A program made the position numbers and the translations under genes. 46,013 nt of DNA from Gracilibacter sp. BRH_c7a. GTDB taxonomy: Bacteria; Bacillota; Desulfitobacteriia; Desulfitobacteriales; Syntrophobotulaceae. Of the stretch, positions 1 through 46,013 are shown one piece after another. The DNA lies in the NCBI GenBank assembly GCA_001516055.1, contig LOEZ01000085.1, positions 1 to 46,013 on the forward strand. Direction: 5' to 3'. The notes beneath the pieces were generated by a model. That model searched no databases and was not told the DNA's origin. It saw only the letters and a list, made by a program, of their open reading frames with translations. The stretch's first letter is position 1. Each line of letters begins with the position of its first letter.

Positions 1-131
1 TGCGGCCAAAGATTGGCATTAATTTTTTCCCATGCCGCTTGATAATCAGCCGGCAGCTTTTTAGCTCGCGATTCAAAAGTTTTCAATTCTTTAGTCATAT
101 CGCTGCCTGTGATTTTTTCCCATAAATTCAT
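1..131 (-). CDS. DUF1048 domain protein, N-terminal part (gene runs off the window)
   Basis: Only the first 43 or so codons are in the window. The reading begins MNLWEKITGSDMTKELKTFE, the typical opening of the small DUF1048 proteins commonly found directly after a PadR regulator. The ATG (131-129 on the minus strand) shares one base with the TAA stop of the PadR gene (133-131), and AAAGGAG lies just upstream, so the two are almost certainly translationally coupled. Molecular function is unknown for the family. I recognise it from the N-terminal pattern and its partner; the C-terminus is not visible. Confidence 0.75.
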   Translation of the reverse strand, partial: MNLWEKITGSDMTKELKTFESRAKKLPADYQAAWEKINANLWP

Positions 132-463
132 TATTTTTTCTCCTTTAACTCGATAATTTTTGATGATACGAACTCCCATTTTTCCCAGAACTTCCGCAGC
201 TCCTCACGTCCCGCGTCGTTGAGTGCGAAAAACTTTCGCGGCGGCCCCATGTCAGAGGGCTTTTTAATGATCTCTACCAGCTTGTTTCGTTCAAGCCGGA
301 TCAGGATGGTATAAACCGTTCCATCCACAACATCTGTGAAGCCGAGGGCGTTCAGCCGCCGCGTGATTTCGTAGCCGTAGGTTTCTTTGCGGCTTATAAT
401 TTCAAGGACGCAGCCCTCAAGCACACCTTTGAGCATTTCCGTTAGGTTTTCCAGTGCAATCAC
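131..463 (-). CDS. PadR family transcriptional regulator
   Basis: A compact PadR-type winged-helix repressor of about 110 residues. It shows the family pattern: a start-proximal LKGVLEG, the recognition region YGYEITRRL, then GTVYTILIRLE and the wing with GPPRKFFAL. It probably represses its own operon together with the DUF1048 gene downstream, because a perfect palindrome lies between its promoter and the gene. The start is uncertain. GTG at 463 leaves no gap after the AAGGAG ribosome site, whereas CTG at 454 has an 8-base spacing and would give an N-terminus closer to the usual one. The ligand is unknown; members answer to phenolics, drugs or envelope stress. Confidence 0.88.
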   Translation of the reverse strand: MIALENLTEMLKGVLEGCVLEIISRKETYGYEITRRLNALGFTDVVDGTVYTILIRLERNKLVEIIKKPSDMGPPRKFFALNDAGREELRKFWEKWEFVSSKIIELKEKK

Positions 464-481
464 TCCTTGCTATTTTGTTTA

Positions 482-510
482 ACTAGTATTAAGTAATACT
501 TAATACTAGT
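482..510 (-). promoter_or_regulatory. Palindromic operator of the PadR-DUF1048 operon
   Basis: A perfect inverted repeat with two 12-bp arms (ACTAGTATTAAG and its complement CTTAATACTAGT) and a 5-bp centre. It lies between the predicted -10 element and the PadR start, where a bound dimer would block transcription. The palindrome is seen directly; binding by PadR is inferred from position. Confidence 0.6.
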
Positions 511-512
511 AT

Positions 513-541
513 ATAGTATCGCAGAGTAGTGCGACTGTCAA
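513..541 (-). promoter_or_regulatory. SigA-type promoter of the PadR-DUF1048 operon
   Basis: On the minus strand TTGACA (541-536) is followed after 17 bases by TACTAT (518-513). The -35 is consensus and the -10 matches 4 of 6. The 12-bp palindrome starts immediately downstream. Confidence 0.55.
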
Positions 542-782
542 TGGTTAATATAAGTATCTCACTTTTAAAGCTGGCTAATGTGAATTGCCCAAGCCCAACA
601 AACCTAATTCCTAAAAATTAGACGGTACGATAAATGTCCAAACAGTGCAAGAGACGAGGAGAAAATACTTCAATTGAAAGGCTGAGTACCTACTTCTATC
701 ATTATTGGTCTTGAAGCGAAATGATACAACCTAAATTTGCAGAAGGAACTTCACACACACACTCCTAAAGGATAGAATAAAA

Positions 783-881
783 ATGATGTATATCTCAAAG
801 GCGCTAATAACAGAGGATCGTGAGATTGAGAGATATTCGAAAGAAGAACTGATTGATGCCCATGAGATGGAAACACCTTAG
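783..881 (+). CDS. Possible 32-residue small ORF
   Basis: A short reading frame beginning MMYISKALITEDREIERY, preceded by AAAGGA at a plausible ribosome-site distance and ending three bases before the end of the minus-strand kinase gene. I recognise no family. It may be a real small protein, a fragment of a lost gene, or chance. The 541-783 stretch upstream shows nothing I can name. Confidence 0.2.
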   Translation: MMYISKALITEDREIERYSKEELIDAHEMETP

Positions 882-883
882 GC

Positions 884-2197
884 TTACATATATTTTGTGG
901 AGTTAATATTCATTATTATATCTACTTCAAATTCATTTTTAGTATTTCTTATATCCAAATTTCCTTTATACTTCTTAACTGTTTCTCTGATGCTTGAAAT
1001 CCCAATTCCATGTGAAGATTCATTTTTTGTTGATTGCATCGTTTCACCATTTTTTATTATATTGCCATTAAAACTATTTATTATTTTAAAAACCAGATGT
1101 GAGTTTACCATTTGAGATGCAATGCTTATATATTTTCTATTTCCATCATCAAGTCTATCACAGGCTTCAATCGCATTTTCAAGACAATTGCCTAGTACGA
1201 CACACAAGTCAAGTGGATTTATGTTAATGTCTTCAGGGATATTGAGATTAGTTCTAAAATCAATGTCTTTATTGGCTGCAATACTGAAATAGTATTTCAA
1301 TATTGAATCTGCAGTAAAGTTATGGCACAAGGTCGGCGTGGTCTTCGAAAGTTCGTTCTGGTTAAATTGTTCAATGTATTCTAGAGCTTGCTCATGTTTT
1401 TTTTCATTAAGCATAGATTTCATTGCAGAAAAATGATGCCTTACGTCGTGTTTCAGAGCATAAAGCTGTTCAAGAGACTCATTCAATCTTTTGTAGTTTT
1501 GGCGTTGGGATTCAACTTGATTTTCAATAATTTTATAATTATATTGAAGCGCTGCCATTTGAGACGCTGATGATATTCCTTCAAACACAAGAAAGTATCC
1601 TAAAACTATAAGCACGATAAATACAACCATTTCATAGAAGGGATCAAAATACCTGAAATGTGGAAAAGTTGTCGGATAGTCGTTAATCAGCACCAAATAT
1701 GCTGTCAGAGGATATAAGGACATAAAATTGATTGTTTTATCAGGAACTAATTCCAGTGTCTTTTTATATGGAGTTTTCAATTTATAATGGATCGCTGCCA
1801 AGGCTAAAAGCTGAAGAAATAATCTGAAGCCATTGATAATGTGATCATGATAATTTGCATCAATAGTCCCAGTAAATAATCTCATGGTTATAACGGCAAC
1901 ATAAAGAGATACTGTGCTGAGAATGCAGATGCTTAACATGGTAAATATCTTTTTTTGAATGGATTCTTTAAATACCAGGTGTACATAAATGACATATAAA
2001 AAAGCCGCGGAAAAAACAACATACTTAACGATAGTCAGGTTGGGTATATATTTCATCGATGGAATGATGATACCAAGCACAAATAATGTATTTAAGATAA
2101 AAGCTGCAATACAGTAAGGAATTGATTTCCTTCTTGAAAGTAACGCATGAGTAGTTAAAATGTTAAAAATAGCTGTAAAAAACCCATATATCAACAT
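884..2197 (-). CDS. AgrC-like sensor histidine kinase (GHKL type)
   Basis: Six or seven hydrophobic helices fill residues 1 to about 210. A linker follows, then the cytoplasmic kinase: the phospho-acceptor region KHDVRHHF (His about 250), the N box GNCLENAIEAC, and a G box SHGIGISSI near the C-terminus. This is the architecture of AgrC/ComD/CitA-like GHKL kinases that sense peptides or membrane signals. The gene follows the LytTR response regulator by 31 bases on the same strand, so they form one operon. No agrB or agrD gene is visible nearby, so the signal is unknown. Confidence 0.9.
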   Translation of the reverse strand: MLIYGFFTAIFNILTTHALLSRRKSIPYCIAAFILNTLFVLGIIIPSMKYIPNLTIVKYVVFSAAFLYVIYVHLVFKESIQKKIFTMLSICILSTVSLYVAVITMRLFTGTIDANYHDHIINGFRLFLQLLALAAIHYKLKTPYKKTLELVPDKTINFMSLYPLTAYLVLINDYPTTFPHFRYFDPFYEMVVFIVLIVLGYFLVFEGISSASQMAALQYNYKIIENQVESQRQNYKRLNESLEQLYALKHDVRHHFSAMKSMLNEKKHEQALEYIEQFNQNELSKTTPTLCHNFTADSILKYYFSIAANKDIDFRTNLNIPEDININPLDLCVVLGNCLENAIEACDRLDDGNRKYISIASQMVNSHLVFKIINSFNGNIIKNGETMQSTKNESSHGIGISSIRETVKKYKGNLDIRNTKNEFEVDIIMNINSTKYM

Positions 2198-2228
2198 ATC
2201 GTAGTACCTTTCAAAATTAATATCAGGA

Positions 2229-2960
2229 TTACTTCAAATTTGCTTTATCCATTACATAATCATAAAATACTTTCTTAACACTCGCATAAGTTCTTTGTGT
2301 TATTGGAATTTGTTTGCCGTTACTGAGTTTAAAAGTATAATCCTCAACACTGGAAATAAAATCCATATTCACAAGAAAACTTTTATGACAGCGTAAAAAA
2401 CGTTTGGCATTCATTTGAACTTGGATATCATCCAGTTTAGATTTAGTTGAAAAAATTCCATGATCAATTGTATTAATATTTACTGTTTTGGCCCTGCTTT
2501 CAATAAATAATATCTCTTTGTAAAATATCGTTTGGATATTAGAGCCGATTTTTATAGCAAGGCTCTTTTGTTTTTCCTCGCTAATATCTTTTACCGCTTT
2601 CTTAACTACAGGATTGAATATAGCTTTCGTAATGGGTTTGACTAAATAATTGAATGGGAATACTTTGAAGCTTTCCAAAGAATGTTCGGTACTTGAGGTT
2701 GTAAATATTATTTTGCAGTCAGAATCATATTTCCGAATTTGTTCTGCACTTTTTAGACCGTTGATACCACTCATATAAATATCAAGAAAAACAATATCAA
2801 AAGCTGCCTTTTCATGAACAAAGTAATGAAGTAACTTTTCTCCGTTTTCGAACTTGATAATATTTATGTCATGATCTTCTTCGATACAAAAACTCCTTGT
2901 CAATTTTTCCATTTGCATTCTATCCGAATGCAAATCATCACATATAGCAATATTTAGCAT
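2229..2960 (-). CDS. LytTR-family response regulator (AgrA-like)
   Basis: An N-terminal receiver (about residues 1-125) carries the acidic pair D8-D9, the phospho-acceptor D60 in the VFLDIYM strand, and the lysine in YLVKPI. A LytTR DNA-binding domain occupies about residues 140-238, with the family signatures FIESRAKTV and RCHKSFLVN. It is the cognate regulator of the GHKL kinase encoded immediately downstream. The flagellin gene is transcribed divergently from the other side of a 255-bp intergenic region, so flagellin is a possible target; this is inference. LytTR proteins bind direct repeats, which I could not identify with confidence here. Confidence 0.92.
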   Translation of the reverse strand: MLNIAICDDLHSDRMQMEKLTRSFCIEEDHDINIIKFENGEKLLHYFVHEKAAFDIVFLDIYMSGINGLKSAEQIRKYDSDCKIIFTTSSTEHSLESFKVFPFNYLVKPITKAIFNPVVKKAVKDISEEKQKSLAIKIGSNIQTIFYKEILFIESRAKTVNINTIDHGIFSTKSKLDDIQVQMNAKRFLRCHKSFLVNMDFISSVEDYTFKLSNGKQIPITQRTYASVKKVFYDYVMDKANLK

Positions 2961-3044
2961 TTATATCACCAACTTAATTTTATTCTTCAATATAAATATC
3001 GGAAATATTTTGACATTGCATTATGCTTATTTGTCTAAAACACG

Positions 3045-3071
3045 TAAAAAAATCGTCATTTTTGCTCATAG
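3045..3071 (+). promoter_or_regulatory. Candidate sigma-28 (SigD) promoter for flagellin
   Basis: TAAA at 3045-3048 is followed after 15 bases by GCTCATAG (3064-3071), which matches 5 of 8 positions of the SigD -10 element. It lies about 145 bases before the flagellin ATG. The match is partial and the region is A/T-rich, so it is only a candidate. Confidence 0.25.
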
Positions 3072-3215
3072 AGCTGTTGCTTTTACCCAACCTGTATTTA
3101 TATTCTTACTATAATTATATAATATTTCATAGAAAATATATTTTGGTACATAATTGTGGAATTCAACCGGGATTGTGCATGGATGCAGAGAGATGGTATT
3201 CAGGGAGGAATAGAT

Positions 3216-4865
3216 ATGATAATCAATCATAACCTGTCTTCATTAAATGCTTGTCGTGTAATGGCTTTTAATAATTCTGCGGCTTCGAGATCACTTGAAA
3301 AATTGTCATCGGGCTTAAGAATTAACAAAGCTGGCGATGATGCAGCGGGATTAGCGGTTAGTGAAAAGATGAGAGGGCAGATAAGAGGGCTGAATCAAGC
3401 TTCAAGAAATGCTCAAGACGCAATTTCATTAGTGCAAACAGCAGAAGGCGCCTTGAATGAAACATCCGGCATTTTGCGGCGTATGCGTGAGCTGGCTGTT
3501 CAAGCTGCCAATGATACCAATACGGCTGCTGACCGGCAAAATATCCAGAGCGAAATGACGCAGCTTGAGACTGAGATTGACAGAATTAGCACCAATACTC
3601 AGTTCAATACTATAAAACTGCTTGACGGTTCCCAGCGTGTTCCAGGTGCTTCAGTTGTTTCCGGTTCCAGTGGCGGCGGAGAAGCATTGCCGACAATTCT
3701 GCAAGCGGCGAATCCATTTTACTCGAGCGGGTCACCTGCAACTGGTACGGTTAATTTGGTGCTTTTGGCAAACTCCAGCGGTGTGGATTACGGCATTCCA
3801 CTCGGTGATAATATTGTAATTTCCGGTAAAAAAAATGGAGTAGCCCTTCCGAGCATTGCGGTGCCGACTGGTTCCCAAGCATTTATGACAGATTCGTCGC
3901 TAAACGATGGCTCTGGAGCACTGAATATAAATCTTTCAAACACTGAGACTTTGACTTTTGAGTACGATGGATCGAGTTATACGGTAAATTTACCGACAGA
4001 AGTAATGGGTACTGATCTACTTACAGTAGCTCAAGATATCGCATCTGAAATGAATGGTGCCATTGGCTTGCTAGATATTATGGGTGCTTCACCGGGATCA
4101 CCTGCAACTAGGAGCTTATTACTTTACGCTGATAGCGGCAAGAGTGTCATTCTTACATCAAGTACAAATGCAGCACTCAATGCTTCCATCGCAGCCGGGA
4201 ATTCCGTTAATTGGAGTGATAATAGAAAAGAAGTAGATGACTTGCTAAATGCTATCAGCACAATGACTGGAGGCACAGCCATCATCAATGCTGGGGGATA
4301 CATTGAAATCACCGGCCAACCTGGAGCAGCCAACGCATTGAGTGACTTTTCCCTGAGTGTAGCAGGTGCTGCAGCATTTAATGCCGATTTCGCTTCTTTT
4401 ACCGAAATTCAGGCCGCGACAGATGATGGCGGTGGTGGCAGTAGTGGAGACAGCAGCAGTGGCGGCGAAGTCGGCGGAATCAATATTAAGATCGGGGCCA
4501 ATGACGGTCAGAGCATGCTTATTGATATCGAAGATATGGGATCGCAGGCACTTGGTATCAATGGTATACAAGTCTCTACGCAAACACAGGCCAACGCCGC
4601 TATAGAATCGATTGATACTGCTATTGAGAAGGTTTCGGATGAACGTGCCAAACTTGGATCATTCCAAAACCGTCTCGAACATACTGCCAATAATTTACAA
4701 GCATCGTCAGAAAACCTGACTTCTGCAGAATCTCGTATCAGAGATGCTGACATGGCTAGGGAGATGATGCAGTTTACAAGGACTACTATTTTAAGTCAGG
4801 TTTCACAGGCAGTACTTGTTCAAAGCAATCAACTACCCCAGATTGTGCTGCGATTATTGGGATAG
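3216..4865 (+). CDS. Flagellin
   Basis: The filament subunit, 549 residues. The conserved D0/D1 N-terminus starts [20 protein letters not shown] and contains [21 protein letters not shown]. The C-terminal D1/D0 region contains [12 protein letters not shown] and ends in the usual [11 protein letters not shown] type tail. The middle (about residues 140-430) is a long variable surface domain ending in a Gly/Ser-rich stretch. ATG at 3216 is preferred over an in-frame ATG at 3156 because it gives the canonical N-terminus and has AGGGAGG seven bases upstream. That leader resembles the CsrA-bound hag leader of Bacillus, but this is only a resemblance. No other flagellar gene is in the window. Confidence 0.95.
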
Positions 4866-4925
4866 CGTTGATGAAATAGTCATATATAGATATAATATGA
4901 CTATGCATTTCTGGAGTCAGGCAGT

Positions 4926-5066
4926 ATACCGAGATATCCAATCTTGAAAAAGCAGGGTTATCGAGTATTGATTGTAAATCATCTTGTATTTTATAAATTT
5001 AGTAAGGAAAAGAAGACGGTTATGATCTACGCCACTGTAGATACAAGAAGAGAATACCTTAATTAA
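4926..5066 (+). pseudogene. Relic of a RelE/ParE-type toxin (C-terminal part)
   Basis: The frame contains PRYPILKKQGYRVLIVNHLV followed by FYKF, a charged turn, TVMIYATVDTRREYL and a stop. This is the C-terminal half of a RelE/ParE-superfamily mRNA-cleaving or gyrase-targeting toxin. No start codon or N-terminal half is present in frame and no antitoxin gene precedes it. It is read as a decayed fragment. The recognition rests on the characteristic GYR-LIV-HLVFY pattern. Confidence 0.55.
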
Positions 5067-5083
5067 ATATGAAATTAAACTAC

Positions 5084-5124
5084 TGCCGCCAAAGTCCCAC
5101 CAGCTTCGGTCGGCATCTTTTTTT
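5084..5124 (+). terminator. Candidate rho-independent terminator downstream of flagellin
   Basis: TGCCG...CGGCA ends a slightly bulged stem (5084-5114), followed by TCTTTTTTT. A nearer perfect 9-bp stem (4877-4885 with 4895-4903) lacks a T-run and is less likely to be the terminator. Confidence 0.4.
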
Positions 5125-5126
5125 GT

Positions 5127-5441
5127 CTCCTCAACGCATACAGAAACGGTTTGCCAGTTGAAAAGAGCATAAACCTTGATAGATAAGGGTTATGATGAGC
5201 TCCAGTGACAAAGTGACCCTTGAGGAGATAAAATAGATGACATTAGAAATAGGTGCACCTTATAAAAAACATAAAAAGTGGCCTTATGCAGGTCAATAGC
5301 TTATGTAGGCCCCTCTTCCAATCATGAAGGGTTGCATTTTAAGGCTGCTCAAGAAATGGTCAGTGCAATTTCAAGTATAATCTTCATTGGCAGCATCACA
5401 AATTAAGAGAATAGACAAAGTTATAAAGAAGGTAAATAACA
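5127..5441 (+). other. Non-coding or decayed stretch
   Basis: Frames on both strands are broken by stops within a few dozen codons and I recognise no conserved product. The stretch sits between two gene relics and looks like leftover sequence. Confidence 0.4.
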
Positions 5442-5696
5442 ATGGCATTTTATGAATTGACAAAAGAGGAAAGAAAACAAAAGTACATAGATATACAAGA
5501 CAATATTTGCATAGCAAAGCAGAATTAAGTGTTAAGTGAAATCAAGCCATTGTTTGATCATCAGGATACCTATTTGAGAAAAGCTGCTTATTTGGCTGTT
5601 GGGAAAATATGTAATGCTAACATAGTATCATCAAATCTAGAAACACGCAGGCTGGCCTGTCACTGTTATTATAATTTGAAAAAATATAACGTGTAA
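5442..5696 (+). pseudogene. Relic of a HEAT-repeat / DNA-alkylation-repair-like protein
   Basis: The frame opens MAFYELTKEERKQKYIDI, as in small HEAT-repeat proteins related to AlkD. It is interrupted by an in-frame TAA after codon 28, then resumes in the same frame with HQDTYLRKAAYLAVGKI, a typical HEAT helix pair, before losing similarity. Family members are usually more than 200 residues, so this is an inactivated, deleted copy. A real upstream start is suggested by GAAGG before the ATG. The alternative is an unrelated short ORF, but two consecutive family-like segments in one frame argue against this. Confidence 0.5.
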
Positions 5697-5808
5697 AAGA
5701 CGTGCTAATTCATGTATTGGGACAGATAAGCTATAAAAAGGGCTGTTTGTTTTATGTGGCTTATCAGGTTGAATCATGGGAAAACAGAGGTACTCAAAAT
5801 TAAAGTGA

Positions 5809-5838
5809 AGCAAAAGGGACAGTTCTTTTTGCTTTTTT
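5809..5838 (+). terminator. Possible terminator-like hairpin
   Basis: AGCAAAAG pairs with CTTTTTGCT (one bulge), followed by a T-run. It could end whatever was once transcribed through the relic region, upstream of the DUF4405 gene. Confidence 0.35.
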
Positions 5839-5970
5839 GTGTGAAAAAATGGGTTATTTACCTTCCTTAAAATTAAGATTAACTTAAGGTTGGCTATATG
5901 GTGACTTAAGGAGGATGATTTAAAGTGAATGAAGGATAGCAAGAAATGATATATGGAGGAAATACTATTC

Positions 5971-6858
5971 ATGAAAAAAATAAATTATCTGAAAATGCTA
6001 TTAGATATAGCAATGGCTGTAGTCTTTGTATTCCTGTTTAATAAAAGATTATTTACAGGGCTTAGTTTCCATGAAATCGCAGGTTTGGCAGTAAGCATTG
6101 TCTTTATAGTTCATATTTTGCTTAACTGGAAATGGGTGAAGGCGGTTACCCTGAAGATATTCTCAAAAATATCAATTAAATCAAGAATAGGATACATGAT
6201 AGACGTGCTTCTGCTATTCAGTATGGGCTTTATAATTTATAGCGGACTTGCTATTTCAACCGTTGTACCACTGCATATCAATGTGAGTGATCCTCAACAG
6301 TTTTATAAGCTGCATGTGGCCGTATCCTATATTTCCCTCTTATTACTGGGGGTTCATGTCGGTTTGCACTGGAACTGGGCAATGTCAGTATTTAATAAAA
6401 TATTCCATATACCTCAAAACTCGATATTGAAATATGCAGCCATAAGCATGGTAGTGCTTGTTTTGATCTATGGATGCTATACTGTATATACGATAGATTT
6501 TTTTACCAGGGCAACTTCTTTTACCGTAAGCAATGAGGAAAGACAGGCACTGGAACTTAAGAAAAGTATGATGGATTCTCAAGCGATAGATCTGGCAGAG
6601 GGTTCGAATGGTAAACGGATCATTATTATAGATGGAGAGCAATATCCCGACGCTGTATCCGGAAAGGCTGCAGAAGGCACAAAACGAAAGCCTGTTAAAA
6701 TTATTGAAGAAAATGGATTAGTGAGTATAGAGAGAAATGTCGTCAAGACAGTATCGGATTTTCTGGCGATTATAGCTGTATTTGCAATTATAACGTATTA
6801 TATGGAGAAGATTCTAAAAAGAAGAAAAACAAACGTAACCGAGGAACCGGTGATATAA
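5971..6858 (+). CDS. DUF4405 family membrane protein (cytochrome b-like)
   Basis: A 295-residue integral membrane protein with about five helices in residues 8-165 and a sixth near 255-275. Histidines sit in or next to helices (H34, H48, H115, H129, H133), the pattern of DUF4405 proteins, which resemble b-type cytochrome four-helix bundles. Haem binding is therefore plausible but not shown. A soluble segment of about 85 residues (about 165-250) precedes the last helix. The start at 5971 is chosen because GGAGGA lies 10 bases before it; an ATG at 5953 has no room for a ribosome site. It lies 124 bases before a two-component pair and may be a sensory or electron-transfer partner. Confidence 0.75.
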   Translation: MKKINYLKMLLDIAMAVVFVFLFNKRLFTGLSFHEIAGLAVSIVFIVHILLNWKWVKAVTLKIFSKISIKSRIGYMIDVLLLFSMGFIIYSGLAISTVVPLHINVSDPQQFYKLHVAVSYISLLLLGVHVGLHWNWAMSVFNKIFHIPQNSILKYAAISMVVLVLIYGCYTVYTIDFFTRATSFTVSNEERQALELKKSMMDSQAIDLAEGSNGKRIIIIDGEQYPDAVSGKAAEGTKRKPVKIIEENGLVSIERNVVKTVSDFLAIIAVFAIITYYMEKILKRRKTNVTEEPVI

Positions 6859-6982
6859 TATTACCGGTGCGTGAATCTTATCCTTTGTGGCTAAAATAAT
6901 ATTTGGAAGAAAATATCTGACTCCAGGGGACACAACGAATGTCCCCTTTGGAATATTATCTGGAGATAGGTGAATTGTTGAT

Positions 6983-7711
6983 ATGGTGAATGTTAATTTC
7001 AGCAACAGTAAAATATTAATCATTGACGATGAAGAAGATTTGTTGAATCTTTTAGAAACGTATCTTCAAAAAGAGGGTTTTAACAATATTTTAAAATCTT
7101 CTTCAGGTTTAGATGGTATAAATACCTGTTCAAGGGAAAATCCCGATATTATTATTTTAGACGTAATGCTGCCCGATATCGATGGATTTGAGGTTTGCAG
7201 TCGTTTAAGAAAATTCACATATGTCCCCATCCTGTTTTTGTCTGCGAAGGAAGAGGAGGTAGATAAACTTTTGGGACTGGGGATAGGCGGAGATGACTAT
7301 ATCACAAAGCCGTTTAGTCTCAAGGAAGTAGCGTTTAGGATTAAAGCCCAGCTCAGAAGAAAATATTACCTTGATAATGAGCCAAAGAATGATGACCCAA
7401 AAAGTGCATACGAATTTGGCGATATCATCATCGACGAATGCAAGTCACTGGTGCTGAAAAATGGCGCTGAAGTTGAATTGACGGCTAAGGAGTTTCAACT
7501 TCTTCTATACCTTGCCAAGAACCCCAACCATATTCTGAGCAAGAGAAAACTCTATGAAGCCATATGGGGTGAAGAGTATATGGGTGATGATAATACAATA
7601 ATGGTTCATATCCGGCATCTTAGGGAAAAACTTGAGGATGATCCGGGGATTCCCCAATATCTGGTTACAGTAAAGGGACTGGGTTATAAGCTGGTTGTAA
7701 AGGAGAGCTAA
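6983..7711 (+). CDS. OmpR/PhoB-family response regulator
   Basis: The receiver domain (about residues 9-125) has the acidic pair in IIDDEED, the phospho-acceptor D60 in IILDVMLP and the lysine in YITKPF. The C-terminal winged helix (about 145-240) contains ELTAKEFQLLLYLAKN and the recognition helix region TIMVHIRHLREKLE, ending VKGLGYKLV. It is followed after two bases by its kinase. The DNA target is unknown; the DUF4405 gene upstream is a candidate. Confidence 0.95.
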   Translation: MVNVNFSNSKILIIDDEEDLLNLLETYLQKEGFNNILKSSSGLDGINTCSRENPDIIILDVMLPDIDGFEVCSRLRKFTYVPILFLSAKEEEVDKLLGLGIGGDDYITKPFSLKEVAFRIKAQLRRKYYLDNEPKNDDPKSAYEFGDIIIDECKSLVLKNGAEVELTAKEFQLLLYLAKNPNHILSKRKLYEAIWGEEYMGDDNTIMVHIRHLREKLEDDPGIPQYLVTVKGLGYKLVVKES

Positions 7712-7713
7712 AG

Positions 7714-9222
7714 ATGAAGTGGAAGCTTACACTTCAGTTTATTATGGCAACCTTAATAATTGCAGGGGCTGCCAGTTTTATCAGTGCAGCTGTTTCTTCA
7801 TACTATTATTATGTTTCTTCCAACGCAAACAGCCCTGCTAAGATGATAGTCAGTTTCGGTCCTAATACTCTGGACGTTAATAAGCTGGTTGCCCTAGTTA
7901 TGGGAGCGGAGAAAAAAACTGCTCTTGACCAGAATGCACAGGATATGTTGAAAAAAAGTGAAAGCTGGATACAGGTTATTGATAGTAATGGCAATGAAAT
8001 TAAGAGCTATAACAAGCCACATTACGTACAAGCAAGCTATACCACGGAGGATATTGAAGAGTTGAAGGAAAACCCCGGCATGTATAAAGGTTTTACTACA
8101 ACTATCGTAAACAGAATTGCAAAAGTGCAAATTGATAAAGGGGAAATTGATAAGGAGATTATGACAAAGGAGCAAATTCTGAAAGCTCAAATCTCAGCAG
8201 ATCAATCTCCCATTACGACATTCGTACTGGGTGTTTCAAAACCCAAAATAACTGTTTTCAGCATACTTTACAGCGCTTTTAGCTATTTGACGGATTGGGA
8301 AAATCCAAAGAGCAGCCCCAAGATTGTATCATTGCTCTTGACGCTACCTGTGGTTTTACTTCTGGGATATCTTTTTGCCAGGAAGCTGGCAAAACCTGTT
8401 GTTAAAATAACAGATGGTATTGCAGCCATGTCCAAAGGGAATTTCCAGATGAAATATCCTACAAGAGGCTTATACAAGGAAGTTTATACGAGTCTTTATC
8501 ATATGGCGAAAGTACTCCAATCTAACGAGGTTGAAAGAAAAAGAATAGAAAAAATGAGGGAAGACTGGATAACAAACATATCACATGATCTGAAAACACC
8601 CCTTTCTTCTATTAAAGGGTATATTGAACTACTGGTGGATAATGATGAACGGATAACCGTGGAGGAAAGAAAAAAATACTCTCAAATCATTATGGATAAA
8701 TCCAATTACATGGAGGTTCTTCTTGATGATCTAAAACTTGCGCAAAAGCTTAAAAATGATTTGATTCCGCTTAATAAGTCTGATGGAAATCTGGTAGAAC
8801 TATTAAGAGACGTGATCATAGATATACTCAACAATCCCAAATATGAATTCAGGGAAATTAGCTTTGAACCCGATGAAGAGAATATGAATTTCTGCTGTGA
8901 TCCAATTCTTATAAAAAGGGCTTTTTCAAATCTGATTTATAATGCGATTATCCATAACCCTGATAACACAACAGTTCAGGTCAGAACATCCAAGAAGCAG
9001 GGGATATGCGTAGAAATAGAAGACAACGGTAAAGGGATATCTGAAGAAGATCAGAATAATTTATTTGAAAGGTACTATAGAGGGACCAATACCAGTAAAT
9101 CCGATTCGGGTTCAGGACTAGGCTTGGCAATATCTAAGCAGATTATTGAAGCTCATGGGGGGCAAATTTTATTAGAAAGTACAATAGGCAAAGGTACAAA
9201 AATTAGCATCTTGTTTGATTGA
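7714..9222 (+). CDS. Membrane sensor histidine kinase
   Basis: A 502-residue VanS/PhoR-like kinase. One N-terminal helix (about 7-33), an extracytoplasmic sensor of about 170 residues, and a second helix (about 205-225) precede a HAMP segment. The HisKA motif is ITNISHDLKTPLSS, with the phospho-acceptor H291. The ATPase domain shows NLIYNAIIHN (N box), EDNGKGI (G1) and SGLGLAIS (G2). AAAGGAG inside the end of the response regulator serves as ribosome site. The sensor domain has no family signature I recognise. Confidence 0.94.
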   Translation: MKWKLTLQFIMATLIIAGAASFISAAVSSYYYYVSSNANSPAKMIVSFGPNTLDVNKLVALVMGAEKKTALDQNAQDMLKKSESWIQVIDSNGNEIKSYNKPHYVQASYTTEDIEELKENPGMYKGFTTTIVNRIAKVQIDKGEIDKEIMTKEQILKAQISADQSPITTFVLGVSKPKITVFSILYSAFSYLTDWENPKSSPKIVSLLLTLPVVLLLGYLFARKLAKPVVKITDGIAAMSKGNFQMKYPTRGLYKEVYTSLYHMAKVLQSNEVERKRIEKMREDWITNISHDLKTPLSSIKGYIELLVDNDERITVEERKKYSQIIMDKSNYMEVLLDDLKLAQKLKNDLIPLNKSDGNLVELLRDVIIDILNNPKYEFREISFEPDEENMNFCCDPILIKRAFSNLIYNAIIHNPDNTTVQVRTSKKQGICVEIEDNGKGISEEDQNNLFERYYRGTNTSKSDSGSGLGLAISKQIIEAHGGQILLESTIGKGTKISILFD

Positions 9223-9451
9223 AGCTGTAATTATATTTTTGGAAAATAAAAATGATTAATCGTGCTACATTAACTGTGTTCAATAATTGAAGTGCTGAGA
9301 AACTTGGCAGGAAGTTTATGAAACCATGTACAGAATAGGTTAGATTACATCTGAAATCATCCCCAAATTGATATTCTAGACTTTAGATGTCAAAGAAAGG
9401 GCAAAAAGTACAACTCTAATTAAGTTTGTAAGGACACAGATGGAGGTATGG

Positions 9452-10126
9452 GTGAAAAAAATATTGGTTGTGGAAGATGAAGATATATTGCGTGAAGTAA
9501 TAATAGATTATCTAATCGAGGATGGATATCAGGTATTAGAAGCCGCAGATGGAAAAGAAGCTTTAGAGCTGTTTCAAGCAAATTCTGTTGATTTAGTTAT
9601 ACTAGACATAGTTCTGCCGAAGCTGGACGGCTGGTCAGTTTGCCGTAGAATACGAAAAAATTCCAGTATTCCTATAATCATTATGACCGCGCGTTCAGAT
9701 GAGGATGATTCTCTGCTGGGATATGAGCTGGGAGCGGATGATTATCTGATCAAACCATATAGTCCCCGGATTTTAATGGCAAAAGTGAAATGGTTTCTTG
9801 AAAATAACTCAGGTACTGTGGATGGAAAGCTGATATCAGCCGACGGTATTGTCATAAATCTGGGGTCAAGACTTGTTTCTGCAGATGGTAATACTATTAA
9901 TTTGACTCATACGGAATTTGAAATTCTCGCTTACTTAATGCAAAACAAAGGGCTTGTCATTACCAGAGAGCAATTAATCTCTAGAATATGGGGATATGAT
10001 TTTTATGGTGATGAAAAGACCGTGAACAGCCATATCAGAAACCTGCGTGCTAAGCTGGGCAGTAAAGGCAACTGTATTGTTACGGTTATCCGTTTGGGAT
10101 ATAAATTCGAAGAGGAACAGTTATGA
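9452..10126 (+). CDS. OmpR/PhoB-family response regulator (second system)
   Basis: The receiver begins KKILVVEDEDILREV with the phospho-acceptor D52 (VILDIVLP) and the lysine in YLIKPY. The winged helix contains LTHTEFEILAYLMQNKG and VNSHIRNLRAKLG. The start is taken as GTG at 9452, with GGAGG five bases upstream, which gives the normal length before the first strand. An in-frame ATG at 9440 would put the GGAGG inside the gene. The stop overlaps the kinase start by four bases (ATGA). The 229 bases before this gene hold no recognisable feature. Confidence 0.94.
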   Translation: MKKILVVEDEDILREVIIDYLIEDGYQVLEAADGKEALELFQANSVDLVILDIVLPKLDGWSVCRRIRKNSSIPIIIMTARSDEDDSLLGYELGADDYLIKPYSPRILMAKVKWFLENNSGTVDGKLISADGIVINLGSRLVSADGNTINLTHTEFEILAYLMQNKGLVITREQLISRIWGYDFYGDEKTVNSHIRNLRAKLGSKGNCIVTVIRLGYKFEEEQL

Positions 10127-11859
10127 AAAAAAGTATTGTTTTTAAATGGTTTGTGCTGACAGCTCTCTTATTCTCTACGATGTTTTTAGTCATTGGCATC
10201 ACGCAAAATTACTTTTTTGAGAAATATTATCTCAATAAGAAAGCGGATACTCTCAAAATGGATATGAACGAATACTTAAGCTTGGCAGCGGAAAAGGGAG
10301 CGGAAGCAGCATCCAGAGAACTATATAAGAATAACCAGGTTTGGATTACCAAATTGGATGACTATGGACGTATCTGGGATGTAGAAAATTACTATATCGA
10401 CGTGACATTGGAGAATGAAACTAAGGGTGATTGGCGCATACCAATGTACTCCTTTGCAGGAAAATTTTCTTCCGATGTACTCTCAACATTGAAGGTCGGC
10501 GATGAGGTGATTATTGACACCGTTAATATAGCAGATGAAAGGATACCTTATCAGATCCAGACTGATTCAGCGGGAGTCATCAATTTAAACCTTGCCAACA
10601 AGCTACATGGTCCTCAGGCCGACCCAGCCTATAGTCACCTGGTAACCGGCCTGTCTAGGGGAAAGATAACGAAAACTGTATTTCCAGAACGCAGGGAGGA
10701 TATAGCGTTTCCTTACCAGGAAGGTTATTTTTTGGAACAGGTCAAAGAATTTCAAGCCAGTCTGTTGTCTGATAATGCAAAACCTCTTCAGGGTACAGAA
10801 GAACTTAAGGCCACAGAAAATTTTGCGCAATATAAGATAATCATTAAGCCGGTTATTGAAAATGGGATATCGGGATATATTTTTGCGATGAGCTCTCTGC
10901 AGCCGGTAGATGAAGCCATAGCGGTTATACGGCAATTCTATCCTTACTTTTTTGGACTTACCTTTCTGTGTGTTATAGTTTTGGCTTTTATTTTTTCTAA
11001 GTGGCTAGCGAAACCGCTGATAGCCATCAACCAGATTACAGGGAAAATAGCCAACATGGATTTTACGGAAAAGCTGCCGGTGGGTTCCGGGGATGAAATT
11101 GGTCAGTTATCCGGAAATATCAATGACCTGTCGAGCCGGATAGAAACGTATATAGGTCAGTTGAAACAGGATCTTGATCGAGAGAAACAGCTGGAAAAGA
11201 CGCGAAAGGAATTTATTGCCGGGGTATCTCATGAATTAAAAACCCCTCTGGCTGTTATGAAAAGTTGTCTGACGATTTTACAAGACGGAATCGCATCTGA
11301 AAAAAGGGAACATTACTTTCAGGCCATGGAAGAAGAAATACAGCGAATGGACTTGCTGGTGGTCAACATGCTGGATCTGGCTAAGTTTGAATCCGGTACC
11401 TATAAGCCTGAAATGGTTCCTTTTGAAATAGATAAAGTGATTACCGAAGTATGCAGGTCACTGTCTGAGCAAATAGAGGAGAAAAATCTCTCCCTCGGAT
11501 TAAGACTTGGTTCTCAAAGGGTAGTGGGGCATAAAATACTAATCAGTCGCGTGATTACTAATTTTCTCAGTAATGCAATCCGGCATACGGAGAATGGACA
11601 GGCAATTGTAATTGCCGTAAGAGACGATGGACAGACAGCAGAAATCAGCGTAGAAAATCAAGGGAAGCCGATATCAGAGGAAGACAGAAAAAAGATATGG
11701 GACCAATTCTACCGTGTCGAGGCACGGACATCCAAAGCGGGTACGGGTCTTGGACTTTCCATATCTAAGGAAATACTGGAGCTTCATCACACAGTTTATG
11801 GTGTGGAAAATACGAAGGACGGGGTCCGCTTTTTCTTTGCACTGTCGGTACAGTCATAA
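10123..11859 (+). CDS. Membrane sensor histidine kinase (second system)
   Basis: A 578-residue kinase. An N-terminal helix (about 8-28), a large extracytoplasmic sensor (about 30-280), and a second helix (about 283-303) precede a HAMP domain containing KPLIAINQITGKIANMDF. The HisKA motif is GVSHELKTPLAV (H370). The N box is NFLSNAIRHT and the G2 box is GTGLGLSIS. The G1 region is unusual: where most kinases have DNGxG, this one reads VENQGKPIS. That variant is common in VanS/BceS-like kinases. Translation is coupled to the upstream regulator through an ATGA overlap. The signal is unknown. Confidence 0.94.
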   Translation: MKKSIVFKWFVLTALLFSTMFLVIGITQNYFFEKYYLNKKADTLKMDMNEYLSLAAEKGAEAASRELYKNNQVWITKLDDYGRIWDVENYYIDVTLENETKGDWRIPMYSFAGKFSSDVLSTLKVGDEVIIDTVNIADERIPYQIQTDSAGVINLNLANKLHGPQADPAYSHLVTGLSRGKITKTVFPERREDIAFPYQEGYFLEQVKEFQASLLSDNAKPLQGTEELKATENFAQYKIIIKPVIENGISGYIFAMSSLQPVDEAIAVIRQFYPYFFGLTFLCVIVLAFIFSKWLAKPLIAINQITGKIANMDFTEKLPVGSGDEIGQLSGNINDLSSRIETYIGQLKQDLDREKQLEKTRKEFIAGVSHELKTPLAVMKSCLTILQDGIASEKREHYFQAMEEEIQRMDLLVVNMLDLAKFESGTYKPEMVPFEIDKVITEVCRSLSEQIEEKNLSLGLRLGSQRVVGHKILISRVITNFLSNAIRHTENGQAIVIAVRDDGQTAEISVENQGKPISEEDRKKIWDQFYRVEARTSKAGTGLGLSISKEILELHHTVYGVENTKDGVRFFFALSVQS

Positions 11860-11981
11860 AGCATAGAGTTGCATATACCAGCAACCTTGGGTTGCGAAGT
11901 TATGCAATGAATTATTGCTTTACATATAGGTCACAATCTCAAATAATAATGGAGTGAAACTTGAGAAAGGAAATTGATGAG

Positions 11982-12431
11982 ATGAATTTCGCCGAGAGGA
12001 TAAAAAACGAGAGAAAAAAACAGGGTTGGTCCCAAGATGAATTAGCTGAAAAGCTTTATGTTAGCAGACAGTCTATTTCCAAATGGGAAAATGGGCAAAA
12101 TTATCCCAGCATCGAAATCATTATCACAATCAGTGACCTCTTTGGTTTGACCATTGATGAATTATTGAGGAGTGATGAACATTTGAAACAGAAAGTAATA
12201 AAAGACAGCAGGCAATTGGCGCATCCTAAGCTTAAATTACTATTTGATTTTATATTTTTAGCCGGTGTGACCCTTCTGGCCATTAAGCTAGGGTTGCTGT
12301 TAGTGAATAAACTGACGGGTTTTGAGATTACTTTTGGTGGAGGATTCTTCTGGAACTTTGTCCCCCTGATTTTAATGATTGGGGCTGGGATCGGTTCTGA
12401 TGATTTAAAAGACAAGTATAAAGCAGAGTAA
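11982..12431 (+). CDS. XRE-family transcriptional regulator with C-terminal membrane segments
   Basis: The N-terminal helix-turn-helix (about residues 1-60) is of the Cro/CI type: MNFAERIKNERKKQGWSQDE, then LYVSRQSISKWENGQNYPS. The C-terminal half has two hydrophobic segments, so it is a membrane-tethered regulator of a kind common in Firmicutes. The ATG at 11982 gives the canonical N-terminus with AAAGGA 10 bases before it. A TTG at 11961 with GGAGTG four bases upstream is a possible alternative and would add seven residues. The gene is about 120 bases after the kinase gene and may be a separate unit. Confidence 0.88.
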   Translation: MNFAERIKNERKKQGWSQDELAEKLYVSRQSISKWENGQNYPSIEIIITISDLFGLTIDELLRSDEHLKQKVIKDSRQLAHPKLKLLFDFIFLAGVTLLAIKLGLLLVNKLTGFEITFGGGFFWNFVPLILMIGAGIGSDDLKDKYKAE

Positions 12432-12481
12432 ATTGTATGATATGAGTTTTACAAATAATTTAATATTTTTACCGTCGTAAA

Positions 12482-12527
12482 AGGGAGTGTTGTAAAACTA
12501 CTTTTAAAGTAGCTAACAATACTCCCT
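12482..12527 (+). terminator. Long two-part hairpin after the XRE gene
   Basis: The outer arms AGGGAGTGTTGT (12482-12493) and ACAATACTCCCT (12516-12527) pair over 12 bases with one G-U. Inside, CTACTTT pairs with AAAGTAG over seven bases (12498-12512). Only GTTT follows, so as an intrinsic terminator it is incomplete, though the position fits. Confidence 0.4.
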
Positions 12528-12680
12528 GTTTCAATAGAGTTTAAAGAAATTTAAGTAATTTATTGCCTTACTTAGCGAACCTTTAAATAATATTATTTAA
12601 ACTTTATCTGTTCTGCACCTGTTCTGCATGTTAATGCTGTAATATCTGAGTATCAAATTAAAGAAAAGAGGCATCTTAAC

Positions 12681-13286
12681 ATGAAAAAAATATTTTTTAG
12701 TTTCCTTATCGGTATTCTTCTGATAGGGATGACAGCCTGCGGGAATACAACTAATGAAGAAGATGTAAAGTTTAAGTTTACGAACAGTGTATTTATCGGA
12801 GATTCCATTATCGAAGGCTTTGCTATTAATGAAATCCTGCCAAGAGAATCTGTAATAGCTGGGGCAGGAGCCACCGCAGGATTTACTTATGATGATATTG
12901 CTGATTTGGTTGAAAAGAAACCAGATAATATTTTTATCATGTTGGGATCAATTGATATCCTCATGCCTGTGGATGATCCAAAAGAATTATTCAGAAATGA
13001 CTTAACCAAACTGATTAACAAAATAAAGGAAGAGTTGCCCGAGAGTAAAATACATCTCCAGTCCATAACACCTGTAACCCAGGAGGCCTTAAAGCAAGAG
13101 CCCCGCTATGAAAGAATAGAAGAATATAACCAGATTTTGAAGGGATTAGCTGATAATTTGTCAGTCAACTATATAGACATAGGGGCATTAGTACAAGAAA
13201 ACCCAGATTTATATGCTGAAGATGGTATTCATTTTAAAAAAGAATTCTATCCGCTGTGGCTGGGGAAGCTTTCGAACTTGATGTAG
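12681..13286 (+). CDS. SGNH/GDSL-type lipoprotein, probable O-acyl-transfer or esterase partner
   Basis: A 201-residue lipoprotein. Its signal ends in the lipobox IGMTAC, making C20 the lipidated residue. The SGNH catalytic Ser is in FIGDSIIEG (S42), and the Asp/His pair is in EDGIH (D181, H184). The usual block III GxND is altered to GSID, so the oxyanion residue is not standard. The following gene is an MBOAT acyltransferase, and such pairs O-acetylate cell-surface polysaccharides (AlgI with AlgJ/AlgX, DltB-like systems). It is therefore likely to work outside the membrane on a polymer. Substrate unknown. Confidence 0.8.
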   Translation: MKKIFFSFLIGILLIGMTACGNTTNEEDVKFKFTNSVFIGDSIIEGFAINEILPRESVIAGAGATAGFTYDDIADLVEKKPDNIFIMLGSIDILMPVDDPKELFRNDLTKLINKIKEELPESKIHLQSITPVTQEALKQEPRYERIEEYNQILKGLADNLSVNYIDIGALVQENPDLYAEDGIHFKKEFYPLWLGKLSNLM

Positions 13287-13299
13287 CAGTGGTGGACCT

Positions 13300-14721
13300 A
13301 TGGTTTTCAGCAGTCTGCTTTTTACCTTTGCTTTTTTACCGGTCATCGCCATTCTCTATTATTCCTTAGGAAAACATTTTAGGAATATTGTCCTGCTTAC
13401 TGCCAGCCTGTTTTTTTATGCCTGGGGAGAACCAGTCTATGTGTTATTGATGTGCAGTTCCATAATGATTAATTACTGGATAGGCACTCTCTTAGGCAGA
13501 GATGATACCAGCAAACGAAAAAGGCAGCTTTTTTTAATCATAAGCCTGGTCTTCAATTTAGGCTGTCTCGCTTATTTTAAATACATTGGCTTGATTATCA
13601 GTACCTTAGCATCCATGAGCGGTTGGAGTTTGCAGCTAGGAACACCGGCACTTCCCCTAGGAATTTCCTTTTATACCTTTCAGACACTATCTTATGTTAT
13701 TGAAGTATACAGGGGAAAAGTAAAAGCGCAGAAAAGCCTGATTCTTTTTGCTCTTTATATTGCTATGTTCCCGCAGTTGGTGGCCGGGCCTATTGTTAAC
13801 TATGCAGACCTTGAATCCCAATTAGCTGACAGGAGCATGACCTTTAAAAAATTTAACGCTGGGATGCGCCGCTTCCTGTGCGGTCTAGCGAAAAAAGTGC
13901 TTCTTGCCAATAACATAGGCCTGCTCTGGTCCGAAGTCAAAGCCATGCCCGGTACAGAAATCTCAGTGCTCATGGCTTGGGTCGGGATTATTGCCTTTGC
14001 CTTGCAAATTTATTTCGATTTTAGCGGGTATTCAGATATGGCCATCGGATTGGGGAAAATGTTTGGCTTCCGTTTCAAGGAAAACTTTCGCTATCCCTAT
14101 AGTTCGCAAAGTATCTCGGAATTCTGGCGGAGGTGGCATATCTCCCTAGGATCATGGTTTAAGGAATATGTCTATATACCTCTTGGCGGGAGCCGTGTCG
14201 GTAAGTGGAAACTGATACTCAATTTATTTTTCGTATGGTTTCTCACTGGGCTCTGGCATGGTGCCAGCTGGAATTTTGTTTTTTGGGGGCTTTATTTTGG
14301 GACTTTAATCTATATAGAAAAAGTGTTTTTGCTAAAAAGCATGGCACGATGGCCCAAGGCTGTCCGTCACATATACTTATTGTTGTTGGTTGTTATAGGC
14401 TGGGTGTTCTTTGAATTTAACAACATGGCGGATGGATTGAGTTTTCTGAGGATCATGTTTGGAGTGGGAGGAAACGCGCTTATGGATCACCAAGGAATTG
14501 GGAGGCTCCAAGCTTATGCCCTATTATATATTGTTTGTATCTTTGCCGCCTCACCTGGGCCGCAGAATTTGGCCTTATTCTTTAAAGCATTATTATTAAA
14601 TAGAATTGGCTGCAATATTTACAGATTAGCAGTAAACCTGTACTGTTGTACACTTATGGTTGTTTTAACGGCCTATATGGTTGCTTCAACCTACAACCCT
14701 TTTATATATTTTCGATTTTAA
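13300..14721 (+). CDS. MBOAT family O-acyltransferase (AlgI-like)
   Basis: A 473-residue multi-pass membrane protein. It contains the AlgI/DltB signatures PLGISFYTFQTLSY, FRYPYSSQSISEFWRRWHIS (H280), YIPLGGSR and FLTGLWHGASWNFVFWG (H320, the expected catalytic His). AlgI-type proteins carry acyl groups across the membrane for O-acetylation of exported polysaccharides. It lies 13 bases after the SGNH lipoprotein and 14 before a truncated AlgJ/DHHW-like gene, so the three form an operon. Length matches the family. Confidence 0.93.
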   Translation: MVFSSLLFTFAFLPVIAILYYSLGKHFRNIVLLTASLFFYAWGEPVYVLLMCSSIMINYWIGTLLGRDDTSKRKRQLFLIISLVFNLGCLAYFKYIGLIISTLASMSGWSLQLGTPALPLGISFYTFQTLSYVIEVYRGKVKAQKSLILFALYIAMFPQLVAGPIVNYADLESQLADRSMTFKKFNAGMRRFLCGLAKKVLLANNIGLLWSEVKAMPGTEISVLMAWVGIIAFALQIYFDFSGYSDMAIGLGKMFGFRFKENFRYPYSSQSISEFWRRWHISLGSWFKEYVYIPLGGSRVGKWKLILNLFFVWFLTGLWHGASWNFVFWGLYFGTLIYIEKVFLLKSMARWPKAVRHIYLLLLVVIGWVFFEFNNMADGLSFLRIMFGVGGNALMDHQGIGRLQAYALLYIVCIFAASPGPQNLALFFKALLLNRIGCNIYRLAVNLYCCTLMVVLTAYMVASTYNPFIYFRF

Positions 14722-14735
14722 CAGGGAGGATTGAT

Positions 14736-15023
14736 ATGCGGATCAATAGCAAAAAAAAGCTTGCTCTTATCCAGAATGGCTGGGGTATGTTGCCGTTTTT
14801 ATTGATACTTGCTCTGTTTATATTGCATCTGGCCCTGCCGGATAAAACCTTTTCCCAAGAGGAACGGCGTTATTTAGCACAATGGCCTGTTTTTGATATT
14901 GAAACAGTATTAAATGGCAGTTATGAGAGTAAAGTTGAAGCATATTTTTCGGATCAGTTTCCTTTTCGAGATGTTTGGGTTCATATTCAGGAAGGCTCCA
15001 ATCAAATTTTATTTGATAGGTGA
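14736..15023 (+). pseudogene. Truncated DHHW/AlgJ-like protein, N-terminal 95 residues only
   Basis: The reading opens with a cytoplasmic stub and one membrane anchor (about residues 18-38). It continues with DKTFSQEERRYLAQWPVFDI and FSDQFPFRDVWV, the N-terminal signature of DHHW proteins that accompany AlgI-type MBOATs. These proteins are normally about 350-400 residues and carry the SGNH-like catalytic domain downstream. Here a TGA comes at codon 96 and nothing similar follows. Ribosome site GGGAGG precedes the ATG. It may be a broken gene whose role the SGNH lipoprotein has taken over, or a short membrane adaptor. The first reading is preferred. Confidence 0.7.
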
Positions 15024-15139
15024 TTAGTTAATGGTGAAACATTATTTTTAATACAAATTTGTAACTCTGCAATAATATACTATATGCCTTGATCTTTTAG
15101 ATGTATTATTATGAAAATACTATCATTGGAGTATGCTTC

Positions 15140-15736
15140 ATGAATATTACATCTTTTTTAATATACTGTGTGATTGTTACTTTTACACCAGGACCTACGA
15201 ATATCGCCATATTATCCACAGTGCATAATTTTGGGACAAAAAAGGCACTGGAATATACGGCTGGAGCAACGATTGCTTTTGGTTTATTGCTTGGTATTTC
15301 TGCTATGTTGAATACGATGCTTGTAACAATAATACCGAAAATTTTGATTGTTATGCAGGTAATCGGCAGCTTTTATATGCTCTATCTTGCTTATCAAATA
15401 TACAGAATGGATGTATCAGAGTCGGCTGAGACACCAACTTCTACTTTTATATCTGGCTTCCTGATGCAATTTGTCAATCCAAAAGTCATACTGTTTACCA
15501 TGACAGTAATTCCAAGCTTTGTCATGCCGTATTATACTGCTGTGCCTGCACTTGCAGTATTTGCTGCAGCTATAACCATTATTGGATTTTGCGCATTTGT
15601 TACATGGGTTCTCTTTGGTGTCATGTTCAAGAAGTTTCTGCAGAGATATCAAAAAACTGTTAATATTATTATGGCATTATTTTTAGTCTATTCTGGGCTA
15701 ATGGTATCTGGAGTCGTCGAACTAATAATGAGGTGA
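15140..15736 (+). CDS. LysE/RhtB family amino-acid exporter
   Basis: A 198-residue protein with about six membrane helices. It begins MNITSFLIYCVIVTFTPGPT, in which TPGPTN is the LysE/RhtB signature, and contains GFLMQFVNPKVILF, also typical. The family exports amino acids or related small metabolites. ATG 15140 has GGAG eight bases upstream and gives the standard N-terminus; an in-frame ATG at 15101 would add a non-conserved leader. The next gene is an AraC regulator, spaced six bases from this stop, a common pairing. Confidence 0.9.
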   Translation: MNITSFLIYCVIVTFTPGPTNIAILSTVHNFGTKKALEYTAGATIAFGLLLGISAMLNTMLVTIIPKILIVMQVIGSFYMLYLAYQIYRMDVSESAETPTSTFISGFLMQFVNPKVILFTMTVIPSFVMPYYTAVPALAVFAAAITIIGFCAFVTWVLFGVMFKKFLQRYQKTVNIIMALFLVYSGLMVSGVVELIMR

Positions 15737-15741
15737 TTCGT

Positions 15742-16518
15742 ATGAATCAATTTATATATAAAAAATCCGCCGGTATTACGGCGTTGTCTGCAAGCTTTAC
15801 AGATTTTAAATATAAAAAGCACTCTCACCAGGAGTATGCATTAGGTGTAACTATGCGAGGTATTCAGGAGTATAACTTAGACGGTAGTCTGCAATCATCC
15901 TATCAAAACGGGGTTATGCTTTTTAATCCGGAACAACCGCATGACGGTATGGCCCATGATAAGACAGGTATTGATTACGTAATGGTATATATTGAACCGA
16001 AACTGTTCTTAGAGATTCTTGGAAAGAAGGATATCGTCCGCTTCTCTTCGCCAATTGTGTATAATCATGGGCTTCAACAAAGAATATTAAACCTTTCTTG
16101 TGCCATATTAAGCGGAAAAGATGAAGCATTGTCCAGTGAATTGCTATTATCTCTTGCGGATAGCTTTACTCAGCCCAATCTTTGGATGAGTTTCAGGAAA
16201 GATAATGATTTAACCCGAAAAGCAAAGGATATGATTCATTGTAGCCTGGAAAATGTACTCAGACTTAATGACATTTGCAGAGAACTTGATATCTCAAAAT
16301 TTCAGTTTATTAGAATGTTTAAAACCACTACTGGAATTTCACCCTATCAATATTTTCTAAACTGCAAGGTGGAACGAGCAAAGCAGTTAATAGAAAAAAA
16401 CAAGGATGTTTATTCGGCCGTAGCAGAATGTGGTTTTGTTGATTTAACCCATTTAAATAAGCATTTTAAAAGCATCTATGGCATAACAGCATTTGAATAT
16501 AGGTCATACGTAAGTTAG
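15742..16518 (+). CDS. AraC family transcriptional regulator
   Basis: A 258-residue regulator. The N-terminal cupin ligand domain (about 1-150) includes HSHQEYALG. The C-terminal double helix-turn-helix (about 160-255) contains LRLNDICRELDISKFQFIRM, GISPYQYFLNCKVERAK and CGFVDLTHLNKHFKSIYG. ATG 15742 has GAGGTG six bases upstream, formed across the LysE stop, so the two genes are coupled. It probably controls the exporter in response to its substrate. Confidence 0.92.
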   Translation: MNQFIYKKSAGITALSASFTDFKYKKHSHQEYALGVTMRGIQEYNLDGSLQSSYQNGVMLFNPEQPHDGMAHDKTGIDYVMVYIEPKLFLEILGKKDIVRFSSPIVYNHGLQQRILNLSCAILSGKDEALSSELLLSLADSFTQPNLWMSFRKDNDLTRKAKDMIHCSLENVLRLNDICRELDISKFQFIRMFKTTTGISPYQYFLNCKVERAKQLIEKNKDVYSAVAECGFVDLTHLNKHFKSIYGITAFEYRSYVS

Positions 16519-16651
16519 GGAGTCAAAATCCTGCTAGAATATGGTATGGCAGTATCATTCGAACTGCACCCTTTCATTGAAACCATTTAATTTGTTACGC
16601 CTGTATCCATTGCGGAACGGGACGGAGGGAGAAAACAGTTATATTTCCTGA

Positions 16652-16682
16652 AAGATCCTTCTGGTAAATGGGTCTTTTTTTA
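16652..16682 (+). terminator. Rho-independent terminator after the AraC gene
   Basis: AAGATCC pairs with GGGTCTT (one G-U) around an 11-base loop and is followed by a run of T residues. It separates the lysE-araC unit from the sigma-factor unit. Confidence 0.6.
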
Positions 16683-16771
16683 ATGGCAGCATGTTTTGTC
16701 ACCTCTACCCCAGAAAAATGTGACCATTTGCAGTTCCGAATCGTTTCTAAGATAATAGGAGGTTTGAACGA

Positions 16772-17260
16772 ATGAAAAAACTGTTGCAACAGTCGAATCG
16801 CGATTTTTCCGGAACATACGATTTATACGGCAGGTTGTTGTTTAAAATCTCAATGATTTATCTTGGAAACAAAGACGATGCCGAAGAAGCAATGCAGGAA
16901 GCCTTTTACAGGCTGCTCCACAAATCCCCGCAATTTTATGACGCGGAGCATGAAAAAGCGTGGCTCATTCGAACCACGGTCAATTTCTGTAAGGATATCC
17001 TTCGCAGTGCATGGCATAAACGCGTCGAGAAAATGGAGGATATCGAAAAATATTACGACAGTCCTCAGGATCTGGATATTATCCGGGAGATTCTTAAACT
17101 TCCTGTCAAGTACAAAACAGTCATTCACCTGTATTATTTTGAGGATTATTCCGTGAAACAAATTGCAGAGATTCTTAATCTTAAGGAATCCGCAGTCAAA
17201 ATGCGGTTGCAGCGTGGACGGCAGCTTCTTAAAATTGAGCTGGAAGGAGAAGAGGAATGA
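16772..17260 (+). CDS. ECF-type RNA polymerase sigma factor
   Basis: A 162-residue sigma-70 family protein with only regions 2 and 4. Region 2 (about 15-80) contains DDAEEAMQEAFYRLL, and region 4 (about 105-155) contains LPVKYKTVIHLYYFEDYSVK and then ESAVKMRLQRGRQLLK. AGGAGG precedes the ATG. The stop overlaps the start of a membrane protein gene by four bases, the usual arrangement of an ECF sigma factor with its membrane anti-sigma or partner. Target promoters are unknown. Confidence 0.93.
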   Translation: MKKLLQQSNRDFSGTYDLYGRLLFKISMIYLGNKDDAEEAMQEAFYRLLHKSPQFYDAEHEKAWLIRTTVNFCKDILRSAWHKRVEKMEDIEKYYDSPQDLDIIREILKLPVKYKTVIHLYYFEDYSVKQIAEILNLKESAVKMRLQRGRQLLKIELEGEEE

Positions 17261-18153
17261 ATAAATCTGAATTAAAGCGGGTTATTGGAAAGATTGAACC
17301 TGATCAGAACACGAAAGATAGATTATCCGAAAAGTTGAAGAGGAAGCCGAAGAGAAGGCTGGCTGTTCAACCTTTGGCCGCAATTGCTGCCGGACTTGTC
17401 ATCGTGATTGGGGTATCAATTTTTGCCGGAAACATCAGTCAGAATCCCAGTGTCTATATCCCCAAGGTTACAATACAGGAGAACACGGGGATCGCTGCAA
17501 AAATGATGCCCCTTATCGTCTACAAAGGCAGAATCTACCTGGATAACGGTGCTCAGATCAATCCGGATAATGCTGAAAAACTGCTCGGAGAGAAACTGGG
17601 TACTACCAAAGCGAACCTCACAGAATGGAGTAAACAGGATGATTATGCCGTCGAGTTCGCTTCCACAGTCGGAGAGCAGGATGTCTTTACGGTGAAAGGC
17701 TATGATCCGGGCTTTCGCATCATGACACTGGACAGAAACAACGGGGAGATTTTTGCCCAGATTTTTGAGTGCCTGAATGATATCTCCGTGAGATCCGGGA
17801 AAGATATTTTTGAAAAGTTCAAGCTGAAGGGCAATATAATAACGGTGACCTATGAAGATTTTGACAGTTGGAACAACGGGAAAGGAAATTATCAAAAACT
17901 GTCCGACCTTGAGGGCGTTAGCCGTTTTCTTGAGGCCCTTAACCTTTCCGTTCCTTACAAGCAGGAAAGTCTGCCGCAGTTGTTTGATGATCAAAGCCCT
18001 AACGGTCAGAAATTTATCTATCTTATCTTGAAAGATGGCAGCGGACTCCAATTAAGACTTTTTAGGGACGGGTACGTGTACCTGAATAACATCGATATCT
18101 TCTTCAAAGTGGAGGATACAGCCTTTAACACTTTTTGGAGCAAACTGGATTAA
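17257..18153 (+). CDS. Membrane-anchored protein coupled to the sigma factor, probable anti-sigma
   Basis: A 298-residue protein with an N-terminal cytoplasmic part of about 37 residues (rich in Lys/Arg, MNKSELKRVIGKIEPDQNTK), a single helix (about 38-58), and a long extracytoplasmic domain. The topology and the ATGA overlap with the sigma gene argue for an anti-sigma factor. The external domain has copper-amine-oxidase-like features (a segment VYKGRIYLDNGAQI) but no zinc-finger (ZAS) motif is visible. The assignment rests on context rather than on a recognised fold. Confidence 0.65.
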   Translation: MNKSELKRVIGKIEPDQNTKDRLSEKLKRKPKRRLAVQPLAAIAAGLVIVIGVSIFAGNISQNPSVYIPKVTIQENTGIAAKMMPLIVYKGRIYLDNGAQINPDNAEKLLGEKLGTTKANLTEWSKQDDYAVEFASTVGEQDVFTVKGYDPGFRIMTLDRNNGEIFAQIFECLNDISVRSGKDIFEKFKLKGNIITVTYEDFDSWNNGKGNYQKLSDLEGVSRFLEALNLSVPYKQESLPQLFDDQSPNGQKFIYLILKDGSGLQLRLFRDGYVYLNNIDIFFKVEDTAFNTFWSKLD

Positions 18154-18171
18154 TACCGGGGAATAGTCAGA

Positions 18172-18222
18172 GTCTGGGGAGACGATGATTACGGGCAACT
18201 TGGTGACGGAACCAAGACGAAA
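18172..18222 (+). pseudogene. Single orphan RCC1-repeat fragment
   Basis: The frame reads VWGDDDYGQLGDGTKTK, a clear RCC1-type repeat core (W-G-x-N/D-x-x-G-Q-L-G-x-G). No start, no other repeat and no complete ORF surround it. It appears to be the remnant of a larger RCC1-repeat surface protein. Confidence 0.5.
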
Positions 18223-18254
18223 ATGACAGGCTGGCACAATACCAGCCTGTCATT
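18222..18254 (+). terminator. Perfect 13-bp hairpin, possible terminator without T-run
   Basis: AATGACAGGCTGG and its exact complement flank a 7-base loop. It lies about 70 bases after the anti-sigma gene. No T-run follows on the plus strand, so it may stall or protect transcripts or belong to the lost gene. Confidence 0.4.
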
Positions 18255-18384
18255 ACAGATTAATTATTCCCGCATCTTATGGTATAGGGGTGCATACACT
18301 TGCCGACGTGGCGGGCGGCATGACCATGACTATTTTTTGCTTGCCATTAAAATCATTAGCAAGGAATCATGCGGGGCTTCACTT

Positions 18385-18492
18385 ATGGCCGATTTCTTGC
18401 GGTACGTGATTATCGGAATCTGGATAACGATTTTCGCCCCAATGATGTTCAATAGGATGTGGAAGAAGAACTATAAAAAGGATGCTAATTAA
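18385..18492 (+). CDS. Possible small membrane protein (35 residues)
   Basis: The peptide has one hydrophobic helix (VIIGIWITIFAPMMF) followed by a basic tail. There is no convincing ribosome site and the surrounding DNA is decayed. It may equally be a C-terminal fragment of a lost membrane protein. An upstream in-frame extension to 18223 is non-conserved and overlaps the hairpin. Confidence 0.2.
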   Translation: MADFLRYVIIGIWITIFAPMMFNRMWKKNYKKDAN

Positions 18493-18573
18493 GTGGATAC
18501 GTTAAGTGAATGCTAATCAAAAAGCACCAGCGGCATATGGACCGTCACGCAATTCAATTCTTCATCTCAATGA

Positions 18574-18741
<168 letters not shown>

Positions 18742-18791
18742 TACCCATAACCCTGAACAATTGGTCTTGTGACTTTCGGATATATTTGAGT

Positions 18792-19574
18792 CTATATAAA
18801 AAGTTCCGGTTCATTTCGTACCGTACTGACGTTATCAATTAATGATTGAATCATCTTATTAAACTTCTCATCACTGTAAGACTTGGCAGATACGGGACAT
18901 CTTTTTATGCAACGCGAACATTTTAAACATAGATCTGCATCGATATCTCTGAAGCTGCTGGAATCAATCGCATACATTGGACAATGTTCTGCACACACCC
19001 CGCATTCTATGCACGCATCATTCGTAACCGGGACCACTCTGATTCCCATTCGCTCTTTATATGGAAAGTTCCCTTTGACATGGAGTGTTTTGATTTGCGC
19101 ATAATCGTGAATACCCTTTAATTTTGCTTGAATGTCCCTGCCAAAATTTCGTGCAACTGTCAAGTCTTCAAGATCCGGTCTGCCTGTCCCTACTTTTGTG
19201 GTATAGGAATGTTCACCGATAAATGCGCCGCCAGCTATTCCAATAAAGCCTTTTTTCTCAAAAGTATCCTTTAATTCTAAAAGTGCATCATTATAGCCTC
19301 TGTTTCCATAAACAACAATAAATATAGCCAGTGTATGATCGCCTTTTACCTTTTCAAAGTAATCGATTAAGAACTCCGGAACTCTACCAGAATATACAGG
19401 TACACCAACGATAACTAAATCATTACAGCCAAAAACAAGGTCCTTTTGTCTGTCCTTTTGTAAAGTGAGGTCGATTGCGCTAACGTTTTCACCAATACCA
19501 CTTCCCACTGCCTGCACAATCTTCGCTGTCGTATCAGTGGGGCTGAAATAAAGTAAATTTAATTGCTTTTCCAA
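18792..19574 (-). CDS. EFR1-type flavodoxin-ferredoxin fusion protein
   Basis: The N-terminal flavodoxin-like domain (about 1-165) has a phosphate-binding loop FSPTDTTAKI and a conserved PVYSGRVPEF. The C-terminal part (about 180-245) carries two [4Fe-4S] motifs, CIECGVCAEHCP and CLKCSRCIKRCP. The layout matches EFR1 family ferrodoxins, putative electron carriers in anaerobes. Start is TTG at 19574 with GAGGAGG six bases upstream. It is separated by about 80 bases from the kinase gene that precedes it on the same strand. Redox partner unknown. Confidence 0.88.
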   Translation of the reverse strand: MEKQLNLLYFSPTDTTAKIVQAVGSGIGENVSAIDLTLQKDRQKDLVFGCNDLVIVGVPVYSGRVPEFLIDYFEKVKGDHTLAIFIVVYGNRGYNDALLELKDTFEKKGFIGIAGGAFIGEHSYTTKVGTGRPDLEDLTVARNFGRDIQAKLKGIHDYAQIKTLHVKGNFPYKERMGIRVVPVTNDACIECGVCAEHCPMYAIDSSSFRDIDADLCLKCSRCIKRCPVSAKSYSDEKFNKMIQSLIDNVSTVRNEPELFI

Positions 19575-19655
19575 AAGAACACCTCCTCTATTATGTAAAA
19601 GTATACCACCTTTTAATTTCTTTAGAAATGTTTTTACTCCCCATCTCTTATGGTG

Positions 19656-21575
19656 CTAAAGAATGGTTGCTTTCGGAACAAACCAGCTTATTTGCGTTCC
19701 AACTTCCGGAGTACTGGTGATTTCCAACCCTGAACCGAAGATATTTTTTAATCTTTTATCAATATTATGTAAGCCGACGCTTTTTTTCAACTCGGAGTCC
19801 TTTTTGAGGGACAAAATGATTGGATTCATGCCAACGCCGTTATCTTTTACGGTGAAGACATATCCATTTTCTTTTTCTGTAATACTTACCTGAATCTTTC
19901 CTCCTTCGGATTTGGGCAGTATCCCGTGTATGACAGCATTCTCGATGAGAGGCTGCAGAATGAGAACCGGGACTCTGATTTCCAGATTGTCAGGAATATT
20001 AAAAACCACTTCTAAACGTTCCTCAAAACGTGCTTTTTCTATGGCTGTATAAGCCTGAGCCAGCTCTATTTCATGCCTGAGCGGCACAAACTGGCTAAGA
20101 TCTTCAAAATCAAAACTTCTTCTCAAATATTTACTGAAATCAGCTAATAGAATTCGGGACTGCTCGATATCATAACGGGAAATGGAAATAACGGTATTTA
20201 GGGCATTGTACAAGAAATGCGGTTTGATCTGAGCTTGTAAGAATTGTAGTTCCGCAGCCGTTTTTTGTTCATGGAATAACTTGATCCTTTGGGCCTGGAT
20301 AACCAATTGAATGAACAGGAATAAAAATAATCCAAAGTAAAAAATCTCACCGAAAGGTGTTCTGATGATATTGGTCCAGTAACCGATATCATGGATATAG
20401 GTTACAAGTACGACCATCATGCTAAGAATATTCAGCCAACCGCCGCTTTGATTTTTTTTGATTCCGATCCCAACAATAATAATGCTGCATAGGACAAGTA
20501 CAATATCTAAATAATTGGTTATTTGTCCAGACCTGGTGTAATAGAGCGGAGGGGTCAGGACAAACAGCAGTTGGCTTATACAGGCATAAATCAATGAAAC
20601 CTTCAGAACGAGACGAGAAAACTTTGAGGGGTAAAGTTCATGTACATACCAGATTAAAAAGAACAGCACCCACTCCGTGGATGAATACCAAAACAAAATA
20701 ACAGTGTTGAAAGAAAGACTGGGGAATAGTTTGAGCAGGACGAATTGGCCCACCATATCGACTAAAAGACTAACCCATAAGCATAGAAAAGCAAAGATCA
20801 GTGTGTAGCGCAGTTCTTTGCGTAAAAAATATACGGCAAAGAAGAATAGGGAAATCATGAGCAAGGCCCCGATTAAAAAAAATTCCTTGGTTATCAGAGC
20901 TTCATGCAGACTCATGATCTGCTCGGGATATCCAAGAAACATACCGTACCAGAACCCCCCTCTGGCATACTGGTGGTTCGATACATGTACGATCATATCA
21001 AACTCCGAATCCGGAATACTGAAAAAAATGGCCTGCGGCCCATATTCCCCGGTTTCTTCAGCGGGATTGGCTGAAACTTTTCCCCGGGAGGCCACCTTTT
21101 TTTCATTAATGAAGATGTTATAGGCACTAGATAAAGTATAAATTCTTAAGCCTAATGTGGTTTCTGGTGCAAGGTCTGTAACCACGTGAAGTCTATAGGT
21201 AGCATATCCCTCCCCGGAAAGTCTTTCACCATGGAGGGAATACTCATTCCAGGTGTCGGGGATGTCCGCATATAAATCGGGAGTTTGGGACAGCGGATCC
21301 TGATAAGATATAAGTTTATTCCAATAAAACTCCCATTCTCCATCAAGCTTCAGATTGCCGTACTCTTTAAAATCGTTTTGTGAAAGGTTCAAAATTCCTT
21401 TATTGGCCTGGGGCTTGAAAGGAGGTTTGCTATCCAATACTGAAATTAAGACAAGCACAATAAATATAAGGATAATGATTGCAGTCGTAAGAATGATTTT
21501 GTAATCGTGCCGGTTTGCCATTACTATCCGCCTAACTGTATCGTGATTGATAGTTGCCATTTCGACACGAATCAA
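19656..21575 (-). CDS. 7TM sensor histidine kinase of LytS type (7TMR-DISM-like)
   Basis: A kinase of up to 639 residues. An N-terminal helix (about 27-49) is followed by an extracellular jelly-roll domain (about 60-220, including LDGEWEFYWNKL and GYATYRLHV), then about seven membrane helices (about 230-425). The kinase part has the HPK7 motif QAQIKPHFLYNALNTV (H453), PLIENAVIHG and DNGVGMN. The TTG at 21575 has a weak AGGA. Internal ATGs at 21560 and 21521 (the latter after AGGCGG) are realistic alternatives that would remove 5 or 18 residues. It is divergent from a SARP-type response regulator, its probable partner. Confidence 0.9.
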   Translation of the reverse strand: MIRVEMATINHDTVRRIVMANRHDYKIILTTAIIILIFIVLVLISVLDSKPPFKPQANKGILNLSQNDFKEYGNLKLDGEWEFYWNKLISYQDPLSQTPDLYADIPDTWNEYSLHGERLSGEGYATYRLHVVTDLAPETTLGLRIYTLSSAYNIFINEKKVASRGKVSANPAEETGEYGPQAIFFSIPDSEFDMIVHVSNHQYARGGFWYGMFLGYPEQIMSLHEALITKEFFLIGALLMISLFFFAVYFLRKELRYTLIFAFLCLWVSLLVDMVGQFVLLKLFPSLSFNTVILFWYSSTEWVLFFLIWYVHELYPSKFSRLVLKVSLIYACISQLLFVLTPPLYYTRSGQITNYLDIVLVLCSIIIVGIGIKKNQSGGWLNILSMMVVLVTYIHDIGYWTNIIRTPFGEIFYFGLFLFLFIQLVIQAQRIKLFHEQKTAAELQFLQAQIKPHFLYNALNTVISISRYDIEQSRILLADFSKYLRRSFDFEDLSQFVPLRHEIELAQAYTAIEKARFEERLEVVFNIPDNLEIRVPVLILQPLIENAVIHGILPKSEGGKIQVSITEKENGYVFTVKDNGVGMNPIILSLKKDSELKKSVGLHNIDKRLKNIFGSGLEITSTPEVGTQISWFVPKATIL

Positions 21576-21702
21576 AGTTATTCCTGTATTTGCGATTTGT
21601 AATGCGTTAATATTTAAAAAAATAATATTTTCTTAAATTGGAAATTAAGAAGGCATTAGCCTTTTGCATATAGAAATAAATATATTGCAAATATGACAAA
21701 CT

Positions 21703-21800
21703 GAATAAAAGAGAAGAAGCAGAGAAAATCAAAAGGAACTCAGAAAGCCGAGAACAGCAGAGAAATACGAAAAGAATAAGCAAGAAACAGAAATAGAAAA
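21703..21800 (+). other. Purine-rich leader upstream of the SARP-type regulator
   Basis: About four bases in five are purines over roughly 100 bases, with repeated GAGAA/AGAAA elements. It sits in the divergent promoter region between the LytS-like kinase and the response regulator. No ORF or fold is evident. Confidence 0.35.
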
Positions 21801-21832
21801 ATTTTAGATCGGATATTTCAAGGAGAAATTAG

Positions 21833-22930
21833 ATGATTAAAGCCGTACTAGTCGATGACGAAAGACCTGCACTAAGAGAACTGGAATATTTCCTTCGGGA
21901 TTATCCTGTAATTACGATTCAAGATAAGTTCACGGATCCGCAGCTTGCCTTAGAGAAAATTAAAAGCATTCAGCCGCAAATCATTTTCTTAGACATTAAT
22001 ATGCCCCAGCTCAAGGGGATAGACGCTGCCTCCAAATTTATGGATTTATGCGAAAAGGTAGACATTGTTTTTGTTACCGCTTATGACAGTTATGCAATTC
22101 AGGCTTTTGAATTATATACGCTTGATTATTTGTTAAAGCCCCTGACCGAAGACCGCTTTTACATCACAATGCAACGAATCATGAATAAGTATGGAACTAT
22201 TCCTATCAATGATAAAAAGAATTTAATGATCAAATGTCTTGGAAAATTTGAAATCTCCTGGCGGGGTGAGGAACCCATCAAATGGCGAACGGAAAAGACG
22301 CGGGAGCTTTTCGCATTCCTTCTGCATCACCGTAATCGTAACCTATCAAAAGAAGAGTTGTTAGATGCGCTATGGGCGGAGGATGATCCGGAGAAGGCTA
22401 TTCGACAGCTGTATAATGGTATTTACTATATTCGCAAGGCTCTGGAGGAATATGGGATTGGACGAAACCTCATCAGTATTGACGGGAATTATAATTTAAA
22501 ACTTGGACCTGTAGATTTCGATGTAGAATACTATAACCAATTTGCAAGAGGTCATGATAACAGTAACCTAGGACAACTTGAAGAAATAGAAATCCTTTTT
22601 CAAGGAGACTATCTTCAAGGTGAATATTATCCTTGGGCTGACTTGGAGCGGGAGAGATTATCTTCCCTCCATCTGCGATGTCTCCTTCAACTGGCAAAGG
22701 AACTAAAAGCAGCAAGAAAGTGGGATAAAGCTGAGAATTATCTCGTAAAGGCATATCATAAAAATCCGTATTATGAAGAAACTACGGAGCTTTTGCTGAA
22801 GCTGTATGAGGAAACGGGGAATAGCAGCAAAGCGATCCTTCATTACAATACTTATACCAAACTAATACATGAAGAATTAGGGATACAACCGGATAAAAAA
22901 TTACATGAGTTAGTTAGAACCATAAAATAA
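21833..22930 (+). CDS. Response regulator with SARP/BTAD transcriptional activator domain
   Basis: 365 residues. Receiver (about 1-120) with the acidic VDDE, D54 in IIFLDINMP, and YLLKPL. It is followed by an OmpR-like winged helix (about 135-230; RTEKTRELFAFLLHHRNRNL, then ELLDALW) and a BTAD TPR-like domain (about 240-365; YNQFARG, then LLKLYEETGNSSKAILHYN). This receiver-HTH-BTAD order is the SARP-like response regulator type found in Clostridia with 7TM kinases. AAGGAG precedes ATG 21833. It is probably phosphorylated by the divergent kinase, and may activate the receiver-like gene and the wall protein downstream; the latter is inference. Confidence 0.93.
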   Translation: MIKAVLVDDERPALRELEYFLRDYPVITIQDKFTDPQLALEKIKSIQPQIIFLDINMPQLKGIDAASKFMDLCEKVDIVFVTAYDSYAIQAFELYTLDYLLKPLTEDRFYITMQRIMNKYGTIPINDKKNLMIKCLGKFEISWRGEEPIKWRTEKTRELFAFLLHHRNRNLSKEELLDALWAEDDPEKAIRQLYNGIYYIRKALEEYGIGRNLISIDGNYNLKLGPVDFDVEYYNQFARGHDNSNLGQLEEIEILFQGDYLQGEYYPWADLERERLSSLHLRCLLQLAKELKAARKWDKAENYLVKAYHKNPYYEETTELLLKLYEETGNSSKAILHYNTYTKLIHEELGIQPDKKLHELVRTIK

Positions 22931-22964
22931 TTCAATATTTGAATTAACCATGATCATAAAAGTG

Positions 22965-23006
22965 AAACCCACATTTCTGTCAAAAGTGATGGAAAGATGG
23001 GTTTTT
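22965..23006 (+). terminator. Rho-independent terminator after the SARP-type regulator
   Basis: AAACCCA pairs with TGGGTTT, with partial pairing inside, and is followed by a short T-run. Confidence 0.55.
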
Positions 23007-23137
23007 CTATTCGTATTATGCGATTTTTAGTGGTTTTGGTGAAATTTTGGTGAAATATGAGTTGTAAGATAAGATCGAGAATCAGAAAGATTCAATTTTT
23101 GATCAACGTAAGTTCTATCCAAGCGGGAGGTGACCGT

Positions 23138-23488
23138 TTGATAGTTTTTCTTCTTGATGTAGGCAGTGAATGTCGAAACGCAATGGTTCAATGTTTACGT
23201 GAGGACATAAAAATCAAATCGGTAAATGTATTTGAGGATTATATCGCATTCATTGAACAGGTAGGAAAAATACTGCCTGATTTATGTTTCATTCGTTTGG
23301 GGGTGGATAAGATCCCTGGTTTGACAGCAGCGAGAATGGTCAAACAAATCGGAGTAGATTCCAGGATTGTATTTCTTTCTGAAGACGAGTACGACGCCCT
23401 AGAAGCTTATGAGATAGGTGCCTATGGATATCTCTTGTATCCGGTGGTGAAGGAGAAGTTAGAAAATATCCTCGCGAAAGTCGGATAG
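23138..23488 (+). CDS. Stand-alone degenerate receiver-like protein
   Basis: 116 residues with the length and hydrophobic pattern of a response-regulator receiver, no output domain, and lost catalytic residues. The phospho-acceptor position holds R53 (DLCFIRLGV where active receivers have FLDxxM). The conserved lysine is Y101 (GYLLYPV against YLLKPV). The first acidic pair is reduced to D7. The switch-position S81 remains. The start is TTG 23138, with GGGAGG seven bases upstream; an in-frame ATG at 23057 would add an ill-fitting basic leader. It sits 54 bases before the wall protein gene and after the SARP-type regulator. It may act as a phosphorylation-independent binding module. Confidence 0.7.
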   Translation: MIVFLLDVGSECRNAMVQCLREDIKIKSVNVFEDYIAFIEQVGKILPDLCFIRLGVDKIPGLTAARMVKQIGVDSRIVFLSEDEYDALEAYEIGAYGYLLYPVVKEKLENILAKVG

Positions 23489-23542
23489 AAAATTAAATCA
23501 AATCCAGTTTATGAAGTAGAATTTGAAAGGAGAAAGAAGAGA

Positions 23543-26500
23543 ATGGGTTTAAAAGTATTCAACAAAGTATTAGCAGTAACGTTGATTATGTTGCTGGCAG
23601 TAACACCGCTATCACACCCTCCAGCCTTTGCCGCTGATGAAGTTTCAGCTTCAGTTGGGGCAAGCACGTTGCAAGTTGACCGTCTTGGGGGTAAAGACCG
23701 TTACAATACGGCTGTTGAAATCTCAAAGGCAGGCTGGCAGACCGCCGATACCGCAATAATCGCTTCAGGTAATAATCAAAATTTAGTAGATGCGTTGACA
23801 TCGGCACCACTGGCGAAAGCCAAATCAGCTCCGATCCTGTATACGGGGACGGATAATTTAAATGAACAAACAAAGTTGGAAATCAAGCGCCTGGGCATTA
23901 AAGATGTCTACATAACCAGTGGTTCAGGGGTTATTTCAGAACAAGCCATTATTGAGATCGAAGAGATGGGGATTACGGTTCATCGGCTGGGCGGTACGGA
24001 CAGATATGAAACCGCTGTCAACGTTGCCAAAGAACTGATGAAATCGCAAGGCTTCTCCGATGTCGTAATTGCGAATGGTTATGCTAATGTAGATGCACTT
24101 TCCGTAGCACCTATTGCAGCTGCACAAGGTATGCCCATATTACTAACTGACGGGAATCAAGTACCGAAAGTGATTCGGGATTTCTTCAATCAGAATAAAT
24201 TGTCCAGATCACTCGTAATTGGTGGCACGGGTGTCATATCAGATTCAGTAAAGAGCTCGCTTCCGAATGCGGAGCGTCTGGGCGGAGCAACTCGCTATGA
24301 AACCAATCTCGAAGTACTGAATGCATTTAAAGACAATCTTAGACCTGACAAAATCTATGTAGCCAATGGAGAAAATGAGCATTTAGTTAACTCATTAGCA
24401 GGCGCGGCTTTGGCGGCGTCCTTGGGAGCAGAAATTGTATTTTCTGCGAAAGAATCCATTCCTGGTGGTACAGTTGACTACATTAATAGAGAGCAAGCAG
24501 TAAACAATGTAGTTTTATTAGGCGGGGAAGCCGTCATTGATTATCAAGTGCATGAACCATTGATCAAAGCCTTCAGTATTGCAACAAACTCTGATGCGAA
24601 GGAAAGCATTTCTGGTAACACGGTAATTACAGGATCAAACATCGTAGTCGAAAATATGACATTTGATAAGAACTTAGTTATCCTTGGTTCGGGAGTTGTC
24701 TTAAAGAACGTAACCGTAAACGGTACGATCTTCGTCAATCCTGATTCAGGGAGTTCTGCTGGCACAAGTTTTGATGCTTCTTTGGAAGGAGTAATCTCTA
24801 AAAATATTGTGGTACAAAATGGGGCGAAACGTGGTATTCAGATCACGGATACGCAAGCTGATAAATTGACCGTAGCAAGCCAAAAGCCTGTGGTCGTGGT
24901 AACGGAAGGATCAACCAATATAAAAAGCACGGTTGTAGCTTCCGACGCCACCCTGAAAAATAATGGAGCAACATTTGGTCCTGTTACTGCTGATGCGAAA
25001 AAGCCTATTACTGTCAATTTAGCAGGGGAATTTAAAACTAATGTGGTTATCAATAGCACTGCGACCGTTATAGCGGACGCGGGTTCTGTAATCGGAAATT
25101 TAGTGATTGCGGATAAAGCGAATAATAATGATATTGTAAAGTTAGAGGGATACTTCAAATCTATAATCTCAAATAGCAAAGCTGGCATTGCTTTGGCAGA
25201 GAATACACGAGTATCAAACTTCGAAGTGAATGAAGCAAATAATATCATTGTTCCTCCTTCCGCAAGTATCTATTGGCTGGAAGCAAAAGCCGATGGTGCT
25301 AAAGTAAGCGGTGGGGGAAGAATCAATGGAACAAATATAAAGGATACTCCTTCTGTACCACCAGAATTGCCAACCAGCGATGATGATAGCGGGGATACTT
25401 CAGAACCAGTAACACCACCAGTTGCAGCCCCCCTATTGGTAAGTGCTGAAACCAGCCCAGCGGGTGATAAAATCCTGCTAACCTTCGACAAGAATATGGC
25501 AGATCCAGCAGGTAAGCAGGAAAGTTTTACAGTTCAGACAGATGATACCCCCAATACTGTAGCAGCTGCAGCACTAAATAACCTGGATAATAAGATTATT
25601 GAACTTACCCTGACCAGCTATATTACGAACGGACAGACAGTTACTGTAGACTATACTGCCGGTACGATTGCAGCAGCTGATAACGGCGCACTGGCAACTT
25701 TTGCTTCCCAGAGTGTAACCAATAATGTGCCTGTTGACGCAGTACTGATGTCGGTAGAATATGACAACGGCATGCTGGCCGATGAAGACGATGATAAGTT
25801 CACCCTAACCTTTAATCAGGACATTACGAATGTTGGTGCTCCGGGTGATTACCGTGTAAGATATGCACATGACGGACAAGTGTGGTCATCTGGAAGCGAA
25901 GTTGTGGAGCTGTCCTATAACGGGACCGACTATACAGTAAGCGATGGACCTATAGGAACAAATACAGTAATCATTAATTTAACGTCATCCGGACGATCCA
26001 AAATGCTTGCTATGAGAAGCAGCAGCCCAGACGGAAACACGGATGATGTCATAGTGATAGTCTATTCCCATTTCAGTTTGACACCTCATGTCGATAATAC
26101 GAATGGGCTGAACAAAAGTAAGATTGACGACAATGCAGGAATAGATATCGTTTCTGAGGATCCCCAACCACCTGTATTAACCGCTGACAGCACGAGCAAT
26201 AACACAACAGCAGACATTTCGATTACCTTCACGGATGATGAGACTTGGCGTAACGCGATTACGGCTGTAAAAGATGGTGAGGATACATTAACAGAAGAAT
26301 GGGACTATGAAATAAACGAAGGGGAGATTCTCATTTATGGATGGCTACTATCCCCGGGTTCTCATACAATTACAGTGCAAGCCGGGGGGCACTCCGATGC
26401 GACAGTAGTCCAGAATATTGTGGGCTTATCCGTTAGTGACGACGGTGAAATTACAGAAGGTGCGGAAGATGGTGAAATTATAACGGTTACACTTGATGGC

Positions 26501-27070
26501 AGTACCTTTGTGGACCCTCTCAATGAAGATATGTTTACGGTTACAAATTTACCGGATGGCGTAAGTAAAGGTACGGTTACTAGAGTAAGTGATACTGAAG
26601 TTACGATTGCACTTAGTGGTAACACCACTATTGATTATGATATAGATATGTATCCCGCAGTTTCAATAGATCCGAGCCAAGTGATAGGTTATTCAGGAGA
26701 TAATCTGACCGAATCAGGGGTAACCTTAACGGCTATCGATATTACCCCGCCGATGCCAATAAATAACGGTGAGGATATCGAACTGGAACTTGACGCAGAA
26801 CAGGATTTTGATACAGGCAAGGTTAAATTCTATTATCACCCGACGTTTGATAATTACTGGTTTGCAATATGGCATGTCCCGTCCGATGTGAAGGATATCG
26901 TACTGACGATAGATGGCAGTGCCGAGACCAGAACCAATCCGGGCGGCAACAATACAATCCTGAAAATGTTAGGAGACACTATTCCATCTTCTTCACTCTT
27001 TATCGAATATAAAGATGCGAAAGGGAATACGAGTTCAGCTACCGAAATTATTTTCCCGAGCGAACTTTAA
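23543..27070 (+). CDS. Secreted wall-anchored protein with CWB2 repeats and a Shr-like HID domain
   Basis: 1175 residues. Signal peptide 1-30, cleaved after AFA. Three cell-wall-binding-type-2 repeats, each opening RLGG-x-x-RYxT (residues 47, 148 and 245 onward), anchor it non-covalently to wall polymers. About 365-600 is a repetitive beta-rich, probably beta-helical segment. An acidic/Pro linker (about 600-630) leads to Ig-like or SbsC-like segments (about 630-850 and 960-1080). Residues 875-960 (PPVLTADSTSNNTTADIS, FTDDETWRNAITAV, HTITVQAGG) match the DUF1533/HID pattern known from haem-interacting Shr proteins. Gram-positive S-layer or adhesin role; haem binding is a family-based guess. 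AAAGGAG precedes the ATG. Confidence 0.88.
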   Translation: MGLKVFNKVLAVTLIMLLAVTPLSHPPAFAADEVSASVGASTLQVDRLGGKDRYNTAVEISKAGWQTADTAIIASGNNQNLVDALTSAPLAKAKSAPILYTGTDNLNEQTKLEIKRLGIKDVYITSGSGVISEQAIIEIEEMGITVHRLGGTDRYETAVNVAKELMKSQGFSDVVIANGYANVDALSVAPIAAAQGMPILLTDGNQVPKVIRDFFNQNKLSRSLVIGGTGVISDSVKSSLPNAERLGGATRYETNLEVLNAFKDNLRPDKIYVANGENEHLVNSLAGAALAASLGAEIVFSAKESIPGGTVDYINREQAVNNVVLLGGEAVIDYQVHEPLIKAFSIATNSDAKESISGNTVITGSNIVVENMTFDKNLVILGSGVVLKNVTVNGTIFVNPDSGSSAGTSFDASLEGVISKNIVVQNGAKRGIQITDTQADKLTVASQKPVVVVTEGSTNIKSTVVASDATLKNNGATFGPVTADAKKPITVNLAGEFKTNVVINSTATVIADAGSVIGNLVIADKANNNDIVKLEGYFKSIISNSKAGIALAENTRVSNFEVNEANNIIVPPSASIYWLEAKADGAKVSGGGRINGTNIKDTPSVPPELPTSDDDSGDTSEPVTPPVAAPLLVSAETSPAGDKILLTFDKNMADPAGKQESFTVQTDDTPNTVAAAALNNLDNKIIELTLTSYITNGQTVTVDYTAGTIAAADNGALATFASQSVTNNVPVDAVLMSVEYDNGMLADEDDDKFTLTFNQDITNVGAPGDYRVRYAHDGQVWSSGSEVVELSYNGTDYTVSDGPIGTNTVIINLTSSGRSKMLAMRSSSPDGNTDDVIVIVYSHFSLTPHVDNTNGLNKSKIDDNAGIDIVSEDPQPPVLTADSTSNNTTADISITFTDDETWRNAITAVKDGEDTLTEEWDYEINEGEILIYGWLLSPGSHTITVQAGGHSDATVVQNIVGLSVSDDGEITEGAEDGEIITVTLDGSTFVDPLNEDMFTVTNLPDGVSKGTVTRVSDTEVTIALSGNTTIDYDIDMYPAVSIDPSQVIGYSGDNLTESGVTLTAIDITPPMPINNGEDIELELDAEQDFDTGKVKFYYHPTFDNYWFAIWHVPSDVKDIVLTIDGSAETRTNPGGNNTILKMLGDTIPSSSLFIEYKDAKGNTSSATEIIFPSEL

Positions 27071-27144
27071 AGCTCTGCCACTACCAATAGTGATACAAAG
27101 GATAAATAAGGCAGGTCAACCACTATGTGTAGTGGATTTCGAGT

Positions 27145-27204
27145 AAAAAAGGGAAAAAATGGGCCAAAAAAGTGTATTTTTGGCCCATTTTTTTGCCCTT
27201 TTTT
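27145..27204 (+). terminator. Strong rho-independent terminator after the wall protein
   Basis: A very long hairpin: AAAAAATGGGCCAAAAA (27154-27170) pairs with its complement starting at 27177. It extends through GGG/CCC to an outer AAAAAA/TTTTTT, with one 2-base bulge. Its symmetric A and T flanks could allow termination from both directions. Confidence 0.85.
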
Positions 27205-27339
27205 AAAGCTGGAAAAGATGCTGCCGCTCGTTAATGAGACACAAAAATAGGCTTTACAGAAAAAGATCTTAAAAAAGCGTGATAAGCAAACGATATCAAC
27301 CTATAAACCCAATCAGTACGTCTATGTAACTTATAATTG

Positions 27340-27368
27340 TTGACATCCGCGTTATCATATGTTATTAA
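27340..27368 (+). promoter_or_regulatory. Promoter of the PadR-DUF4180 gene
   Basis: TTGACA (27340-27345) is followed after 17 bases by TATTAA (27363-27368). The -10 is weak, but the spacing is ideal and the element lies within the palindromic operator. Confidence 0.5.
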
Positions 27369-27388
27369 TAACATATGATAACGCGGAT
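27345..27388 (+). promoter_or_regulatory. 44-bp perfect palindromic PadR operator
   Basis: Two 22-base arms are exact reverse complements with no spacer (left arm 27345-27366, right arm 27367-27388). The centre is ATGT-N8-ACAT, the known PadR-family box. It overlaps the -35/-10 region and ends 14 bases before the PadR gene, so autorepression is very likely. The palindrome is seen; binding is inferred. Confidence 0.8.
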
Positions 27389-27402
27389 AAAGGAGAATAA
27401 TA

Positions 27403-28317
27403 ATGTCCATCAAATTTGCAATTTTAGGAATTCTAAGTAGCAAACCTTTAACCGGATATGACCTGAAAAAAATCATTCAAGAGTCACCTTTCATGTATTG
27501 GTCCGGAAACAATAATCAAATATATAAATCATTGGTAGAACTACTTGATGAAGGTTTAGTTACGAATGAGGTTCGACATCAGGAAAGCTCTCCCTCGAAA
27601 AAGATTTATACAATTACCAAAGAAGGATTGGCTGAGTTAAAAGAGTGGGTAATCTCTTCTCCGGAACCTCCTGAATGCAAGAAGCCCTTTCTTATTCAGC
27701 TTGCATGGGCGGATCAGCTCCAGCCAGACGAATTAAATACCCTGTTATCTGGATATGAGAACCAAATCAGGATGCAAATCTTATTACAAAAGGAACAACA
27801 ACGCAGGGGTACTTTTTCTCCTGCTAGGACCTCACGGGAAGTCTATTTATGGGATATGATTCAGGAAAATGTCATTTCATCCTACGAAAATGAATTAACC
27901 TGGCTAGAAAAAATACGCAAGGTAATCGATAGTGACTGCAAGGAGAAAACGAACGGAATGAATTATAGAGTTATAGAAAAGAACGAAAAGAAATATATTG
28001 AATGCTTTTCGGCAGAGACCCCGATTCAGTGGGAGCAGGATGTGTTGAACCTGATTGCCGCTTGCGGTGAAAACAATACCAATCTATTACTGATCCATTC
28101 GGAAGCCGTGGCTGAAGACTTATTCAAACTCAAAACAGGCATAGCTGGAATGATCTTGCAAAAGCTCGTGAACTATCACGTGAAGACTGCGGTCGTTTTA
28201 CAGGAAGAATTGAAAATTACCGGTAAATTTAAAGAACTGCTTGCTGAATCCAAGAAAGGCAATGATTTCAGAGTATTTAACAACACTGCAGAAGCTGAAA
28301 ACTGGTTAATCAACTAA
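27403..28317 (+). CDS. PadR family regulator fused to a DUF4180 domain
   Basis: 304 residues. N-terminal PadR winged helix (about 1-80: GILSSKPLTGYDLKKIIQ, NNQIYKSLVELLDEGLV), a C-terminal helical dimerisation region (about 85-175), and a DUF4180 domain (about 185-304: LNLIAACGENNTNLLLIHSE, LKTGIAGMILQKLVNY, FRVFNNTAEAENWL). AAAGGAG lies before the ATG. The fusion suggests that DUF4180 acts as ligand-sensing or regulatory module; its biochemical role is unknown. The alpha/beta hydrolase gene follows 22 bases downstream and is the most likely co-regulated gene. Confidence 0.9.
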   Translation: MSIKFAILGILSSKPLTGYDLKKIIQESPFMYWSGNNNQIYKSLVELLDEGLVTNEVRHQESSPSKKIYTITKEGLAELKEWVISSPEPPECKKPFLIQLAWADQLQPDELNTLLSGYENQIRMQILLQKEQQRRGTFSPARTSREVYLWDMIQENVISSYENELTWLEKIRKVIDSDCKEKTNGMNYRVIEKNEKKYIECFSAETPIQWEQDVLNLIAACGENNTNLLLIHSEAVAEDLFKLKTGIAGMILQKLVNYHVKTAVVLQEELKITGKFKELLAESKKGNDFRVFNNTAEAENWLIN

Positions 28318-28339
28318 AATTGAGGTGGAGAATAGTACA

Positions 28340-29185
28340 ATGAAGACAAAACTTGCTTTTAAGTCACCAGAAGGGAAAGCTGCGGTTTTAAGATCCTACG
28401 ATACATTACTTGAACATTGGACTTTACCCAATGAGAAGTTAACTGTGGATACACGTTATGGAAGCACTTTTATTATCGCTAGCGGTGAAAAAAATGCACC
28501 ACCCTTAATCCTGCTTCACGGAAGTGCGATGAACTCTGTTATGTGGACGAGCGACGCATGTGAATATTCCCGTAATCATCGCGTGTATGCTGTTGATCTG
28601 CCGGGAGAGCCGGGCCGAAGTGCAGAAAATCAACTACCGTTCAGCGGACCTGCCTTTGTAGAATGGCTTGATGATGTCTATAAGGCCTTATCCATAGAAA
28701 AAGCAAGCCTTATTGGTATTTCTTTGGGGGCATGGCTGGCAATTAAGTTTTCCGTGAGTTATCCGGAAAAAGTGGATAAACTTGTGCTGCTTTGCCCTGC
28801 GGGTATCGGACCGCAAAGAACCTCTTTTCTTTTTAAATCCATGGCCCATATGATTTTAGGGGAAAAAGGAATGGAACGATTATACAAGAAGGTCAACGGA
28901 AATCAGACTATACCTGACGAGATGTTACAATATCAAAAACTAATAGGGAAAAACTTTAATTTCCGCCGTGAAGTGATACCATTGTTTTCTGACAGTGAAT
29001 TAAAGAGATTAACCATGCCTGTTATACTGTTTTTAGGCGAAAAAGATATAATGTTTCATTCATCAAAGACAGCTAAACGCTTAGGAAATATAATTCCACA
29101 TGCAAATATTAATGTTCTGCCAGGGGCTGGGCATGCCCTTATCAATCTTGCAGATAAGATAATCGCATTCTTGAAGTATCAATGA
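28340..29185 (+). CDS. Alpha/beta-fold hydrolase
   Basis: 281 residues. It has the oxyanion-hole motif LILLHGSAMNS, the nucleophile elbow GISLGA (S128), an Asp in LFLGEKDIMF, and the catalytic His in GAGHALI. These are all parts of a complete triad, so it is probably an active esterase or lipase-like enzyme. Substrate unknown. ATG 28340 has GGTGGAG nine bases upstream; a GTG at 28325 overlaps that site and is less likely. It is in the same operon as the PadR-DUF4180 gene, suggesting it acts on the inducer or a related toxic ester. Confidence 0.88.
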   Translation: MKTKLAFKSPEGKAAVLRSYDTLLEHWTLPNEKLTVDTRYGSTFIIASGEKNAPPLILLHGSAMNSVMWTSDACEYSRNHRVYAVDLPGEPGRSAENQLPFSGPAFVEWLDDVYKALSIEKASLIGISLGAWLAIKFSVSYPEKVDKLVLLCPAGIGPQRTSFLFKSMAHMILGEKGMERLYKKVNGNQTIPDEMLQYQKLIGKNFNFRREVIPLFSDSELKRLTMPVILFLGEKDIMFHSSKTAKRLGNIIPHANINVLPGAGHALINLADKIIAFLKYQ

Positions 29186-29192
29186 GAGTTAT

Positions 29193-29217
29193 AAGAGCAG
29201 GTTGTTCACTTGCTCTT
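29193..29217 (+). terminator. Weak hairpin after the hydrolase
   Basis: AAGAGCA pairs with TGCTCTT around an 11-base loop. Only GTT follows, so termination would be inefficient. It is the only boundary signal seen between the hydrolase and the aminotransferase genes. Confidence 0.35.
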
Positions 29218-29311
29218 GTTCGGTCAAACAGTTAATGTTAGAATTAATAAATTGTTATGCTATAGAAGACCAATTTTAACTCGCCGATGATGAGGCTATA
29301 GAGGAGTCTTA

Positions 29312-30454
29312 ATGAATATTCCAAGTTACAAACCGTATTTTTCCCAAAAAGAAAAGGAATATATTCTGGATGTTTTGGAACGAGGTCAAATAAGTGGAGA
29401 CGGTTATTATACGGAACAGGTCTCGGCATTTATTGAACACGCATTTCATGTTAGAAAGGTCTTGATGACTACATCCGGGACACATGCTCTGGAGATGGCA
29501 GTAAGCTTAGCTGACCTGGAACCTGAAGACGAAGTAATCATGCCTTCTTTTACCTTTGCTTCGACTGCAAATGCTGTCATATTAAGAGGGGCAAAGCCGG
29601 TTTTCGTTGAAGTCAATCCAGATAATTTGAATATTGAACCGGATGACATCGAGAGAAAGATTACGGAAAAGACTAAAATCATCATACCTGTACATTATGC
29701 CGGGGTAGCCTGCGATTTAAATAGAATCATAGCTATTGCCAGGGATCATAATTTAATGGTAATAGAAGATGCGGCTCAAGGAGTTAACGCTAAGTATCGA
29801 GGGCAGTATCTTGGAACAATCGCAGATTTTGGTTGTTATAGCTTTCACGGCACGAAGAATTATACCTGTGGTGAGGGCGGCGCATTACTGATCAATCTGG
29901 AAAGCACTCTACTCAGAGAAAAGGCAGAAATAATCAGGCAAAAGGGCACAAACCGCTGTCAATTTTTGCGCGGCGATGTGAATCAATATAACTGGATTGA
30001 TACAGGGTCAAGTTATTCGCCGTCCGATCTGTTAATGGCCGTCTTATTGGCGCAGCTTGAGGATATGGAGGAAATAAAGGATAAGAGGAAAGCTGTATAC
30101 GGGATCTACCGAAATTTTTTTGAGCAGTATGAAAAGCGTGGAATACTTAAAATGATGAGGATTCCTGATGCCTGTGATCCAAATTACCATATATTTTGGG
30201 TTGTATTCAACACGGAAGAAATGAGAGATCACGTGTTAACAGCACTAAACAGCAGAGGCGTGGCGGCTTCTTTCCATTACTTACCTTTACATAGTTCTCC
30301 TATGGGTCGAAAAATGGGTTATAAACCTCAAGATTTAGCGATTACCGAGAAAGCGGCCATGTGTTTGCTTCGTATGCCTCTTTATGCGGGAATGACGGAA
30401 TTGGAGATAGGACATACCCTGAATATTGTAGAGGCAGTAATCGGAGCGTTATGA
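29312..30454 (+). CDS. DegT/DnrJ/EryC1 family PLP aminotransferase (sugar aminotransferase)
   Basis: 380 residues of the WecE/RffA-like type. It carries TSGTHALEMAVSLADL and PSFTFASTANAVIL, EDAAQG for the PLP ring, and the PLP lysine in SFHGTKNYTCGEGG (K182). Enzymes of this family aminate 3- or 4-keto sugars on nucleotides. The gene is followed without gap (ATGA overlap) by a GT2 glycosyltransferase, then an ATP-grasp ligase. This suggests the amino sugar goes into a glycolipid, glycan or small molecule. The dehydratase that would supply the keto sugar is not in the window. Confidence 0.92.
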   Translation: MNIPSYKPYFSQKEKEYILDVLERGQISGDGYYTEQVSAFIEHAFHVRKVLMTTSGTHALEMAVSLADLEPEDEVIMPSFTFASTANAVILRGAKPVFVEVNPDNLNIEPDDIERKITEKTKIIIPVHYAGVACDLNRIIAIARDHNLMVIEDAAQGVNAKYRGQYLGTIADFGCYSFHGTKNYTCGEGGALLINLESTLLREKAEIIRQKGTNRCQFLRGDVNQYNWIDTGSSYSPSDLLMAVLLAQLEDMEEIKDKRKAVYGIYRNFFEQYEKRGILKMMRIPDACDPNYHIFWVVFNTEEMRDHVLTALNSRGVAASFHYLPLHSSPMGRKMGYKPQDLAITEKAAMCLLRMPLYAGMTELEIGHTLNIVEAVIGAL

Positions 30455-31191
30455 TGATAAAGATCAGTGTTGTTGTACCTGTCTACAATAGTCGGAGTAC
30501 TTTGGAAATGCTGTATCATCGTCTTAAAGAAACCTTTGAAACACTAAATCTTGATTTAGAAATTATTATGGTCGACGATTGCAGTAAAGACGACAGTTTT
30601 AGCAAAATGATGGAGCTGCATACGAATGATCCGAGAGTTAAGATCATTCAATTAAAGAGAAATTACGGCCAACAAAATGCACTGATGTGCGGGCTGCACC
30701 ACGTAACTGGGGAATATACGGTGATCATGGATGATGATTTGCAGAATCCGCCGGAGGAGATAGCCAAGCTCTGGCTTAAAATTCTGGATGATTATGATGT
30801 GGTTTATGGTTTGCCGGCACTGCCCATTAAGAAAGATCAAGGATATAGGTATTGGGGCGGCGTCTTAAGAGATCTGCTTTTTGATCTGATGATTAATAAG
30901 CCTTCAGGAATTAAGGTTAGCAGTTTTCGGATCTTAAAGGGAGATTTGGTTCAGAAAATAATTAAGGATAAAACTTCCTTTGTTTATATCTCAGCAATTA
31001 CCTTTAAGCATAGAGTTAAAGCAGCTAATATCGAGGTAGAACATCATCAAAGGGAACTTGGTTATTCCAACTATAGTATGTTAAAATTAGCTCAGCTCTA
31101 TCTAAAGATTTTGTTTAATTACGGTCCTGGGTTTTCTCGATTGGCAAGGACATCTCAACTCCAGTATGAGATTTCCAAAATAAAATTATAA
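30451..31191 (+). CDS. GT2 family glycosyltransferase (GtrB/ArnC-like)
   Basis: 246 residues with a GT-A fold: ISVVVPVYNSRSTLEMLYHR at the N-terminus, IIMVDDCSKDDS, and the metal-binding MDDDLQNPPEEI. It resembles polyprenyl-phosphate glycosyltransferases, but the C-terminal two-helix membrane anchor typical of GtrB/ArnC is missing; the protein ends about where it would begin. The ATG overlaps the aminotransferase stop (ATGA), so the gene pair is translationally coupled. It probably transfers the amino sugar made by the preceding enzyme to a lipid phosphate or other carrier. The acceptor is not known. Confidence 0.9.
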   Translation: MMIKISVVVPVYNSRSTLEMLYHRLKETFETLNLDLEIIMVDDCSKDDSFSKMMELHTNDPRVKIIQLKRNYGQQNALMCGLHHVTGEYTVIMDDDLQNPPEEIAKLWLKILDDYDVVYGLPALPIKKDQGYRYWGGVLRDLLFDLMINKPSGIKVSSFRILKGDLVQKIIKDKTSFVYISAITFKHRVKAANIEVEHHQRELGYSNYSMLKLAQLYLKILFNYGPGFSRLARTSQLQYEISKIKL

Positions 31192-31242
31192 AACAGAAAT
31201 TGCAGAAAAGACAATATATATTGGCGTTAGGAGGAGACATCA

Positions 31243-32481
31243 CTGGCCAGGCTGCTGATTCTAGGAGGAAGTAACATCCAGTTAAATGCTGTACTGCGGG
31301 CTCAAGAAAAAGGACATACCGTAATTGTTGCAGACTATGATAAGACTTCACCTGGGAAAGGATCTGCTGATTACGCAGAATTGACCAGTACTTTTGATGC
31401 CGAAGGTTGTCTGGAAGTTGCCCGTAAATATAAGATAGATGGTATTCTGACTGTTGGGACAGACCAGCCTGTTCTGACTTGTGCCAAGGTAGCGAGTGAT
31501 TTTGAGCTTCCATTTTTTTTGGATGCCGAGACGGCAAAAGCTGTCACCCATAAAAAAGTTATGAAAAACATATTTAAAGAGTACGAAATACCCAGTGCAA
31601 AATATCGATTGTTAAAAGAAGGGTTCACCGAAGATGAATTAAGGGGCTTAAAATTCCCTTTAGTCATAAAGCCGCTTGACAGTCAGGGACAACGGGGTGT
31701 TTACAAAGTGAGCTCTCTTCAAGAAATTAGGAACTTATTGCCCAATGTTTTAAGTTATTCCAGAGAGAATGAAATTCTAGTTGAAGAATTCTATGAGAGT
31801 GAGGAGATCACGCTAAGCGGATGGGTCAGGGAAGGGATAGTACATATTTTGACTGTTACGGATAGACTGACGATTTCAAACTATCCGCATATCGGTATTT
31901 GTGTTGCTCATAATTTTCCTTCGAAGCATCTGTCCGCCAATTTCCATGAAATAAAAGAGCTTGCGGAGAAAATTGTCAAGGCTTTTAAGATTAAGAACGG
32001 GCCCATCTATTTTCAAATGCTGATAGGCTCGGATGGGATTAAGGTGAATGAGATAGCCTGCCGGATCGGAGGGGCTTACGAGGATGAATTAATACCGGTG
32101 ATCACAGGGGTAGATATTCTTGATATGGTGATTACTCATGCCGCAGGACAAGAAATTGATTTTTCTCCCATAGAAGCGTATAACTTAAAAAAGAATACAA
32201 ACTATGCCGCTGTCCAGATGATCTTTACCAAGCCGGGCAAGATCGGAAAGATGACGCCAATGCACACTATCATGATGTTGCCTGGGGCAATAGCAGGAAA
32301 ATTTAACTATCACGAAGGCAGTACTGTCCAAGAAATCCAAAACGCTACCCAGCGGGTAGGCTATATGATTTTTCAAAGTGACTCGTTGGTAGATCTGAAA
32401 AAAAGGATAGCGGAGGCTTTTGCAATAATGGAAATTAGAGATACACAGGGAAATAATATGCTACTTGATTTGCTTAGATGA
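31243..32481 (+). CDS. ATP-grasp domain ligase with apparent CTG start
   Basis: 412 residues when begun at CTG 31243, giving ARLLILGGSNIQLNAVLRAQ, a pre-ATP-grasp Rossmann-like domain. The ATP-grasp part (about 115-310) has KPLDSQGQRGVYKV, ILVEEFYESEEI and NEIACRIGGAYEDE with the metal ligands. The CTG has AGGAGG eight bases upstream and an in-frame TAG five codons back. Starting at a later TTG (31381) would delete the conserved N-terminal domain. It is a carbamoyl-phosphate-synthetase/PurK-like carboxylate-amine ligase of unknown substrate, possibly attaching an amino acid in the pathway of its neighbours. Confidence 0.88.
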   Translation: MARLLILGGSNIQLNAVLRAQEKGHTVIVADYDKTSPGKGSADYAELTSTFDAEGCLEVARKYKIDGILTVGTDQPVLTCAKVASDFELPFFLDAETAKAVTHKKVMKNIFKEYEIPSAKYRLLKEGFTEDELRGLKFPLVIKPLDSQGQRGVYKVSSLQEIRNLLPNVLSYSRENEILVEEFYESEEITLSGWVREGIVHILTVTDRLTISNYPHIGICVAHNFPSKHLSANFHEIKELAEKIVKAFKIKNGPIYFQMLIGSDGIKVNEIACRIGGAYEDELIPVITGVDILDMVITHAAGQEIDFSPIEAYNLKKNTNYAAVQMIFTKPGKIGKMTPMHTIMMLPGAIAGKFNYHEGSTVQEIQNATQRVGYMIFQSDSLVDLKKRIAEAFAIMEIRDTQGNNMLLDLLR

Positions 32482-32541
32482 AATAATGACTGAATCAAAC
32501 GTATAGACGACGAGATTAGCGTGTAAGGAGAAAATAAACCA

Positions 32542-33513
32542 GTGAAAACAAAAGTAATACTAAGCATTGTAGTATTTTTATTTTTTGGCTTGATTTTAGC
32601 TGGTTGTAGTGCTATGGGAAAAGGCCGGGAGGAAAAACTTCAAATAAGAATAGCAGAACAATATGGTCTGGCCTATGCTCCCTTGCAGATTATCAAGGAA
32701 AAAAAGCTGATCGAAAAGAATTTGCCTGACATACAAGTAACCTGGCGGCAGCTTGGCAATACGGCTGCGATTCGGGAAGCCATGCTGGCAGATGAATTGG
32801 ATGTTGGTTTCATGGCGATTCCACCCTTTCTTATTGGGTGGGATAAAGGTATGGAATGGAAGATTGCCTGCGGGCTTTCCTCAAGTCCAGTCGCGCTTGT
32901 GGTAAATAAAGAGAGCATTAAATCTATACAAGATTTTACCCAGGAAGACAGAATAGCTTTGCCGCAGCCTGGTAGCGTTCAACATATTTTATTGTCCTTA
33001 GCCTGTGAAAAGATATGGGGTGACCCTACAAGATTGGACAATCTGCTTGTAACCCTGGATCACCCTGATGGGATGAATGCGCTTCTGGCCCGGAGGGAAG
33101 TCAGCGCACATTTTACTACACCGCCTTACTTGTTTAAAGAACTGGAAAATCCAGGAATGCGTCAAATCCTGGATGGTAAGGAGGCTTTGGGTGAAGAGTT
33201 TACTTTTATTGTTGGTGTTACTACCGCTAAACTTTATCAGGATCAGCCTGAAGTATATGATGCATTTCTCAGAGCTTTAGAAGAAGCGGTAGACTTTATG
33301 GAGAACAATCCAACCGAAACGATCAAGATTCTGGCTGCGGCTTATCAGATCGAGCAAGAAGAAGTATTAAAATACTTGGAACATCCGGATATGGCCTATA
33401 GTCTGGAAGTAAAGGGTGTAATGAAATTCGCTGACTTCATGCAAAAAAACGATTATATTAAAAGAAAACCGGCTAATATCGAGGAAGTAATATGGGATGA
33501 AAATGACAAATAA
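32542..33513 (+). CDS. ABC transporter substrate-binding lipoprotein (SsuA/TauA/THI5-like)
   Basis: 323 residues, with a signal ending LILAGC (lipobox). The binding fold of the NMT1/SsuA family contains RIAEQYGLAYAPLQIIKEKK, DVGFMAIPPFLIG and FLRALEEAVDFM. Members bind sulfonates, taurine, nitrate or thiamine precursors; no feature fixes the ligand here. GTG start with AAGGAG 11 bases upstream. The permease gene overlaps its end, so SBP, permease and ATPase form a complete importer. Confidence 0.92.
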   Translation: MKTKVILSIVVFLFFGLILAGCSAMGKGREEKLQIRIAEQYGLAYAPLQIIKEKKLIEKNLPDIQVTWRQLGNTAAIREAMLADELDVGFMAIPPFLIGWDKGMEWKIACGLSSSPVALVVNKESIKSIQDFTQEDRIALPQPGSVQHILLSLACEKIWGDPTRLDNLLVTLDHPDGMNALLARREVSAHFTTPPYLFKELENPGMRQILDGKEALGEEFTFIVGVTTAKLYQDQPEVYDAFLRALEEAVDFMENNPTETIKILAAAYQIEQEEVLKYLEHPDMAYSLEVKGVMKFADFMQKNDYIKRKPANIEEVIWDENDK

Positions 33514-34288
33514 GACATCCTCTTATCAAAAAATAAAGACCCGATTGTTTTGGGTTATAGTCATTCTTGTATTGTGGGAAATCGTGGCTCAAAGCGGTAT
33601 TTTCCCAGCAGCTATTTTCCCTTCCTTGCTGGTGATTGCGAGGGCTCTGGAAAATTCCATTGTCAGCGGGGAAATACTTCTGCAGACGGCTTTTTCTCTG
33701 GCCCTAATCCTTCAGGGGTTTCTTATCAGCCTGCTGGCAGCGATTCTGGTGAGTTCCCTGGCTGCTGGAAATAAGATGTTTAATGGATTGGTCGATACAC
33801 TTGCGGCTATTGCCCATCCTTTGCCGGGAATTGCCCTTTTGCCTCTGATTATTGTTTGGTTTGGTACCGGAACTACTTCTATACTCGTTATTATTGTGCA
33901 TTCGGTCATTTGGCCTATGATTTTAAATATTATGACTGGTTTCAAGGCTATATCGCCGATCTATAAAGAAGCAGGGCTTAATTTCGGGTTGAATCGTTTT
34001 CAAATCATTAAAGATATATTAATCCCAGCTTCCCTGCCCTATGTGTTATCAGGAATCCGGATTGGCTGGGCGAGAGCGTGGCGAGCCTTGATTAGTGCGG
34101 AAATGATCTTCGGTGCGGTAGGTTTAAAAGGTGGTTTAGGATGGTATATCTTTAAGCAGAGAGTATTTATGGATACTCCGGGGATGTTTGCCGGAATTTT
34201 TGTGATCGTACTGATTGGGATTATAGTAGAGGATTATGTTTTTGCTGCCTTTGAAGAAAGGACGGTCAAAAAGTGGGGAATGATCTGA
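33497..34288 (+). CDS. ABC transporter permease (SsuC/TauC-like)
   Basis: 263 residues, about six membrane helices. The EAA loop is in EAGLNFGLNRFQIIKDILIP. The start, MKMTNK, lies within the last codons of the SBP gene (17-base overlap). A second in-frame ATG at 33503 is equally possible. It forms the channel of the importer. Confidence 0.92.
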   Translation: MKMTNKTSSYQKIKTRLFWVIVILVLWEIVAQSGIFPAAIFPSLLVIARALENSIVSGEILLQTAFSLALILQGFLISLLAAILVSSLAAGNKMFNGLVDTLAAIAHPLPGIALLPLIIVWFGTGTTSILVIIVHSVIWPMILNIMTGFKAISPIYKEAGLNFGLNRFQIIKDILIPASLPYVLSGIRIGWARAWRALISAEMIFGAVGLKGGLGWYIFKQRVFMDTPGMFAGIFVIVLIGIIVEDYVFAAFEERTVKKWGMI

Positions 34289-35082
34289 AACAGCAGGAAG
34301 AGAACTTAATAGACAGGACTGTGATTATCTGCCTGAAGTCGGTCAGTAAATATTACCGAAGATCTCAAGAAACACTGAGAGTACTCGATCATATCGATCT
34401 GGATATCTATCAGGGAGAAATCTTAGCCTTATTAGGACCTTCAGGCTGTGGTAAGACTACACTTCTAAGACAGATTGCAGGCTTTGACCATAGGGAATCT
34501 GGAAGTTTGCTCATGGATGGACATGAGGTCGTTCAGCCTGAAGTAAAGCGGATTATGATTTTTCAGGATTTCAATCAGCTGTTTCCTTGGAAAACCGTAA
34601 TTCAAAACGTGGTCTATCCCTTACAAGTAAACCGGGTTGGAGAAAGTGACACTGCCAACAGGGAGATAGCTCTTGAGTATCTTAAATTAGTTGAATTAAC
34701 CGGATTTGAAGACAGTTATCCTCATCAGCTTTCCGGAGGAATGAAGCAGAAAGCGGCGATGGCCAGAGCCTTGGCCCTTAAACCTAAAGTGTTGCTCATG
34801 GACGAGCCTTTCGGGAGCTTGGATGCTTTAACCCGGATAGCACTTCAAAACTTGCTTTTAAAAGTTTGGCAGGAAACAGGAGTCACGATTATCTTTGTAA
34901 CACATGATATTCAAGAAGCGGTGATACTTTCTGATCGTATTGCCGTGATGGGCAGAGAGACTGCAGGAATTAAAAAAGTAATACCAAATCTGCTGGATAG
35001 ACCAAGAGTTGTCGGAGAAGCGGGTTATTCAGAAATATATGGTCATGTTTATTCGCTGATGGACATCAATCCTACAAAATGA
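34273..35082 (+). CDS. ABC transporter ATP-binding protein (SsuB/TauB-like)
   Basis: 269 residues. Walker A GPSGCGKTT, Q-loop FQDFNQLFPW, signature LSGGMKQKAAMA, Walker B VLLMDEPFGSLD and the switch His in FVTHDIQEA are all intact. The order of the three genes and their overlaps fit an SsuBC/TauBC importer. GTG start inside the permease gene (16-base overlap), with AAAGGA before it. The final residues are variable. Confidence 0.95.
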   Translation: MGNDLKQQEENLIDRTVIICLKSVSKYYRRSQETLRVLDHIDLDIYQGEILALLGPSGCGKTTLLRQIAGFDHRESGSLLMDGHEVVQPEVKRIMIFQDFNQLFPWKTVIQNVVYPLQVNRVGESDTANREIALEYLKLVELTGFEDSYPHQLSGGMKQKAAMARALALKPKVLLMDEPFGSLDALTRIALQNLLLKVWQETGVTIIFVTHDIQEAVILSDRIAVMGRETAGIKKVIPNLLDRPRVVGEAGYSEIYGHVYSLMDINPTK

Positions 35083-35114
35083 TATTTTCAATACAAAAAT
35101 GATAATAAAAATTA

Positions 35115-35142
35115 AAGCCAGAGCAATTGAAAGCTCTGGCTT
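35115..35142 (-). terminator. Terminator shared by the ABC unit and the GT39 gene
   Basis: AAGCCAGAGC pairs with GCTCTGGCTT around an 8-base loop. On the minus strand it is followed by TTAATTTTTA, so it suits the gene ending at 35141, whose stop is in the stem. On the plus strand it may also end the ABC transporter transcript. Confidence 0.7.
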
Positions 35143-36703
35143 ACGTATTTACTTTATATATTCTTATTTTCCAATCTCTTTTGTTCGTATATTTCGTAAT
35201 CCGCATCCCATATGTAGGTTCAGAGAACTCGTAAACCAACTGAGTTTTCGTATTAAGGAATTTTTGCATATCATCATAATATGAGGAAATATCTCCGTAT
35301 ACATTGTTCCATTCCGGTCTAAACATATAAATAAAATCCATTTCTTCAGGATAGATGATATACGAAATTTTATTGCGAACAATATATTGTTCAAATGTTA
35401 AGTTGTTCTCGGCAAGGAAAGCCAGATTTCTATAATCATAGAGCCTTCCGTTATCGAAATACATCTCCGCATTCAGGTTAGCCAGAACAGTTTCCTCGCT
35501 TTTAACCATCTTTCCAATCTCTTGAAGATACCTGTCATACGAGTGATTCAGATAAGGAAGAATATTGGTAATGCTATTAATAGATATTATCAGTACCAAA
35601 GCTGCTGTTAAATAGATCTTAGGACTCTTATTCAAACGTGTTAGAACATAAGTAACCAGAATATAGAATAAGGGTACTAGAAAGATGATACTCGTCTGAT
35701 TAAAGCGACCGATAAAAATAATACCCGCATTAACAGCTAAGATTGCGAGAATGATGCTGCTTAACATTTGTCTAGATTCACTATGTTTTTCTTTGAATAA
35801 TAAAAATATAGCTGCTAAAAAGGCCAGGGCGAAAAGATAGAACTCAAGCCTGATGTCCGGAGTATAATATGTGCCGCTTACCCCATAGAAAAGTTTTAGA
35901 TAAAAGTTTATGATTTCTAAGAATTTTGAAGTCAGCGTATTAGTGACACCAAATTGACTCCCATAATTAGAATAATTCTCAATAAAATTGGCGTCAAAGG
36001 AGAAACTCAAGGCGATAAAAACCGAAGCAAAACATGCTGCTGTTGTAATATAAGTAAAAAGTCCGGAGATTTTAAGTTTTTTGGTAAAGATAATGTAAAA
36101 CAGGTAAAGGACACCTAATGGAAGGGAGATGATAAAACTATTTGGGTGTACTCCAATACTAAGTCCGATTATGATTCCCAGAAGAAGGTGGTTAACAAGC
36201 TTTAAATCTGAAAGGTTAGAGAGAAAATAATATAAAGAAAAAATTAAGACAAAGAGCAAAATAATTTCCTGGCGAGCAAAGTGCGAAGCATAAATATATT
36301 GAATATCGATAGCTAAAAGCACAGTAGATATGAAAGCATATTTTTTGGAACCGAAAATAAGTGCACAGAGTTTATAAAAATAAAATAGTGTAAGCAATCC
36401 AAACGAAAAAGACAACAGCCGAACTGTAAATATTTCATAGCCTAAAATTTTTATAAAAATAATTTGAACTGAATGGAAAAGACTCTTAATAGCATGGGGA
36501 TAACGCGGATAAAGATCAAAAAATGGTTCAGTCACCGCATAGCTTCCTGTCTCCATGATATTTCTGGATAGGCCGCTTAGCCATGTTTCATCTGAATGCA
36601 CGAAAGGAAACCGGGTAAGAATGATGATATTGCCCGTAATGTAAAGAAGTATAGAAAGTAAATATATTATTTTCGTAGTAAAAAAGCTTTTCAATTTTAT
36701 CAA
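35141..36703 (-). CDS. Membrane glycosyltransferase of the GT39/PMT-ArnT-like type
   Basis: 520 residues, about 11-12 membrane helices. The first external loop carries HSDETW, which matches the acidic catalytic pair of polyprenyl-phosphate-dependent mannosyl/aminoarabinosyltransferases. The C-terminal portion is a soluble domain of about 130 residues. The start is TTG at 36703 with AAGGA close upstream. It probably moves a sugar from a polyprenyl-phosphate carrier to a surface acceptor, which would fit the upstream GT2 in function, though it lies on the opposite strand and in its own unit. Confidence 0.8.
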   Translation of the reverse strand: MIKLKSFFTTKIIYLLSILLYITGNIIILTRFPFVHSDETWLSGLSRNIMETGSYAVTEPFFDLYPRYPHAIKSLFHSVQIIFIKILGYEIFTVRLLSFSFGLLTLFYFYKLCALIFGSKKYAFISTVLLAIDIQYIYASHFARQEIILLFVLIFSLYYFLSNLSDLKLVNHLLLGIIIGLSIGVHPNSFIISLPLGVLYLFYIIFTKKLKISGLFTYITTAACFASVFIALSFSFDANFIENYSNYGSQFGVTNTLTSKFLEIINFYLKLFYGVSGTYYTPDIRLEFYLFALAFLAAIFLLFKEKHSESRQMLSSIILAILAVNAGIIFIGRFNQTSIIFLVPLFYILVTYVLTRLNKSPKIYLTAALVLIISINSITNILPYLNHSYDRYLQEIGKMVKSEETVLANLNAEMYFDNGRLYDYRNLAFLAENNLTFEQYIVRNKISYIIYPEEMDFIYMFRPEWNNVYGDISSYYDDMQKFLNTKTQLVYEFSEPTYGMRITKYTNKRDWKIRIYKVNT

Positions 36704-36760
36704 TTTTCCTTACCCCATTATGTTATTACATATAATAGAAATATATCTATGTTTATATTT

Positions 36761-36782
36761 TGTCACATTATTGTTTGTGACA
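36761..36782 (+). promoter_or_regulatory. Candidate Crp/Fnr-type operator
   Basis: TGTCACA and TGTGACA are exact inverted repeats with an 8-base spacer, 22 bp in total. It lies between the GT39 gene and the rhodanese gene, about 185 bases upstream of the latter. Such 22-bp symmetric sites are typical of CRP/FNR-family regulators; which one is unknown. Confidence 0.4.
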
Positions 36783-36966
36783 TTTTTATTTATTGTAACA
36801 AATTCTCAACAAAAAAAGGTTTTCACAATATCAAATTATGTGATGGGCCTATCAGAAAAACTTATATTACAGAAATATCTTATTAAATTATAATGAAAAA
36901 GTACTTTATGTGTAAATTATAACAAGCTTTTATTATCACAAAAAATATTTGGGGAGGTTTACTAAC

Positions 36967-37959
36967 TTGAAGAAAAGAATCAAACACTTGCCACTTGTAC
37001 TATTGCTTGTACTGACTTTAATACTGACAGGTTGTGTTTCTACACCTACTATCCCTGTAAATGCTGGGTTACTTACAACGACCAAGGCCCCTGAAGCTAA
37101 TATTGTCGCAGATGCTGCCAAAGCCTATTTTGCAAACATGCCAGCAGATATTTATAAGATTCCAGAAAAAGACTTCGTAGATAAGGTCAAAGCCAATGAA
37201 GATATGTTTGTTATGGATATTAGGCAGGCTGTTGATTATGATAAAGGTCATATTAAAGGTGCCGTAAACATTCCTTGGGGAGAATCTATAGCGAAAGAGC
37301 TGGCAAGCTTGCCGAAAGACAAAGTAATTATGGTCTATTGCTATACCGGCCAAACAGCTGGGCAAACTGTTGCTCTTTTAAATGTCGCTGGTTTTAACGC
37401 AAAATCAATTAATCTGGGCTGGAATCTTGGAATATCCAAAGTAGAGGGTATAGCAGATGTAACTGAAACGGTAGCGAATGCAATTCCGGAAGCAAAAACC
37501 CAGATCGATCCAGAAATCCAGACAGCAATTACAAATTATTTTTCTAAAATGGCTGAACTTAAAGGAACAACTTATGCCAACTATAAGATAAGTGAAGATA
37601 ATGCTAAAAAAGTACTGGATGCTAAACTTACTAACGTAAAGTTTTTATCCGTCAGGAAAGGAGAGGATTTTGATAAACAGCATGTCCCAGGGGCAATTAA
37701 TCTTCCGTTTTCTAAGGGAATGCAAGCCTACTTTGACCTACTGCTCTTAAAAAATAAAAAAATAATTGTCTACTGCTATACCGGCCAAACCGCAGGTCAG
37801 ACAGTTGCGATACTCAGATTATTAGGTTATGATGCAGTTTCCTTAAACTCGGGTATGGGCACACCTGCCACACCTGGTGCAGGCTGGGCGAATAAAGGAT
37901 TCCCGACCGAAGGTGCAACCAATACTGTACTTAAACCTAGCGCGGGGGATCACTCTTAA
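36967..37959 (+). CDS. Lipoprotein with two rhodanese domains (first copy)
   Basis: 330 residues. Lipoprotein signal with lipobox LILTGC. Rhodanese domain 1 (about 55-170) and domain 2 (about 205-320) each carry the loop VYCYTGQTAGQTVA, with the persulfide cysteines C125 and C270. Both domains therefore look catalytically competent, unlike classic tandem rhodaneses where one domain has lost its cysteine. Expected role: sulfane sulfur transfer at the outside of the membrane, for example from thiosulfate or polysulfide. The start is TTG 36967 with GGAGG nine bases before it; the in-frame TTG at 36949 would leave the ribosome site inside the gene. Confidence 0.88.
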   Translation: MKKRIKHLPLVLLLVLTLILTGCVSTPTIPVNAGLLTTTKAPEANIVADAAKAYFANMPADIYKIPEKDFVDKVKANEDMFVMDIRQAVDYDKGHIKGAVNIPWGESIAKELASLPKDKVIMVYCYTGQTAGQTVALLNVAGFNAKSINLGWNLGISKVEGIADVTETVANAIPEAKTQIDPEIQTAITNYFSKMAELKGTTYANYKISEDNAKKVLDAKLTNVKFLSVRKGEDFDKQHVPGAINLPFSKGMQAYFDLLLLKNKKIIVYCYTGQTAGQTVAILRLLGYDAVSLNSGMGTPATPGAGWANKGFPTEGATNTVLKPSAGDHS

Positions 37960-38091
37960 AGTAAAAGCTAGCTATTCATGAAGATGAAATGCGCAAAAAT
38001 AATTATCTGTAAAGATATTGATATAAACTATGTATCTAAAAAAACCCAGGATTCAATTAATCTATTACAAAAAGTTAGGGAGGCGAATTCG

Positions 38092-39054
38092 ATGAAAAAG
38101 TTCAAAATGTTACCACTCGTACTCATTCTTGTTTTCTCTGTAATAGTTGCTGGTTGTGCTGCTACACCAGCCGCTCCGGCCAATACCCAGCCACCTGCAG
38201 CTGACCAACAACCTGCTCCTGCCCCGGCTCCTGATGTTGATGTTGTCGCTGATGCTGCGAAAGCCTATTTCGCTAACATGCCGGCAGATATTTACAAGAT
38301 TCCCCAAAATGACTTTGTTGAAAAGGTCAAAGCGAATGAAGATATGTTTATTATGGATGTCAGACAGGCGGCAGATTATGATAAAGGACATATTAACGGT
38401 GCTGTAAATATTCCTTGGGGATTAGCGATTGCTGATAATCTTGTAAACCTGCCCAAAGACAAAGCGATTATGGTCTATTGCTATACCGGTCAAACTGCTG
38501 GTCAGACCGTTGCTCTCTTAAATGTTGCCGGTTTTGATGCAAAATCTGTTAACCTGGGGTGGAATCTTGGCATTTCTAAAGTAGAAGGTGTTGCTGCAGT
38601 AACTGAAACGAAAGCCAATGCAGTTCCGGAAGGGAAAACACAGGTAGACTCAGAAATCCAGACAGCAATTACGAATTACTTCACTGAAATGACTGAATTG
38701 AAAGAAACCACTTACGCTAACTTCAAAATCAGTGAAGATAATGCCAAAAAAGCACTGGATTCTACAGATCCTAATGTAATGTTTTTATCTGTAAGAAAAG
38801 CTGAAGACTATGCCAAAGGTCATATCTCAGGGGCTATTAATATCCCGTTTGGTCAGGGAATGCAAGATTCCTTTGGTGAGCTTCCAACAGACAAAAAAAT
38901 CGTCACCTACTGCTATACCGGCCAAACCGCAGGTCAGACAGTTGCAATTCTCAGATTATTAGGTTATGATGCGGTATCTTTAAACTCTGGTATGGGTATG
39001 GAATCTACAGGCAGTGCTGGTTGGGTCAATAAAGGATTCCCTGTTGTCCAATAA
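38092..39054 (+). CDS. Lipoprotein with two rhodanese domains (second copy)
   Basis: 320 residues, a paralogue of the upstream gene. Lipobox VIVAGC, then a short Pro/Ala-rich linker (about 24-45) absent from the first copy, then two rhodanese domains with active cysteines C130 and C274 in CYTGQTAG. Stretches are nearly identical in DNA (for instance 37771-37808 against the corresponding part of this gene), pointing to a recent duplication. ATG 38092 follows AGGGAGG by eight bases. The gene lies 132 bases after the first copy and may have its own expression. Confidence 0.9.
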   Translation: MKKFKMLPLVLILVFSVIVAGCAATPAAPANTQPPAADQQPAPAPAPDVDVVADAAKAYFANMPADIYKIPQNDFVEKVKANEDMFIMDVRQAADYDKGHINGAVNIPWGLAIADNLVNLPKDKAIMVYCYTGQTAGQTVALLNVAGFDAKSVNLGWNLGISKVEGVAAVTETKANAVPEGKTQVDSEIQTAITNYFTEMTELKETTYANFKISEDNAKKALDSTDPNVMFLSVRKAEDYAKGHISGAINIPFGQGMQDSFGELPTDKKIVTYCYTGQTAGQTVAILRLLGYDAVSLNSGMGMESTGSAGWVNKGFPVVQ

Positions 39055-39124
39055 AAACCCGCGATAATCCAATCCAAGGTCAAAAAAAGAAAATTTAGGT
39101 TATAAGACTTAACTAAGAAGAATT

Positions 39125-39158
39125 GACGGAGGCAGTAAGAATAGCTGTCTCCGTCTTA
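39125..39158 (+). terminator. Terminator after the rhodanese pair
   Basis: GACGGAGGCAG pairs with CTGTCTCCGTC (one G-U) around a 9-base loop, followed by TTAT. This separates the rhodaneses from the transporter genes. Confidence 0.55.
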
Positions 39159-39290
39159 TACTTTGCTTAACACAATCCCTTGTCAGGCAACTCATTTTTT
39201 TGATATTATATAAATTTGAAATATTTGATGATTGACTAATATTGCAAAACTATCTAAACTTAAATTAAAAATCTTTTCACAAGAGGAAAT

Positions 39291-39923
39291 ATGGAGAAAA
39301 AAGCTCTCACTTCACAATGGAAACTAAACCTTGGTTTTTCCTTTTTTATACTTATGCTTATCGTTTTGCTTCTACAGGTCAGTATCCAGCTAACGTTACT
39401 TTTTGCTGTAAGTCTGGCTCTTGGTTTTACATTGCAAAAATCGAGGTTTTGCTTTACATCAGCTTTTCGTGATCCTTTGCTTGTCGGTTATACAACTTTA
39501 ACAGAGGCTTTAATCTTGCTTTTAGCTATCAGTATACCCGGCTTTGCAATTGTCTCAAATGTAGCCGGTATTTTGCACTTGCCATTAAGCTTATATGTAA
39601 CTCCTTTTGGCATTCATACCTTTGTTGGAGGTATTTTATTTGGAATCGGAATGGTGATGGCTGGTGGCTGTGCATCGGGTATCCTAATGCGTATTGGCGA
39701 AGGGTTTGCTATGCAAATGATCGCTTTTGCAGGTCTAATGATTGGAGCCATTTTAGGAAAATACTCGTTACCTTATTGGCGCGCGAATTTTGGTGAGGCG
39801 CCGGGGATATTTCTTCCTGATATAATCGGCTGGCTGCCTGCTGTAGTGCTGCAGCTTTTAATCCTTTTCTTTTTATGGAAAGTCACCCGTTGGTGGAAGA
39901 GAAAACTTAATGGAGTCGGGTGA
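39291..39923 (+). CDS. YeeE/YedE family sulfur transporter, first half
   Basis: 210 residues, about five membrane helices. It belongs to the Sulf_transp family: the signature cysteines are in SRFCFTSAFRD and AGGCASGILMRIG, the positions known in TsuA-type thiosulfate uptake proteins to contact the substrate. TsuA proteins are a single chain of about 330-350 residues; here only the first part is present and the second half is encoded two genes downstream, so the transporter is split. ATG 39291 follows GAGGAA. Confidence 0.88.
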   Translation: MEKKALTSQWKLNLGFSFFILMLIVLLLQVSIQLTLLFAVSLALGFTLQKSRFCFTSAFRDPLLVGYTTLTEALILLLAISIPGFAIVSNVAGILHLPLSLYVTPFGIHTFVGGILFGIGMVMAGGCASGILMRIGEGFAMQMIAFAGLMIGAILGKYSLPYWRANFGEAPGIFLPDIIGWLPAVVLQLLILFFLWKVTRWWKRKLNGVG

Positions 39924-40159
39924 AAAAAATGGCAAGGCATCAAATCGATATATGGGGCGAGATGTGCCCTATTCCAATCATCAAAACACAACGACAGCTA
40001 AAACTAATGTGCTGCGGCGATGTTTTAATTATGGAAACAGATCATAGTTGTACCAGTAGGGCTATCGTAGTCTGGGCTCGGGAACAGGGTCATGAAATCG
40101 ATGAAAAAGAGGTTGCGAATGGAATATGGCGTCTAGAACTGATCAAAAGACATAACTGA
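39920..40159 (+). CDS. TusA/SirA-family sulfur carrier (TsuB-like)
   Basis: 79 residues. The CPxP motif is CPIPIIKTQ with the sulfur-carrying Cys16, and GDVLIMETDHS follows as in TusA proteins. It accepts thiol-bound sulfur from the adjacent YeeE/YedE channel, as in TsuA-TsuB pairs. It starts at GTG 39920, overlapping the stop of the first transporter half by four bases; ATG 39929 is an alternative that would shorten the N-terminus by three residues. Confidence 0.9.
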   Translation: MKKMARHQIDIWGEMCPIPIIKTQRQLKLMCCGDVLIMETDHSCTSRAIVVWAREQGHEIDEKEVANGIWRLELIKRHN

Positions 40160-40173
40160 TAGTGGGTGAAACT

Positions 40174-40665
40174 ATGCGAAATAAAGTGCAAATCATCTAT
40201 AAAGGACCTTGGGCATACTGGGTTGGGGCAGTGGTATTGGCAATTTTAAATATGATTGTACTCATTGTCAGGGAAATGCCTTGGGGGATTACAACAAATA
40301 TTGAAGCTTGGTCAGTCTGGCTAGGTTCTAACATGGGTTTGCTTCATGATGAAGGAATTACCTTCAAGCAGTTAATGCTGTCAGACGGAACTTACTTGAA
40401 TATGGGTGTTATTCTTGGTGCCTTTTGGGGTACATTAGCGGCATCACAGGCACGCTTTCGCCATATGAAGAATAGAAAGTTTGTAATATCAGCACTTATC
40501 GGTGGTCTGCTTATGGGTTATGGTGCCCGTATTGCCAGCGGATGCAACATTGGATTGGTTTTAAACGGTATTGCTTCCAGTTCATTATCCGGATGGCTTT
40601 TCACAATTGCTGTTTTTATTGGTGTTTGGTTAGGCTCTAAAATTCTGCTTCGCTTTTTATTATAG
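40174..40665 (+). CDS. YeeE/YedE family sulfur transporter, second half
   Basis: 163 residues, about four membrane helices. GGLLMGYGARIASGCNIG is the second half's conserved cysteine motif, and WGTLAASQARFR is in the preceding loop. With the first half it would reconstruct a full TsuA-like channel. ATG 40174 has GGGTGA four bases upstream; GTG 40162 is an alternative. It is only 14 bases after the TusA gene, so transporter, carrier and transporter form one operon. Confidence 0.86.
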   Translation: MRNKVQIIYKGPWAYWVGAVVLAILNMIVLIVREMPWGITTNIEAWSVWLGSNMGLLHDEGITFKQLMLSDGTYLNMGVILGAFWGTLAASQARFRHMKNRKFVISALIGGLLMGYGARIASGCNIGLVLNGIASSSLSGWLFTIAVFIGVWLGSKILLRFLL

Positions 40666-40705
40666 AAATTGATGTTGCAGTTAAAAAAACAGAAAGAAAT
40701 TGAGA

Positions 40706-40743
40706 AAAAGAGGATGACTTAGTACAGAAAGTCATCCTCTTTT
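40706..40743 (+). terminator. Bidirectional rho-independent terminator
   Basis: A perfect 15-bp stem: AAAAGAGGATGACTT (40706-40720) pairs with 40729-40743 around an 8-base loop, with T-runs on both strands. It lies between the transporter operon and the convergent LysR gene. Confidence 0.85.
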
Positions 40744-40759
40744 CTAACTCATAAATAAT

Positions 40760-41662
40760 TTAACATAAAAAACTCTCTTCCGGATCAGTCAGAAACTTTA
40801 TTAATTTTCTTGTCTTGGAAGACAAAAAATGATTATCAGATTTAATAATATTAAAGGTTAAAGGCATATCCAGATTGGATATTGTTAGGGCTTTAAGCGT
40901 TCCAAGGTAGATTTCTTTTTTTACAGATAAACGAGGTACAACAGCCCCTCCCATTCCAGCCAGCACGGCCGATTTAATTGCGTCTATCGTACTCATTTCT
41001 GTAATCACGTTAAGTTGTTTGATAGAGTAATCTTGAGCTTCTAGGGTTTGGGCTAATACTGTTCGTGTACCTGATCCGGATTCACGCATAATTAATGGCT
41101 GACTCAGGAATTCCTTTAAACTGAGCTTATCAGTTTGGGCAGGGTGAGAAGGAGGTACAATCAAAACCAGTTCATCAGAAGCAATATGATGCGTACTGAA
41201 TCCAGGTAATGTCGGATATATTTCAGTCACGCCAAAGTCAACATCTTCATTCTTTACCTTACGTAATATTTCTTCTGCGTTGGCAATTTCGAGCCGGATA
41301 TTAACCTCTGGATGTTCTTCTTTGAACAAATAAATTGAGCAGGGTAGTAAAATATTGCCAATGGTTGTGCTGGCTCCAACGGTAATTTGGTTATTCTCAT
41401 GCTGCAATGTTAGTTCCAGTTGTTGTTCCATTTCATCCTGCAGTGCTAGAAGACGCTGTGCATAGTTAGTAAAGACCTGCCCGGCTTTCGTCAGAGAAAC
41501 TCCCTGTTGCGTACGTTCAAATAACTGGCCACGATAATACTCTTCTAAACTCTTGATATGAGTGCTTACTGCAGGTTGACTTAAATGCAAGACTTTTGCA
41601 GCTTTGGAAATACTTTGGAATTTGGATACAGCGAGGAAAATTTTTAACTGATAACTGTCCAA
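40760..41662 (-). CDS. LysR family transcriptional regulator
   Basis: 300 residues. The N-terminal winged helix-turn-helix (about 1-60) contains AAKVLHLSQPAVSTHIKSLE; the rest is a LysR substrate-binding domain. It resembles the CysB/CysL-like or 'selenium-metabolism' LysR group by its N-terminus. It starts with TTG 41662 after AGGTGG. It diverges from the Mo-reductase operon and converges on the sulfur-transport operon, so it is a good candidate for controlling both, or the former. Confidence 0.93.
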   Translation of the reverse strand: MDSYQLKIFLAVSKFQSISKAAKVLHLSQPAVSTHIKSLEEYYRGQLFERTQQGVSLTKAGQVFTNYAQRLLALQDEMEQQLELTLQHENNQITVGASTTIGNILLPCSIYLFKEEHPEVNIRLEIANAEEILRKVKNEDVDFGVTEIYPTLPGFSTHHIASDELVLIVPPSHPAQTDKLSLKEFLSQPLIMRESGSGTRTVLAQTLEAQDYSIKQLNVITEMSTIDAIKSAVLAGMGGAVVPRLSVKKEIYLGTLKALTISNLDMPLTFNIIKSDNHFLSSKTRKLIKFLTDPEESFLC

Positions 41663-41690
41663 ACGTCCACCTGCTCTCTAATTTTTTTAA

Positions 41691-41730
41691 TCTTAATGTT
41701 AAGAATAAAAAGGCACATATCTTAATGTTA
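41691..41730 (+). promoter_or_regulatory. Direct repeat, candidate LysR binding region
   Basis: TCTTAATGTTA occurs at 41691-41701 and 41720-41730, 29 bases apart start to start. It sits directly upstream of the LysR gene in the LysR/reductase intergenic region, where a LysR autoregulatory site would be expected. The repeats are seen; the regulator is inferred. Confidence 0.4.
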
Positions 41731-41840
41731 CACCACAAATCTCTATCTGAACAGCATAAACCCGAACTTTCTTTGAATTTTCTTTCGTAAGTCCTCAAAT
41801 TTTATAGAGTTTTGTTTTTTACAGGCAGTTATAAAAGTTC

Positions 41841-41856
41841 CTTATATCGATATAAG
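41841..41856 (+). promoter_or_regulatory. Perfect 16-bp palindrome upstream of the reductase operon
   Basis: CTTATATCGATATAAG is a perfect palindrome about 105 bases before the start of the reductase gene. It could be the LysR activating site for that operon or another operator. Confidence 0.4.
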
Positions 41857-41959
41857 AAGATGCGATGCTCACGGGTGTAGCAATTGCTTGAGGAATATGT
41901 GAAGATAATTGCAAGAGTATTTAAACGATGTAGAGATTACTTGATGTGGAGGGAAAGGT

Positions 41960-44206
41960 GTGAACAGGAGACAATTTCTTAAGTATGCGCTTTATGGAGC
42001 AGGGGGTACGGCCATTGGTGTAAGTGGTTTAGGAGCTCTGACTAAAGTTGCACCCAAATCTGCTATAGCCACTACAAATACAGAGGAGACTACTGTTTTT
42101 TCTGCATGTGAAATGTGCCGCAATCAATGTCCTATTGCCGTAAAGGTAGTTAACGGAAAAGTCACAAAGATTGAAGGGAATCCCAATGATTCTGGGTTCG
42201 GAGGGGTAATTTGTGCCCGGGGGAATTCAGGACCATCGTTGTTGTACGATCCTCAAAGGCTTAAAAAGCCAATGATTAGAACGGGAGAACGGGGAACAGG
42301 CAAATATAAAGAGGTTAGTTGGGACGAAGCCTATACGTATATTGCGGATAAGTTAAAAGTTATACAGCAGGACTTTGGGGGAGAATCTGTTGCGTTTGCA
42401 AGTCGCAAAGGACCTCATGACTGGTTTTTCCGTACGATCGGTAAGGGGATAGGGAGTCCCAATATTTTTTCTCACGAGGCCACCTGTCCTATGACCCGTT
42501 CCGTTGCTTTGGATAGCATGTTTGGCGTGGAGGCTATTGCTGCAGACTATGCCAATGCCAAATATATCGTCTCCTTTGGACGCAACTGGCTGGAAGGCAT
42601 TCATATTGCACAAACCAGAGCTATTATGAAAGCGATCGATAATGGTGCTAAACTTGTTGTGCTTGACCCCCGGCTTAGTGTAACCGCATCCAAAGGGGAA
42701 TGGATACCGATTAAAGGTACCACAGATTTGGCTTTTGTCATGGCCATGGCTAATATTATTATTACTGAGGAAAGATATGATAAAGATTTTGTAGAGCGTT
42801 ATACCTCGGGATTTGATCAATGGAAAGAGGCTGTTAAAGACAAGACACCGGAATGGGCAGAGAACGAAACAGGAATTCCTAAAGAGACAATCATCAGGAT
42901 TACACGTGAATTTGCCGAAGCCAGACCACAGGCAATCTTAGACTTTGGTTGGCGGACAGGGCTTACCCCGAATGATTTTCAATTACGCCGGGCTATCATG
43001 ATCGTCAATATGATGATGGGGAATTTTGAAGTCCCTGGGGGTTATTACCGTATTAAAAATGCCTCCGTCACCAATAGATTCCCGGAAATGACGGGCTATG
43101 CCAAAGCACTTGGCGCAATAAATCAACCGGCTTTTCCAAAACCGGTCACCAGCAGAATTGATGGAACAGGAATAAAAGGAATACCGGGGCAGCTCATACC
43201 GGAAGGTGATGGTGCTGTCGGGCAGATTGTAGAGTCTATATTGACTGGGCAGCCATATCAGATTAAAGCCTGGATGGTGCACCGTTTTAATCCGGTAATT
43301 AGTATTACGGAAAGTGATCGAGTCATAGAGGCATTAAAGAAACTTGACTTACTGGTAGTATGTGACGTTTACATGACGGATACAGCCATGTTTGCAGATG
43401 TGATTCTTCCCGAATGCTCATATTTGGAGAGACATGAACCCGTCTATGACATGTCCGGATTAACACCAAAATATGTCCTTCGTCAACCAGCTGTTGAGTT
43501 AGTTTATCCAGACACGAAACCTTCATGGCAGATTTATAAAGAATTAGGAGAAAAAATGGATCTTGGGAAGTATTTCCCATTTCAAAATATTGAGAATTAC
43601 ATCAGTCGGCAGTTAACTCCAGCAGGGCTGTCTCTAAGCCAACTAAAACAAAAAGGTGTCTGGACGCCGGAGGGAATGAAGCCTTTCTATCTTCGTGCCA
43701 ATGACTCACAAGCTTCTTTGGGAAATGTAATCAGTAAAGTCAGCCAAAAAATTGAGTTTTATTCGGAAGAAGTTCAGCATGCCACAAAGCAAGGGGTTCC
43801 GCAATACAAACGCCACCCTCAACCAGAGGAAGGAAAATTCCGCTTTGTACAAGGTAAAGTAGCGGTACATACCAATGCCGGTACGGTAAATGTTCCGGTG
43901 CTGAATGAACTCATGCCAGAAAACTCTCTTTGGATCAATAAAGCAAGTGCAGATAACCTTGGCATCCTTGATGGGGACGACATCATCATTTCATCCGGTA
44001 TATATGAACACAAAGGGAAGGCCAAAGTTACTGAGGGTATTCGACCTGACACAGTATTTTGTTATCATGGATTCGGTCGTATTTCACCCGAGCTGAAAAG
44101 AGCTTTCGGCAAAGGAATTAACGATAACAAACTGATTCTTAACCAGATTGGTGAAGTTGGAAATGTCTGCACATCCATGACAATGGTAACTGTTAAAAAG
44201 GCTTAA
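41960..44206 (+). CDS. Tat-exported molybdopterin oxidoreductase, thiosulfate/polysulfide reductase type (PhsA/PsrA-like)
   Basis: 748 residues. A twin-arginine signal (MNRRQFLKYALYGAGG) is followed by an N-terminal [4Fe-4S] site (C50, C53, C57, C85) and the bis-MGD-binding domains. The probable molybdenum ligand is C176 in HEATCPMTR, the position expected in PhsA/PsrA. The molydopterin dinucleotide-binding C-terminal domain (about 630-748) is present. The next genes are a TorD chaperone, a four-cluster Fe-S protein and an NrfD anchor, the usual order for a CISM membrane reductase. Substrate thiosulfate, polysulfide or sulfur is inferred from the sulfur genes nearby; tetrathionate or arsenate enzymes are related. 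GTG start with GGAGGG six bases before. Confidence 0.9.
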   Translation: MNRRQFLKYALYGAGGTAIGVSGLGALTKVAPKSAIATTNTEETTVFSACEMCRNQCPIAVKVVNGKVTKIEGNPNDSGFGGVICARGNSGPSLLYDPQRLKKPMIRTGERGTGKYKEVSWDEAYTYIADKLKVIQQDFGGESVAFASRKGPHDWFFRTIGKGIGSPNIFSHEATCPMTRSVALDSMFGVEAIAADYANAKYIVSFGRNWLEGIHIAQTRAIMKAIDNGAKLVVLDPRLSVTASKGEWIPIKGTTDLAFVMAMANIIITEERYDKDFVERYTSGFDQWKEAVKDKTPEWAENETGIPKETIIRITREFAEARPQAILDFGWRTGLTPNDFQLRRAIMIVNMMMGNFEVPGGYYRIKNASVTNRFPEMTGYAKALGAINQPAFPKPVTSRIDGTGIKGIPGQLIPEGDGAVGQIVESILTGQPYQIKAWMVHRFNPVISITESDRVIEALKKLDLLVVCDVYMTDTAMFADVILPECSYLERHEPVYDMSGLTPKYVLRQPAVELVYPDTKPSWQIYKELGEKMDLGKYFPFQNIENYISRQLTPAGLSLSQLKQKGVWTPEGMKPFYLRANDSQASLGNVISKVSQKIEFYSEEVQHATKQGVPQYKRHPQPEEGKFRFVQGKVAVHTNAGTVNVPVLNELMPENSLWINKASADNLGILDGDDIIISSGIYEHKGKAKVTEGIRPDTVFCYHGFGRISPELKRAFGKGINDNKLILNQIGEVGNVCTSMTMVTVKKA

Positions 44207-44260
44207 CCATCAGTCTTGTGATTAAAAGAAAGTCAGCATATTTAAGGTGAGGATATATCA

Positions 44261-44839
44261 TTGAATAACAAAACAGCAGAACTATATTTATCTTTTGCGG
44301 GAATATTTCATAGGCCTCACCCGGAAATTGCTGAGCATCTTGAAGAGCTCATTGAATTGTGGCGTGGGGAAATCCCTGAATCTAAAGAGCAATTAGTCGA
44401 AATCGAAGATTATTGCAGGAAATATCCTCTGGTCAATGACCGCTTAGATACGCTATGGGAACATTATATCCCTTTATTTGAGACCGGGGATATTGAGGCA
44501 ATACCCTATGCCTCAGTTTACTTTAACGATAACGGATTGGTATTGGGGAAAGAGGCGGAAGATGTAAGAGAGTTTTATCTTTCCTGTGGTTATGTTATCG
44601 GAAATGAAAAACAGGAACTGCCCGATCATCTGGCAGTCGAACTGGAGTTCTTGGCATTATTAGCCAGAGATGGAAAAACGCAGAAATTGGCAGAATTCGA
44701 GAGAGACCATTTAAGACCATTCCTCCGCACAATCCTGCCATTGATAATTAAAAGTAAGCGACCGGTTTATTCGAGTGCTGCTAAAACTCTGGAAATATGG
44801 CAATTAAATTCTGATAGAAAGGGCGATTCAATTGGCTAA
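44261..44839 (+). CDS. TorD/DmsD-family molybdoenzyme chaperone
   Basis: 192 residues, all-helical, with the family's YASVYF motif and a conserved DHLAVELEFLALLAR. These chaperones bind the Tat signal and aid cofactor insertion of the Mo reductase encoded just before it. It starts with TTG 44261 after AAGGTGAGG. Its end overlaps the Fe-S gene by eight bases. Confidence 0.88.
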   Translation: MNNKTAELYLSFAGIFHRPHPEIAEHLEELIELWRGEIPESKEQLVEIEDYCRKYPLVNDRLDTLWEHYIPLFETGDIEAIPYASVYFNDNGLVLGKEAEDVREFYLSCGYVIGNEKQELPDHLAVELEFLALLARDGKTQKLAEFERDHLRPFLRTILPLIIKSKRPVYSSAAKTLEIWQLNSDRKGDSIG

Positions 44840-45395
44840 ACAATACGGGATGGTAATACAGGTTGCTAAGTGTATTGGGTGTCAGGCCTGTACCGTAGCG
44901 TGTAAATTTCAAAATGAAGTTCCTGAAGGGCAGTATAGAACAAAGTCACCGGTATTCGGGCCCATAGGAACCTACCCGAATGTTGCGATGTATTTCGAAA
45001 AAGAAGCTTGTCAAATGTGTCAAAAGGCACCCTGTGTAAATGTTTGCCCAACAAAAGCTTCTCATTATGATGAGAATGGACTTGTTATGATTGATCCGGA
45101 TAAATGTGTCGGATGTAAATATTGTCTAACAGCTTGTCCTTATGATGCCCGTTTTATTAACGCAAAAACAGGGGCTGCTGATAAATGTACATTTTGTTTT
45201 GAAGAAAGGGTATCCAAAGGTCTCAAACCAGCATGCGTTTCAACATGTGTTGGGGGATCTCTAAGTTTTGGGGATGTAAATGACCCCAATAGTGATGTGG
45301 CGAAAATACTGACAAAAAGTAAATCAGAATTCCGTAAAGCTGAATTTGGGACACATCCGAGTATTTACTATATTTTTGATGGGGTGGTGAGATAA
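44832..45395 (+). CDS. Four-cluster ferredoxin-like subunit (PhsB/PsrB-like)
   Basis: 187 residues. Four [4Fe-4S] motifs are in order: CIGCQACTVACK, CQMCQKAPCVNVCP, CVGCKYCLTACP and CTFCFEER with CVSTC further on. This is the electron-transfer subunit of CISM reductases, passing electrons from the NrfD subunit to the Mo subunit. TTG start 44832 after AAAGGG. It probably follows the catalytic subunit through the Tat system by hitch-hiking. Confidence 0.93.
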   Translation: MAKQYGMVIQVAKCIGCQACTVACKFQNEVPEGQYRTKSPVFGPIGTYPNVAMYFEKEACQMCQKAPCVNVCPTKASHYDENGLVMIDPDKCVGCKYCLTACPYDARFINAKTGAADKCTFCFEERVSKGLKPACVSTCVGGSLSFGDVNDPNSDVAKILTKSKSEFRKAEFGTHPSIYYIFDGVVR

Positions 45396-45396
45396 A

Positions 45397-46013
45397 ATGG
45401 ATATTTTCTGGGGTATACCATCTGAAGAACACATTGCCTGGGGCGGGATGATTGCGTTGTATTTATTCCTGGCTGGAATTGCAGGTGGTGGCTTTCTGAC
45501 AGCTTCCTTAACGGATTTATTCAGCAAGGAACGGCCTACTAAATTAATTAAAACAGGTGCATACATTGCCCCAGTGGCCATCATTTTTGGACTAGGGTTA
45601 CTGGTATTGGACCTCAGCAAGCCTTTCTTCTTCTGGAAACTTTTAATCAATATTAACACAAACTCCGTTATGTCCATAGGGACGTATATTATTTCGGTTT
45701 TCGTATCATTGGCGTTTGTTTATGCGTATCTTGTCTGGGCGGAGTCTGCCACTACACTCACGGGGATTTGGGCAAAATTAGTTCAATTCTCCAGCAGATT
45801 CTTCGTGTTGAGAAAACCGGTAGCCCTGCTGGGTGCCATCTTTGCCATATGTACAACAACGTATACAGGCTTTCTTCTTTCAGCCATAACAACAAATACA
45901 CTCTGGTCTGTACCATTTCTTGGACTCGTTGGGGTACCTTTCCTTGCAGTACTTTTCTTAGTATCAGGAGTATCCACAGGATTGGCCGCAACTTTACTGG
46001 GAGCCGCTAAATC
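45397..46013 (+). CDS. NrfD/PsrC-family membrane subunit (5' part; runs off the window)
   Basis: The frame is open from ATG 45397 (one base after the Fe-S gene's stop) to the window end, about 205 residues, with no stop. It has at least five membrane helices (e.g. GGMIALYLFLAGIAGGGFLT and VAIIFGLGLLVLDLSKP), the NrfD/PsrC signature of CISM anchors that draw electrons from quinol. It completes the Phs/Psr-like complex with the two preceding subunits. Confidence 0.9.
   Translation, partial: MDIFWGIPSEEHIAWGGMIALYLFLAGIAGGGFLTASLTDLFSKERPTKLIKTGAYIAPVAIIFGLGLLVLDLSKPFFFWKLLININTNSVMSIGTYIISVFVSLAFVYAYLVWAESATTLTGIWAKLVQFSSRFFVLRKPVALLGAIFAICTTTYTGFLLSAITTNTLWSVPFLGLVGVPFLAVLFLVSGVSTGLAATLLGAAK

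Follow-up and report, generated by a model that had tools for sequence, protein, structure and literature searches.

Little is known about the extracellular capture of insoluble or scarce sulfane sulfur by Gram-positive sulfur reducers; external rhodaneses have been suggested before, without an assigned place. A locus in Gracilibacter sp. BRH_c7a, an ally of Desulfitobacterium, raises the question of whether surface rhodaneses, a sulfur import channel and a respiratory reductase work together on thiosulfate-like sulfur. The window analysed here is the whole contig C85 (LOEZ01000085.1, 46013 bp).

Gene content of the locus

The initial annotation had described two lipoproteins with four rhodanese sites, a tusA gene between two YeeE halves, a LysR gene and a reductase set. 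Pfam and NCBIfam profiles recovered all of them, with intact catalytic residues and with export signals on the lipoproteins and PhsA (Table 1). The reductase set had also been reported as cut by the window edge, and phsC is indeed broken by the end of C85. The end of contig C25 duplicates the final 2143 bp of C85 at 99.95% and then extends past it, completing phsC (299 aa; PF03916, 147 bits, full-length), with an rfbA-like gene downstream. Two features had been overlooked: the start of the conserved neighbourhood, which synteny with relatives places upstream at 29312, and a strong terminator within it.

Table 1 Features of the locus in the window.
Feature	Position	Strand	Evidence
DegT/WecE-type aminotransferase, GT2, ATP-grasp ligase (conserved flank)	29312..32481	+	PF01041, PF00535, PF13535
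NMT1/SsuA-like ABC transporter, three genes	32542..35082	+	PF13379, PF00528, PF00005; syntenic in relatives
PMT_2-family membrane glycosyltransferase, divergent to rhdA	35141..36703	-	PF13231/PF02366
rhdA, tandem-rhodanese lipoprotein	36949..37959 (alternative start 36967, initial annotation)	+	PF00581 x2; CYTGQT x2; lipobox LTGC; alignment with relatives
rhdB, tandem-rhodanese lipoprotein	38092..39054	+	PF00581 x2; alignment with relatives; lipobox VAGC
Intrinsic terminator between rhdB and yeeE-N	39125..39155	+	12-bp stem
yeeE-N, N-terminal half of YeeE/TsuA channel, Cys54 and Cys127	39291..39923	+	PF04143 positions 1-154; aligns with TsuA 6LEO
tusA/yeeD-like sulfur carrier, CPxP Cys16	39920..40159	+	PF01206, 56 bits; best NCBIfam TsuB/YeeD, below cut-off
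yeeE-C, C-terminal half of YeeE, Cys128	40162..40665	+	PF04143 positions 170-310; aligns with 8J4C/6LEO
LysR-type regulator	40760..41662	-	PF00126/PF03466; NF040786, YeiE next best
Candidate LysR box TTATATCGATATAA	41842..41855	+	TTAT-N6-ATAA kept at same place in relatives
phsA, Tat-exported molybdopterin thiosulfate/polysulfide reductase catalytic subunit	41960..44206	+	PRK15488; nearest solved T. thermophilus 2VPW
TorD/NarJ-type maturation chaperone	44261..44839	+	PF02613
phsB, 4Fe-4S electron-transfer subunit	44832..45395	+	PF13247; NrfC/TtrB-like
phsC, NrfD-type quinol-oxidising membrane subunit	45397..46013, cut by contig end	+	PF03916

PhsA scored 825 bits on the NCBIfam equivalog PRK15488, above the cut-off of 694. 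Its Fe-S cysteines (Cys50/53/57/85) and molybdenum ligand (Cys176) are invariant in ten orthologs, and Cys176 aligns with the cysteine of T. thermophilus PsrA. The set has the make-up of PsrABC, with an exported molybdenum catalytic subunit, a 4Fe-4S PsrB-like protein and an NrfD-type membrane subunit. The substrate is probably thiosulfate or polysulfide, PhsA and PsrA being inseparable by these sequence and structure comparisons. The genome also carries dsrA, a possible sulfite sink.

By alignment, the three TsuA cysteines are retained, spread over the two YeeE halves. The TusA-family product fell below the cut-off of the TsuB/YeeD model NF041048 (39.7 against 147.5 bits), with its CPxP cysteine kept; TusA, unlike YeeD, reportedly does not decompose thiosulfate (PMC11073785).

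Profile PF00581 finds two Rhodanese domains in each lipoprotein (105.6 and 107.5 bits), and the four CYTGQT loops, six residues long as in catalytic rhodaneses, lie at residues 131/276 of RhdA and 168/312 of RhdB. The active-site cysteine is invariant in a nine-sequence set of type-I rhodaneses, and the AlphaFold model of RhdB (pLDDT 74) matched rhodanese-fold structures. The rhdB ORF opens at 37978, and the start at 38092 was chosen from where the match to relatives begins. Because of the terminator a single rhd-yee operon was rejected, and the rhodanese genes were taken as a transcription unit separate from yeeE. Relatives carry GC-rich inverted repeats at the same spot.

Conservation across the Desulfitobacteriales

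Orthologous copies in identical gene order were found in three genomes (G010, G009 and G029), indicating that the locus is not a chance grouping. We then analyzed 73 genomes of the order. Close relatives of PhsA occur in 23 and of YeeE-N in 21. Both are present in 18 genomes, 17 of which, spread over eight genera, have them no more than 8 kb apart and accompanied by an orthologous LysR. A PhsA ortholog is present in 18 of 21 YeeE-N carriers versus 5 of 52 non-carriers (Fisher p = 6e-10, kinship ignored). The linked loci show at least two different gene orders, and LysR distances correlate with those of YeeE-N/C (r 0.89-0.91) and PhsA (0.74). The synteny is partly inherited, since the compared genomes are related. 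Split YeeE occurs without PhsA in three genomes and PhsA/LysR without YeeE in two. Class-level searches, which added nine genomes, yielded no additional module.

Co-occurrence in relatives, the check proposed in the initial annotation, was borne out in modified form; the first of its refuting outcomes, a lack of conserved co-occurrence, did not arise. Split YeeE, TusA and LysR are kept with PhsABC well beyond the genus and form a firm conserved unit, whereas rhodanese lipoproteins are absent from at least seven phs loci among the PhsA genomes; type III loci carry none. The recurrence of the grouping in many relatives suggests joint work on thiosulfate-like sulfur.

The LysR regulator and its candidate box

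The palindrome TTAT-N6-ATAA precedes phsA in 9/9 genomes where lysR is the divergent neighbour, with about 0.06 occurrences expected per locus. Across the window the motif is not rare (4 observed, 3.1 expected), so that only the position and conservation of the box count. These mark the box as a candidate binding site of the LysR protein. A second match before rhdA, at 36880, overlaps a TATAAT-like -10 element and was left out of the count. Among the nearest solved relatives of the regulator, none is labelled YeiE, and the sequence gives only a hint that sulfite might be the effector.

The regulator also bears on whether YeeE, TusA and LysR handle selenium, as YedE-type systems do, instead of sulfur. 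It scored 242 bits on the 'selenium metabolism-associated LysR' model NF040786 (cut-off 250), and a type II ortholog reached 265; moreover, selenium YedE is the best-matching model for the YeeE halves, and this genome has selD. However, the YeeE scores on selenium models lie far under cut-off, as expected for halves, and selD was not found in G066 (90% complete) or G030 (82%), both of which carry split YeeE and LysR. Split YeeE shows no association with selD (19/21 versus 40/52, p = 0.32). Together with the linkage to Phs over eight genera, this makes a selenium function very unlikely.

Rhodanese lipoproteins and their neighbours

Rhodanese lipoproteins stand alongside PhsA in 14 of the 23 genomes; they fall into two types and occupy two positions. 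The rhodaneses of our locus may nevertheless lie outside the thiosulfate system, belonging with the PMT and amino-sugar genes in surface modification or in general sulfane-sulfur or cyanide handling, as mere neighbours of yee and phs. The order has six PMT orthologs, all adjoining a rhodanese gene, and PMT is found solely beside type-I genes, as their constant partner. The partnership persists regardless of phs and yee (there is no phs in G028, and neither on the L045 contig), and both the terminator and the rhodanese-free type III loci fit this reading. Against it, a different rhodanese (type II) stands at phsA in 10 other, Desulfosporosinus-like genomes, type-I or C45-type rhodaneses adjoin other molybdenum-enzyme operons, and rhodanese and YeeE are joined in L046 and in the C40 copy. 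We therefore regard mere neighbourhood as possible but rather improbable. The tie between rhodaneses and Phs is supported by their joining to Psr-like molybdenum enzymes in separate arrangements (type I, type II and the C45 operon). The lipoproteins are most likely an added, Sud-like surface sulfur carrier; they may, as the initial annotation inferred, deliver or accept sulfur for both import and respiration. Cytoplasmic CoA-disulfide-reductase/rhodanese fusions also adjoin yeeE in G037, G040 and L046.

The association of PMT with type-I rhodanese genes is a new observation. The PMT gene sits inside an amino-sugar cluster, whose WecE-type aminotransferase passed PRK11706 (498 > 375), and the 29312-32481 flank is syntenic in G010, G009, G029, G028 and L045. 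The ABC transporter stayed below the SsuA_fam cut-off (110 against 163.5 bits), and a profile search with the PMT protein found no solved-structure relative. It is conceivable, though doubtful, that PMT, fed by the rfb/WecE/GT2 amino-sugar pathway bracketing the sulfur genes, decorates the lipoproteins or a wall glycan, and that extracellular sulfane sulfur is thereby held at the envelope for PhsA and the split YeeE. Linker composition lends no support to O-glycosylation of the rhodaneses: type II linkers without a PMT neighbour are equally Pro/Ala/Thr-rich by eye.

Proposed mechanism and significance

We propose, with a probability of about 0.6, that the locus serves the use of thiosulfate or related forms of sulfane sulfur at both faces of the membrane, by outward respiration and by import, with phsA under LysR control and the rhodaneses as outer carriers. 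PhsA would work at the outer face, anchored through PhsB to the NrfD-type PhsC, and, drawing electrons from menaquinol, would reduce either polysulfide or thiosulfate, the latter to sulfite and sulfide. Import of thiosulfate or of sulfane sulfur to the cytoplasm would fall to the split YeeE and its TusA/YeeD partner. The divergent LysR, as a dedicated regulator of the module, would control phsA through the TTAT-N6-ATAA box. The two lipid-anchored rhodaneses, an addition of this lineage, would load sulfane sulfur as protein persulfide and pass it to PhsA, as Sud does to Psr, and perhaps also to YeeE. We infer these substrates, the direction of transfer, LysR binding to the box, the regulator's effector and the co-regulation of import with respiration.

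A gene set that is linked, has a regulator to itself and shows a conserved candidate operator in cultured relatives makes two questions testable: whether respiration and import form one regulon, and whether the rhodaneses feed either. Split YeeE-TusA-LysR-Phs may also serve as a neighbourhood marker for thiosulfate use in the order.

Comparison with known systems

In Salmonella, PhsC is a cytochrome b. The present reductase resembles Salmonella PhsABC in Tat export and in a PhsA above the PRK15488 equivalog cut-off, but its membrane subunit is NrfD-type (PF03916) and does not qualify as a cytochrome b. As in TsuA/TsuB (YeeE/YeeD) thiosulfate uptake, both PF04143 repeats, the three key cysteines and an operon-encoded TusA-family partner are present; TsuA, however, is a single nine-helix polypeptide, whereas here two genes encode 210 and 167 aa with tusA between them. 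In PmpA/PmpB, too, the N and C halves of YeeE have a gene each (PMC11582611), but those halves are shorter (about 130 aa) and ours are linked to tusA and phs.

YeeE/YedE, TusA and a Phs-type molybdenum enzyme are also what a YTD-type sulfur-disproportionation cluster would contain. In that proposed marker of disproportionation, yedE and tusA are accompanied by chp and dsrE-like genes (PMC12998232). DsrE-like or Chp genes were not found among the neighbouring genes examined, and the same paper calls the Bacillota mechanism obscure, so a YTD cluster is highly improbable here.

The D. hafniense operon Dhaf_1508-1513 shares two rhodaneses, a Mo-oxidoreductase, a 4Fe-4S protein, NrfD and TorD, and is induced about 40-fold by Fe(III) (PMC3306737). 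PhsABC and the rhodaneses might by that example serve another acceptor, such as Fe(III), in which case their sulfur-based names would be misleading; this genome has a similar operon, C45, whose first rhodanese lacks its cysteines. The D. hafniense operon has no YeeE, and its Mo enzyme is of another clade. The C45 paralog, too, is of a different clade from PhsA: it shares 33% identity with it and fails the PRK15488 cut-off (393 versus 825 bits). Another acceptor is thus quite unlikely.

The initial annotation knew of no described system with this joint arrangement. Our literature search, light on subscription journals, found no paper on the linked locus, though its parts and combinations are already published (Sud/Psr, the cable-bacteria scheme and the D. 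hafniense operon). The cable-bacteria model unites a periplasmic rhodanese, Phs/Psr and YeeE/YeeD in one scheme, not presented, in the accessible part of PMC13047784, as a single linked LysR-controlled locus. In Wolinella succinogenes, Sud supplies Psr, as cited in PMC10092268. PsrABC with Sud resembles the present set in its external molybdenum enzyme, NrfD anchor and external rhodanese-fold carrier. The likeness to Sud is one of functional analogy only: Sud is single-domain, soluble and periplasmic, whereas the carrier here is lipid-anchored, has two active rhodanese domains and occurs in two copies, and the locus further includes YeeE-TusA import together with a gene for LysR.

Gene content of the sulfur locus

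Open reading frames and Pfam and NCBIfam scans recovered every gene that the initial annotation had joined into one sulfur locus. Both tandem-rhodanese lipoproteins (RhdA, RhdB) carry a lipobox and two domains with a CYTGQT loop each, giving the four intact active sites that had been claimed. A TusA-family gene separates the two halves of the YeeE (TsuA) channel gene, again as proposed, and the cysteines important in Spirochaeta TsuA are all kept (54 and 127 in YeeE-N, 128 in YeeE-C). PhsA scored 825 bits, passing the PRK15488 equivalog cut-off of 694. Among solved structures, PhsA is closest to 2VPW of Thermus thermophilus; Cys176 and the Fe-S cysteines of PhsA do not vary across ten orthologs.

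The reductase set, described as complete and cut by the window edge, is complete, but that edge is the contig end. The gene phsC is finished on contig C25 of the same genome, whose end overlaps the window by 2,143 bp at 99.95% identity; the full protein has 299 amino acids, belongs to the NrfD family and is followed by an rfbA-like gene. The source assembly (4.1 Mb, 98 contigs; the window spans all 46,013 bp of contig C85) left the two contigs unjoined despite this overlap.

Conservation in Desulfitobacteriales

The window gene order (DegT, GT2, ATP-grasp, ABC transporter, PMT (-), rhd, rhd, yeeE-N, tusA, yeeE-C, lysR (-), phsA, chaperone, phsB, phsC) recurs in a genome of the same genus (G010, 'Gracilibacter sp.', JAGXFZ010000053), in one of another genus of the same family (G009, 'Peptococcaceae bacterium', JAAYUV010000007) and in one of a different family (G029). 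In place of phsB and phsC, G009 carries a different 4Fe-4S protein and a cytochrome b resembling the formate dehydrogenase gamma subunit. Upstream of its DegT gene lies a fragmentary Mo-enzyme copy with the same partners; the two features would reflect either recent recombination or an assembly artefact.

Co-occurrence across relatives had been set beforehand as a check on the proposed grouping. PhsA relatives (identity ≥66%) were found in 23 of the 73 genomes of the order and YeeE-N relatives (≥51%) in 21, with both in 18. The two genes lie on one contig, less than 8 kb apart, in 17 of these 18 genomes, spanning eight genera; in the remaining genome (G055) they are on separate contigs. Fisher's test gave p = 6e-10 with genomes as units and 1.4e-4 with genera, values that are descriptive and uncorrected for kinship. 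Rhodanese lipoproteins, in two kinds, accompanied PhsA in 14 of 23 genomes, with contig ends cutting two more.

Three locus types were distinguished. Type I has the arrangement of the window. Type II (G031, G034, G037, G040, G046, G047, G052 and G059; G051 and G055 in part) has a tandem rhodanese of divergent sequence (36-40% identity) and a lone rhodanese-like lipoprotein, then phsA, chaperone, phsB and phsC, followed by genes for a Rieske protein, a cytochrome b and a multihaem cytochrome and by lysR, with yeeE-tusA-yeeE on the opposite strand. The Rieske and cytochrome genes suggest an additional electron path. Type III (G039, G063, G064, G065 and G066) consists of yeeE-N, tusA, yeeE-C, lysR (-), phsA, chaperone, phsB and phsC; no rhodanese was found near the locus in these five genomes. 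Partial loci comprise lysR and phs without yeeE (G025, G026) and yeeE-tusA-yeeE and lysR without phs (G027, G028, G030). Taken together, these arrangements indicate that yeeE/tusA, lysR and phs form the steady core, to which rhodanese lipoproteins of two kinds are a frequent addition.

Regulation and transcription units

In all nine loci of types I and III, where lysR is directly divergent to phsA and yeeE is linked, the motif TTAT-N6-ATAA occurs 105-159 bp upstream of phsA (about 0.06 expected per locus). At type II loci a search of the 420 bp next to phsA recovered no copy. G025 and G026, in which the chaperone gene is placed first, have none before phsA either; G028, which lacks phs, keeps the motif upstream of lysR. 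From sequence, the motif is a good candidate operator. A terminator with a 12-bp stem closes the rhodanese genes before yeeE-N, so the window sulfur genes form at least three transcription units. Upstream of the rhd genes, a dyad near TATCA-N7-TGATA, conserved in five genomes, differs from the LysR box and is possibly an operator for a different regulator.

Partners of the external rhodaneses

Divergent to rhdA, and not mentioned in the initial annotation, is a gene for a PMT_2-family membrane protein. Its orthologs stand beside a type-I tandem rhodanese in six of six cases in the order, five directly divergent and one (contig C40) separated by one other rhodanese gene. Outside the order, the pairing recurs in two loci, L046 and L045, the latter with another rhodanese gene between. 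Its surroundings include a WecE-type dTDP-amino-sugar transaminase (498 bits; cut-off 375), GT2 and an ATP-grasp ligase, with rfb genes beyond phsC.

A second set, on contig C45, comprises a rhodanese lipoprotein, Mo enzyme (33% identical to PhsA), FeS protein, NrfD, chaperone and rhodanese, and is conserved in G028, G029 and G060. Its gene content equals that of D. hafniense Dhaf_1508-1513, induced about 40-fold by Fe(III) (PMC3306737). Both catalytic cysteines are missing from the first C45 rhodanese, as is the one cysteine from the single rhodanese in type II loci. Contig C40 holds a third type-I rhodanese, which has a PMT gene and the genome's second split YeeE-TusA set nearby, and in G009 a type-I rhodanese adjoins a DmsABC-like operon. 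With the type I and II loci, these sets show that external rhodaneses near Mo reductases recur in the order.

Coordinates of features in the window and in compared stretches
Feature	Location	Remark
Flagellin-like ORF	window 3156-4865	569 aa; long central insertion, judged by eye
Amino-sugar cluster	window 29312-35082	WecE/GT2/ATP-grasp, rfb on C25; with SsuA-like ABC transporter
PMT gene	window 35141-36703	
Dyad upstream of rhd genes	window 36704-36948	
Overlap with C25 end (L102)	window 43871-46013	
C45 rhodanese/Mo-enzyme set	L088:6122-12700	
phsB/phsC replacement genes and fragmentary Mo-enzyme copy, G009	L043:744-2180 and 17624-19013	
Type II Rieske/cytochrome b/multihaem cytochrome genes	L220:9851-13004 and equivalents	between phsC and lysR
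Multi-rhodanese protein, G066 contig C4	L144:8019-10676	885 aa; at least 4 domains; phs locus of G066 without rhodanese
C_GCAxxG_C_C redox-protein gene, G028 and G027	L133:10465-11262; L215:9233	upstream of yeeE-N; Tat/lipobox-like start; both genomes without phs

Proposed mechanism and comparison with known systems

Family knowledge and linkage make it most likely that PhsABC would reduce thiosulfate or polysulfide on the outer face with electrons from menaquinol, that the split YeeE would also admit thiosulfate, to be taken over by the TusA/YeeD-like protein, and that the LysR protein would control at least phsA. In S. thermophila, YeeD breaks thiosulfate down at its conserved cysteine (PMC11073785). 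The genome that holds the window encodes a DsrA that could consume the sulfite. By analogy with Sud, which supplies Psr as reported in PMC10092268, the surface rhodaneses most likely carry sulfane sulfur as persulfide to PhsA; transfer to YeeE as well, as the initial annotation proposed, is possible.

The literature searched, with incomplete coverage, yielded no description of the linked split-YeeE/TusA/LysR/Phs locus or of the rhodanese-PMT pairing. Half-size YeeE proteins are known as PmpA/PmpB (PMC11582611), and a scheme for cable bacteria unites Phs/Psr, external rhodanese and YeeE/YeeD (PMC13047784). Each pairwise combination already has precedent: Sud-Psr for rhodanese with Mo-reductase, and YeeE-YeeD for channel with sulfur carrier.
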